Assembly (NCBI GenBank): GCA_026419785.1
Contig: JAODTK010000554.1
Coordinates: 1-64,000, forward strand
DNA length: 64,000 nt
Reading direction: 5' to 3'
DNA from: Sclerodactyla briareus
Taxonomy: Eukaryota; Echinodermata; Holothuroidea; Dendrochirotida; Sclerodactylidae
Position 1 is the stretch's first letter, and every line of letters begins with the position of its first letter. The notes under the pieces were generated by a model, which saw nothing but the letters and a program-made list of their open reading frames with translations, had not been told where the DNA came from and did not search any database. Below, piece by piece: positions 1-64,000 of the stretch. Position numbers and translations under genes: made by a program.

Positions 1-49
1 CAAAGTTCTCATGGAGTCACACATTCACACGAATAACAATACACTGGAC

Positions 50-310
50 ATCCCCCCCCCTCCATCACCTCGGCTATCCACACACTCCTGTAGTAGTTAT
101 TCGACTCCGCCATCCTGCAAAATATACACAAATGAAGACCTTAATACATTAAAGTACACGACACCTTCATCAGTCCCTCTCCATAGGAAAAACACCCAGA
201 TTGGTATTTCGTGAACCTATAGAGAATCCTGCCTCACACTTAGGTCCCACAAAAGGCCAACAAATGATCATTGGAGCGTCAGCGACGTTTATATGAAGTC
301 ATAGGCCGAT
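50..310. repeat. Direct duplication, copy A
   Basis: This stretch begins in a C-run and runs through TGTAGTAGTTATTCGAC, CTAATACATTA-like and CAGATTGGTATT-like words. The same order of words recurs at 2,415-2,826. The match is diverged but collinear up to the shared GTCATAGGYC-like word near 298. No coding function is visible. Confidence 0.6.
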
Positions 311-2414
311 TCAATATCGATACGGTGTATCGTCTCAACGATATATCAATGCAAACTTAAAGTTCCGATATATCGTGGGTCGAATCCGTTGTGGTGACGA
401 TCCATGCAGTTAATGGCGCGAGCTGTCTATACTATCAGGTAGGTAGTAGATCTTGCGAACTTAATTCATTTGAATTCGAAGATGCGCGGGTCACAGGCTG
501 TTGCCTACTATGCATATCCCTTACTGAAAGTACAATGTTCATGCAAAGATCACTTCAAACTCAGCAGATGGAAAAGAGGAACATGTTTTTAAAACGCACC
601 AAGCCAAATATTGGCGATTATGGCAAGTTCAGTGTCGAGTTATCTATTTTCTTGAATGAAGTTCACCCTAATGATGACGTCACCAAAGGAACGAGGACAA
701 GGGTCGCCCATGCATCGACTTTACGCAGTTAAATGCTGATATTTTGACCACCTTATAGCAGGAAAACATGAGGAATTGTAATGAAAAAAACCCCCTTTCC
801 CCCCCACCCAAAAAAAAATATTCTTTCATATCTTTGAAACAAATCTGTAAGTTTTCGATCAGAGCCATTGGAAGGTTCTTTTTTCACTAGTTCGGTGAAA
901 ATACATGTTGTAGTGACTTTGTATTAAACAGGGTCCCGTTACTTTAGTGGAAGTCACAGTGCACATTGCGCGTAGCAGAAATCGTCTCCCATTTACACTC
1001 GAAAACGGCTGAAGTTTTATCTGAGGTTTGGGTTCCAGACGATCTACTAGATATAATACACAAAATAGCTGAAGTTTGTTTCATGACCATTGTACTTTAA
1101 GGGCTGACAAACTACAGCGTCCACTATCTGACTATCGGCGGATATGAGGCTTCTTTCATCCTAGCTGAGAGACTATCCGCTTGACAAGCAAATCCTCGCT
1201 TTCGATCGCTTAGATCCTGCAGGGTGGTTGTGGTTGAAACGAAATAAATACCTGAAGGGTTTGAAACAATGAACGGATTACTCATGTATGAACACCAGTG
1301 TATAAGAAGCATTTTGCAAAAAAAAAAATTAATTCATTAATGTTTTGTTCCGGTCCCAAGGTAGGTGCATGTAAAAATTGCGAGATGGGCGCCGCCATTT
1401 TCCCCTCTAATAAATGGCAAGGTACTTGAACAAGTCCAATTATGATGTCACACAACCCCTACAAGCAGGGATTTAATTGTAGTTCTTCATTTTCATTGCC
1501 TATCAGAAAACCCACTAATCCCGAGCAATCAAATGCGAACGTTCCAATGAAATACTGAAGTATTATACGGTGGAGCTAATATAAACGCATAAAAATTGGC
1601 TTAGAATTATATTTTTTGTAAACTATTTTGAAATATTGACAACAAATTATAATGAAGAAACAGAAACTTTATAACTACAAGGGTGAGTGGAAAAGCAAAA
1701 TCTTATCAAAATGGCCGGACCCTGCTGAACATTAAAACCGGCGTATCTCGGAGCGTAAACAATATTTTTCGATCAAATTTTGGGGAAGATGTTCATGCAG
1801 TTGTCTATATTTGGCAGTGTTAGTTCACTTTCGAATAATAGACTTACATTCTCCTTTAAAAGGAAACAGGCGACGCGAGAGGCGAGAACTATCGGTTGGG
1901 AAACCCACAATGCGTCTGTATACTTCCTGTTCCGATTATGGTTGCAGCATACCGAACTATAGTCAGTATGGATTCACCATCTAGCAACCTGAGACTGAAC
2001 CCTGCCTAGTTATGATGTTTTTTTTTTTTTTTTTAAACATTTGAGAGGTCGTCCATCGCTTGTATTGTTTTGGCGTGACAGCGGGAAAGCACTATAAGAC
2101 ATTCACAATGGGTTGATTGATTACTCCCTACTGAAAACGTTAAGACTGCGATTTAACGACACATCTAAGCAGTGAGCGTTCTAATTCCCGATAACCGCCG
2201 AAAAATTCCAGATGAATCCGATAGTCTGATAAATGTGGACGAAGAGAAAAACAGGTGACACAGCTATGGGTAGCCGGCAAAATACGCAAAACTCACTCCG
2301 TTTCGACAGTGTGTTTTTCGACGTAGCAGACTATCCGCCACGGGTGGGAGATCATTGCACTCAATTATTATAATTATCATTGTTTTCTGTGCTCATGCAT
2401 GTGTCGGCTACTTT
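311..2414. other. No confident gene; one possible PAN/apple-like coding patch
   Basis: Most of this interval shows nothing recognisable: short frames, a T-run near 2,018-2,034 and A-runs near 1,318. The one patch worth noting is a plus-strand frame from about 391 to 729. Its residues 10-33 contain ASCLYYQVGSRSCELN, a Cys-x9-Cys-x-Leu pattern like the core of PAN/apple domains. It has no recognised upstream exon, and a GT-type donor word (CAGGTAGGTAG) falls inside the motif, which argues against it. The PAN reading is therefore weak. Confidence 0.2.
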
Positions 2415-2826
2415 CCCCCCCCCCCGAAACCCCCCACACCCCCCACTACCGCCCCTCGGGACTATCACACAATCTGTAGTAGTTAAGTTATTCGACCGAA
2501 CGGTCCTATCAGGCACAATAAACCACAATATGGAAGAACTAATACATTAGTACAACGCACCTTTGATTCAGTCCCCATCATGGAACAACCAGATGGGTAT
2601 TAGTGAACAGATAAATAATTCTGCCTAACGTAGAGATTGCACAGAGATAAGGGGGCTCAAAGTGTTCAGCATTCCCCGGCTTGACAGGAAATGGGTTTCT
2701 TGAACTTAAAATAACTTGCTTGCTGCTACACTAGACTCATGAATCCTGAGTCTCCTATGAAAGGCTAACAGAGTGATCAACTTGGTTCAAATTGGTCCTC
2801 ATATAACTTTCATGTCATAGGTCTAA
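2415..2826. repeat. Direct duplication, copy B
   Basis: This is the second copy of the 50-310 segment. It starts at a C-rich run and keeps the TGTAGTAGTTA, CTAATACATTAG and CAGATGGGTATTAGTGAAC words in order. An extra ~110 bp (about 2,640-2,750) separates the first part from the terminal AAAGGCTAACA...TCATAGGTC part. It lies about 2.1 kb from copy A in the same orientation. Confidence 0.6.
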
Positions 2827-3392
2827 AGTGAGGACCAGTTAGGGTACCAGTTAGGGTAATGGTAACAAAACTCACCCTGTTTATGTGCCTAACATAGTAT
2901 TAAAAACAAAGTGTAGGACCACAAAAAAAGTTTATTGGAGTGTAAGCCTGATGGTACTGCATCGCTCAGCAGGAAATCGAACGACCGAACCAACAACCGT
3001 GATAGAATCATTCTGGGGATCTGTGAGAAATATTCATGAAAAGGAGCTTTTGGTTGTGGTAAGAGACTCTAGATTAGCGGGATTGTAAACTATGGAATGA
3101 GTAGAGTGTGTTTGTATTCCACTATATGTACGCTAGTTCAATGTAAACCCTAAATTTCAAACGCATTGAAAACGCTCTGGAAATCTTCGGCATAACCACG
3201 AGAAATTCCAGAAGTGAATCAACATAGGAGGCATCAAAGGCCTATATTTCTCACCTCTAAAATACTACGCAGCATTTGTCGTACTTTGTGTCGCGATTTC
3301 GTATAAGCACAGCAGCAAGCGCGGCCATTGAAAACCTGAGTCAACACCGTATGATTTGTTTCTTCTCGCGAACGACCTGTCGGAGTCGTAAT

Positions 3393-4175
3393 GCCTCCTT
3401 CAACGTGTCACGGTAGCCATGTTTGCAATTCCGAAAGCTCTCTCCATATTTAAACGCATTGTTTTTTATCTACAATGCGGATCATTTTCATAACATTTTT
3501 TTTTTAACCTTTGGTTCACCCTCCTTTATCGTGTCCCTGACATCACCCTCTTCCTTATAGCTCTTTTTTCAAATTTTTTAATATCTTTCGTTTCCTTAAA
3601 ATTGGGCGCCAACAGTTCCCGTTCACATTGATCCAGCTCCGAAACTATCAACACGGCCACCCACTGCAGATAATCACGTGCTGTTCCTTACTTTCCCGTT
3701 ATTAACTGGGCTCGTAAGCTCCCCTAACAGACTGCCGAACAAATCACCATCGATGCCGCGGCTCTCAACAAAGTAGGCCACAATTTAGCATCTTACATGA
3801 GGGCTGTTACGGACCAATCTACTTATCCGTCATTCTGAGCTTTTATGATCGCGCCAATCTGGTAGAAAATACAAAATTCGTCGTTAAGTACTTTTTATGT
3901 GTTTATATACGGAGAGCAGCATAGTGAAGCGAAGTGCGTAATTGGCCGGCTAGTGATTCATTGTAATAGGGGAGATGGAAGTTTAGGTACCGCCTGGGCC
4001 CCACGGGGGGGAGAGGAAGTATTAACGTGGATGGCGTTTAACATGTTTACAGAAAGGACTCCAGCGAGCGTGGCGATTCGATGCCAGACGAGTTAATTTA
4101 ATTTAGGCCTTTAGTGACATTTGCCAGCCATTAGCCACCATCCAAGTTAGGATAAACATGTCATCCATTCATTTT
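3393..4175 (+). repeat. R1 dispersed repeat, copy 1
   Basis: This is a near full-length member of the unnamed R1 family. It opens with GCCTCCTTCAACGTGTCACGG and contains the shared internal words CTTATCCGTCATTCTGAGC, TTTTATGATCGCGCCAAT, TTAAGTACTTTTTATGTGTT and CATGTTTACAGAAAG. It closes with AGTTAGGATAAACATGTCAT. No transposase, RNA polymerase III box or coding frame is shared between copies, so its mobility class is unknown. Confidence 0.75.
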
Positions 4176-6832
4176 AATTGGATCACTTCGTGCTTTGAAC
4201 GCTGTGATATGAAATGTTTTATTAGTTAATGGACAGCGATTCAGGGGATGTTAAGAAGTGGGTTCGTGTTAAATAAATAAAAAAGGCGGAAATTGATGGC
4301 CTATGGGATCCTTGAAATGTAAGTTCCCATAATCCCAACGGTGCGGGGTTAATATGCCGGGGAATCAATTTGATGCAGATAAATGCTTAAGAAAGTAACT
4401 TTAAAGGTTTTACTCTCTCTTTTTATTTTCTATAACGAGAAACATAGAGTCCTATCCCATTGACTCTGGCGAACGCACTGTTACCTATGTTAGGAAACGT
4501 TATGAAAAAACAAAACAGCGAGGCCTGTTATGTACAATTTTGTATATCAAAATAGATAATACGAACATAAATACCAACTTACTATACATTCCATTTGGTG
4601 GTCTGAATAGGATAATGGGATCAGAATTTTTTTCGGATGGCTGCGATTGAAAGATGTATCCGCGTGAGCTTTTTCTTCTTCTACCCCGTCTCCAATATCA
4701 CATCTTCTATCTGGATAGGCGATTGGTCCGTTAAAACGTTCTTTCTGTCCTACACTTCCTAAAAAAAAGAATCAAATGGGCACCTACCAAAAAGGGCTAT
4801 TTAACTCGAATCTGCTCATTCTGAATTACGAAGATGTTTAGCTTTGAAAATCGAAAACTGGTTATGATTCATCAGTTTCCCGCTTTCAGATTTGATGCTA
4901 CTTATGGTCACTTTGACGCAGCGGAAGAGCTCACACACATAACTGCCTAAATGAGGCCAACACGAACTAAAATGAATGGAATACATAAGAACATGACTTT
5001 AAAATTGGCTTACACTATCCCAATCTATGCCATGTAACAATATGAAGAACGAATATGTTCCTGTTATGAGTCCATTCACTTCCTAAGAGAATTTTCAAGT
5101 CGAGTTTTCCCTCCCAATTATTCGCATTTTGGTGGCCCCGGAAAGGGCACTGGTACAGTGGATCGATACCGCTTGCCGTATGTTCCGATAATAATTTGCC
5201 ATAACCCATAAATCAATCTAATTCTTCATTTTTCTAGCACGACATGATATCTATCAAATCCGCTACAAAGTCAGGCCATTTTTAAACGGACTGAAAAAAT
5301 ACAAGAAATTATTATTAAAAGGAGCTTCGTCCTTTTAATGGAGTGGAATGATACTACAGAACGTCGTTGAATGCTTGAGATGCACTAACATAGGCACGGT
5401 GGGGTGTTTTTTTCGTCTGGAGTTTAATATACGCTCGTTCTCCGCTTGTCGGAGTAAAATGTTGTCCATTAACGCAATCCGAACCGCTTACGGGGGTACA
5501 GTTGTCTGTGAAAAGATCGCTCCAAACAATGATTAATTCTGCTGCGTCCATTTATCAGTGTATGTAAAACTTTACAATCGAACTAAAAGGCAAAATAACG
5601 ACGTTTCCTTCTCGGAACCTACATCAGGATTAAAAATTCGGGAGCTTTTTGCTTCAAATTGACGCCAGACGTTTAACCAGAAAAAACTTTCCTTGGCATA
5701 TTTGTTAACAATATCAAGCTTCTGTAACACCTTGAACCGCCCTAAAGCTTGGTCTGACAGAGGCAATCAGGGTGTTTCCCTCTTCATATGTTGCAACCAA
5801 TTACATATCTAATTTGATGTTGATTAACATTTTCATTCTTCAGATATGAAAGTAACACTTCCAGAATTGCAACTGTCTCGACCCAAAACTGCATGCCCCA
5901 AACAATATTGTGTTCAGCAGCCTCTTTCATAACCATACTGGCCCTTATTTAAACTTCAATAATGTGTTCTAAAAATATCATACCAAACCAAAAGTTCATT
6001 CTCATAATTACGTATCTTCTACCTTGAATAACCTCGAATTGACTCAACAATATTGTTTTGGGGTTCTTTCTCTTCATATTGGTAATTGTGCCAAATTCGC
6101 CTCGAATGCACCTAAAAGTGAACAAATTTCACTCGATGGAAATTTCTTTCGCTCATTGGCCCCAAGCGTATACATATCTGTGAGGTGAAATAATACAACA
6201 GCATTCTCAATGACCTGGAAAACTACAATAAACCTTTTTTTTTTTATTATTATTAAACCTTCTCGTTTTCTCCGCTCGTCGACACGCGCGATTTGGAAAT
6301 GCAGGTAGCCTAGGCTATCAGACTGCTTTGATTTTCAATGCATGTTTTCTTCCAGGTAACTGCTACTCGGATGTTTCCGGCTCTCTCGGGCATGACGTCA
6401 TATCATGGTTGGGACAGTAGAGCTAAAGCTAGCTAAATGTCCCAAAATTTTTGATGAGTTTTCGTTTTCCCAGATGTGTCGGGAAAACCCGGAAAAAATG
6501 CGCGAACAATAAACTATGGAACACAAATTTGTTGAACATTCTGGCCAAAAAGTTAAAGTCGGGGCCGGCGATAAGAAACCAGGTATGACAAAAGTTCAAA
6601 TTTGTCCACCGATACAAAATTTGTGATCACAAAATGCCCAGGTTTGAATTCTTTGGTAACCTGCAGCCAAAATGCCCGGGAGGATGTCTTTCCGGTCATC
6701 GGTCTGGGAGGCTGCGCACCGAAGATTTTCTGTCTGGAAGAAAATGGGGTTCGCCGCCTCATTTCTGCATCAGTTTTGCCTAATTTAAACTTTTCCAATG
6801 GTCGCTTACTATAGAAACTGTACCAGAAGGTC
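4176..6832. other. Unassigned intergenic sequence
   Basis: No gene, RNA or named repeat is recognised here. Short frames exist on both strands; for example, a minus-strand 64-codon frame at 5,572-5,766 contains the residues FFWLNVWRQF. None has family support. Homopolymer and AT-rich stretches occur near 6,236-6,253. Confidence 0.4.
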
Positions 6833-6848
6833 TTAATAATAATATATA

Positions 6849-6883
<35 letters not shown>

Positions 6884-6905
6884 AATAATAATAATAATAA
6901 TAATC

Positions 6906-6946
<41 letters not shown>
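6833..6946. repeat. (GAT)n/(AAT)n microsatellite
   Basis: About 40 bp of GAT repeats pass into about 60 bp of AAT repeats with one interruption. On the minus strand this reads as an (ATT)n tail following AGCGCTATATAAGAACGC. The microsatellite therefore probably arose from the tail of the adjacent retroelement end. Confidence 0.9.
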
Positions 6947-6947
<1 letters not shown>

Positions 6948-7330
6948 CGTTCTTATATAGCGCTTTGCCAGGCGAAGACTTCTCAACGCTTCACCATTTT
7001 ACCCCTCTATCAGAGTTGAGTTGTCACAGCCCCATTTACATTACACACCCTTGTCACATACCATTTAGCACGCACCTATTGCTTGTTTATCATCTCCCGA
7101 CGCACCATATCAGTACGTCACTTCATCGTGTCCCTGGGGGACTACCAATATCAAGCAGCCATGCGCATACGGCGCTCGATACTCTTCACAAGTCATATCA
7201 CAAGGTACCCACTTAACACGTGGGTGACGTGATGCTTGCAGTCTCCTGACATCGTGCCAACATGCATTTTCATCTGGCCCTCTCCATAGATGGTATGACC
7301 TGAACGAGTGCAAAGGGCAATCTGGCAATG
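6947..7330 (-). mobile_element. 3' end of an L2/CR1-type LINE or derived SINE
   Basis: Read on the minus strand, the sequence ends CTGGCAAAGCGCTATATAAGAACG followed by an ATT-rich tail. Known L2-like elements and the SINEs that borrow their tails end in this kind of GCGCTATATAAG word plus short tandem repeats. The tail is clear, but the 5' boundary near 7,330 is a guess. No reverse transcriptase motif is seen, so this is a severely 5'-truncated copy or a non-autonomous element. Confidence 0.5.
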
Positions 7331-9790
7331 GGCTCCTCCCTTTTCATATCTGCAACGTACTTGTCTACTGTGAAGTAGTAGTACTAGGTAATTGATGCTC
7401 GCGTTTCCTGATATCTTGCTCACAGGAATGTTCGTTTTGGTCCTTTTCTGACATCGCATAACCTTGAACTGATATAAAACATAATAGGCTTCTTCCTAGT
7501 GTAGCGGTAACCCACGGTCTACTTTGGAGTCAGTCGATGTTATAATCTTGGCTCACAAGCTTTCTCGTTATAAGCCTCTCTGGACCTTGATTGACGTGAG
7601 CAGATATAAGAAACAAATGGGTTCTTCTATTCGTACTGCAGCACATGCCTTCTTCTCTCGAAAAGCGCCACCAAGTTATCGATGATACTGTGGCTTCATA
7701 CAAATCAGGGACAATATAGTGAGAAACCCACGCGGGTTCATTCAAAGCCAATTAACTTATCCGTCAATTCCAACTTAAACGATCGAGACCGATTCGGGGT
7801 TTCTATTACAAATTTGCCGAAGTGCTGGACGAAGCCAGTGAAGGGGTGGGTTGTAACGTACGCTGCCAAGAACAAGTAGTATGCCACGACAATGATTTAT
7901 GTAATAAGACAATTTGGCGCGCGAGCATGTCCGCGCGTAACGTTTCTGTGATAGTAACTGTGCGTTAGTCTGTTAGTAGACGTAGATATATCCGGCGATT
8001 ATTACAATGCAAGAGGGAGTGGTCATGCCATTCGTGTGATTAAGTGATTTCCTTGTTTTACTGTTCTAGGAGGACGTAGGACCTTTTGAACCTACTTATT
8101 TCAAATCAGCAGCTTGGGTGAATGGCACAGTGAAGCGGATAGACTACGACGCAAAAGTAGAGGCGTGCTCTACATGCAAACTGTGATAACATCACAAGAC
8201 TAACACAACACGAAATAATAACATAAGGCCTGCAACTAAAACAATAAACAATTAAATTAAAACAAAAAAATTAGAGCAAAGATAGGAAAATGGTCAAACA
8301 GGGTGGAAGATGGCCAACTTTACACCTTATGCTATAAGGTCCTCACACTCATTAAATAATCAAAGGCTTGTGATGCCTCTTAGCTATGACTCACAAATGA
8401 GCTCCAGGGGTGTGATTGGTCTCTTATCTAATTAAAAATAAATATATTAATCACACATTGTTCTAATTTTGAATTTTGTAGCAGAAATCAAACCAGATGC
8501 TAAATATTTCAAACCAGGTGGTAAGTTTCAAACCGGGTGAGTAAAATAGGAATTAAATTCAAACTGGGAGAAGCACCCAGTTTGAAGCCCTGGCTAGAAC
8601 TCTGAATTGAGCCTACTTATTGATTTCTAACAGCCCACATAAATATTAATTATCCTTTCGTGCCAGGCACTCCTGTACGACATGCATTTCTAGGTACACA
8701 AGCAGTTGTGGGCATTTTGGGTTCAATTCCTAACCAGGCCCGCTCTAGCGAAAAAGATTACCCCCCGCCCTCAAGAGCTGATCCTTCATTGTCATTCCGT
8801 TTTCGCCCTAGATTTACTAACACATATAGGCCTAATTGTTTTCTAACGTGCAATTCCAATACAGTTTGTAAGCATTAAGTCGAGAAGTAAAACTTTACAA
8901 ATATTTTATTTGCGATATAGATTCCTCGGATTCCTCAAAATTAAAATAAGATCTCAACAGGGCAACATGCTAGAACCTCAAAATGTGGAGAGGGGGGGGG
9001 TGAGGGGGTCCCTGCTCTCTCTTTTTTTACCTTTTCAGCATATTAGTTCAATTACAGTGACAGGTCGTCCAATGCTTGTGTATATTTTTTTGGCATATGT
9101 AGGAACTCTTGCTGTGTTGTTGGTTTTTTTATTACTACTCCCAATCACCCAAATGTCATAGCTGCCCTTACGGACCGATTGTAGATACATGTTATAGATG
9201 GGAATGAACATTACCATCATTTTTTTATTAAACTTTCAAATGGGTTACTCGGTTAGGCCTGTAGGCCATCTTTCCCCGATGCACTAATACAATTGAATCC
9301 CACTTCGTCACTTGTAATGTCTAACGTATGATGCATCATGTTTGATATATGCAGCTACAAACACCGCAAATCCGCTCCTTTCCATCTTTCCTAACAATAT
9401 AACACCCTGGAATGGATATTCGTGGTCTGAGTTAAATAATTTAGAACTCTCATTCAGGGCAAAAACATCGAAACCTGCATTGTTTTCATATCTGGTGACC
9501 TGCACTTTCGGGACAGGTGGTCAGTATTTAAAAACCCGATCTGTAGTTGATTCGTTAACGATAGCGTATTCTTAGCGGGTGGAATTTCAAATTTCTTCCA
9601 GTAACTGGATTATTATAAATCCAAGTTCGGTCAATAACATTTGATGCATTAGTACTGGTGGAATCATTTTGAGACTTTAAAACGTCATGTAAAGCACAGG
9701 GTTTTGATTTAAAAATGGCAGTGGCAAGAGTATTAAAAATGCGACCATGAATCAAACATATTAAAATGAGTCCCACCCGGATGGGTTAAA
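7331..9790. other. Unassigned sequence with small repeats and one hairpin
   Basis: No gene is recognised. A short imperfect tandem of TTTCAAACCAGGTG-like words lies at about 8,488-8,540. It is followed at about 8,557-8,585 by an 11-bp perfect inverted repeat, TTCAAACTGGG and its complement, around a 7-nt loop. A G-run occurs at 8,990-9,000. The segment 9,055-9,080 shares an AGGTCGTCCAATGCTTGT word with one near 2,046-2,064, hinting at another diverged repeat. Confidence 0.4.
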
Positions 9791-9791
9791 A

Positions 9792-10120
9792 TTATAATAC
9801 CCTCGAGAGAGTTGGTGCACTCCCCTCCAGCGATAGCTTCATGATGAGTTGTTGGGTTATTGACGGCGCCTCTTGGCCATCATCTAGCAGAACCGGCACA
9901 GGCGTCTTTGTGGCCAAGTCGGAAGCATCTGCGAATTCCAACTTGCGTTCATGTCTACAGGTCCTGGTCGGTGGTCCGTGTCCCCGACAGTTGTAGCATC
10001 CCCTTCGGAACTCGGTTGTGATTTGGGGTCCATTCCAGTCGCTAGCGTATCTGTTACGTGGTTGGTAGTCTGTATGGATGGGGGGACCTGTAATGATCCC
10101 GCCAAGGAGGTAGTGTCGTG
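9792..10120 (-). pseudogene. CCHC zinc-knuckle retroelement gag/ORF1 remnant
   Basis: A minus-strand open frame contains CYNCRGHGPPTRTC at about 9,957-9,998. This resembles a C-x2-C-x4-H-x4-C nucleic-acid-binding knuckle, but the expected histidine at position 9 is proline; a CAC codon seems to have become CCA. Just downstream, a different frame reads RRCFRLGHKDAC. That matches a second knuckle displaced by a missing base, with its first cysteine reading as part of LEF. Paired knuckles of this sort are known from gag-like ORF1 proteins of retroelements, where they bind the element RNA. No reverse transcriptase is visible nearby. Family assignment beyond 'retroelement-like' is not possible, and a cellular zinc-knuckle protein is the alternative. 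Confidence 0.45.
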
Positions 10121-10310
10121 TGAGGTCCGTCCAGAAGACATCTGATGGACACGGGGGAGTGATCCATACATTTATGACAATAAATTTGTTGAAAGATACG
10201 GTATAATGTCCACCCATAACAATATATTCGTTGAAAACAGGAGAGATCAATTCTTGAAGAAGAAAAAAAAAACTATGCGTTCTTGGTGACTCAAGTAAGC
10301 AAATGAGCAT

Positions 10311-11082
10311 CGAAACTTAAACACGTGTACCGGATGCATTGTTAAAATTCAATCTAATCTAAGTACCCAATGAATTAACAAATATGAGTTTCAGTGGGAG
10401 ACGACCAACACTATTATACTTAATTACCTTCTCACCAAACATTAACCGGTATAGGCCTATTGTGGCCAGCTATCTAGTGCGACTTCCCTCTTGTACTGAA
10501 CAAAGACGGCGGCTGTGGCAACTCATATGTCATTATCGTACAATTTTACTGCATGATTGGTTTAATGTGATGATTAACGAAGTGAAACAGGGAACCGGAG
10601 TTTGACACAGCCAACCCATTTCTAGCAGTGCGGTGGGAATGTCAGGGGCGGTGTTTGATATGGAAAAGTATCCAAGAATACAGAATAATATAGTAAACGT
10701 CTGCAGATGTTGCTTGTTTCTTTCTCGTAGTCAAGAGGCAATTTGATCGCATGGCTATACTGTCACGTAATATGGTAGGGGTAATTGAGACTGCGTCTGA
10801 CAATACGTAGCTTTCCACTGAATGATGATATAAATAAGAAGCATAGGCGGTGAGAGTAGGTTCACCTTAAGTTACATTGTCCGATTGGTCATTGAGGTAA
10901 GGCAACCCCTGTATATAAAAAAAGAAGTAACGCTAAAGAAATCGATACTTTGGAGTTCGGGCAACTTATTGGGATTTGGGCAAATAAATATTCTTCGCCC
11001 ACACATTTGAAGTGTCCCGTACGTACGCCTTTGTGATGGGCAAAGTCTTTGACTTTTGCTCACTTCGACTGTCGAGATCATC
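10311..11082. other. Unassigned intergenic sequence
   Basis: Only short frames without recognisable motifs are present, and no repeat seen elsewhere in the window matches. A TATAGGCCTATTG word occurs at about 10,450. Confidence 0.4.
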
Positions 11083-11825
11083 AGCATTAGTCATTATGAC
11101 ACATTTGCAATTCAGAAGTTTTTGTTTTAAAGCTTATAGCTCCGCTTTTACTCTGACTGTTACAACGCACAATACACTGCGTATTCAGTAGTATTCTCGT
11201 TAATTCCGTGGCATTTTAGTTCAGTCACGTAGCATCTATTTATGGATCATTTTACTCACTGTCGTCGCCAAAACACCTTTTGATCGAGGATCCGGTTTCA
11301 ACTTCCAACACACAACCACCCGCAGATTGCGCACTGTTCTTCTCTGACCATGGACTGTATTGGACTCGTAAATCATCCGAGACCATTGCCGAACAAATCA
11401 TCGCCGACGACGCACTCTCAACGAATTAGGCGCGATTTTAAGTAAACTAAAAGGACTGTTTATGACCAATGTCTTCATCCGTCATTCGGGGCTTTTTATA
11501 GTCGCACGATCGTTGTATTTAATACAAGTTCCGTTTTAAATACGTTTCATGTGTTACCCCAGTTCGGAGTAAAAAAACCGTACTCGCTGGAAAGGAAGTG
11601 CAATTGGACGGTTCTGTGATTCTCTTGTGATATTTGCAATAGAGGTTTTATTTACCGTTGCTCGGTGAAGTATTGGCTTTTAAAATGTTTACAGAAACAG
11701 CCCCCGAGCTGGTAGCTAATTAACGCGCTGAACCGCGCAAAGCTCACATGAATTCTTAGAATAATGAAGATTGTCGTGATTTTCGAAGGCCTAATATTTC
11801 ATTTAATTCATGTTTGTGATCGAGA
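11083..11825 (+). repeat. R1 dispersed repeat, copy 2
   Basis: This copy starts near TCATTATGACACATTTGCAATTC and carries the family words GCCGAACAAATCATCGCCGA, CTCTCAACGAATTAGGCG, CATCCGTCATTCGGGGC and AAAATGTTTACAGAAACAG. Its 3' end is eroded and lacks a clear GATAAACATG terminus. Confidence 0.6.
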
Positions 11826-11917
11826 CTATAGGAATCGTTGCAATTCTGTGGGTACCAACTGAAACCGGTGGAATCCTGAAATCGTTACATCTAATAACCT
11901 CACCAGGCTAAGGCACC

Positions 11918-14289
11918 CAGTGGCGTAGCCAGAGATCTCTTAGTGGGGGGGGGGGCATGGGGGTGAGGGGGGTCGGGATTGGGGGGTCGAGGCCATGAGA
12001 TTCGATACGTTCCACCAATCTGAGCGAAGCGCTACCATAGGTTGGCGGGGATCGTACCAGAAAATTGTTGGTATGAGAGACCTCCCAGATGGACGGTGAA
12101 AAGGGCATTTCTCGTGTATTTTGTTAAGGAAACACACAACCAAAAAAAATTCTGAAATGATTGTTTCATCTTGGATCTGGAGGAACTCCTGATGGTCCTG
12201 TGTTGCATCCCACTTCACGCTTACATGTGTACTAAGGTGGACAATTTTTGCAAGTAGTGTCCGAAATCTACTATATTTTGTGCCGTTATGGACAAAGAGG
12301 TATCAATGCCGTAGGAATTTGACTATTTCATATACATACCCCGCAATTATTATTTATGCGATATTCGTGCTGGGAATCGAGAACCGAGTACAGACAGGCC
12401 AATCCATTGTGTGCGCAGTACACTTCATAGACGCGTAAGCGCGTAAGTCCCTCGGCAGCTCGGCGTGGGTCCAGGCCCCCCTCAGGGCCATGTACCTGTC
12501 GGATCCCAGATGCAACCTGAAGCTCATTTGGAACATTTTATCGTGATTTCGGTTGACGAAGTTCTAGAAAATTAACTAAGAACACTCATGAAATTCTGTG
12601 GGCATCATGAACGACTCTGGAAATATTAATGGACCTAGGTCATCTGGTCATGTCACCCTTAATAATGTAGCGATGCTACGCTCCGTGTTACCAACCACAG
12701 ACAATAACCCAATGTATGCGTAACACACATCATGAGCGCCGCAGTGCAGTCTCTCGGCGGTGGGTCCATGGTCGCGCCCTTAGGGTCGCGAATCAAGAAC
12801 AACAGACCAATCCCTATGTGCACACGGCGCACCACATGGGCACGAGTCTTCTCGCGTGTGTTCACAGGCCCGCTTAGGCCATGGAATTGTAGGAATTTTC
12901 TTGAGGCTCTCCAGTGCAATCTGAGGCCTCATTTGGGAACATTTTGTGATTTCAATCGTCTTTGCAAGATTCTAGAACATATCAAGACTATTCATATAAT
13001 TCCGTGCAGTCATAGAAAACGTCTATGGAGTTGACATCAGCACAAAGCAAAATTTAGCTTGTTTACACGATAAGTCGAGAATGCAGTTTTTGCAGTCAAT
13101 CATTAAGCCTATGTTTGGCATTTCGATTGAGGTTAATGATGGTCGATGGTCAAGGTTTGGCATGAAAAGCATTGTGCCCATGAATTTTATACTACGCGTG
13201 TGTGTCGTTTGAGACTGAGAAATTTGAATCCGGCTTGAAGTGCGAGAAAGTTTTTGGCTAATTTTTAATGACATTTGGTTAAATTAGGTCCACTCAATGA
13301 CCAATTTGGTCTTGTTGGCAGAGGTTAACCCTGGTCACAAAGTGTTTCTCCAATCTCCAGCGGGGTGGGGGGGGGGGGAGCGATTTCATGAGAGGGGGGG
13401 GGGTCGTGTCATGTCACCCTTTAATGTTAGCGAGTGCTAGTCCGTGTTCCACCCACGAACAGACCCAATGTATGCGTAACACACATCATGAGCGCGCAGT
13501 GCAAAGTCTTTTCGGCGTGGGTCCAGGGTCCCCTAGCGTGAATCAAGAACAGACAGACCAATCCCTTGTGCCACGTCGCCCACATGGGCACGAAGTCTTC
13601 TCGCTGGTTTCAGGGCCCGCCTGAGGCCATTGAAGCTGTAAGATTCTAGAGGCTCTCCAGTGCTCTTCAGGCTCATTGGGCATTTTATTGTGACTTCAGT
13701 TGACAATATTCTAGAACATTATCAAGAAGATTATATAATTCCGTTCTCATAAGGAACAAACGTCTTGGAGTTGAACATAGCACAAAGCAAAATCTTTTTA
13801 CACGATAAGTCTAAATGCAGTTTTTGCAGTCAATCATTAGCCTATTTGTGGCATTTCGATTGAAGTTAACCTGGTCAGATGGTCAGGTTGGGCATGAAGC
13901 ATTGTGAACGTGTATGTATATACTACTGCGTGTGTGGCGTTTGAGACTGAGAAAACAATTCTGATTTTTAATGACATATGGTTCCAAATTAGTAATTCAT
14001 GACAAATTTGGTCCAATATTGTTGCAGAGGTACCCTGGTGAGAAGTTGTTTCTCCAATCTCCAGTGGTGGGGGGAGATGGGGGGGGGGGGGCGAGCGATT
14101 CCATGAGAGTGGGGTCTTTCCATGTCACCCTTACTAATTTAGCGAGGGCTTACGTCCGTGTTACACACACCACAGAACAGACCCAATGTTATGCTTACAC
14201 ACATCATGAGATCGCAGTGCAGTCCTTTCGGCGTGGGGCTCGGCCCAGCCCCCCCCCCCCCCAACCCCCCTAGCTACGCTACGCCACTG
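11918..14289. mobile_element. hAT-like non-autonomous DNA transposon (candidate)
   Basis: The left end reads CAGTGGCGTAGCCAG (11,918) and the right end reads CTACGCTACGCCACTG (finishing at 14,289), so the first 12-13 bases are inverted matches. The flanks CTAAGGCA (11,908-11,915) and CTAATGCA (14,290-14,297) differ at one base. They would be an imperfect 8-bp target duplication, the length known for hAT elements, although two extra C bases lie between flank and left end. A G-run follows the left end and a C-run precedes the right end, extending the inverted symmetry. The interior is a tandem repeat with no transposase frame. The hAT assignment is inferred from ends and target length only. Confidence 0.65.
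12370..14270. repeat. Internal ~700-760 bp tandem repeat of the transposon-like element
   Basis: The phrase 'CATGTCACCCTT...CCGTGTT...CACACATCATGAGCGC' begins at about 12,650, 13,410 and 14,122. Each is followed by the same sequence (AATCAAGAACA, CACATGGGCACGA, GGCTCTCCAGTGC, CACAAAGCAAAAT, GTTTCTCCAATCTCCAG). The third unit is cut off by the right end of the element. A more diverged partial unit lies at 12,370-12,620. Each full unit ends at a poly-G tract (13,368 and 14,084). Confidence 0.7.
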
Positions 14290-14297
14290 CTAATGCA

Positions 14298-15699
14298 TAA
14301 CAATGTGTTTGGGATCCAGTCCAGTATGTGTGTTCGGAACTTTTCTATGTAATCATTGCCATTCGGCGTTCAAACACGTTACCCCGGGCTGTTTTCTTTC
14401 TTCGTTAGGTTATTACCGCACCTGTGAACCGACCAAAATCATCGCAATTACATATTGATTCAGAATCAATGTGGCAAATCTATGCCCAGTGCCCAACCTT
14501 CGGTGCCTTTTGCCCGCCAAATAGCTGAATGGCGTACCGAATAACATTCAAGTCACCGCAGTAACAAAAAAAAATGTAGTAATAAATAGTCGAATTGCGC
14601 AGGCGAAGACTCTTCCATGGCCCATAATCAAATGAAGCGTGATTCCTTTTCACGGGTCTCAGGATCAAGTACCAAACATCAATATAGCTTGAAAATGGTC
14701 AAATTCTCTAGCGCCAACGAAGCATGAACTCCTCATAATTCCAGCGTTTCATTGGGCAATGTCGTTTGGTAGGCGAAAATGTGACCGTGACACAATTCGA
14801 CATTGATTACGGTACAGTGGTTATGATATGTCTAATACTGTATAATGTATACAGTATTGGTTCCGATGCACCGTAGGAATATTTTTCGTGACGAATTCCT
14901 GCCAACGTAAGTCCATTATTCGCAAGGAGTTAGATGCGACGATGTCTCTTTGAAGAGCTGAATTGCATTTGCATAACTGGGCAAACAAGGTCTAAACATG
15001 TTAGAATTACTGTTCCCGCACTTCGCGTGCGAAGGTGTACGGTATATTGCGTGACCCAAATGCCTTATGGAGCGTGATTTCTTCACACGGTTACATCAAT
15101 CGAGTTGAAGAATTGCTGACTCAATGGATCATTTACCTCAAAACATTATTGCGCAGTGGGGTTTCGTGCCGGGCCGCCGCCCCATTGACTGATAAACACT
15201 TGCTGTAATACTCTGTCTTGCAATATTGAGAAAGACGTCGTATAACGTTACCGCGCAAATCATCTGGGCATAATAGCAGAAAAGCCACAACTTGTCGAAC
15301 ATGCTATGAACCTGAAAAAAAAACTGACTGGCAGATTTTCAGTACAACAATCATATGACATTTAAATATTTTTGACTGGACTTGCCCTCCAAACTTGTAC
15401 ATCCAGGTAGTTGTAATTAAGTTCAACTGATTAGAACAACTGACTGCAGGAGCGAATTATCATCCAAATTATCCACCATGTATGCAAAAAAGGTTGGATG
15501 CCAATCATATTGGACTTCATTGCCCTTGGAAATAGAATGATATTGGGTTGAAAATTCCTGTACAAGAAGGTTGACGGATAGAACTGTATTTGGGAGGAAA
15601 GTAGATTTTCCCGCCAGTCAGTCAGGTCAGTCGGACAGTCTGTGGTTGTTTATCTGGAATGAAGGACCCTGTGGGGTCGGTGCTTGGATACTTTGAAGA
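14298..15699. other. Unassigned intergenic sequence
   Basis: No gene, RNA or repeat shared with the rest of the window was recognised. A small GTCAGTCAGGTCAGTCGGACAGTC tandem lies near 15,617. Confidence 0.4.
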
Positions 15700-16060
15700 T
15701 TTCGTTCATACTTGATGGAACACTCAAAGGCTAAAGCACAGAATATTCGTCAATAATTCGAAGCTTACAGGATCGCCCCAATTCTCGATGAGAAGTCAAC
15801 TGTGTCGTACTCGTTACATACATATTGCGTGTTTGTTGTATCAGCAGGGAAGCGATTTACTTCTAACATTAGGCTATTTGGAAATGGAGGTTATAGATAT
15901 AGAAGATCTGGCGAATCCTTGAACTCTGATGGCTTTGAAAATGTCTGCAAAATGAGCTCCAGCAAGCCGGTGGCATGTTTGGCACGCAGACGATTACTCA
16001 TTATTTAGGTCTTCCGCAATCCTCCAAGTTAGGATAAACATGCCATTATCCATTAATGAA
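15700..16060 (+). repeat. R1 dispersed repeat, copy 3 (3' half)
   Basis: Only the distal half is present. It carries ATTCGAAGCTTACAGGATCG, TTTGGAAATGGAGGTT, GATGGCTTTGAAAATG, GGTGGCATGTTTGGCACG and the terminal CCAAGTTAGGATAAACATGC. A 68-codon plus-strand frame crosses it but is not preserved in other copies. Confidence 0.6.
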
Positions 16061-17139
16061 AATATTTCTGTCTTTTAGGGAGAGGGCGAGGGGGAGGGGG
16101 TAGTCGGTTTTGCGTTTGACAGCCTATATGTCGTCGTGTATAGCAGCCAGAATGACCAATGTCACATATATTGTTAACTATGTTGCATAGTAATAAAGAA
16201 CGCACACTCTAAAAAAGAGGGGTAAAAAATCTACACATCACCGGTGTAACTCTGATTCTACACCGCAATATGTAAAGGTTACACCGCGAGGTGTAAAAAC
16301 TGCTTATGAAAACGTTCATTGCATGCAACAGCAATCATGGATTTTTTTTATCAGTGATAATAATTAGTCAAAAGTCGAATAACATAGTAATGATGTTCGG
16401 GGGAAAAACGAAGTGGAAATATTATAATTTTGTCAAGAATAATGGGTAAACCTTTGATGAAACAGACTTGATCATTAATTCCGGTAATGAGTATGATTCG
16501 AAGCAAAATAGCAGTTAACCACTCAATTCATTATTGCGGGCGGATATATCTATATAGGAAATGCGAGCTGGTTTAAATTACTGTTCACGTCAAAGATCAC
16601 TTTCGCGCTCCACTCCGCGAGGTTCTACAGATAGTAAATTATATAATGCAAGTACTCGTAATATATTATTTGGCTCCGAGGGCAATCTGGTAGGTGCATA
16701 ATCCACGGAGCTGGCATTTCCTTGTTATATGGCAACAGTAATCGACCAATCACATTCCAATCCGCCATTTTGGAACTAACTGAGAAGGAATTGAAGAACG
16801 GAGACCATGGTTTTCAGACATTTTGTATCTCTATATACATCCAACCAACACCGTAAATTTCGAGAAGATTGCCTGTTGAATACTTTTAAACGAGAACCGA
16901 TTGAGAAAGATTGGGAGTAATAACGAAAGATCTTAGAACGAGTGTGTTTCTTTTATAACTCAAGTGAAATACTCAATTGTTTATGTGTCGTGAAGTATTC
17001 TCTATGCACGAACAGAAAGATATTCAGCCATGTGGGGGGAAACAATCCTGGAAATTCTATCTGGTGAATTAATGAACGACTCACATTAATTATAGTAAAT
17101 TTACCTTGAGTTCATGCCATCTTTACTCAAACTAGGCCT
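16061..17139. other. Unassigned sequence with a short palindromic TTACACC cluster
   Basis: At about 16,207-16,303 the words ACTCTAAAAAAG, ACACCGGTGTAA, GGTTACACCGC and GAGGTGTAAAAAC form overlapping inverted repeats. This suggests a small foldback (MITE-like) element, but its ends and target duplication are not clear. The rest shows no recognisable feature. Confidence 0.35.
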
Positions 17140-17349
17140 ACATAGCGCCGGATCAAGCAGAATTGATGAGAGAATTGGAACCGCGATAGCACTGAAGGCA
17201 CATTGCAATTATCACTAATGAAGAATAAAGCAAATGTACTAGATTTCGTTCCTGTAAATAATGTAATTCAGCAGTCGACAGAGATAAACTCCGATTATCC
17301 TGCTAAGGTACTGCCAGATTTTTTTTGCTGCATGACGTAATAAGAAAAA

Positions 17350-18075
17350 GAAGGAACCCCAATAAACGGGTCACTATGACATATTTGCGATTTTGAAAGC
17401 TTCCTTCAAATAAGAGCGAGAACTTGAACACTTTATACAATAGACTTCCTTCGTCACTAGTATTTCCAATTCTACCCCCCATTCGCCACCCTTCTGTGTT
17501 TCATGCTGTGAAATTTTTGTTCAGGTCCCGTTCATTTTTCAATGAGCATTCCATTTGTCTCACAAAAATGCAAACCGTCCGATTTCCGAGCGTTTATACA
17601 AAGCCTCTGCAGATTGCGTGCTGTTTTCACTCCTCTAACAGATTGCCGAATAGATCAACGCCGATGCTGTGACTCTCACAAATTATCTGCAATTCAAGCA
17701 GCTAGCATGAGACTGTTCATGACCGATCTACTTATCCGTCATTCTGAGCTTTTATGATCGCACCAATTGGTTTTTATAGAATAAAAATCCGTTAAGTACT
17801 TTTTCATGTGTAATAGTTTCGGAGAGAAACAGCCGGCTGGTTAGTTTTGAGATTCACTTGGAGTGTTCTGGAGGTTTCGGGTAGCTATTGGCGAAGGATT
17901 AAACTTGATGGTATTTTAAATGTTTACAGGGAGAGCCCTGGTATGCCTGGAGGCCGGTGGCCTGTTTGGCACGAAAACGATTCCTTTCGCTATAGGCCTT
18001 CAGTCGACTGTGTTCTCGTCATTAGCCACCATCCAACCTAGAATAAACATGCCATTATCCATTCAAATGTAAAGT
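17350..18075 (+). repeat. R1 dispersed repeat, copy 4
   Basis: This copy opens with CCCCAATAAACGGGTCACTATGACA and continues through GATCTACTTATCCGTCATTC and TTTTATGATCGCACCAATT. It ends AGAATAAACATGCCATTATCC. It sits inside the duplicated block 17,140-18,665, so it shares a recent common source with copy 7. Confidence 0.75.
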
Positions 18076-18447
18076 TTTTTGTTCTTTCTAATAGGTTTAG
18101 TATATTAGGCTAAATTATCTATCGCAGAGATATAGGGCTGACTGGAAGTCTGGGTCAATTGAGTAAAATCTGGGTAGGGGGGATTATTGATCCAGTGGGG
18201 ATTCTAAAACCATTTAAGGCTGAAAAGGGTAGGATGTGTGTTGGAGAATCGCATGAAAACGGGGTTTAGGCCTGTAAAATGACCCATGCGCACTTGTGAA
18301 CAAAAATTTCCTTTTATGGATAACGCTAATCCTCATCGGTTTCCTTAATTTTTTATCTTTTTCATTTATTTGTCTGACCCCCCCCCCCCCCCCCCCAAAA
18401 AAAAAGGGGGGAAAAAGGAGGGAGTACCACACGAGAGGCTAATCACG

Positions 18448-18665
18448 AACACCACATTGTTGGAGGTGCCCTTTAACAACCTGTAAATGGCGTTAGTGCA
18501 GATATTCCTACAAAGTATTCCGAACCATGTATTGGTCGCTATTCGTTAAAAATATGTGATGATAGCGTATCAGGAGTCATTTTCGTGAGGCGTAGTACCG
18601 TCACATTAACAGTTTCTTATTGTAAACTAACGTAAGCAGGCCTAGTAGGAGAAATATCACTGCGC
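18448..18665 (+). repeat. Single copy of a ~210 bp unit
   Basis: The unit runs from GAACACCACATTGTTGGAGG through TTCCGAACCATGTATTGG and GCGTATCAGGAG to GTAAGCAGGCCTAGTAGG. The same unit is present three times in tandem at 24,562-25,185. Confidence 0.65.
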
Positions 18666-18784
18666 TCGTAACTATAGCATATACCCCCCAACGACGGATA
18701 ACACACTGAGCAGAGACGGTATCCATATAAGCAGTAGCCGGCAAAGATAAAAAATGGGGGAATTCCAAAACTGCTCTGCGACGA

Positions 18785-19490
18785 CTTTGAAAGTAGAAAC
18801 CCCGTTCAAAGGTGTCACCGTGACATGTTCGCAATTCCGGAAGCTTTCTGCGAAACCGATCGAAACAGAACTCTTATCGTGCCTTTGTTGTTTTATTGGT
18901 CGCCCGATGCTATCATCCTTTGTGATGTTTCCTATTTTCCCCCTCGGAGATTGTTTTACAAAAAAATATATATACCGGGAGTATCCTGACTCATTTTCTG
19001 CATTAACTGTTACAGTGCTCGTAAAGGGAGAAAGCGTATCAACGATATACCTTGGCTCTCAATAAATTAAGCGCATCTATAATAAAACATGCAACTAACA
19101 CGAGACTGTTCCAAGTCGATCTACCTATTCATTGTTCGGAATTTCGGAGCTCGTATGATGATCGAGGCTAATTAGTGGAATGAGGTACAAATCCGCTGTA
19201 AAACACTGATTAGTTGGCCATTTTATTAGGAGTAACATGCTGGAAAAAAAAATTGTGGTTCTACAATTTGCCGGTTTCAATTCACTGACCGGTATTCTGC
19301 AAAATGTTAAATTTGATGATTCCTTGAAATGGTTTTCAGAAAGAGCTCCTCCCAAAAACTTACTGACGGCAAATTTGGCGCGGGAACGTCTCCTGTTGAA
19401 TTAGGTCCTTTTTCAAATATACCCTTTTTTTTAACAGCACACACAATTCATGATGAAATAAACACATCATTAATCATTTAATTGAGAGGT
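18785..19490 (+). repeat. R1 dispersed repeat, copy 5
   Basis: This copy begins CCCCGTTCAAAGGTGTCACCGTGACA, passes through CTTGGCTCTCAATAAATTAAG and GATCTACCTATTCATTGTTCG, and ends near AAATAAACACATCATTAATC. Its middle is more diverged than in copies 4, 6 and 9. Confidence 0.6.
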
Positions 19491-19802
19491 ATTATTGTAT
19501 GTTTAGATTGCTAACCATGCACATGACTCATCATTGGTTGTGACCGAGATATAGAGACGATAGTTGTGGATTTAGTGCAACTGGGAAGTGGCATCTTTTG
19601 ACGCCCGGTAAATTGTTTATGAACTGGCGATTATTTCCCCTGAAAGGAGTATTTCTCAGACATGACATTTCTTTAATGACATTTGACCTCATTTTTTTAA
19701 TAACCTATATTAGGAGAAACATTCTGTAGATCTGCAGTTGTCATTATGCCCTGGAATGACCTATGACCCGAAATGCGTTTCGACAGATAGATATGAATCG
19801 TA

Positions 19803-19819
19803 TGATAGATAGATAGATA

Positions 19820-19856
<37 letters not shown>

Positions 19857-19886
19857 AGATAGTTAAAAAGATAGATAGATAGATAG
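19803..19886. repeat. (GATA)n microsatellite
   Basis: About 20 tetranucleotide units of GATA are interrupted by TAATAGATA and TTAAAAAGATA. Confidence 0.95.
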
Positions 19887-20689
19887 TGTACTTTATACGC
19901 CGCAAACCAACAATTTGCTCGTCCTCCTTTGTTTACGTCAAATCTGTAAAATATAGGTACTGCACATTTTCTGCACGGTTCGTGTATTGCTAAGAATTAG
20001 AACTCCACGTGTAAGTATACTTGAATTGAGAACTCTTCCAAACTAGGTCCTCTACTACTAGGAATTTGTCAATTTAGAATCTCAATAAATATAAACAACA
20101 ACGCAATTATGCATAGTGATTCCTTGCCATTCTTGAGTAATATCCAACTCGTGTAACAGAAGGAGACTTTCATGATCACCTATATCTAAAATTATTCTGG
20201 GGAAGGCCGCAATTAACGAATAATCAATTTACCAAGTTTGGAATGTGCTGTCATGTGCGTTTCAAGTAATACGTCCCCTCCTTTGGTCATTAACGACATT
20301 CAAGTAAACTGTCCTATATCCTCACTTCCGCAATGGTCAAGGTTTCTATCTGCTCGCTGGTAATGAGCAATCACAATATATTGTTGGATATTATATTTTA
20401 TTCAAAAGCTTGTTCACTCCAGGATCGAAAACAATATGGACACAAGTTAATGATTGTCAATGTCCAAAACAAGTCATATATTCAGTGGTTACATGAAAGG
20501 TGGTCCATTGGTACCAACAGAACTTTACGCTATTCCTCCGAGATGTTTCAGTGCCGAGTCAAGTCAATATCGAACATGGAATTTATTAGAGTTTCAAAGC
20601 TGTTTCACCCTCTTATAGAGAACATAACTGGAGATACGTGTGATAGAAGGGTTTTGTAGTAGTACGTCGTGTAATTGAGAAGAACTGAC
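19887..20689. other. Unassigned intergenic sequence
   Basis: No recognisable feature is present. A plus-strand 108-codon frame (20,333-20,659) has no recognised motif and no splice-site-like edges. Confidence 0.35.
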
Positions 20690-21320
20690 CCAGGAGATCA
20701 CGAGGTCATTAGGTCAAATGAATTCAAAAGGCCAAAGGAAGTCAAAGTAGGTTTTGCCCCAGATGTAGTTTGCATAGACGCAACATTCCGCGCATTACGA
20801 GCGCCATCCCCTAATGTTTCGTTTCCACTATATATAAAGATGCCATATCTGGGATCGTGGAGTTAAAGATAAAGCGTATGATAGCAGTGTTCATTACTCA
20901 GTGCAATGGACTCATTGGTTCGTTGCAAAAAACGAGTCTGGTCGTCCCCAAAAGTCGCCGGAGGTCACATAGTCATAAGGTCAAATGAGTTCAAAAGTCA
21001 CATGAGATCACAGTAGGTCCCAGATTGTCACCTGGACTAACACAATTGTCCATTGCAACATTTCTCTGAAATGATTTGTTGCCAAGATATAGAAGGATTG
21101 TCCAATTGTGATTTCAATACCTCAAACTTGCACACCTCACAATGATAGGTTCAGCCTCGCTATAATGTTGCATGCAACCCGTAGACCTAACATGCACCTA
21201 ATAATACTCCTTCTTAGATATCGTGCTGCCAAGGTGTTTAAACTTTGCCCTGTCGTGACTGAATGACCTTGAACTGGCACTGAAAGCAATAGGGTTCATC
21301 CTCTCCACATGCGCACCCAC
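20690..21320. repeat. AGGTCA-rich diverged tandem repeat
   Basis: Two units about 260 bp apart (near 20,695 and 20,955) share GGTCA-rich strings such as ATTAGGTCAAATGAATTCAAAAG and ATAAGGTCAAATGAGTTCAAAAG. This block precedes R1 copy 6. The related AGGTCA block at 44,200-44,720 similarly precedes copy 9, so the two features may belong to one composite repeat. Confidence 0.5.
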
Positions 21321-21375
21321 GTGCCTCTATGACTGATACGTGTTTGCGTTCGTTAGATAATCGGCTGACAAGTGG

Positions 21376-21406
21376 TGTCACACACACACACACACACACT
21401 CACACA
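21376..21406. repeat. (CA)n microsatellite
   Basis: About 11 CA units lie here, followed by TCACACATCA. Confidence 0.9.
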
Positions 21407-21850
21407 TCATGTATCGTTGTCAGCAACGATCGTTGTAAGTTTATTATGATTGAACTTCTTGCGCGAGTTATCTTGACTAAAAGTATACTGGATTTGTGGT
21501 CATGCCCCAATTTGACTCATATCCGGTGTAATTATCTCTATTAAGTCATTTGTCATGTCTCAGTTCGTTCAACTCTTCCATTCTATTTCATCAATTCCAC
21601 CAGACGATTTAAAAAAAAAAACTTGAAACTATGTGTTCCTTATCTGGTCTGGGAACCTATAAAGTTAGGAGAATGACGTTCATATGGTTTGCCGAACGAG
21701 AGAAAAGGGCATCGCTATCGTCACTAATGAACAAGAGGCATTTGAACCGCGGTCTTCATTGTATGCACTTATTTATTGACCATACACCCAGGCCATATTG
21801 AACATGATACACTGCAACGAATTAACATTGTGCTCGTATCGAGCTCAGGA

Positions 21851-22570
21851 GCCTCATTAAACGTGCCACTGTGAAAGTTTTCAATTTCAGGGATTTTCTC
21901 AGAATTGAAGGCAAGCTGCTTTTCATCAAGAAAGCGGGAGTATTTATCCATACGATTTCGTTTTTGCTTCAGACCAATTCTGTCGTTGATATTTTCTGCT
22001 CAATTCCCTTATATACAATATTTTTGTGGTAAATATACTCAAAATGGTCGCCGAAACTTTTCCATTAGCAAGGTTCGCCTTCGGAGCTTCCGGCACGCCA
22101 CTTTATACGGATTACGTGCTGCTTCAAACTCCGAAGGCATGCACATAATCAGACGCGTGAAGCGTCTCTAACTGATCAATGAATAAACCATCGCTGATGT
22201 CGTGACAAACACAAGCGCCCGATCACTGCCAATCTACTTATCCTCCATCGATTCGAGCTTCATGATCAAAGCAATCGTGGTTTACAGATATTTTCTTCAA
22301 GTATTTTTCTAAAGTTTTTTTTTTTCCAGTAACAGGAGATGAGGATTATTCTGAAATGTTTGGAAAAAAGGGATGCGTTACCGCTGCTCAAGGTAGTGAG
22401 TGCTAAATTTGATGGCTTTAGAATCGTTTACAAAGAAATTTCCCTCCTGCGGTGGACACACTGGGGCACGTAAACGGTTACTTTGAATGTTGTTCTCCAG
22501 TCAACAATGTTCCAGGCAATTTGCCACCATTCAACTTGGGATTAAACAATGTCATTATTCATTGAATTTA
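21851..22570 (+). repeat. R1 dispersed repeat, copy 6
   Basis: This is one of the best-preserved copies. It starts GCCTCATTAAACGTGCCACTG and continues through TTCCATTAGCAAGGTTCGCC, GCTTCCGGCACGCCAC, GTGCTGCTTCAAACTCCG and TGCGTTACCGCTGCTCAAGG. It ends GGGATTAAACAATGTCATTATTC. About 130 bp upstream (21,720-21,850) also align with the region upstream of copy 9, so the true repeat boundary may lie further 5'. Confidence 0.8.
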
Positions 22571-23300
22571 ATTGATTGTTGTGTTGTGGTAAATTACATA
22601 CACGTTGCTTGTCGTTATTGGGTGGAAACAAGTAACTGACAATAAGGGGCTAAAATGTCCTAGTAATGAAACCCTAGAATTGCTTTGCTGGTCATCACCG
22701 TTCATTAGACATTTCAAAATAGATGCTGCAAAGGCTCATGAAGTTTTATAGCTGTGAAGATGTAAGTATAGGCTCTGCTGCCCAACATTTCAGAGAGGCC
22801 ATCCGAACAAAAAACTATTTGTAGAAAAGTAAAGAAATCCCACTGATATTCCAGGTACCCAGAACAGTAGATTCGGTGGAGTGTAATATTTGGCGCTGAG
22901 ACAACCGCATTAATTGAGTCACAGTGAAGAATAAAAAAAAACCCATCGAAGCTTGCTGGTTAATGCTAGACATTCCAATATAGATTCGGAATTAAATCTA
23001 CATTTTTTTCATTACCAATTGCAGAAACCCGTGTTTCCGAAGACAATAGGCTAACATGATCCTTGGTATTTGAGTTTAAAATGTTATTACCTCGCAATAT
23101 TTCTCATAAGACGTTCAACAGTGAGTCGTTACAATACTTACTATCTCCCTGACAAATATGTACACTACTAATATTATTTTTTATTTTTCTGTACAACATC
23201 GGTGACATACACCACCATTTCGTTCCATTAAATGCCGTGATTCATCTCAGCTACGCCTACGTTTCGGCCAAAATGAATCATAAAATGGAGTCACAGCAGG
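22571..23300 (+). repeat. R1-linked downstream block
   Basis: This block follows R1 copy 6 and matches the sequence after copy 8 (41,946-42,730), including AAGTAACTGAC, GATGCTGCAAAGGCTC, CTCTGCTGCCCAACATT and CAGCTACGCC-ACGTTT. A partial version follows copy 9 (45,640-45,915). Mirrored versions lie at 54,000-54,735 and 50,830-51,130. The repeated linkage suggests R1 plus this block form one longer element. Confidence 0.6.
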
Positions 23301-23544
23301 TTCCTCGGTGGTCTAACAATAATTTATAATACCTAAAGTTTATTAGTTGAGTAGTAAACTTACTAAAAAACTGTATAACGCCGTTGTTAGCAGGTCTGGT
23401 GAGAGAATTGGAACCGCGATAGTAAAATACATTTCAATTATCACCAAAGAATTAGAAGAATTAAGAAAAAATAGATCTTGCATCTGTACCTGAAGTGATT
23501 CAGCAGCCGATAGAGATAAACGCCATTTTGCCATTTGGTAGATT

Positions 23545-24245
23545 TCTTCAAATGGGAGCAAACTTGAGCACTCTTCCAATAGACTTTCTCTGTCGCTGGT
23601 ATTGTTATCAATTCTACAGTTTGTACACTTCATGCTTTTCTTTTCACGCTTCGATATTTTTGTTCGGGTTCCTTCGATGTTTATCGATCATGTCAATTGT
23701 TTACAAGAAATCTAAAACGTTCCATTACCAAGAGTTTATAACGCAGCCACCCGCAGATACGATGCGTGCCGTTGACTCTCCAACAGATTGGCCGAATGGA
23801 TCAGCACCGATGCCGTGGCTCTCAATAAATTAGGCGCAATTTAGGCAGTGCATGGCCAATATACTTATCCGTCATCCTGCGCTTTTATGATCGCACAGTT
23901 CGTTTTATAAAAATACAAATCGTTCAGCTGTGTAATCTTCATGTGGTTAATAGTTTCAGGAGAGAACATCTCGGCTGGTCGGTTGTGGAGTTACTTGAAA
24001 TGTGTCGGAGGTTTTGGGTACGGTACCGCTACTCGGCGCGAAGTAAGTGAGTATTAAACTGAGGTATTTAAATGTTTACAGAGAGCCCTGGCATGCCTGG
24101 AGGCCAGTGGCATGGGGGGTTTTTTGTTTTTTTTTTTTGGCACTCGAACGATTCCTTTCATTATAGGTCTTCAGTCGACTAGGTTTCTTGCCATTAGCCA
24201 CCCACCCAAGCTAGAATAACTGCCATTATCCTTTAAATTCATAGT
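23545..24245 (+). repeat. R1 dispersed repeat, copy 7
   Basis: The first ~50 bp seen in copy 4 are missing. The remainder (GATTGGCCGAATGGATCA, TGGCTCTCAATAAATTAGGCG, TACTTATCCGTCATCC) is well preserved up to GAATAACTGCCATTATCC. A T-run at about 24,119-24,138 interrupts it. Confidence 0.7.
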
Positions 24246-24561
24246 TTTGTCTTGTTCTAGTTCTTGTCAAATGGTTTAGTGTATTAGGCTAGGTTATATA
24301 TCGCTTGTGACAGAGATATGGGGCTGTTTTGGGAGTCCTGGGTTTACTTAATTGAATAAAACAAAACCCCGCGCGGAAAGGGGAACATTGATTTAATGGG
24401 ATTCCAGAAACCACCCAAGGCGAAAAAGCGGTCGGGATGGGGTTGGAGAGAATCGCATGAGAGACCGGAGTTCTAGCTTAGCAAATTGACCAATAAACAT
24501 TGTGAATGATAACAAAAAACAACCAATTCGGTATAACCAGTGCAAATGCAATATCTGAGCA

Positions 24562-25185
24562 TTGAAACACCACATTGTGGGAGGTATCTTAACTGCCTGT
24601 TAATGAGGGTTATCCCTGAATTTCTACGAAGTTTTCGAACCACGTATAGTGCGCTATTTGTTAATCAAAGAGAAAAGTAATGTGATGCGTATCACCGTAT
24701 TATCGACTACGTGAAACAAACTGCATTTAACACGCTCGTACCAAGCCTAGCAAGTATGCTGACATGAAACACCAAATTGTGGGAGGTGCTCTTTAACTGC
24801 CTGTAAATGGGGGTTTATCCCTGAGATTTCTACGAAGTTTCCGACCACTACTATTCGCTATTTTTAAAAAGAAAGTATGATGTCGTATCAACCGTATTAT
24901 AATAATCCGCTACGTGAACACTTGCATTAACAGACAACACCGACGTAAACAAGCCTGCCTCGTATGCTGCCATGAAAACACCACGTTGTGGGAGTGCTAT
25001 TTAACTTCAACTCCTGTATAATGGGGTACCCTGATATTTCTACAAAGTTTTCCGAACCACGTACTAGCGCTATTTTGTAAAAAAAAAGTATGATGTCGTA
25101 TCAACCGTATTATTATCGCTACTGAACAACTTGCAGTTTACACCGACTTAAGCAAGCCTAGTAGAATGATATCACTGAGTGGGTG
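24562..25185 (+). repeat. Three tandem copies of a ~210 bp unit
   Basis: The units begin at about 24,562, 24,767 and 24,976 with AACACCA-ATTGTGGGAGG. They share TTTCTACGAAGTTTTC, GTCGTATCAACCGTATTAT and AGCAAGCCTAG-like words. The single homologous unit at 18,448 shows that the expansion happened after the larger segment was duplicated. Confidence 0.75.
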
Positions 25186-25249
25186 GTCCGTTTGTAAAAT
25201 ATAGCGTTATAATCACGCACGAACTAGAACTGTGTAGCGAGTGAACCTC

Positions 25250-26920
25250 CCACTGTAAATATCCCCGTTCTGACATCATTGGGAAGAGTATTTAACACTC
25301 CATAAAACCTTGATAAGTTTTGTTGTTAATCTATGAAGTTTAAAAAAATCACAATAATTTGCAAATTTTGACCCTGATTACCTTAACCAAGTTTTGTTCA
25401 AATCTGACAAGTTTGGAAAATGGTGGCCTAAATTATGCAAATGTGACCTCCGATAACCTTGAAATGAACCGGGGTGGGTGGGTCTGCACCATTTTTTGGT
25501 GACCAACTATAGTCCCTACCCACCGAGTGTTCGTTCAGATCCGACTGACTTGACAATTGGCGTGAATTATGCAAATTAGCGCCACCCAGCATTGCAGTGA
25601 TGCCCACTTTCTAACTTATCCGAGATTTCACTAGGGCGGCATGTGTACCAATTTTCAGATAAATCGGACAAGCCTTAAAGAGTCATTGCGCTAAATGCCT
25701 AAAGTGTCCCGCTGCGGCGGAGCCCGGCAAAATCTTGTATCTCCTACCAAAACAAAAATGGTGCCACATCGGAATGCTCAGTCATCATGATTGTCTAATG
25801 GTTGTACCTCCGGGGTGCCCAGTAATTCAGAGCCCAAGGCCAATGTGTGTCCTGGGGCTCATATGTGGAATAACGTAAAATGATTTTTATCTCACGAGTT
25901 TCGGTACACAGTGCTGACATTCATTCATATAATAATGGTCTTCAGCCGAACTTCCGGGGGGTTTCAGGAATTTTCGGATCCAAAGTCCCAAGTGGGCCAG
26001 AGAGCCCCTTTTATGAATTTTTAACACCATGGTACTTGAAATGCATCTCCTTCCCAAGCTACATGATTTCATGACATGTTATGGTCCTTGGGTGGAGGGC
26101 CCTTGGGGGTGTTAAATGAAATACCACCGCAAAATCTTGCATCTCCTACAAATTCTTCAGGTGTCCAGGGATTTAGGTCCACGGCCGTGTGGCCCTGGGG
26201 CCCATCCTCAGCAGTTGGAATTTTTTTAAATGGACTTCTAAGAAATCTTGGCCTTCTGAAGATCAAGTCGAACTCTTACAGGGCACAAGTACATGTTTGG
26301 AAACTGCCTTATTGTCTCAGCGCAGCTCGAAATTTATAACATATTTCTACTTCGTCTTGGTCATTTGTGCGGTTTGAGCTACAGCACCATTGGTGCTATA
26401 GTTTGGTCAAACAAAATGCCGGTATCAGCATCCACTAGTACACACAGTAAACGGACATTAGGTAATCTTCCATTTCAACCGGAATATGTATGTATATTAT
26501 TCCACATCGTGCCTCAGTACATTCGAATGGAACTTTTGAACTTGTATTAAGTTTGCTTGTTGTTTGTTTGTTCACGGTCAAATCTGAAAAATTATTATAT
26601 GAATTATGACTCCACATTAGATACGCAATACACTTAACGGTTCGAGGATATGGACGTACAGGTACATAATGTCCCTTGTGTAGATGTTAGTTGAACTGAA
26701 GAACCACTTTCCAAACTAGATCATATAGGTGGAATACTGTCAATTAGAAATCATAACGGGGCATGATAAAACGAAGAATGAAATCTGATCAAGATTGAGA
26801 TGAGATCTTCTTATTTTTCACTATCGGTTTGTTGGGGGGGGGGGTGGGGGTGGTCAAGAGCAATTTGGAGGGGGCCGAGTAGTGAAGGGAAACACTTTGT
26901 GTGTGGGCAATCATTTATGT
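25250..26920. repeat. Diverged interspersed repeats, no gene
   Basis: Two units around 25,380-25,450 and 25,530-25,590 share a CARATCYGACWWGTTTGR-like phrase followed by AATTATGCAAAT. A second diverged pair (25,735-25,870 and 26,137-26,215) shares CAAAATCTTG-ATCTCCTAC and the GTGTCCTGGGGCTCAT / GTGGCCCTGGGGCCCAT phrase. Overlapping frames on both strands in 25,880-26,340 are a by-product of this composition. A G-run lies at 26,834-26,843. Confidence 0.4.
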
Positions 26921-26944
26921 ATGGGTGTTCATTTCATCGTTTGA

Positions 26945-27440
26945 GATCTCGATGTGACATTAGCTGTGAAGTCCACCTCACTACGAATTGTGCCGGAATC
27001 TACCCGACCCCCAGAAGTAAGAGGAATCGGAGTTCATTGACATCTCACCAGGACTTCTTAACCTTCTGGATCACTTGCTGAGGAACGTGGTAAGCTTCTG
27101 CTATCAGGGGATTCAAACATCCAGCTTGATAACCCGGGAACAGGGAAAACGCTGCCATATTCGGTGAATTGCTGGAGTCAACTGTTTCAACAGCACATAA
27201 CTGGCCCCACCAATGACAAGGGGCATACATTGGACCTGAATCTCCAAAACGGAGGGGATGATGACTGGGTTTCTTCCCCCCCATGGTCTGTGTTCACTGG
27301 ATTGCCTTCCGACACGCGGAGATCAGATGTTCTTTGCATTTGTTCTCGTCCTCCACCATGTGTGAAGTCTGTCACCTCACGCAGCTTGCATAGGTTAACC
27401 CTCGTGAATTCAGGACGGAGTTTCGGGACTCGATCCGGTT
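26945..27440 (+). pseudogene. LINE endonuclease domain remnant
   Basis: Across three frames the residues RSKRNRSSLTSHQDFLTF (about 27,012-27,070), SGDSNIQLDNPG (27,104-27,140) and ITGPTNDKGHTLDL (about 27,197-27,238) follow the order known for the APE-like endonuclease of L2/CR1 elements. GDSN corresponds to the family GDFN motif, with the phenylalanine replaced by serine. GHTLDL is the segment preceding the catalytic SDH motif, which is not clearly readable here. Frameshifts near 27,075 and 27,140 break the domain. It would nick the target strand to prime reverse transcription. Confidence 0.75.
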
Positions 27441-27479
27441 AACTTCGATGATGAAGCTCCGGACCTAGCAGTAACATTG

Positions 27480-27690
27480 TACAACAATGTTCTCCGTGAT
27501 GTGGTTGATCGTCAGCTCCATGACCACCGGAATGTGGTGTTACGACCGCATGCCGTGGTACAGCGACACTCTTCGGGATGAGAAAAAGAAACGGCGACGA
27601 CTAGAACGAAAAATGGCTCAACACTGGCCTCATGGTTACAAAGAACGCTATAAAGCTCAATGCAAGTCGAACTACGAGCGTCTGAATTGA
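27480..27690 (+). pseudogene. LINE endonuclease-RT linker remnant
   Basis: The frame reads PWYSDTLRDEKKKRRR followed by LERK at about 27,553-27,612 and then a YKERYKAQCKSNYERL-like stretch. A PWY(s/n)-acidic segment followed by a basic Arg/Lys-rich RRLERKW helix is typical of the region between endonuclease and reverse transcriptase in CR1/L2 LINEs. It is in one frame for about 60 codons and is then lost. Confidence 0.7.
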
Positions 27691-28139
27691 TGCAAAATCC
27701 TCGTACCATCGGCTGCAAATTGAAGGAGCTGAGCAGCGTAGTCTTTGTCGGGTGATCAACAAATTATCCTACCATAGTTTAGAGAAACCTTCCTCAACAT
27801 ACATCTCAGAAGCAATTAGCTGATGAATTCGGCAAACTCGTTCTTCAGAGGAAAGTGTAGACTACGTGAACGACTTTAAAACGAAAGGAAACAGTCATCT
27901 GAACATTGTCTGGTGGAAACTTGTTCCGTGAATTTCAGACGTTTGCTGTAATCCTCAGAGGACATGGTGGCGGAAAGTCATAAATCGGCACCGATAACGG
28001 CATGTGCGCTGGAATCCTCTAAACTAACCGGCATCACTTTAACCCATTTTCCCCTTGAAGACCTCCTCCCCATTGTTACAGCAGTTGAAATTCCTCCTTT
28101 CTGGCTGGCGTGTTTCTGATTCTCTCAACATGCTCACGT

Positions 28140-29330
28140 AAGGCCGCTGTTAAAAAAGAGCAATCTGGACACTGAGGACGTAGCAAGCTATCGCCCCGTC
28201 TCCAAACTACCATACTGGGTCAATAATCGGATGGTTGCTGTTATACAGCTACAGCGCTACCTGGAGCAAAACATCTCCATTCACCTATGCCTGCAGCATA
28301 TCGCCCTCTACACATCACCGACTTGCTCTTCTTCTTGCCGTCCAGAATGACATATTCGCTGTCGCTTACCAAACAAACGAATGGCCATTCTCGTTCTATG
28401 GATTTTTCATCAGCGTTTTGATGTCATTGACCACAGCATTTCTTCTGGATCGTCTCACCTCCCGTTACGGTATCACTGGAACAACGAAGAACTGGCTCGC
28501 CTCGTATATGAATGGAGCGTTCCTCCCACTCCGGTGGTGTGATCACACCAGCTCAGCACCAGCTCCACTACTTTCCGTCAGGAGTTCCAGATCCCGTTGC
28601 GGGACCAGTACTGTTTACCCTCTACAGTGCACCTCTTCAGATTGATCTCAACCCACGGTATCCAGAGAGTAGTGTATGCAGATGACCACAGCTTCATCTC
28701 ACATTTCCGCCGCAAGATATCCAGGTCTCACTAAAGGAGTATGGAGGCCCTTCATTACAAGACGTCCATACATGGTGGCAATTTAAAACAAACTCGTACT
28801 GCATGAGGGAAGACTGAACTAGTGCCACTTCAAATCCAAGTTCAACAAATCGCCAGTCTCCCCAATGCTCGATCACGTGGGGGACGTAACTATTCACCCT
28901 TCCGATCGAGATTTCGCAACCTTGGCGTGGTGATGGACCGAACACTCTGCATGGATCACCACATCAACGCCAGATGTAAAGCTGCCATGTGTGCTATAAA
29001 GGATTTGGCCAAATCAGACCCTATTTGGATCAGAACACTACCCTGAAACTAATACATGCCTTTGTCACGTCGCCATTGGACTTCAGCATTCTCTTGTTTT
29101 CGGCCTCCTGACAACATCCTCGCCAAGATGCACGTATCCAGAACATTGCAGCCCGCCTTCTTCTCGTTCATTCCGACATGAGCACTCAACAACCCATCTT
29201 CGTCAACTCCACTGGCTGCCCCATCAATACCGCGCCGTTCAAGAACCCTCTGATCGCTTACCGAGCTTCCTGCCATGACAATTGGCCCAACCTTCATCTC
29301 AAATCTTGTGACTCGTTTAACCACCCAGGA
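28140..29330 (+). pseudogene. LINE reverse transcriptase remnant
   Basis: Recognisable pieces in order are: an LLAVQNDI segment (about 28,334-28,357); LLDRLTSRYGITGT plus NWLASYMNG (28,446-28,530); GVPDPVAGPVLFTLY (28,581-28,625, family consensus GVPQGSVLGP); and the catalytic-type V-Y-A-D-D box (28,672-28,686). These are followed by LGVVMD (28,921-28,938), KLIHAFVTS (about 29,043) and a downstream HWLP-like/AYRAS stretch. At least one frameshift separates GPVLFTLY from YADD. The GSVL core of the GVPQGSVLGP motif is altered, so catalysis would be doubtful even if the frame were intact. The order matches reverse transcriptases of the L2/CR1 group. Confidence 0.85.
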
Positions 29331-29635
29331 CCCATGCGCTCCCTCCGTTCAGCATCTCAAAACCTCCTAGAAGTCCACTCCATTCCAAAGACGCATTCTA
29401 ATGGGGACGATCTTTTGCCTCACAGCGGTCAGGGATGAATAGTCTCCCGCCCAGATTCGCGCTGCCTCTCGGTGATCTATTCAATGCTAAGCTCCAAACA
29501 TATCTTTCATAGTTCTAGTAGGGGCAATGTTTTTTATTGTTATTTTTGGCGTTTTCTGCTGTACCTCCTATTGTTTTCTGTTTTCTGTAAGTGTAATAGA
29601 GCACCTCGGTGATTTTTCGCTCTATAAAATGTAAT

Positions 29636-29653
29636 CTATTATTATTATTATTG
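29636..29653 (+). repeat. LINE 3' tail (ATT)n
   Basis: The element ends GCTCTATAAAATGTAATCT followed by five ATT units, the short tandem tail expected of L2/CR1-type elements. Confidence 0.8.
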
Positions 29654-30359
29654 CGGCCTTCCAAAAGTTGGGTGGTCATGACCCCCCTGCCCATTAGTGG
29701 CTGTGCCCTTGCCTCCACTCAGATGATCTTGTCCCAATCAACGTGAAACAAACTGTTTTGTTTCATCGGAAGAAAATACTGATCTGCTTGTTAGCATAGA
29801 GCACCTGATTCAAGCTATTGAATAAACAAACATTCATCCTGTTTGCTCATGTCCTGGCCCCTCGCAGAACGTTTGGCGGTTTTGTCTGAGAACTCGACTT
29901 CCCCCTGGAAATTAATATATGTTCATCTAATATTTTCAAGTTAATTTGGGAACGATCGTAACTCAGTGCCTCAGTAATGCCTCCTATCTATGTTGAAGTT
30001 GTTGGAGAATATTAATCTGAATTCCCTCAATTTGTCTCAAAACATTGGCAAACATGTTGCAATGCACTAAAATACAGCATTACAATCACCCGCTCCTTGA
30101 CCTAAGGTATATACCTCGCTGAAACCGTCAGATCTGACAACAAACTGATATACACAAACAATAAGATTTGGTTGTGGCTTTTATACCAGATATGGCCCTT
30201 GATAGCCGGGAAATTATGTCGAGACCGGATATGCCGAGACCAGCCTCACATCCTTGAGTCTATACACTGAAGTACGGCGGTCTCGGTCTCGACGTTCGAG
30301 ACGGCAATTATTCGAGAATAATTCGATACGAGACTGGTCCCCTCGACTACCTCTCTGCT

Positions 30360-30457
30360 TGATTGTCGATATGTAAAGCGCTTTGAGCAAGTCTTCGACA
30401 TGGAAAAGCGCTATTAAGAACGAATTTATGTATTATCATTATTATTATTATATGTGG
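30360..30457 (+). mobile_element. 3' end of a second L2-type LINE or SINE
   Basis: TATGTAAAGCGCTTTGAGCAAG and AAAAGCGCTATTAAGAACG precede an (ATT)n-like tail. This is the characteristic L2-like 3' end. It lies 0.7 kb after the tail of the larger LINE, in the same orientation. The upstream part (30,180-30,360) holds GAGACC/GGTCTCG inverted words but no coding motif, so this is a truncated or non-autonomous copy. Confidence 0.6.
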
Positions 30458-30881
30458 GCATGGGCAATGACAATGAAATAAATTAGTTGTAATTACGTGT
30501 TACACAACCCAACTTCATTTAATCAAACATCGCAATGATTTATATGTATGGGCCCAATTGGCAATCACCATCGCTGACACCGATGAAAACAAATTTTTCA
30601 ACTGAATTAAACCTAATGAAACCATACAGACGACACTCGGTTACGGTGTCGTAATTACAAACGAGTGAATAAAAAATACTCTTCGACTCTGGTGTGAAAC
30701 TGCTCCGGCGGCTGGGGCTGCGTGTAACTACATATCATCACAACTAAATGAGGCGTTTTACTGATCTGAATGAATCGCTGTGTTCAAGGAAGCGCAGTGC
30801 TGATGTAAGGAGTGTATTATGTTTGGTAAGTGCTTGATGTGATCAGAATGCAATGCATTCATACTCGCAATTTTTCTCCAG

Positions 30882-31097
30882 TTTGGAGTGGCCGAACATC
30901 GTAAAACTCGTACAACGTGTAGGTATCACTTCGGACCCCACTCCCTCTCCAAGTGGGGCGGCGGTGAGAAAGTCCGACGGGGATAGGCCCGGTATTTCAC
31001 ACGACGAGCTTCTGTTACAGAGCGACATATGCTACTTTCGGCACTATCGTAAATTTGGGTCTTCTAATGCCACTGTCTTATTCCAATTTATGGAATG
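30882..31097 (+). CDS. Candidate internal exon of an unidentified gene
   Basis: A 216-bp open segment is bounded by an acceptor-like site (ATTTTTCTCCAG at 30,870-30,881) and a donor-like site (GTGAGC at 31,098). It is open in one frame for 71 full codons, beginning LEWPNIVKLVQRVGITSD, with a Pro/Ser stretch and then ICYFRHYRKFGSSNATVLFQF. One base precedes the first full codon and two follow the last, so the exon is a whole number of codons. The composition looks coding and has none of the homopolymers common nearby. No family is recognised. The alternatives are a chance frame or a spliced non-coding RNA. Confidence 0.35.
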
Positions 31098-32779
31098 GTG
31101 AGCAAACACAATGCTGCGAAATGTATATGACTGTTACATTTCGCATTGTGAGAATATGATTGTATTGCTTTGCCGTACAAGGTTCAAAGGTCATCTGAGA
31201 TTAATAGAGGTCAAAGTCAACAATCTTGTAAAACGAGAGTCAGAATACGTCGTCGATCGTTACAAGGAAGGGTGAGCTGCAGCTTTGGGGGAGGGGGTGG
31301 GGGGGGTCATGAAAACCCAATGTGTTTTGGTGCAGGACTGGGGGTAATTGGAGAAAATGTAGGAAATCGTAAAAGTTTATTTTGGCAAATATCAGTGTGT
31401 TAACATGAGTTCGACATTGCCCAGATGGACGAAGCCTTGGTGGGTTCTCTCAATGAGTTAATGATCCCTATCATGTTGGGGTTAGGTCAGAGGTCAAAAG
31501 ATGTCTGCCTAATCTGATTAGTCCAGAAATTGACCGATTCGATTCACGATGAACTTCGGAATGATCTTTCTTAGGGGGAATTACATGGACCCTATCGGGG
31601 TAAGTTTGGTAAAGAACAAAACCAGGAATCAGAAGAAATGCGAATCTGGCGAATTTTAGAACGTTAACACGATGACCTTACATCACCTGGATGGATAGGG
31701 GGCCGGACTTGGTTGGGCGGTTCCCCATAATGGACTATGGAGTCAGCAGCAGGCTAGATCGGACAAAATGAAGATAGTGAAGAATTACTAAGCCTTTGGC
31801 TTCGGTTAGTCTGCCCTTATATACGACATTCATTATTCGTTTCATTAGGGGAATTTGTGCTATCCTGTGGCAGCGCGAGAATCCGATTCTAATATTTTGA
31901 ACGTCTCTGACCACCAGTTACGGGCTTCCTCTCTTTAACCGGCCATCCTTATCAGACTCGTTATCGCGAGGTCCCCAACAAATTAGGAGAAAAGAAAATT
32001 CAAGCAGGCAAACCTGCCCGTTCATAATTGATCCACTAACCGATAATCAGGCCTGATTGATGGCCAAATTCTGGCTTATCGATCTGAACAACGGAACCGT
32101 CGTCAAGTTGTTGTTATGTGTTTATTTTCGAAAGCAAAAAACAAGAACGGCGGATATTCGTTCCGGGTACTCGTTGTACGGCTCGGAAACTAAGATAAAC
32201 AGTTATTGCTTTCAAGATGAGTTTTAACGGCGTTCCTCGAGCAGGTACCGTATTTAGGCCTCAGCGGTATATCTTCACCTTTAGATTTCATCGACATTTA
32301 TAACCAACGGGTTCGGCTAAACATTCCATTATTTGCATATCACAGCCAAAGGGTCTCGTGATGTAACGCATGACGTTATTCGTAGTTGTTGCAGGTATTG
32401 GTTTGTTTTTTTTGGGGGGGGGGGGGGGTTGTTTTTGTGGTAACCATAAAACGGTTTAAAATGTCTGAAGTAGTCTAGCTGAACACCGAAGCCGGGAAGC
32501 ACTGATGAATGTTCAACATTTTCGTTACGGAGCGATGAACACGATCTAAAACGATAGCCCTTTGTCGAGAACTTGAGTCAGCAAGACAATAGTTCACTAG
32601 GGCCGTGTTAATCAGATAACATCGACCAAAATTGGCCCGTGAGGAAAGTTAAAGATGGTTTCGTCTGCTACGCGTCCAGCAACAAGCGACGGCGACGAAT
32701 TTTGCATAACGTCACGACGAAATATGTAAGGGGGCTGTAATTGTAATTTGAACGATACTGCTACCTTAATTTTATTATA
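31098..32779. other. Possible intron or intergenic sequence
   Basis: No gene is recognised. AAGGTCA/AGGTCAAAGTCAA words cluster at about 31,180-31,215, and G-runs lie at about 31,287-31,306 and 32,416-32,428. If the flanking exon candidates belong to one plus-strand gene, this would be intronic. Confidence 0.3.
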
Positions 32780-33001
32780 TCAATTTTGACGGAATAATGC
32801 GTGAATATGACCATTGGTTTCCAATTTATCTAAATTGCGGGTGCGTATATTGTTTACAAGATTTATTTTCAAATGACGACAACCATCTTTAATGAGATCC
32901 GCTTCAAATAATGTAATGATATGATAAACGACCCAAGAGCAAGAAGACAAGAACGCATCTATTTTTCGGCTAATACCGTCCTTCATTAACAATAACACCA
33001 A
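32780..33001 (-). CDS. Unidentified minus-strand open frame
   Basis: A 73-codon frame starts with LLLMKDGISRKIDAFLSS after its initiator and continues through WVVYHIITLFEADLIKDG to a stop. An AATAAAA word lies within about 10 bases after the stop. The residue mix looks protein-like and contains few low-complexity runs. No family is recognised. It lies on the opposite strand to the nearby exon candidates and lacks a clear acceptor, so it could be a terminal exon, a retroelement piece or chance. Confidence 0.2.
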   Translation of the reverse strand: MVLLLMKDGISRKIDAFLSSCSWVVYHIITLFEADLIKDGCRHLKINLVNNIRTRNLDKLETNGHIHALFRQN

Positions 33002-33504
33002 ATGACAAGGGATATGTCACACACACACAGACACATATACACATACGCTCGGAAGACTGCATAGATCCCTTTGTCCTTCGGCAAGGAAGAAACAAACGGC
33101 GAATGAGCGTTCACCGATTGCAAGTGCGCACGTCACACGTCGGGCCTGCAATCTGGAGGTCGAGGCAATATTCTCCCCGTTTCGTTATTATTGAGATTAT
33201 TTTTTTTACTGTTACCATCCTGGAACACGGACCTATTCACCCGTTCTCACTATGTGTGATGTGAGAATACTAGGGGGGGGGGGGGGAGCAAGGTCGTGTT
33301 TGTAGGATGTACTTTTTCGCCATCGGGGGAGTTTCGACAGTTACGCTTCAGCTGAGGTGTATATGCAGACATGTACCGCAAATTCACGGTGTATAGGAAT
33401 ACCTTGTCGTACATTGATTTCAAATTCAATGGTAATATTGGAGGGGGGGGGGGGGGGGGGTGGGGTTGGGTTGTCGCTCTGAGTGTCAGTTTACTCTCAC
33501 ACAG

Positions 33505-33714
33505 GACGGTATCATGATCGATAGTCAATCCTCTGAAACATGCAACAGTGGAGAGTGGGGAAGGGTCAGCCAGGCTGCCCGGTCGTCGTTAGACGTTTCT
33601 GAGAGTCCAAACAAAAAAAAAAAAGAGGAGAATCCGTCTGTTCCCCTCCGCGGAGAGAAACATTATTTATACTTTTATGATGAGTCATCGATTAGTGATA
33701 CAATACCTGCGTGA
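33505..33714 (+). CDS. Candidate terminal exon of an unidentified gene
   Basis: An acceptor-like tract (TTTACTCTCACACAG, ending at 33,504) is followed by 69 open codons and a TGA stop at 33,712-33,714. The predicted C-terminus is Ser-rich, then has a KKKKEEN basic/acidic stretch (over an A-run, so prone to error), then EKHYLYFYDESSISDTIPA. AATAAA words occur at about 34,050 and 34,100, where a polyadenylation signal would be expected. No family is recognised. It may belong with the exon candidate at 30,882, but the splice phases need at least one more exon between them. Confidence 0.3.
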   Translation, partial: DGIMIDSQSSETCNSGEWGRVSQAARSSLDVSESPNKKKKEENPSVPLRGEKHYLYFYDESSISDTIPA

Positions 33715-36189
33715 TCTTGGGTTCCACTATAATGTTCATTAATATCCTCGAATTCACGTCATAACCGGTGAATGGTTCTTTGGGGTGAAGTAACTGACGT
33801 TACGTGGGGATTATTTTTAGGATTTTTATCCGTTACGAAATCACAGTCGAATTCACCAAACCTATTGACATATTTTTCCGTTGAGTCTGACTTAAATTTC
33901 ATTCTGTCAAAACCAATGTTCTAATTTGTCTCAGTAAACGTACCTTCTTGGCGGATGTGCTGATTTAATGGCGTCAATTTTTTTTAAATAAATGTAATTC
34001 ATATACGAAGTACGTAAATTTAATCGAGAAATGGGTTTGTATTGCATATAAATAAAATGGCGAGTGTCTAATGAACACTACCCTCGTTTTATAATTGAAT
34101 AAATAAATATATTGCTTTGACGTGGATGAACTCAATGAGCCAAATAGGCAAGTGACTTGTCTACCCTATCCACAGAATTAAAACACGGAGAATGCCGACT
34201 CCCGCGCCAGAGTGAAGCTCGGTACAAAATGGGGGCGCTGTTGTTGGTACGTCAAAACACAAACACTGGAACAGGCGGCGCGTATAATACGAAGAGTAAA
34301 CAAATTTACGACAGTCAACCAGAATATCTCAAAAGCGGTTACGACGGAAAGAACAGCGAATGGTTATAGCTGTCGGCTATGGCTGCAGGAATCGTCAAAA
34401 AGTGGCAATGGGCTACAATTTCATAGGTAACGATTATCAAAATAACATTTGGAGAGGAAACATAGAAAGAAGCGACGAAATAATGACTGACTTAGCCTAC
34501 ATCCGTCTGCTACCGGGACGGACTATCTATCGATAACACACAAAGAATGATTTTTTAATGACGCGCGATGATTTACAAATAGAACCAGGGTGAAAACATA
34601 TTACACCGTTGTCACCCAATATCAGCAAGGCAATGCCGTTATATAAAAGGAAATAATATATTCCTGTTATATTTGGCCTCTTTTGATAGGAAGTAGCATA
34701 TTGTGGACAAAACCTGACCAAACTGTTACAATGCTAAGTTGGTAGGTAGACGGGATGTGCGGCGATCCCGGCGCAGCGGGCGCAAATCCTGCGTAACGTT
34801 ATGCTAATTTCAATGAATTAAATGAACGTTTTCTTCAAGAACAAATACAGGTATTATACTAGAAAAAAGTAAACATGCGGCCAGGCTAGCCTGGACCTGC
34901 CTACTATAAATCAATCATACATGTGGGGGAATCTTCTGCCGGAAGACAAATATATAGGTATAGGTCTAGGGCCTATTATGTTGTTGGGCCCTCGTCCGTA
35001 AGCCTAGCCCTGAGGCTTATTTTACTCTTTTACTTTTATTTGGGCCTCGGCTAGCCTAGGCCAGCGCTTAACGCATTGCGTTACTAAATACATACGAAAC
35101 GTAACAAAAACAAACATTCCTCACGTTAGGGCTTTGAGCTACTTCAAAGGCCTAACTTTGACTGATCTATTTGAGCCAAGTTATCGCTTTAAAAGAGACA
35201 CGCAAAATATCAAAAAAGTGTTAACAAATACTTACCAGCCAGCGTATAAAAATGCCAAACAAAATACAACAAATTACAATGGCTTCTTCGAAGGACGAAG
35301 TTAGGCCTAGCCTAATGAGTATCAAATATTGTGGCGCCGGCGCGTGTGCGGCAGTGCCGCAGTGCTGTGCCTTGTAACTTGAGTTGTAGTTGCAGCCATC
35401 GCGTTGCTGATAAGTTTTGGCCTTATCGACCAGGAATACTGTAGCTTCGAATTGTTTAAATCCATTTCTTAGGTAGCAAAGTAATATTTCTGGAGATGAA
35501 ATACAACTTATTAATTTTGTTGATGTTTATGTTGTACGGAATTCTATTTTTTTGAATGCAACTACTCGATATTTTTCCATCATATGGGGGGCGAACAAAG
35601 TGATCGAAGTGATCGATGTTGCCGAGTTGAGGTGAGTCCAATGGGCTTGAGTGACAGGCCTTCCCGCGGTTTTGAGTACCAATCAACAGCGCCCCCACTT
35701 TTTCCCGGCTTCACTTGCATCAGGTGTGTGTCAATGTACATTCAGATTCTCGTATTTAAGTCTGTGCTACTATCACGTCATTAAATCACAATTTGCATAT
35801 CATATCAATGAAAAAGAGGGACGGAGAAAATATGAACCCCGCACACGCTGGTTCACTGCACCTGCATTGCTGGCTGTAACTGTACTAAAAGAGTCGTTTC
35901 AAACGATCAACACGTGCACCTCCGGCTCACAGATATATGCGGGATTTTCTTCTCCAATCCAGAAGAGTATGAGTAATAAAATACGGCTTCTGCCATTTCT
36001 GGCTATGTTATAGTTGAAGCAAAGATTTGAGGTCTGGAAATGCCATACCATAAAACACATATTTCCGTAGATGAACGCGCACAGAAACTCCTTTCAGAAC
36101 AGAATTGGTTCTCGTTTTTTACCCCCAAACTCGTCCTTCCAGTCCTCCCGTCCGGAAACTGAAATTGCCATGCCCAAGATTAGTTCGGT
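33715..36189. other. Unassigned sequence, partly TAGGCCTA-rich
   Basis: No gene was recognised. A cluster of CTAGGCC, TAGGCCTAG and GGCTAGCCTAGGCC words lies between 34,880 and 35,320; such words recur across the window. The first ~400 bp may be the 3' untranslated region of the preceding exon candidate. Confidence 0.3.
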
Positions 36190-36326
36190 ATTAATAATAT
36201 ATAATATATATATATATTAATATATATATAGGATATATTATATATATAGATATATAGATATATAGATACTATTATATATATATTATATATAAGATAGCTA
36301 TAATATATAGTATATATTATATATAT
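36190..36326. repeat. AT-rich (TA)n-like tract
   Basis: About 135 bp is made almost only of TATATA, ATATAGATA and TATTATA words, ending at a GCACCGTGTATAC boundary. Confidence 0.9.
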
Positions 36327-37203
36327 GCACCGTGTATACAGAATGGAAATGAGGACAAAAATTATTACCACAATGATATACTGTAAATAATCAAAATTGG
36401 GTCAGTGTTGTGAGACTTGAAAAAGAATCTGCACTTCTGGAGTATGAATTGGCCTATCATATAACAGTTGCATTACTTTTTGCAAAGTGCCTGAATGGGC
36501 CATCATGGTCGGTTCTTTAACCATGGTTGAGTGTTGATGCGAGCCGTCTCTGGAATTTTTTTTTTTTGTTTGTAATCCTACATAAACACTAGCCCCAACA
36601 AATACAAACCTTCTGAAGCATCTGCACCATAGCCAAAACATTGCCTCAGAATAGCACATAGATAGCTAGCCGATCTGCCTGAGTGATATAACACACACTG
36701 AATGGTGGCATCCATGGCGGACGTTTTGAGCTCAATTTTCGAAAAGTGTTGTGTGGGTATAAACTTCGAGAAATTGGGTCAATGATTCTAACGATTGTTA
36801 AGAAACTAGAAAAGTTTAAAAAATGTATACGTTGTCCTCACCAGTAAGACACTCTTCTAGCACATTTTCGGGCATTCGATGAAAAAATTTTCAAAATATT
36901 AATTCGCCCGATGTGCCGGAAAGGTCTTCCCGAAGTTCGATCTGTAATGATTTATGAGGAGTACCTGCCACCCCGACCTGGCTCCGCCCACTGCATCACG
37001 GTATTTGGTGTCTTTCATAGAGCAAGTTATTAACAGCCAAGTTAGACCGAAGTGGCGCATTGCGAAATTTCTTCCTTTTTGCTCAGACAGTTCAGAGCCT
37101 TATGAAAGGTGGTACAGTAAGATACTGCTATCGGCACGTTGGATCTCCTAGAGAACCAGTCAATATTTGTTGAGACATGCAAAACTTTTATTTTAATTTG
37201 ATT

Positions 37204-37230
37204 TTATTTGATCCCACCCCCCCCCCCCCC
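37204..37230. repeat. C-run in the left arm
   Basis: A run of about 14 C follows TTGATCCCAC. In the mirrored position (about 57,440-57,450) the other arm has only GGGGAGGGGG, so the run length has diverged between the arms. Confidence 0.7.
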
Positions 37231-38399
37231 TCTGCCCTGTGTCTTTTCGATTTCCTTCATCATCTATCAGTGACTTGGACGCCTCCAGCTCCAATCATCT
37301 TACTTTGTATGGATCGCTAAAGTACTTGCCAATGTAATATTCAGGCAGACTTCCAGGACAGCCAGCTGCCGGCCTTTCGAAATAATATGTCTTGTACTCA
37401 CTAGATAACCAACCATAGTACCCTCGCAAACAAGTCTTGTATAAACCATCCCTGATGCCAGGCACTCGACCTGTTACTGTAGTGTAGACCAATTTGAGCC
37501 CGCATTAAATTCGGTCGGTTATGGCTGATCTACTTTGTCATCACTCATGGTTTGTGGTCTGTTCCAAGTCTTGGTTAGTTCGGAAAAAACACGTCAGTCG
37601 TTTAGTCCCCTTTATCGGGTTTATATTGGTCAGTGAAATACTAGGCCAAGGAGTGAAATCCGACCGGTTCGGTATAAAATACTGATGTGATGTTGAATAG
37701 ATATTGGTACCGTGCCTGCCGAATTCAGCATAACTTGCTGACTTACAACGGCAAGCTGGTGGACGTACTTGGTGTGCAAACGACTTCGTTCAGTTAGGTC
37801 TTTAGGAAAGCCATTAGCTACAATCGGAAGTAAGGAGTAAAACATGACATAATTAATTCAATCTAATGATTCTGGTGTTTTCAAGGTTTATCTATCGGCT
37901 GTGCAATCAGTTGTGACAAAGATTAGGGCGGCGTGGTTACAGCCGGTGGTGTGAATACTGACACTGTTGAAAATGAGTTTATAGTGGGGAATCTGATAGG
38001 TAGGTTAATAGAAGTCGTGGCATGTAACCAGAGTAATGAAGATACTACTTGTAAAATCGTCAGGATGGAATTAGTCGCCGGAAGCAGCCAGTATAACTTG
38101 AATAATTATTTTGGAGAGAAAAAGGTTTCGATAACGCTGTGTATCCAACTAGGAGATTGTTTCAACAGTAGTATTATTGGAATACCGCATCTACTTCGAC
38201 ACGTTCACTTTCACTGTGACACAATAAAAGGTACGTTGAAATTTGTTGCCATGAACAAATTACCTAGACGCCTGCGTCAATGTACACGCACAGAAAGGCG
38301 CTAACAAATAACACGACCATTCTTAAAAGGACTCTAAACGGTAAACAATTGTTCTGTAGGAATGTACTAGTACCGTAAATTACATGGCAAACGTCTGCT

Positions 38400-38575
38400 G
38401 CCAGCATTTGACTGTTGTAAATGTGACTGTAAACTAATGTAGAATTCACAGTAAGTTACAGTAATATCATTTTGCTGTAAAATTTACAGTAGTTCATTTC
38501 AAATTACAGTAAATTACTGGCGCAGAGTTGCAGTAATTTACGGCGAATTCTACAATCGACTTTTTAAGTGTACTA
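38400..38575. repeat. ACAGTAAATTAC palindromic cluster
   Basis: Repeated CAGTAAGTTACAGTAA, CTGTAAAATTTACAGTAG and TTACAGTAAATTACTGG words form overlapping self-complementary stretches. The mirrored cluster is at 56,240-56,410, where one end reads TACACTGTAAAAAC. This looks like an old foldback element carried inside the large inverted repeat. Confidence 0.5.
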
Positions 38576-38952
38576 ATATAATTAGCGTGTGGGTTAGTTA
38601 TTACAATCAAACATCAGCGTTAGATGAATTACTTCTGGGAATTGATGATCAGATCAACCGCAAACCAATCACAAACCAAAGCTCCTCACACCACCCTAAT
38701 GAATAACAATTATTGCAATGAACATTTAATTTTACCCGCCCTTGTTCCACACTGAATAGATAATGGCCGAAACCGATTAGCCCAATATGAAAATCGGCAA
38801 TTCTACTTCCGTCCCTTGGAATGTGTATTGTGTATGTTATCAGCCAAATCGCACTTTTCATTTGTAGTAGAACTTAATCGTTTTTTCTACCTGTAGAATA
38901 CCGTCTCTAGTTAGAAGTTAGTGACAGTTCAATCTGCTGTTCGAATACAAAA

Positions 38953-40970
38953 TAAGAGACATACTGGATACGGATTCTTGCTAAATTCCACAAATTCCCA
39001 CGCTACTACTGCAATGTGTCATTTTTCTCGAGGCGTGAGGTGACCTTCTTAGCTGGTATTCGTTTTTAGTCTGGGGCTTAATGAAAAAAAATATTTTAAT
39101 TAGAGTATTAGGCGCGCAACGATGAAGAACCCTGCTTTTATGTAATCGAGGAACTTAATAGGCTTGTGTATCGGCGATACGTTTCCTAGTTAAAGTTATG
39201 GCTACACAATTCTTCAGTTCCGAAATAAGTAAGCTATGAAAATCCTAAAAGATACATTACCATCCAGCAGAAGGTACCTATTGTCTCGGACATTTTAACT
39301 GAAAATTCGCCTCGCCAAGCAGTATGAGGATTTGACCCGTTTTTAAAGTGTCCACGAATTTCAAAATTACACTCATTTTAGGGATTTTTGGTGCAAATTT
39401 GAGGTAAAGTTTGTAATGAATGTGCGAACGGCAGTTCAATAAAATACAAGAAATACCAAGGTCAAATTACCATAACAAAAAAAATATTTTTTTATACTTA
39501 ATGCACTGGCTGAAGTGCACTATGCTTATGGCGATTCCTGAAGTGGGTGTGTACGAAGTAGTTGCTATGCGTATGCAGACCAAATGTAATCAAAGGGGCA
39601 CAATGATTGCGGGCTCGATAGTCTAAGATTGGTGTAGTTGTTTGATAAGCAGTTTGAAAAAAATTATTTCAACTGTTGACACGTTTCTGATTTGTCTTTC
39701 TTTGTAATTTTCCATGTCAGTCCGTCGCGCATTTGGAATGCCTGAAAGCATCACAAAGTAGCGCGCGCGCCGCCAGTTGAGAAAGAAGAATGGCTAGACC
39801 ATTTCGCCTCTGATTTGAACTAGATCGCTTAACGTTACTTGACTATGTAAAATGGAGGATTTCCATATGATGGCACTGAACTGGTCAGGGAGTATCATTA
39901 ACGAACATCAAAATTTCGAGTTGTATTTATGAATGGGGATAGAAACAAGGGTACCTCTGTCTTTCACCGCATTTAAGACCTCTGAATGGTTTTAACCCTC
40001 TACGATTACGTCATTTTCATCCTCAAATGCAACACAAGACCTCGGCATCCCCGTATTTATCCCTTTAATAGAACCTTCCTACCACCATGACTGTTACTAT
40101 AATAACCGTTTGCTATGGGCGACACTAAATATACGGGAACTGACAAACTGAATACTTATCAAATTTGGCACCGATGAGATAACAATGCTCAAATGCTTAA
40201 CACTACTCCATCCTTCAGTTCCATTTCTTTTAAAAATGTGTAATGGCACCGTGTGACGCCGGCTGCAACCCCCTTCCACTAATGGGTGACCAGTGACTAT
40301 AATACTTGGTTGGGTGGTTTTAGCCGTCATATTGCCGGATATTCCCAGTTGTTTTCATGCTGATTTCATTATTCTCCATAGGAGGGACGGACTCCGTCAA
40401 ATACTAATATCTCAAAAAAATGTCTGATCTTTCTGTGATTAGTTGGCGATATCAGTGGTGAGTGACAGATTATTGAAAATTTGGCACCGAGCAGATAACA
40501 AGGTTCAATTAAATATATAGGCTACATACTCCGTCCTCTAGTTTAATTTCTTTTGAAAATGTGTAACGGCACCGTTTGACGCTGGCTTGTAACCTCTTCA
40601 CTAATGGGTGACCAGTTGCTCTACATACTTTGGTGTGGTAGCGTCATATTGCCGAGATATTCCCAGTTGTTTTCATGCTGATTTCATTATTCTCCATAGG
40701 AGGGACGGACTCCGTCAAATACTAATATCTCAAAAAAGTATGTCTGATTATCCTCTGATCTAGCTTGGCGATATCAGTGGTGAGTGACAGAATATGCGTT
40801 GATGTTTTCATCTCCTATACTCATTAGAGACGTGACTACGAGTAACTTCAGTGAAAAATTCTCGTAACTATGGTGAGTAAACAGGTGAAGGAGCTGAGGA
40901 TATATGTCCTCATACCTGGAATGGGTAATTCGAGGATTCTCCGTATGCAGTAAGGACGTTTTTTAAACAC
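38953..40970. mobile_element. ~2 kb sequence present only in the left arm
   Basis: At 55,835-55,862 the right arm joins sequences that lie 2 kb apart in the left arm. Either this stretch was inserted into the left arm or it was lost from the right. It contains a tandem duplication but no recognised gene. No terminal repeats or target duplication are obvious, so its nature is unknown. Confidence 0.55.
40160..40795 (+). repeat. Two tandem copies of a 318-bp unit
   Basis: CCAGTTGTTTTCATGCTG starts at 40,345 and again at 40,663, giving a period of 318. Each unit also holds TTTGGCACCGA, TAATGGGTGACCAG, TCTCCATAGGAGGGACGG and CAAATACTAATATCTC. The units lie in the left-arm-only segment. Confidence 0.8.
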
Positions 40971-41349
40971 ATTTTACTTCCATGATCGCTGTAGAATATA
41001 TGACACGTCGAAGACTTAACATAGAACGGTTCCGCGACGACCACATTCGGGCCTACAGTGACCGTGAATGAAAAGAAACACTTCCCGATAAGTCATTTGA
41101 GAATTACAGAAATGAGGAAATGTAGTTGGCACTGTACTTCCCTGAACTACAAATAAAAGTTGGGTTCGTAGAAATGTAGCGGGAAATCGTTCAACCCACC
41201 ATCTAAAAGCAGCCACTAAGGAACAAGACGGCCCCAGAAAGCGGGGGGGGGGGGGAATCTCCCCCGGTTATTTACCAGTATAGTAAATTAGTAACCGATA
41301 ATTCCCGTTAAGTGCAATATTGTTACTTATGAAGATTATACTAATGAAT

Positions 41350-41945
41350 AAGAGTATTTTTAACCGTGGTCATTGTTCTTTCGGCTTCCCTTACAAGTTA
41401 CTGCCTTTTATGGGTCTTTCACTCAAATTTATCGCTCAAAACTTTTCCATCAAGCAAGATTAACTTTTTCAACTTACGGCAAGTCCCTTGCAGATTTGTT
41501 GCCTCCAAACTACGTAGGCCATAGTCAGATAGTCAGACTTGTGACGCGTCTCTAAGAAAACGACCGAACCTCGCCGATGTCGTGGCACTCAACAAATTAG
41601 GCGAATGTAAGCAATCTACGAGAGCCCGAGCTTTTATGATCAGGACCAATTCGTGGTTAACAGACGAATCGTTCTTTAAGTACATTTATGTGTTTATATT
41701 TTTGGAGTGACAGAACCGGGAATTATTCTGTAATGTTTGGAAATAGAGGATGTAGTTACCGCTGCTCAAGGTAGTGAGTATCAAATTTGATGGCGTTAGA
41801 ATTGTTTACAAAGAGAGTTCCTTCCAGTCGGTGGCATCGGGGCACGTAAACGATTCCTTTTAATATTGTTTTGAGTCAAGTGTGTTCCAGGCAATTGGCA
41901 CGATGCAGGCTTAGGTATAAACATGGCATTATTCATTTATATTTA
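41350..41945 (+). repeat. R1 dispersed repeat, copy 8 (left arm)
   Basis: The mirrored partner is copy 12 at 54,735-55,477. This copy lacks about 130 bp of the 5' part that the partner retains. Preserved words include AACTTTTCCATCAAGCAAG, GCACTCAACAAATTAGGCG, TGTAATGTTTGGAAATAGAG and TTACCGCTGCTCAAGG. The R1-linked downstream block follows to about 42,730. Confidence 0.75.
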
Positions 41946-44049
41946 TATGGTTTGCGTTGTTAATGCACGTTGTTTTTTTTTTTACGTGTCGTTATTTATT
42001 GTCTCTGCTGCAGAGAGGATGGCTACTGGTGGATACATGTAACTGACGTAAGGGGCTAATGTTTTAATCCACCCCTATAATTGATCGGGTCATCACCGGT
42101 CATTGAAAACCAGTAGGTGCTGCAAAGGCTCGAGAGTTTCATGGATGTGAAGAGTAAGTACAGGGTCTGCTGCAGGACATTACAGGGAGCCATCTGAAAA
42201 TGACCTATTTTAGAAAAGCCATGGAATCCAATTGATATCCCAGGTACCTAAAACAATAGAGTTCGGGGAGTGTAGCAAGTGACATAGAGGAAACCGCTTT
42301 TATTGGGTCACAGTGAACAATCAAAATAGCCATTCCAAGCCGCGGGTTTGAAAGTTTGGCGGGTTAATGTAGACATAACAAAATATATTAAAGAATAACT
42401 GTTCACATTTTTTTTTATATCACCCATTGCAACCATACCTACTTCTTACACTATAGGCCAACAAGATGTTTATTCATGTTCAAAACGTTGTCTCAACGCA
42501 ATATTTCTGAACAGTAATTGAGACGTTCAACGGTAAGTTGCTAAAATACTTGAATAGGATATTTTCCTATTGAATAATAATTATGGTAAATAATAAATAA
42601 TTTGTCAAGCTCACATCAGCATTCCGTTCCTTTCAATTCCGTGTTGTCATCCCAGCTACGCCCATGTTTGAGCCTATAATGGAGCCTCATAATAGAGTTA
42701 TGCAGGTTCCGAGGTGGACGGTATATAAACACGAGGGTTGTTAATTGATATGACTGAATATTGTGTTGATCGATATGTCCATCGATATCTTAATCGATAT
42801 GACAATTTGTCATTAAGCAGCTATCGTTTCGGTTGTACTTTGAGTTACCCATCTACTACCATATACTGCTCATCTGTTCCGGTCGCTCGAGGGCTGTGGT
42901 TACAGCCAGTGCGAGCCTGATGCTTGACCCCAGTTTGAAGTTCGTGTTAAGATTGTAGCTTGGGCTCTCTATATAGGCATATCAATTTCGGCAACCGCCT
43001 ATTCAATTGCAGGCAGTAAGGAAGTAAAAATTTCTCTCCAAATTACCCACACACTTAACTTATATGGCTGGGTAACAAGTCCAGTGGCTCCAGCTGCCCG
43101 TGATTATTTCGATGCTAGATTTCTGGAATATTGTCACGGTTGGAGGGGCCAATAGATACCAAAGTGTACACAACCGTTACAATTTTCACAGCTCAATATA
43201 GAGTGAAGAAAAAGTATGTTTCCTCTATTCAGTGTCGTAGCATGAAGAGGGCGACATCTTGGATGGAATGGAAATCCCAAATTCTCAAGGTCCTACTCCA
43301 CCCTATCCCCACCAGAACAAACCCTATACGCTTCTGATGTTATTTAAGTACCGTTTACCCGGATCTATGTTAGGAATATTCTTCTATCTGTCTATTATCT
43401 TCGAACACATTATCGCTATCATATTCACATCAGCGTCTCGCTCTTTTTAATAGTGCGATACATTGCGCATATACGATTTTATTAGAGTTAATATAGAGTT
43501 ACCTACAGCAGGTACGCAAGAAGTAGCACTTTGGGCGCGAAAGTAGTTAATTATTATGACCATACTTGTTTGTAATCAAACCGCCGAGAGTTGCCATTCG
43601 TCTCAATATCTTCCTACGTCTGTTGCAAAGTTGTTTTCATTCGCGTCAATTGGGTTAATTCGAAATTTATGACATGTGTTTGCCAATGCGCTTTCCTGTT
43701 ATAACTCCCGTTGTGGTTACTATGGGAGTGCGCCATAAGCATTTTCATAGTTTATTATTGTGAACATACTGGATCTTGGAGAAGAGGGTATGCTCGGGTT
43801 CACGTAGTAGAAAAAAAAACTCCAAAAGGTGGAGGTCGATCGTCGGTGCAATCCTTTTATATTTCAAAGTGAAATAAAACAAACAATAAAAGCAACGATG
43901 TCTGGCTGCCATATTTTGTTGTTCGCATCTTGTCAAAATAATGGAATTGCCAAGTGAACACAACAAATCAGTCAATTTCATCATTTCGGTTCTTGATTCC
44001 TTTGGCGGAGGTAAGGGGTATCAATGCAATCATGCAATGTGTATGTGCT

Positions 44050-44065
44050 GTGTGTGTGTGTGTGT

Positions 44066-44098
<33 letters not shown>
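44050..44098. repeat. (TG)n microsatellite
   Basis: About 24 TG units with one interruption. The mirrored location in the right arm (52,652-52,682) has a much shorter CA-rich stretch, so the two have drifted since the arms separated. Confidence 0.9.
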
Positions 44099-44101
<3 letters not shown>

Positions 44102-44199
44102 ACGATTCTTCTAAGAACAATATCTCTAAGCAACGCAAGCATTCATTAAATTCAAATTAGACCTATTAGTTAGTTCTAAGTAGGAAGACGCATAGTGTT

Positions 44200-44720
44200 G
44201 GGACTTGAGGTACCTAAGGCAGTCGCGAGAAAGAGCTTGTAATGTCGATAACTGTGCAAGGAAAGGATGCAGAGAGCTCATATTTAGCATGGAGAGCTCC
44301 TATATGGAGAGTAGATGTCACTCTTGTTTCATAGAGTCGGGTCTAAGGTCACAAAGTCAGAGAGGTCAAAGTCTGAAAAGCTTGTGAGCACAATAACTGT
44401 GCATCGAAATGAAGTAGAGAATTTTACTTGGGCCATGAGGGGTTGGCATTCAGAGTAGATGATGCCTACTGGTCTAGAGTCAGGTCCAAGATCACTTGAG
44501 GTCAACAGGGGTCAAAGTCCAAAACATTTTCAGCATAGAGAACTGTGCAACAATGATGTAGAACCATACTTGGCATCAAGGTTGCTATGTAGAGTATATG
44601 TGCCCATTGTTTTGGGTGTGAACCAAGGACACCGATGGCCACAAGGTCGAAGTCTCAAAACGCTTTGTCAGCACAATGAACTGTGTACGAAATGAGTAGA
44701 AGTTCATACCTGGCGTGAGT
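44200..44720 (+). repeat. AGGTCA-rich tandem repeat with HNF4-like words (left arm)
   Basis: Three or four diverged units of about 120-140 bp carry AGGTCA or GGTCAAAGTC strings and CAGCACAATAACTGTGCA-like words. One, GGGGTCAAAGTCCA near 44,509, equals the DR1-type sequence known to bind HNF4-class nuclear receptors. Because the string is part of a repeat, regulatory use is inference only. The mirrored copy is at 52,020-52,560. Confidence 0.5.
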
Positions 44721-44875
44721 GATTGCAATTTGATTATACATCTCTGTCATCACTAATGGATAAGGGCCTTTAAAACCTCTGTATTGTAGGCACTTATATA
44801 ATAAACCTCAAGGAAACTCAAACTTTGAGGCACTACGAATTATAATCGTGCTTGTAACTCGGCTCAGGATGTCTA

Positions 44876-45640
44876 GCCTCATTAAACGGGTCACAGAGAC
44901 AAGTTTTCAATTTCAGGGCCTCTCTCAGGATTAAAGGAAGGTTTTTTTATTGGGAACACGGGGAAGTATTTATCCATATCGGATTCCTTAACTCTAGATC
45001 AATTCCGTTGCCTTCTCATGCCACTGATACTTCTTGGCTTCTCCTCGCAACCTTTGTATGGGTAATCTTTTCTCAAATTAGTCGCCAAAAACCTTCCATC
45101 AAGCAGGATTCGCTTTCTGAACTTTCGGCACGCCACCTGCAAGTGCTGCTGCTTCAAACTCCGTATTGCTATTGTCGGACTCGTAAAGCGTATTTAACAG
45201 ATCGACGAACGTAGTCCGTCGCCAATGCCGTGGCACTCAACAATAGGCAGAATGAAGCAATCACAAGCGCCCATTACCATCCGATCCGTTTATTCGTTCC
45301 CCCCAATCGAGCTTTCATGATCAGGGCCGATACTCGTTGTGTTGTAACAGACCATTTTCGTCAAGTACTCTCATATGTTTACATTTGGAGAACAGAACAG
45401 GGGTTTCTCCTTGTATGTTTGGAAATAGAGGATGCAGTTGGCGCTGCTCGGTGTAGTAGAGTATTCAATTTGATGGCTTCAAAACTTTTCAAGGAGAGTT
45501 CCTTCCAGCCAGTGGCCTTTTGGGCTTATGAACATCCTTTTAATATTGTTGCTCTAGTCCACAATGTTTCGAGAAATTCCGCCACCATTCGCTTGGGATA
45601 AACTGTCATTATTCGTTTACTTGAATCATATGGTTTGCGC
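44876..45640 (+). repeat. R1 dispersed repeat, copy 9 (left arm)
   Basis: This copy starts GCCTCATTAAACGGGTCACAG and continues through CTTCCATCAAGCAGGATTCGC, TTTCGGCACGCCACCTGC and GATGCAGTTGGCGCTGCTCGG. It ends GGGATAAACTGTCATTATTCG. A 123-codon frame (45,230-45,601) crosses it but is not kept in mirrored copy 11, so it is not treated as a gene. Confidence 0.8.
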
Positions 45641-45913
45641 TGTTAGCTTACCGGTTGATTGTCGTTTCTCATTGTTTTCCTGATGAGAGCGGCTGTTCTG
45701 CTTGACAAAGCAAGGTTTTTATGGTTGTAAAGATACCGGGTCTGCTGCCCGACATGTCAGAGAGCTATGAAAAGTTTTGTAGAAAAGGTAGTATATTGCA
45801 CTATTTTCAAATATCCAGACAATAGATTTGATGGAGAGAGCGTGACTGTTGACATGGAGAAACTGCCATTGATGATTCACAGGAAACCCTCGAAATTCTT
45901 ACAACCTGTCCGG

Positions 45914-45990
45914 ATAATAATAAATAATAAATAAATGAATAAATAAATAAATGAATTAATAAATAAATAAATAAATAAATAATAAATAGA
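45914..45990. repeat. (AAAT)n microsatellite (left arm)
   Basis: AAAT units with ATGAAT interruptions, mirrored by (ATTT)n at 50,717-50,820 in the right arm. Confidence 0.95.
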
Positions 45991-47314
45991 TCATAATGAT
46001 AAATATTAAACGGAAAGAAGATCCAATGAACTATTCTCCCATTTCAGTTAATATACTGCTGAAGTCCTACAGTGCCTTCATCTGTTCAATGGCCGTGCTG
46101 TGATGTAACCTATTCTCAACCTTAAGATATCATTTTCGTATGGTTTTCATGTCTTTAGCATGTTCCACATGACTTTTGAGGTTCCTAATACACCCTTAAA
46201 GGTTTTTTTTCCCAGTTTTTTTCTTTTCTATAGTGGGAAATGAGAATATATTGGTAAAACGTACCGTACATCCTGGTATTTCAGGCGGCCAGTCCTGTTC
46301 GAACATGAAAAACGGCCTACCTCCTTATCAATGTCGCAGCGGCATGGGAAGAGATTCTTGTGCTATAAATTCTTCAATCTCCAAAAGTTTTTAACATCCA
46401 TCCTACTCATCACCCAAACAAACTCAGTCCCCTGTGCTATCGGTTCTGTTGAGTATTCGACAACACCTAGTAACTATAGTGGTTTACAATAGCTCGCTAT
46501 TATCTTCTTCAGCGCAGCACCGACTCTCTCGTCTTCACATCCTTTGAATACGGCGAAATGCAGCTAGCCTTATTAGATCTCCATTTAACGTTACCTCTGG
46601 CAGCTGTACGCGAGAGCTAGCACTCGTAACGTAGTTTAAACATACCGTTCGTGATCGAAACCATGGACGCTTGCCCTATACGTCTCAATTACCTCTGCGT
46701 GTTGCAAATTTGTTTTCATTCGCGTCACAGTTAATGATAATTTATGGCATTTGTTAGGCATTGCGCTTTTTGGGATGCGGGGCCGTCGTAGGCACGCACT
46801 ATAGAGTGTATTGGCCTATTTTCCTCGTATTCCTCTTTCCAATATAAAGGAGGAGAAAACTCCGCAACGTCCCCCTCGACGTCACTTCCTGCTATCCAGT
46901 TTTATATAAAACATTTCTCCATTCTTAGCAAAGCTAAAAAGTAACAAACACCATGAATTAATTAATTTCATTCTTTCATTTCCTTTACATCTTGACTTTG
47001 GAGTTTGAGAAAGAGCCCACTTTCACTTCAGGCATTGTCTGATATGCCAATATATGAATATGTGAATATCTGAGGTCGAAGCATGCATGTAGTCTTCGCT
47101 ATCTACGTTAGCTCGCCGCCGTAATGAATTATATAGATACATTAACGCATCTATTAATAGTGTCACTTTTGGCCTTAGTTCGATTCATTATACTGATTGC
47201 TACTAGATCTCCTGACAGAAGCCGATGAGGCTCATTAAGAAAGGAACCTTGGTCGTAATTGATCGTGGCTAAGCATCGGCGATTACTCGCCTTCTCTTTC
47301 CGAAGAGTCTGAGA

Positions 47315-47560
47315 TTATATCGAGGCAAAGGTGTAATCAATCCCTACCCTCGTCCGGGAACGCCCTTTTACGGTGGGCGGCCATTCGAAAGGACGAGTAG
47401 CAACTCCAGGTCCAGACCACTTCTCGAACTCTGTTACAGCTAAGTCCACTGCCTCAGACGGGAACTCATAAAAGTGAAGTCCAAGATTCTCGCTCATCGC
47501 ATGTTTCAATGCAGACTCGAACTCGGTATGTTTGCTGTAGTCGTCACAACAAACGCTCCA
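47315..47560 (-). CDS. Candidate terminal exon of an unidentified gene
   Basis: A minus-strand frame open for about 80 codons ends in a TAA stop at about 47,315. It includes DDYSKHTEFESALKHAM, ENLGLHFYEFPSEAVDLAV, TEFEKWSGPGVATRPFEW and GRSRTRVGIDYTFASI. The third codon positions are rich in G/C and the residue mix looks like a folded protein, unlike surrounding frames. An in-frame TGA lies just upstream, and an acceptor-like AG (GGTGAACAG) lies between it and the frame, so a spliced terminal exon is possible. No family is recognised; a retroelement or transposase fragment is the alternative. Confidence 0.3.
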   Translation of the reverse strand, partial: WSVCCDDYSKHTEFESALKHAMSENLGLHFYEFPSEAVDLAVTEFEKWSGPGVATRPFEWPPTVKGRSRTRVGIDYTFASI

Positions 47561-48005
47561 CCCCTCTGTTCACCCTAAGTTTGAGAGGAGGATTTACTGA
47601 AAAAATCCTCGAATTGCATGAACGATATTCCCTTTCAAAGAACATGTAGGCTATCGACAATAACGAAAACTTACGCTTATTTATGAACCGTTAACCAGTT
47701 CTGACTTATAATGAATTTAATAATAATTTGTCGAGTGCTGCGGTGATTAATTGGAGAAGTTTACGTGATCCCTCCATGTCAAACACTGCAAATTTGTGTT
47801 GTTCTTGCTAAAGTTACCCACTATGTCGAGGGATAGGCCTGATACTACTAAGGCACACCGTATTAATCGCCAATAAAGACAAATGGGGCCAAAGTCGTCG
47901 TGCTCTTGCATATACCTGTCGGCAATAATAGCCCGAACGAAAACCTGATCGAAACTACTGTACTTACGTATTCTCGCTTGTTTTTGCGCTGTTCTTCGTA
48001 GTATA

Positions 48006-48680
48006 ATCCTCAATAAACGCGTCAGCATGACAATTTTTCAACTTCACGAGCTTCCTACAAATTGGGAGTATTTTGGAATCCATTTCTCTCTCTTTCTCTC
48101 TCGGTCCATCATCCTTTGTTGTTTTGCCCCGCTCCACTCATAGCTTTCCATAGATTATTGTACTCTAATCATCGCCAACGCTCTTGGATTGGGGATTAGT
48201 GTCGCCACGATTTCAGGCTATAATCAGCCTCATAAGTTCCCTCAAAGAAACAGCTTGCTGAGCAAACCATTGCCGATATCGTTGCTTTCATCCGAATCAG
48301 GCGCGATTTACACAACAAGGCTGCGAATGTTTACGCCATCTACATATCGTCATTCGAAGGTTTTTATGATTCCCCTCATTCGTAGTTTCAAAGTACAATA
48401 GTCTTCGTTCAAGTCTTTTTGTGTGTTTATTTCCCGAAGTGACGTAGTCGACCGGGAAGTGGCGAATAGTCGTTTCTGCGATCCACTGTCTTGTGTATCG
48501 ATTGGAAATAAAGGTTTTAGTTGCCGCTGTTCGTCGGCGGCCACTGTGTGATGCTTTCAATGTGTTTTTCAGAATGCGCTGCCACTATAGTCAGCGGCAC
48601 ATCCAGTGCTGTAGCTCAGCAAAATTCAATGGTCATTAGCACCACCCAAGTTAGGATAACACTGATTGCATCTTATGTAT
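48006..48680 (+). repeat. R1 dispersed repeat, copy 10 (in the spacer)
   Basis: This copy starts CCTCAATAAACGCGTCAGC, passes through TTGCCGATATCGTTGC and CATATCGTCATTCGAAGG, and ends CCCAAGTTAGGATAACACTG. It is more diverged than copies 6, 9 and 11. It has no mirrored partner, which supports the spacer boundaries. Confidence 0.65.
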
Positions 48681-48944
48681 CTAGAGTGATTTTGCGCATT
48701 TGAATACCTTAACATTAACGTTATTTAATTGACGTGACCGCGGCTATAATAACGGAAAGGTAGGTACTCACAGGAACAAGTGTTAAGTCGAAACGTCCTT
48801 GGTGCTGCAGACGGCAAAATCTCCTCTGGCGATACAACTGCATTATGTACCCACCCAACTTATGTGTACATCACCACTACCTCATTGCGGGCCTGTAGCA
48901 GTGAACATGGAAACAAACTTGGAACTCCTGTGATCCCGCTCTAG

Positions 48945-49190
48945 CCTCATTCATTCCACCGTGGATATAGTTCCACAACCAGGCCTCAAGTTCTCAGCCA
49001 GGCTCCTACAAATGAGAAGTGATGACAACTTTCCACTTGGAACGTGCCTGTTAATCCCCCATTGCCTGAATTCATTCCACCATGGATGAAGTTCCACATG
49101 AAGCCACTGTCTCAGCCGAGGTCACCATGCTATTGAGAAGTTGGCTGAAGATCTTCCCACAACGTTCGTGTGAAGCTTGGGTAGCAATGT
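48945..49190 (+). repeat. Two diverged ~125-bp tandem units
   Basis: TCATTCCACCGTGGATATAG and TCATTCCACCATGGATGAAG start the units at about 48,951 and 49,073. Both continue into GTTCCACA, CTCAGCC and ATGAGAAG / TTGAGAAG words. Confidence 0.65.
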
Positions 49191-50716
49191 AACGAAACCA
49201 GATCTCCATGGGAATGACTGTGAAAGAATAACGGGGGTATCAAAGAATTAATTAACATCCCATCACATTGTCGCCCCAAAAATGCACTCGTCCCTGACCA
49301 GTGGCGATGCTGCACCACCTGCCAAGTTTTGACCTGATCGTATGTACGTTTAGAAGTCTTCGATAATTGACGAATATCGGACCAACGAACGAACTAACGA
49401 ACCGAGAGACCTGATGACTTGTAGACTGTATACCGCATCTAAAAAGGTATGTTTTGGGGGACAGCTGCAGATCGCTAGCTGCGGGGGCTCAAGCTTACTA
49501 TAGGATCCCGACACACCTCTGCTCCAGCCTACCTGCTTTTAATTTCCAGACGACGGGACAGCTTGGTAGAAATGGTGTGAAATTGAACTAATGTGAAAAT
49601 GATGCTCTAGTACATGGAACCTTCATTGACTTGCTCCCTATATGGCCTACACATTTCTGAATGTTTCAAGGGTAAACTTGTGAAACGTAGGGAAAGTGGG
49701 CTCTTTTTCAAACTAAAAAATAACTCGAAAACTCGAAACTCCAAAGTCAAATTGTAGAGGAAACAACGAAATAATGAAATTAACTAATTCATTGTGTTGT
49801 TAATTTTTGCCTTGTAAGAAGGAAGAACAGCAAGAAATGTTCAAATGGTGCAGGAAATGGTGTCACTGCAGTTTTCTCCTCCATATTGAAAAAAGGGAAT
49901 ACAAGGAAGATAGGCCGATGAACTCTATATGTGCATGCCTACGACGCACTCCCAAAAAGCGCAATGCCTAACAACTGAACAAATGCCATAAATTACAATT
50001 TAACTGAATTGACGCGAATGAAAACAACTTTGCAACAACGTAGAGAGGTAATTGAGACGCATAGCAAGCGTCCAGTGGTTTGATCACGAACGAGTATGTT
50101 ACGAGTGCTAGCTCTCGCGTACCTGCCAGAGGTAACTTTAAATGAGCATCTAACAAGGCTAGCTGCAACGCAGTATTCAAAGATGGTGAAATGACGATGA
50201 GAGTGGTGCTGCGCCCGAAGAAGATAATAGCGAGATATTGTAACCTATAGTTACTAGGTGTTGTCGAACATACTCAACGGAACAGTAGCACAGGGACTGA
50301 GTTTGTCTGGGTGATGAGTAGGATGGAGTAAAACCTTTTGGAGATTTTGAAGAATTTTCATAGCACCACGAATCTCTTCTCCATGCCCGCTGCGACATTG
50401 AATACATGGAGGTAGGCCGTTTTTCATGTTCGGAACAGGGCTGGCCGCCTGAATTCCAGGATATTACCGGTTTTTACCAAATACATTTCCCACCTATAGG
50501 AGGAAAAACTGTGTGTGGAGGAAACCTGAGTGTATAACACACCATCAAACGTCATGTAGAACATGTTAAAAACATGAAAACTATACGAAAATGATTTCTT
50601 AGGGTTGAGAATAGGGTTACATTCACAGTACGGCCAGTGAACAAGATTGACTGCACTGTAGGACTTCAGCAGTATATTAACTGAAATGGGAGAATAAATT
50701 CATCGTATCTTCTTTC

Positions 50717-50820
50717 CATTTATTTATTTATTTATTTATTTATTATTTATTATTTATTTATTTATTTATTTATTATTTATTTATTTATTTATTTATTATT
50801 TATTTATTTATTTATTATTT
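50717..50820. repeat. (ATTT)n microsatellite (right arm)
   Basis: About 26 ATTT units with shorter interruptions, mirrored by the 77-bp (AAAT)n tract at 45,914. Confidence 0.95.
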
Positions 50821-51134
50821 CCAATTTATCCGGACAATGTTGATAAGCATTTTCGAGTGTTTACTGTGAATCAATCAATGCATTTTTCTCCATGTCAATT
50901 ATCACGCTCTCTTCATCAAATCTATTGTCTCGAATATTTGGAAAATCAGTGCAATATCACTACTTTTTCTACGAATAACTTTTCATGGCTCCCCTGACAT
51001 GTCGGGCAGCAGACCCGGTATCTACACAACCATAAAACCTTTGCTTGTTTCAACCAGTAACCAGCCGCTCTCCAGCAGAAACAATGGTTAACGACAATCA
51101 ACCTGTAATCTGACAGCGCAAACCATATGATGCA

Positions 51135-51875
51135 ATTGAACGAATAATGACATGTTTATCCCAAGTTGAATGGCGGCGGAATTGTCTCGAACATTGTTGA
51201 CTAGAGATGAAAAGAGAACAATATTAAAAGGAATCGTTTATGTGGCCCAAAATGCCACCGGCTGGAAGGAACTCTCTTTGTAAACAGTTTTGAAGCCATC
51301 AAATTTAATACTCAACTACACCGAGCAGCGCCAACTGCATCCTCTATTTCCAAACATTACAGAGAAACACCTGTTCTGTTACTCCAAAATGTAAACATAT
51401 GAGGAGTACTTGACGAAAAATATGTCTGTTAAACAACGAATTCGCCCTGATCATAAAAGCTAGGATTGACGAATAAGCAGATCGGTGGTAATTGGACGCT
51501 TGTGAATTGCTTACATTCTGCCTAATTTGTGAGTGCCACGGAATCGGCAACGGCTCGTTCGTCGATCTGTTAAATACGCGTACGAGTCGATAAGAGCCTA
51601 CGGAGTTTGAAGCAGCACGTAATCTGCAGGGCGTGCCGGAAGTTCAGGAGCAAATCCTGCTTAATGAAAAGGTTTGCGCGGACATTTGAGTAAACCTACA
51701 CAGAAAGAGGTTGTGAGGAGAGCAGGAAAAGTATCAGTGGCATGAGAAAGGCACGGAATGATCTAGGTAAGAATCCATGGATGAAATACTCCCGTGTTCC
51801 CAATAAAAAACCTGCCGTGAATTCTGAGAGGCACTGAAATTAAACTTGGTTCTGTGACACGTTTAATGAGGCTAC
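51135..51875 (-). repeat. R1 dispersed repeat, copy 11 (right arm)
   Basis: This minus-strand copy is the mirrored partner of copy 9. On the plus strand it starts ATAATGACATGTTTATCCCAAG and ends TGTGACACGTTTAATGAGGC. It has stop codons in the frame that is open in copy 9. Confidence 0.8.
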
Positions 51876-52019
51876 GACTCCTGAGCTCGGAGTTAGACAA
51901 GCACGATTATATTCGTAAGGTGTAAGATTTCCTTGATGTTTATTATATAAGTGCCTACAATACATCGTTTTTAAAGCCCCTTCTGTCATAGTGATGGACC
52001 AGGAAATGTATAATCACAT

Positions 52020-52560
52020 TGCAACCACTCGCGCCAGTGAACACTCTACTCATTTCGTACACCAGTATTGTGCTGAAAATGGTTTTGGGAATTTGACTTT
52101 GTGTTGACCATCGGTGACCGTGGAACACACCGAAAACAATAGGGTAACATAACCTCTACACTAGCAAAAACTCATGCTAAGTATGAGGTCCTAACATCAT
52201 TGGTTGCACAGTTCTCATGCTTGCATGGCTTTTGGACTTTGACCCCTGTTGACCTCAAGTGACCTTGGACCTGACTCCAGACCAGTAGGCATCAACTACT
52301 CTGAATGCCAACCCCTCATGCCAATAAAAACTCTCTACTTCATTTCGATGCACAGTTATTGTGCTCACAAGCTTTTCAGACTTTGACCTCTCTTGACTTT
52401 GTTGACCTTAGACCTGACTCTAGAACAATAGTGCACATCTACTCTCCACATAGGAACTCTCCATGACAATATGAGCTCTCTGCATCCTTCCCTTGCACAG
52501 TTATCGACATTACAAGCTTCTTTCGACTGATCTTAGGTAACCCCCGCGTCCAAAACAATA
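52020..52560 (-). repeat. AGGTCA-rich tandem repeat (right arm)
   Basis: This is the mirrored counterpart of 44,200-44,720, with TGGACTTTGACCCC near 52,236 matching the HNF4-like word of the left arm, plus TTGACCTCAAGTGACCTTGG. Confidence 0.5.
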
Positions 52561-54734
52561 TGCGTCTCCCTACTTATAACTAACCAATAGGTCTAATTTG
52601 AATTTGATGAATGCTTGCGTTATTAAGATATTGTTCTTAGAAGAAGCATCACATACACATCCACACACACACACATACACATTGCATGATTGCATGATAC
52701 CCTTACCTTCGCCAAAGGAATCAAGAACCGAAATAATGAAATTGACTGATTGTTGTGTTCACTTGGCAAATTCATTATTTTTACGAAGATGCGAATAACA
52801 AAATATGGCAGAACATGACATCGTTGTTTCTATTGTTTGTTTTATTTCAATTTGAAATATAAAAGGATTGCACCGACGATCGACCTCCACCTTTTGGAGT
52901 TCTATTTTACTGCGTTGAACCTGAGCATACCCTCCTCTCCAAATCCAGTATGTTCACAATAATAAACTATGAAAATGCTTATGGCGCACCACCATACGTG
53001 ACCTAACGGAAAAGCGCATTGCCAAACACATGTCATAAATTTCGAATCAACCCAATTGACGCGAATGAAAACAACTTTGCAACACGTAGAAAGATAATTG
53101 AGACGAATGGCAACTCTCAGCGGTTTGATTACAAACAAGTATGGTCATAATAATTAACTACTCAGTTTTCGCGCCGATAAGTGCTACCGCTTGCGTAATG
53201 CTGTTAGGTAACTCTAATATTAACATCTAATAAGATCGTATATTCGCAATGTATCGCACTATTAAAAGGAGCGAGACGCTTATGTGAATATGATAGCGAT
53301 AATGTGTTCGAAGATAATAGAAGGATATTCTAACTTTAGATGCCGGCAAACGTACTTAACAGAACAGAAGCGTATAGGGTTTGTTCTGGTAGGGATAGGG
53401 TGGAGTCGGACTAGAGAATTTGGGATTTCCATCCAAAATGCCGCCCTCTACATGCTACGACACTGAATAGAGGAAACATGCTTTTTCTTCACCCTATATT
53501 GAGCTGTGAACATTTACGTCGGGCACTTGTTCTCTCGGAACGGACCAACCGTGTCCATATTCAAGAAATCTAGCGGGCGAAATAATTACGGGCTGCTGGA
53601 TCTACCTTTGTACTTAGCCAGAAAATAATTTGAAGTGTGTTTGTAATTTGGAGGGAATTTTACTCATTACTGCATGCAATTGAAAAAGCGGTTGACGAAT
53701 GTACTGTATATGCTTTTACCGAGAGCCTAAGCTACAATCTTACACGAACTGCAAACTGTGGTCGAGCGTGCATTGGCTGTAAGCATAGCCCATTTAAGCG
53801 ACCGACACAGTTTAGCAGTATATATGGTAGTAGACAGGTAATCGTCAACGTACACCAAACGATAGCTTCTTGATGACGAAAATGTCATATTGAATAAGAT
53901 ATATCGATGGACATTATTGATTGACACAATATTCAGCCATATCAATTAACAACCCTCGTGCCTATATACCGTTCCACTGCGGAACCTGCATAAACTCTAT
54001 TAAAGGCTACATTTAAAGGCTCAAACATGGGCGTAGCTGGATGAAACACGGAATTGAAAGGAACGGAATGATGATGTGAGCTTGACATATTATATTTATT
54101 TACCATAATTATTATCAATAGGAAAATACTGAAGTATTTTTAATTAGCAACTTACCGTTGAACGTCTCAATTACTGTTCAGAAATATCGCGTTGAAACAA
54201 CGTGTTGAACATGAGTAAAAACATGTTGCTAAGTATTATAAGTACTGTTGCAATGGGGGATATAAAGAAAACGTGAACAGTTATTCTCTAATTATTTTGT
54301 TTGTCAGAGTAGTATTGACCGCAAGTTCACCGCGAGCTTTGAGAGGCTGATTTGATTGTTCATTGTTACCCAATAAAAGCAGTTTCCTCTGTGTCACTTA
54401 TACTACACTCCACCGAATCTATTGTTTTAGGTACTGCGATATCAATCGGATTCCATGACTTTTCAGAAATAGTTCATTTTCAGATGGCCTCTCTGAAATG
54501 TCCTGCAGCAAACCCTGTACTTACTCTAACATCCATGAAACTCATGAGCCTTTGCAGCACCTCTTTTTTAAATGAACGGTGATGACCCAAGCAATTCTAG
54601 GGTTTGATTACTAGAACATCAGCCCCTTTTGTCAGTTACCATGTATCCACCCGTAACCATCCTCTCTGCAGCAGAGACAATATATAACGACAAGCAACGT
54701 GTAATTCAACAACGCAAAACATATAAATCGATTA

Positions 54735-55477
54735 AACGAATAATGACTGTTTATCTATAAGCTGCATGGTGGCAAATTGCCTGGAAACACAGGTGACTCT
54801 AACAACATATTAAAAGGAATCGTTTACGTGCCCCAGAATGGCCACCGACTGGAAGGGACTCTCTTTGTAAACAATTCTAACGCTATCAAATTTGATACTC
54901 ACTACCTTGAGCAGCGGGTAACTACATCCTCTATTTCCAAACATTACAGAATAATTCCCGGTTCTGTTACTCCAAAAATATAAACACATAAAATGTAATT
55001 AAAGAAGATTCGTATGTAAACACGAATGACCTGATCAGAAAGCTCAGCGGCGGCTTGTGGATTGCTTACATTTCGCCTAATTTGTTGGGTGCCACGACAT
55101 CGGCGATGGTCCGTTCGTTATTCTGTTTAGAAGGACGCGTCACACAAGTCTGGCTATCTGACTATAGCCTACGTAGTTTGGAGCAGCAGGATAATCTGCA
55201 AGTGACGTGCCGTAAGTTGAAAAAGTTAATCTTGCTTGGTGGAAAAGTTTTGGGCGACAAATTTGAGTAAAAAATACCCATAAAAGGTTGTAAATTGTAA
55301 GGAAAGCCGAAAGAACAATGGCGGAAGAAAGGCAAAACGATTTGGGTCTAGAGTAGGCTAAAGAATCCTACGGATAAATACTCCCGTATTCTTAATAAAA
55401 AAACAGTCTGTCTTCAATTTGGAGAGAAGCCCTGAAATTGAAAACCATCGTCAACACGTGGCACGTTGATTGAGGCG
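54735..55477 (-). repeat. R1 dispersed repeat, copy 12 (right arm)
   Basis: This is the mirrored partner of copy 8, and fuller than it at the 5' end (GTGGCACGTTGATTGAGGCG at its plus-strand right edge). The left edge reads AATGACTGTTTATCTATAAG. Confidence 0.75.
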
Positions 55478-57655
55478 TGACTCTGAGATAGTTAGTACCA
55501 TGAGTGTTCTTCGGTGTCGTTTGGATGTTCAATACATATGTGCATGCAAACGCGGTTAAAATCCTTCTGATTCATTAGATTACCTTTATAAGTGACCATA
55601 TTGCACTTAACGGGAATTATCGGTACTATACGGATTTCTACGAACCGCAAAAAGGATTTGCAGATCTCAGGGAGTACAGTGCAATTACATTTCTGCATTC
55701 TGTAATTCTCAAACTGACTCATTGGGAATTGGCTTCTTTTTCATTCACGGCACTGTATACCCGACATGTGGTCGACGCAGCAATGTCACTGCCATGTTAA
55801 CCGTACGAGTGTGAATTTCTCACACGATCATGGAAGTAAAATATCTATTTATAGTATTCAACAGTAGATTGTAACCTGTCACTAATTTCCTGACAGAGGA
55901 CGTTATTCTAGAAGTAAGAAAGCGATTAATATCTACAACGAAAGGGCGATTTTATTAAATAAATACCAAATACAAACAATCACAGGCTGAAATGGAAAGT
56001 AGATTGCCGATTTTCAATTAGGCTAATCGGTTATAGGCTACAGCGAGTAATATAGTCAGTGTGGAACAAGGTCGCAAATTAATGTTAATTGGCAATAATT
56101 GTATTAATTTTATGGTGGTTGTGTTGTAAGAGCTTTGTAGATTTGTAGCAGGCTCGATAGAATCATTCGATCCCAAGAGTAATTCTTCTAACTCGATGTA
56201 TTATTGATATAACTAACCCAACACGTTGATTATATAATTACACTGTAAAAACAAAAATCAATTGTAGAAAATAAACTACTGTGAAAATTTACAGTGAAAC
56301 GATTTACCTTTAATGTAATGGAATATTTACAGTAGTTTACGCTAAAATTTGTGTACAATAAATTACTGGCCAGCCAATTACAAGTAATTTACTGTAAATT
56401 ATACAGAAATGGTTTGCAGGTAGGGCCATGTTAAGAATGGTCGTTTATATTTAGCCCTCTTCGGCATGTGCTTGTCCCAATTGACCCGCTGATATAGGAA
56501 TTTGTTCATAAGCAACAAATTTCAAGTACATTTTTTTTTTCCTTGTGGCCACGTGACAGTAACCGTTGTCTAATGTAGTGCAAGGATTTCAATAGATACT
56601 ACTGTTGAAATGAAACAATCTCCGTTGAATACATCGTTATCGAACCTGTTCCCAAATATTAATTATGGCAAAGGGTAATATGCTGCTTCCGGCGACTAAT
56701 TCCATTTTTTTTTTTTCCCATGACGATTTTACACTAGTAATCCTCTTAACTTTGGTTACATGCAACGAACTCCTATTAACCTACTGATACAAATTCCCCA
56801 CTATAAAATCAATTATCGACGTGTAATGTCATGTATTCACCACCAAAGTTTGTAACCACCTCGCCATAATCTTTGTCACAACTGATTGCACAACCGATAA
56901 ATAACAATTCACCAACACCAGAATCTTAGATGGAATGAATAATGTCATGTGTATCCAACTTCGATGGTAGCTAATGGCTTCCCTAAAGACCTAAATTGAA
57001 CGAAAATCGGTTGCACACCAAGTACGCCAACCAGCTTACGGGGTGGGAGTCCAGAAGTCATCGAGTGAATGCTTCATCGGCAGGAAGCGGTAACCAAATA
57101 TTCTATTCCCAAACATCCCATCAGTATTTTCTACCGAACAGTCGGATCTCACTTCTTGGCCTATTATTCCTGCAAAAAATATAACGATATAAAGGGGACT
57201 AAACGGACTGACGTTTTTTAAACCAAGAATTGGTGAATACCGACCATAAAACCATGATGATGTTGCTGCGAGAGTTCTATGGTTGATATCTAAAAGTGAA
57301 GTAACAAAGGAACTATTATGGCAGCTGACTTCTGGAAGCGCACGGGAATACATGGTAAGACGTTGGCGATCCATACAAAGTAAAAATGATTGGAGCCGGC
57401 GAAGGTTAAACTATAATGCTAACGGAAATCAGGAAACTGGGGAGGGGGTAGAATCAATATGATAAAAAAAAATGTTTGGCATGTCGCAAAAAATATTGAA
57501 TGGCAGTTGCGATAGGAAGTATGTTACTCTGCCACCTTCCATAAAGGCTCTGACAGTTCGGAGCAAGAAGGAAGAGATTTCGCAATACGACTACTTCGGT
57601 CTACTGGCCGTTTATAACCGGCTCGTTATGAAAGACACAATACCGTGAGCTAACG

Positions 57656-58344
57656 GAGACTTTTCGTCAAACCACACCTCTCGGCAAGGAAGAAGAAACA
57701 AAATCACCCATAATTTACCTAAATTGGTTGTAACATCCCAACGATGTGTTTTTAAACAAGAACATGTGTGGTGGAATTACTCCATTTCATCGCCAGTTAG
57801 TCTGGCTATCAACAGTAACGGGGGTGGTTATGAAATAAAATATGCGTTCGGGGAGTACGGTAATTGTTTTCGATAACCAAAATGACTACACCATACTTTT
57901 CGATCCTGAAATAATCTACAAAAACTTGATTGCGAGAAATGTACGAATAACGCAGAAGAACGAGGAGACACCACGATTACCAAAATGCAATATTGGTGAT
58001 TACCGGTACGTTAAGCACACGCTCCGTCATAATGAATACGGTAGATTTGAAACAACCCTTTTTCGATGGAAAACGTTGAGACAATCGTTTTTAATGTTTT
58101 TTTTTTTTTTTTCCGAACCGCCTCGTCCTGCATTAGTCTCAGAAAAAGAAAAGACCACCCCGTGTCCCAAAGGTAATAAAGTTGTTGACGCACTAGCGAT
58201 CGAGGGGTACAAATAAGCGGTAAAAGCCGCTGAGACATCAGAAAAACTGAATCCCCAGTACGCATGTTAGATTCATTTAAGTCATACCCGTGCAACCCTG
58301 TATGCATGTCAAACTCCTAGTATATGGACTGTACAAATCGGTCA
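57656..58344. other. Unassigned sequence with one long frame
   Basis: A 124-codon plus-strand frame (57,842-58,216) crosses a 16-base T-run that encodes a Phe run. It has no recognised motif and no splice-site support, and overlapping minus-strand frames are equally open, so no gene is called. Confidence 0.3.
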
Positions 58345-58890
58345 ATAAATTATGAGGACATGTTTATCCATATAGATGGTGGCTAATGGCAGGGAAAACG
58401 GTAGTTTTCGAAGGGGAATTAAGGTTAAACGGAGGATGGTTCGCGTGTTAAATAGGCACCGGCTTGCAGCAGATCTTCTGTGAAACACTTGTAAAAACCG
58501 TGGTCCCACAAAAAGTGCAAATCGGCAACAGTACCCAAAGCCCTAATTCCAAACATACCGCGGAAATCACAGATCCTGCTAATTTAACCGACCGGTTATA
58601 TAAACTTCAGAATATTATAAAACTAAAAAGTACTTACGACGAATGTGTCTTCTAAACCTGAATACCTGCTGATCGTAAAAGCTTCGAAGACCGGATGAAT
58701 AGGATGTGCTAAAATTGAGGCCCTAATTTGTTGAGAGCCACGGCATGCGAATTGTCCCGCAATCTGTAGAGAGCTTTACGAGCACGAATAGCCGGCGTAA
58801 GTGAGAAACAACACGAACTATGCGGGTGGCTGTATTAAACGTTGAAATAGAATCTTTGATCGTTGAAGTGTTTTGGCGACAATTGTGAGG
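58345..58890 (-). repeat. R1 dispersed repeat, copy 13
   Basis: This minus-strand copy starts on the plus strand at GAGGACATGTTTATCC and includes GATGGTGGCTAATGGC, GATCGTAAAAGCTTCGAAG and TTTGTTGAGAGCCACGGCAT. Its 5' end is worn and its limit near 58,890 is approximate. Confidence 0.65.
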
Positions 58891-60599
58891 TAAAATGATC
58901 TGTAAGAGGCTACGTGAGATTCAACAAAATACCAAAGGATGTCTGCACCGATTCCATACTGATTGCAGATTGCTATAGAATTTTCAGTCTATTTTTCATC
59001 GATACGCACTGTCTAAGAGTAAGTTCTGTGATTGCTACACTAACCTCTATCCTCAGTTCTTATCCAACCTTCACAATAGAGTATAGTTGCCTGTCTACAA
59101 TACGATAGCAACATAAACCCTTCCCGGAGCGGTGCCGCACCAGCTGTCTAACCTGGCAAAAACTCAAACCTTCAGTGGTTAAACGGTGACTGCACTGCAC
59201 CGCATTTGTTTCAAGAATAATCTGCTCGGTTGGAGAATACTAAAAAACACCTACATGGATTTTTTATTTGTCTAGCCGAAAAACTGGACTATTTCTCATC
59301 CTGACCAAGCTCAGCACTAGAGCTCCATGGTAAATGCCAGTCTAGCCTCATCTAGTTAGCTGAAATAGGCATGCAAGCTGAAATTGGCCACGACTCATGT
59401 TTCATCAAAATTTCCCCCTCCCAACCAAATATTCAGAACACTCATATCCTTCCCCATATATAAGAAAGCTGTATACCGCCTCTTAACTGATGCGAACCAA
59501 GCATTCTGGACTTATCCGTGTTAACAAGATTCCAGACTTTGCTCTTTTCGACTTAGAAAACCTTTGACCCGACCCGTAAAACAACAGGGGTCGTATACTC
59601 ATAATGGGGAACCCACAAACCGTGTATTGGGTTCCTTTATCAGGTGGGGTTAATTTTATTCTGTTAATAGGCTGACATTTCAAACGTTTAATTTTTACAC
59701 TTTTTGCTATTTTTATTCACCTTTATGACCCCTGATCTACGTTAGAAACAATAGGATAAATTCCCTGCTCATAAGGAAGCTGCATACCAATATTCAATTT
59801 GTTCAGTTACATATATATGTTTCGGATTAGCTTAATCATGGCTTGCTACGAACGAGGAGATATCACTGATCAGCGAGTACGCGGCAAAATCCTACGTCCC
59901 AATGCAAAATAACTACTGAACGTACCTTGGTGTAAACAAGAGCTAAACCCTGTACAAGTCAAATGGTACAGTCTTCTCTTGACATCTCGTAGCGAACTTT
60001 CAGATAGGGTCATGTACCTTATTCTTCCAGTCGGCACAAGAGGTGAAATGATTCCTACAATACTTCTTGTACCTTTGCAAAAAAATTGCCATCCTCCTTC
60101 CTCTCGTCGTTAATCAGCTACCTCTTGGCTGAAAAACGGGCAGTAAATCGACTGCAAAAGCTCTAGGATAAGCTCTACGACGTGTAACGAATAACATTAG
60201 GCCACTGCGCGTACACATACTGACGTAACGGCGAATCCATGGATAACCTACGGATACCTGGCTTCCCTCCAACACATAGATTACAACCAATTGGATTATT
60301 CACCTCAACCCTTATAAGAACCCAGTACTCAACCGATAAATCACAGTTTAACAAACATCATTCAATTTAAATGTGTAATTACACGTATCAATTGCTGACG
60401 ATAGGTAATAGACGGTAAGTTAACGGTCGACTAGCGACTCCCAATGAACAACGGCTGCAGGAGTTTTGAAAAACTTCCATTCGACAAGCAGCTGTAACTA
60501 CATTTTGTTCCCCGAGCAATACACAAACCGTAAACGCCAAGTTTCACTCCTACTAAACCTATTATTTACGAAGCATGAACACATGAAGAATACAGTACT
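58891..60599. other. Unassigned sequence with AGGTCA-like repeat remnants
   Basis: Between 59,460 and 59,780, GACTTTG, CCTTTGACC and TTTATGACCCCTGATC words with AAACAATAGG resemble, on the minus strand, the AGGTCA-rich blocks that precede other R1 copies. This fits the minus-strand R1 copy 13 next to it. The remainder shows no feature. Confidence 0.35.
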
Positions 60600-60789
60600 T
60601 AACGACGGATTTGCTTTTAAAATCAAAGAATTGGCGACCATACAAGACGAAAGCAGCGGTCAGTACTCACCGGAGACAGGGGTAGATCGACCCAAAACGG
60701 TTGAATGCAGTCAGAAGTTACATTGTGTGAACGCAACAGCATTCGGTAAATTAGTACGTGGTCTATTCCTGGGCGTAAAACATCCGTAA
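60600..60789 (+). CDS. Possible RFX-type DNA-binding domain exon
   Basis: The end of a 107-codon plus-strand frame reads ECSQKLHCVNATAFGKLVRG followed by LFLGVK (about 60,703-60,780). In RFX transcription factors (winged-helix domain PF02257) the corresponding segment has the pattern HC-x3-KL-x2-VNAxSFGKL(I/V)R-x2-F-x-G, followed by an RRLGTRG segment. The match stops at FLGVK, where two donor-like words follow (GTAAAAC at 60,775 and GTAAATG at 60,786), so the rest could lie in the next exon. The preceding helix is not recognisable, and no RRLGTRG partner was seen downstream. This could be a real exon, a pseudogene piece or a chance resemblance. RFX proteins bind X-box DNA in the nucleus. Confidence 0.35.
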
Positions 60790-60960
60790 ATGCGTAAAAC
60801 AATTAATTCCAGCCACAGGATAGAAGCGATCCATACAAGCCGTCAGGCAAAGCAAATATCATTTATATTTGATCAATTTGGTATCGTCGGTAGGCAGTGG
60901 ATTTGGGGTCGAGTGGGACGGAATCAACATCAAAGCTGCTAGTGGTACATCAACATTACC

Positions 60961-61985
60961 TTATTCATTTCATTTTATTTCTTTATTTGATCCATTACAA
61001 AAATGGCATACAAACAACAAAATAAACAGAATCAGGGTGAACAAAAGGTAACTTACACTATATCCCCGTAGGCTGTGCACCCAGAAAATAAACGCCAAAC
61101 AAGACAAAAACAGAGATAAAAGTTATAAATGAAGATAAGTTAAAGGGGACTTGAACTTGGACCCTTGATGAGACCAAATGAGCCAATAAAGATTTGATCC
61201 TAACTGTTGGTGTTAGGTAGACCAAACTCTAGGGAAGACATTGATAAAGTTAGTCCTGCGACGGTTGGTCCTGCGTGAGATGGTGGAAGAGAAATCATCA
61301 GTATGGCGAGCATTAATCTTCATCGAGTTTGCAATGGCAGAGCAAACCGAAATTGCCATAAAAAGTACATGGCAACAAACAAAAAATCAATAAAAATATT
61401 GCACCTATTAGAGAAGGGTACGCGAATTATGTGTTCGAGTTATCAATGAGTCATCTCTGCCTTCTTGGCCGAGATTAAAACGAGAGGCAGTTCTCTGGGA
61501 AGACTCAAGTCTTCTCTGCGTGAAATTATGAGGTCGCCAAGCAGGGGCGACCATATTCCAACACAGAGAAACAACAAGGGACTTAAAGAGTAAATAGAAG
61601 AACCTCCGTATTCAAAACCGGCGGAGATTGATCGAGAAAAAAATCCAAGTGACATAAGGGCCCTAATGGCAACAGTTGTTACAATGAGGGACCCAGGGAG
61701 TTGACTATCAGAGGGTAACACCCAAGATAATTATGCGACTAACGGGAAACCCAACGTCGAACCGTGATGTAATAGTGCTCAATAGGAACATTCTCCTCGA
61801 GTAAACCGCAGATTTTACTCTTATCAAAATTAATACTCATTCTATCATGTATGCACAGTCACTGACTGTATTCAGGTCAACTTGGAGGTCTCCTGAATCC
61901 TACTGTGGGAAACAAATCAATAAGAGTTACATCATCAGCAAAAAGGGAGATAGTGATAATCCTCTCTTGAATGAGATGAGATATA
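60961..61985 (-). mobile_element. 5'-truncated non-LTR retrotransposon (LINE) fragment
   Basis: On the minus strand the order is: reverse transcriptase core with ERIITISLFADDVTLI (catalytic FADD at 61,931-61,942); then a DLQVDLNTVSD segment; then FEYGGSSIYSLSP (about 61,580-61,617). The C-terminal stretch NARHTDDFSSTISRRTNRRR plus TNFINVFPRVWST follows at about 61,210-61,318. It ends in an AAATAAAGAAATAAAATG tail near 60,961. This order fits the end of a LINE reverse transcriptase, perhaps Jockey- or RTE-related. At least two frameshifts and several stops are present. Sequence upstream of FADD is not RT-like, so the copy is 5'-truncated or interrupted. Confidence 0.75.
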
Positions 61986-62180
61986 ATAATGATAATAATT
62001 ATTTAGGCAGATAGGCCTATGTGACGAAATAGACTCTTGCCTGAATGCAGTTCCAATACCTAAAGTTGCGCGGAATTCCCAGGCAGCATGTTCTAACGTA
62101 CCAGTATTAAATATTGAAGTGGATTCTCCCCACCATTGATGGTAGATAATGTTTAGAATTGCAAAAAACATTTTTTAAAT
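61986..62180 (-). mobile_element. Possible SINE/LINE tail abutting the LINE fragment
   Basis: On the minus strand, AAATAATTATTATCATTATTAT (plus-strand 61,982-62,003) forms an ATT-type tail directly before the truncated reverse transcriptase. A separate minus-strand element may have inserted at this point, with its body at 62,003-62,180. No diagnostic motif was seen in that body. Confidence 0.3.
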
Positions 62181-62381
62181 TCGTCACGTTGCATCACTCA
62201 AACGGATGCCACGTTGCCAAAAAAGCGAGATGGACTCGATGTACGTTTTTATCCGTTCTGATCAATGATGAAAAATAACTCGCGGTTTTAAATGTATACC
62301 GAAGTGAATAGCTGCGGGTAGAACCAAAAGCGCAAGCCAAATTATTGTCCCTTGTTATCGGCCGACACTCGGGTGTCGGAA

Positions 62382-63040
62382 ACCTCATTTAAAACGTGTC
62401 ACTGTGACATTATAACAATTCGTGGCCTGCTCCAAATTAGAGTCGAGACGAAGTTACATTCTTGAACATTGCGTTCTACCCCGTTTCTCCTTTGTTATAA
62501 TCACGTTTCGTTTTCAGTTAGATCCTTCATATAGTTTTTATGAATCAGTTTACTTAAAATTGCTCGCCAAAACACTTTTCACTCACGGATTGTCCTGTTT
62601 CAAACGTTCAACACGACCCCGCGCGATACGTGATGTTCCAACTTCGCCACTTGCAAGCGTCTCTAACCGATACCGAACAAATTATCACTTAGGTTGTGGC
62701 TCTCAACAAATAGGCTCAGTCGTAGCAAACAATCTATTCATCGTCATTCGAAGCTTTTACGATCAATTGTAACTCATGGTCCAAAAGGACACATTCGGTT
62801 AAAACACGTCTTATGTGTTTATATCGTTAGATTTAATTAACAGCTCGGTAAGAGGAAAAACGACTGGTTCTGTAATTTCCGGTAATGTTTGGAAGGGCTC
62901 TCTGCAGGGCTACCCACGCTGGTCGAGTGCGAGCGGTTGCATTTGGTACGCCAGCCTTCCCTATTCAGTCGGAACAGGTTGTTCGCATGCCGATCTTTTC
63001 CTGTCACCACCTTACCCACCATCCGTGCTGAGAAAGATAA
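62382..63040 (+). repeat. R1 dispersed repeat, copy 14
   Basis: This copy starts CCTCATTTAAAACGTGTCACTG and passes through AAACACTTTTCACTCACGG, TGTGGCTCTCAACAAATAGG and GTAATGTTTGGAAGGGCTC. It ends near CCACCATCCGTGCTGAGAAAG. Its 3' terminus is altered. Confidence 0.7.
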
Positions 63041-63052
63041 AACCACAGAGCA

Positions 63053-63087
63053 CCCCCCCACCCCCCCCCCCCCCCCCCCCCCCCCCC
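63053..63087. repeat. Long C-run
   Basis: About 33 C with a single A interruption lie just after R1 copy 14. It is the longest of the homopolymeric C/G tracts in the window. Confidence 0.95.
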
Positions 63088-63348
63088 TATTCATTCAATT
63101 GACTCAAATATGTTGCGCAAATACTCGCTGTAACAGGATTGAGGATTCCTCATGGGTATGTGTAAATAAACCCATAAAGTAAGGATGGATAGTGATAATG
63201 AAAAATCTTCAAATTTAACGATTGTTCAAGATATTTGGCAAAGATGCTGGAACTTGCAATGCCTGAATTTGTACATTTTATGCAAGATAATACGTTCATT
63301 AACCGGATTTTCCTCTTGAGATGTGTGCAAACCAACGACATGACCATT

Positions 63349-63374
63349 ATATTTATATATATATATATATATAT

Positions 63375-63445
<71 letters not shown>

Positions 63446-63478
63446 TATATATATATATCTATATATATATATATATAT
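63349..63478. repeat. (AT)n microsatellite
   Basis: About 128 bp of AT dinucleotides with a few TATTATATA, TAGTATA and ATCTATA interruptions. The strand is self-complementary, so it could extrude as a cruciform. Confidence 0.95.
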
Positions 63479-64000
63479 GTGCGGAACTAACTGTTACCGA
63501 ATACTCAGGTCCTCAACTACATGAAAGGGTACATATGTCCAGTGTTTATTGCTTGGAAAGTGAATGCACCTTGTACACTCCAGGCGATTCTCCTATTCGG
63601 ATGAATGAAGATTGTTCTGTTTAGGAGATTTTTTTTTGCATTATTTCGTGAGACTGCCATATTGTCTTTTCCACAATGAACGTTTCAACCATAGGGAAAT
63701 ATATAGTTAGAAATCATTCTCATCCCTCTTGTTGTGCCAACTACACAAAAAGCTTGGTTTGGATTATAGTTGTCAATGTAGATTTCGAGATATCTGAACA
63801 AGAATAGACTTTCCGGAGGTAGCTCTCCGGGAATAAATTCGTCACAGTCGTTCCGAACAGCAGGTCCAGTGTGTTAAGTGTTTGCTATGGTTAAATTACT
63901 CAAACAGCGCAGGGCGCCATGAACTGGGAAACAGAATGTTTTATAGTTAATGGTCTGCAGACATGTTTACTCATATCCGCATTAACATAACGATTCTCCC
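63479..64000. other. Unassigned sequence
   Basis: No gene, RNA or repeat recognised up to the end of the window. Confidence 0.4.

Follow-up and report, generated by a model that had tools for sequence, protein, structure and literature searches.

A stretch of 64,000 nucleotides at the start of contig JAODTK010000554.1 of the holothuroid Sclerodactyla briareus (assembly GCA_026419785.1), hereafter called the window, contains a large mirrored structure for which a first-pass annotation had proposed three origins: an old inverted segmental duplication, a giant foldback element or a haplotype or assembly artefact. In order to decide between them we analyzed the extent and composition of the structure, its copy number, the way in which its arms differ and its coding potential. 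The window opens a contig of 258 kb, and genome searches covered the 319-Mb assembly with its 3171 contigs; very common words were skipped in these searches, and the counts given below are lower bounds.

Comparison of the window with itself pairs a left arm at 36996-47027 with a right arm at 49689-57648 (Table 1). Self-blast gives collinear minus-strand matches, in agreement with the inverted repeat previously placed at 36990-57655. The outer arms (37288-38954 with 57396-55846) match in three pieces with coordinate sums of 94,684-94,812, and the inner arms (40971-47009 with 55842-49732) in pieces with sums of about 96,690-96,920, which recovers the stable sums of about 94,790 outside and 96,750 inside noted earlier. 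The step between the outer and inner sums is a one-armed segment at 38949-40970. The suggested length of about 8 kb per arm holds for the right arm (8.0 kb), but not for the left arm, which measures 10.0 kb as it includes these additional 2.0 kb. With changed gap costs the inner arms become a single alignment (41371-47006 with 55320-49736) of 5867 columns with 82.6% identity and a score of 5205 bits, far above the chance level of 41 bits, the best minus-strand score in ten first-order Markov simulations of the window. The outer arms (36996-37336 with 57648-57349 and 37539-38948 with 57262-55854) are 71% identical. As the arm homology extends to 47027/49689 (26 bp, 92%), we place the spacer at approximately 47028-49688 (2.66 kb). 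The mirrored features reported before are likewise present, namely AATA/ATTT microsatellites at 45919-45988 and 50718-50820, R1 units in both arms, and an AGGTCA block at 44229-44594 that matches 52151-52530 at 89%. The bare AGGTCA motif is not special to these blocks: the contig has 94 such sites on one strand and 95 on the other, and 2-kb bins elsewhere are denser. The blocks are part of a degenerated repeat whose offset is about 144 bp and which is present in both arms and, at the search sensitivity used, has no copy elsewhere on the contig.

Table 1. Features of the inverted repeat and relatives of its unit, in window coordinates.
Feature	Position	Strand	Remarks
Outer part, left arm	36996-38948	+	71% to 57648-55854 (minus); embeds a palindromic dispersed element at about 38331-38574
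One-armed segment	38949-40970	.	dispersed-repeat matches within 39192-40073; tandem duplication 40161-40795
Left arm unit L41	40971-44150	+	closest to R55; alignments and tree; unit boundary approximate
Left arm unit L45	44151-47027	+	closest to R51; starts with AGGTCA-bearing degenerate repeat 44229-44726; boundary approximate
Spacer	47028-49688	.	single in window; dispersed repeats 47216-47434 and 48773-49445
Right arm unit R51	49689-52599	-	mirror of L45; alignments and tree
Right arm unit R55	52600-55842	-	mirror of L41; alignments and tree
Outer part, right arm	55854-57648	-	71% to 38948-36996
U22, diverged unit relative outside the inverted repeat	21710-23311	+	66-71% to the four arm units in long matches
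V17, weaker unit relative	17660-18071	+	blastn word 7, E up to 0.01
Further unit traces	3751-4185, 15927-15998, 23793-23847	+	blastn word 7, E up to 0.01

A local unit occurs twice in each arm, head to tail, as L41 and L45 in the left arm and as R51 and R55 in the right arm. Within an arm the units are offset by 3.6 kb in the core and by 3.0-3.1 kb in a second short block, and they match one another only in patches, at about 69-83%. When six unit cores are placed in a maximum-likelihood tree, L41 groups with R55 (99/100) and L45 with R51 (100/99), the third inner branch being unresolved. This pairing across the arms suggests that the tandem duplication came first and the inverted duplication later. 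Weaker relatives of the unit outside the repeat, at 3.7-24 kb, all lie on the plus strand, and a 25-bp match at 58.7 kb is the only unit trace listed beyond the repeat.

Both the one-armed segment and the spacer carry material that recurs elsewhere in the genome. The search with the one-armed segment, in which 40 of 162 candidates were scored, returned at least 50 matches, one to the segment and 49 to other contigs. The latter all fall within 39192-40073, so that dispersed repeats make up about 0.9 kb of the 2.0 kb; the rest of the segment, including a 316-bp tandem duplication (40161-40795, 84%), has no other match among those listed from the same scored candidates. The simplest reading is that these repeats entered after the duplication, the alternative being a loss from the right arm. 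For the spacer, where 40 of 840 candidates were scored, at least 52 matches were obtained, one to the spacer and 51 to other contigs, on the two dispersed repeats given in Table 1; the spacer has no long self-match within the window. The earlier description of the spacer as unique is therefore correct with respect to the arms and the window, but not with respect to other contigs, where both of these repeats are matched; they may predate the inverted duplication. It had further been argued that the one-armed segment and the unique spacer make a simple read-through palindrome less likely, an argument that stands for the former and only in part for the latter.

Foldback and other long inverted-repeat transposons consist of inverted arms with a loop, and this much the structure has in common with them. 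If it were a giant foldback or terminal-inverted-repeat transposon, copies of its arms might be found at other loci. However, all five matched places of the arm core 51046-51461 and all four of the arm stretch 43160-44030 lie inside the window. The outer-arm stretch 37580-38960 has a single nearly full-length partner, the other arm at 55854-57219, and at least 61 other matches that are all confined to query positions 752-995 (40 of 78 candidates scored). The arms are thus low-copy and not a dispersed repeat in the three stretches searched, and multiple genome copies were not seen for any of the three. The short matches belong to an element at about 38331-38574 in the outer left arm, which is dispersed, with many copies in the genome, and palindromic, as judged from the many places that matched on both strands. 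No target-site duplication is present at the outer ends, where the longest shared word is 4 bp (equalled in 300 of 300 shuffles), and neither a transposase nor another Pfam family scores above the cut-off. Occupying one locus, without target-site duplication or transposase, the structure differs from foldback transposons in each of these respects, and we regard such an origin as highly improbable.

An artefact, in which one molecule was read twice or sequences were misjoined, would be expected to leave its mark in the differences between the arms. Under one alignment setting the inner arms differ by 415 substitutions, of which 201 are transitions and 214 transversions, and by 329 indel events. 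The resulting indel-to-substitution ratio of 0.79 is high and depends on the gap cost, as a MAFFT alignment gives 918 mismatches and 145 gap events. The abundance of 1-bp (231/329) and homopolymer-type (127/329) indel events is in line with an artefact; the differences are nevertheless not almost all homopolymer indels, the outcome that the first-pass annotation had named as speaking against a genuine structure, given the 415 substitutions. Across ten duplicate pairs of the contig, inner and outer arms included, the ratio ranges from 0.55 to 1.46, which indicates that indel-rich divergence is a trait of the contig and not of the inverted repeat. With indels this frequent, it is likely that the assembly contains some indel error, or else that the lineage gains indels fast. 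Noise spread evenly over the sequence is less likely: an HSP70 control has eight exon rows out of 14, the longest of 276 bp, that are free of stops. This argues against an even indel error rate of about 3% in each sequence, with the caveat that rows of this sort are biased towards intact stretches. Stops occur in the other six rows, and two of these overlap in different frames, as would be seen after a frameshift; these six side with an artefact. The HSP70 matches lie on two contigs only (13 of the 14 rows on one, the remaining row on the other), which seems few for a 319-Mb eukaryote, so that the assembly may be incomplete or in part withheld.

Isolated substitutions, for which the alignment is safe, allow a comparison with other duplicates of the contig under the same alignment setting as the 415/329 count. 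In the inner arms they comprise 60 transitions and 37 transversions, compared to 42:82 for eight other duplicate pairs pooled (Fisher p 4e-5), 9:43 for the tandem copies at 178-189 kb alone (p 1.5e-7) and 33:39 for the remaining six pairs (p 0.04), where the 178-189 kb contrast was picked after inspection of the table, the pooled contrast of all eight pairs was made afterwards, and a tandem copy at 24.5 kb was left out because its global alignments were unusable. The copies at 178-189 kb look error-dominated, which lends some weight to an artefact in this contig, whereas the inverted repeat does not. The outer arms, with 74 transitions and 122 transversions among all substitutions, have too few isolated ones for a judgement (5:3; with a flank of 4 bases, 7:11). 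They diverge more than the inner arms (196/1639 or 12.0% against 415/5316 or 7.8% substitutions, p 5e-7), which counts against one event followed by uniform drift, as this predicts no such gap. Unique substitutions of L45 and R51 number 85:46, 88:50 and 83:41 with three outgroups; those of L41 and R55 number 76:47 with U22, and 54:51 and 52:49 with R51 or L45. Identical runs within the inner arms are clustered, with 14 that reach 30 bases or more where 3.6 are expected. Gene conversion between the arms, uneven constraint or local assembly error could contribute to this uneven divergence. The all-substitution ratios (only 201:214 inner and 74:122 outer), the excess of unique substitutions in L45 (85 against 46 in R51) and the clustered identical runs speak against an old duplication. 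On the other hand, the substitutions of the inner arms with their transition-leaning isolated fraction, the 2-kb one-armed segment with its dispersed repeats, the spacer that occurs once, the two separate unit pairs in the tree and the older unit copies elsewhere in the window all speak against an artefact, which we consider very unlikely.

The contig harbors a number of other duplications. Tandem copies with a period of about 2.7 kb and 80-82% identity extend over contig positions 178321-189206; their isolated differences are transversion-heavy (9:43) and indel-rich, and they resemble copies of recent origin that sequencing error has blurred, or else an assembly artefact. A second inverted pair with 1.2-kb arms (79%) and a 1.2-kb gap is located near the contig end at 250314-253953, with isolated transitions and transversions of 4:11. 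A tandem segmental duplication of up to three copies, offset by about 7.5 and 15 kb, spans 146845-165000 and ends at a run of 2500 N bases. In the window, short tandem duplications with many indels are found at 12647-14237 and 24548-25142, with offsets of about 761 and 202 bp.

To assess the coding potential of the locus, we searched all of 36990-57660 against Pfam in six frames with stops as X, and found no family above the cut-off, two weak rows (DUF436, E 0.19; TPR_VPS8_2, E 0.056) being disregarded; the three plus frames of 27000-32000 and the three minus frames of 8000-12500 gave none at E 0.01. No Rfam family was detected in the window at the gathering score, and none in 47000-49700 at E up to 1. 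A tRNA search with the bacterial code found none, and 41000-47010 matched no phage records. The units might still be genes with short, fast-evolving exons, in which case the repeat would be a head-to-head pair of tandem gene duplicates. This could account for a local family of related units in an ordered cluster and for the block 41684-41800, which is about 97% identical between the arms, and it could draw on the synonymous changes between the arms in the minus frame of 41759-41833 (both changes) and at 44434-44511 (two of three). The latter two are a weak lean, resting on two or three changes, among 21 open segments common to both arms that were analyzed by codon counts in the arm alignment; most of these lack a third-position excess and show no clear pattern. 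The conservation profiles of the two unit pairs show no correlation (r -0.009, a value reached by 400 of 757 circular shifts) and thus give no sign of a shared constraint in the unit core. Together with the Pfam result this makes the gene reading improbable, and the inverted duplication is probably non-coding and non-functional. It is also conceivable, if only barely, that the arms are transcribed through the spacer into a long hairpin RNA that would feed small-RNA silencing of the local repeat family. Perfect runs of 21 bases or more still occur 37 times between the inner arms and add up to 1159 bases; these, along with the lower divergence of the inner arms, would be allowed by hairpin use as well as by conversion between the arms.

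Of the three proposed origins, the evidence thus favours the inverted segmental duplication, whereas the foldback element lacks copies and a target-site duplication and the artefact is at odds with the kind of differences found. That the structure is a real and old inverted duplication appears quite probable to us on the strength of its collinearity and score (5205 bits against at most 41), the order of duplications given by the unit tree and unit matches, isolated substitutions that lean towards transitions (60:37 against 42:82 in control pairs), the dispersed repeats found in both the spacer and the one-armed segment, the absence of copies outside the window for two arm stretches, the lack of a Pfam family in the repeat and of an Rfam match in the window, and the other local duplications of the contig, one of them inverted with a 1.2-kb gap. 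Local segmental duplications in eukaryote genomes are low in copy number, adjacent, without element-specific ends, and contain repeat material in one copy. All of this is seen here, with the difference that the duplicated tract is a tandem dimer of a local repeat in which no gene was found.

As to the route, a tract of about 8 kb, consisting of two tandem units and flank, has a reversed second copy, and the roughly 2.7 kb that separate the two are single. The tandem units would have arisen first, by unequal exchange or replication slippage, after which fold-back or template switching during one event of break repair or replication would have copied the tract in reverse, with the fold-back loop remaining as the spacer. 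Drift of the copies would have followed, together with the insertion of repeats into the left arm and perhaps also into the spacer. None of this would require a function; the repeat would at most be a passive structure able to seed further rearrangement. If the old inverted duplication is real, we lean towards such a fold-back or template-switch route on the basis of its anatomy. The single-copy spacer between inverted copies that fold-back entails is found at 47028-49688, and with 2.66 kb it fits the sequenced spacers of 766-70,466 bp (median 3,428) given for human nonrecurrent fold-back inverted duplications (PMC3907307); foldback priming at breaks is also named in another study (PMC10622511). 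The human cases likewise have two inverted copies and a kilobase-scale spacer present once, but are large duplications with many genes (PMC3907307), in contrast to the 8-kb arms of the present repeat, which is old and diverged, with no terminal deletion shown and with unreadable junction microhomology. When inspected by eye, the junctions at the spacer edges proved too diverged between the arms, and any microhomology is eroded. Alternatively, the dimer could have been duplicated in tandem and one copy inverted by a separate inversion, which would give the same picture and suits a contig in which tandem duplications are common and the unit itself is tandem; as this takes two events, and one copy would have to be broken at both its ends for the inversion, we consider it unlikely.

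Taken as an old inverted duplication, the repeat looks like an ordinary kind of genome rearrangement and not like a new element or a sequencing artefact. The large mirrored structure needs no new mechanism, as most of its anatomy can be explained by a tandem dimer, a single inverted duplication whose spacer is of the size seen with fold-back, and repeat material. Substitution spectra across the duplicate pairs of one contig, in turn, provide a usable if modest check by which old duplications can be told from error-dominated copies.
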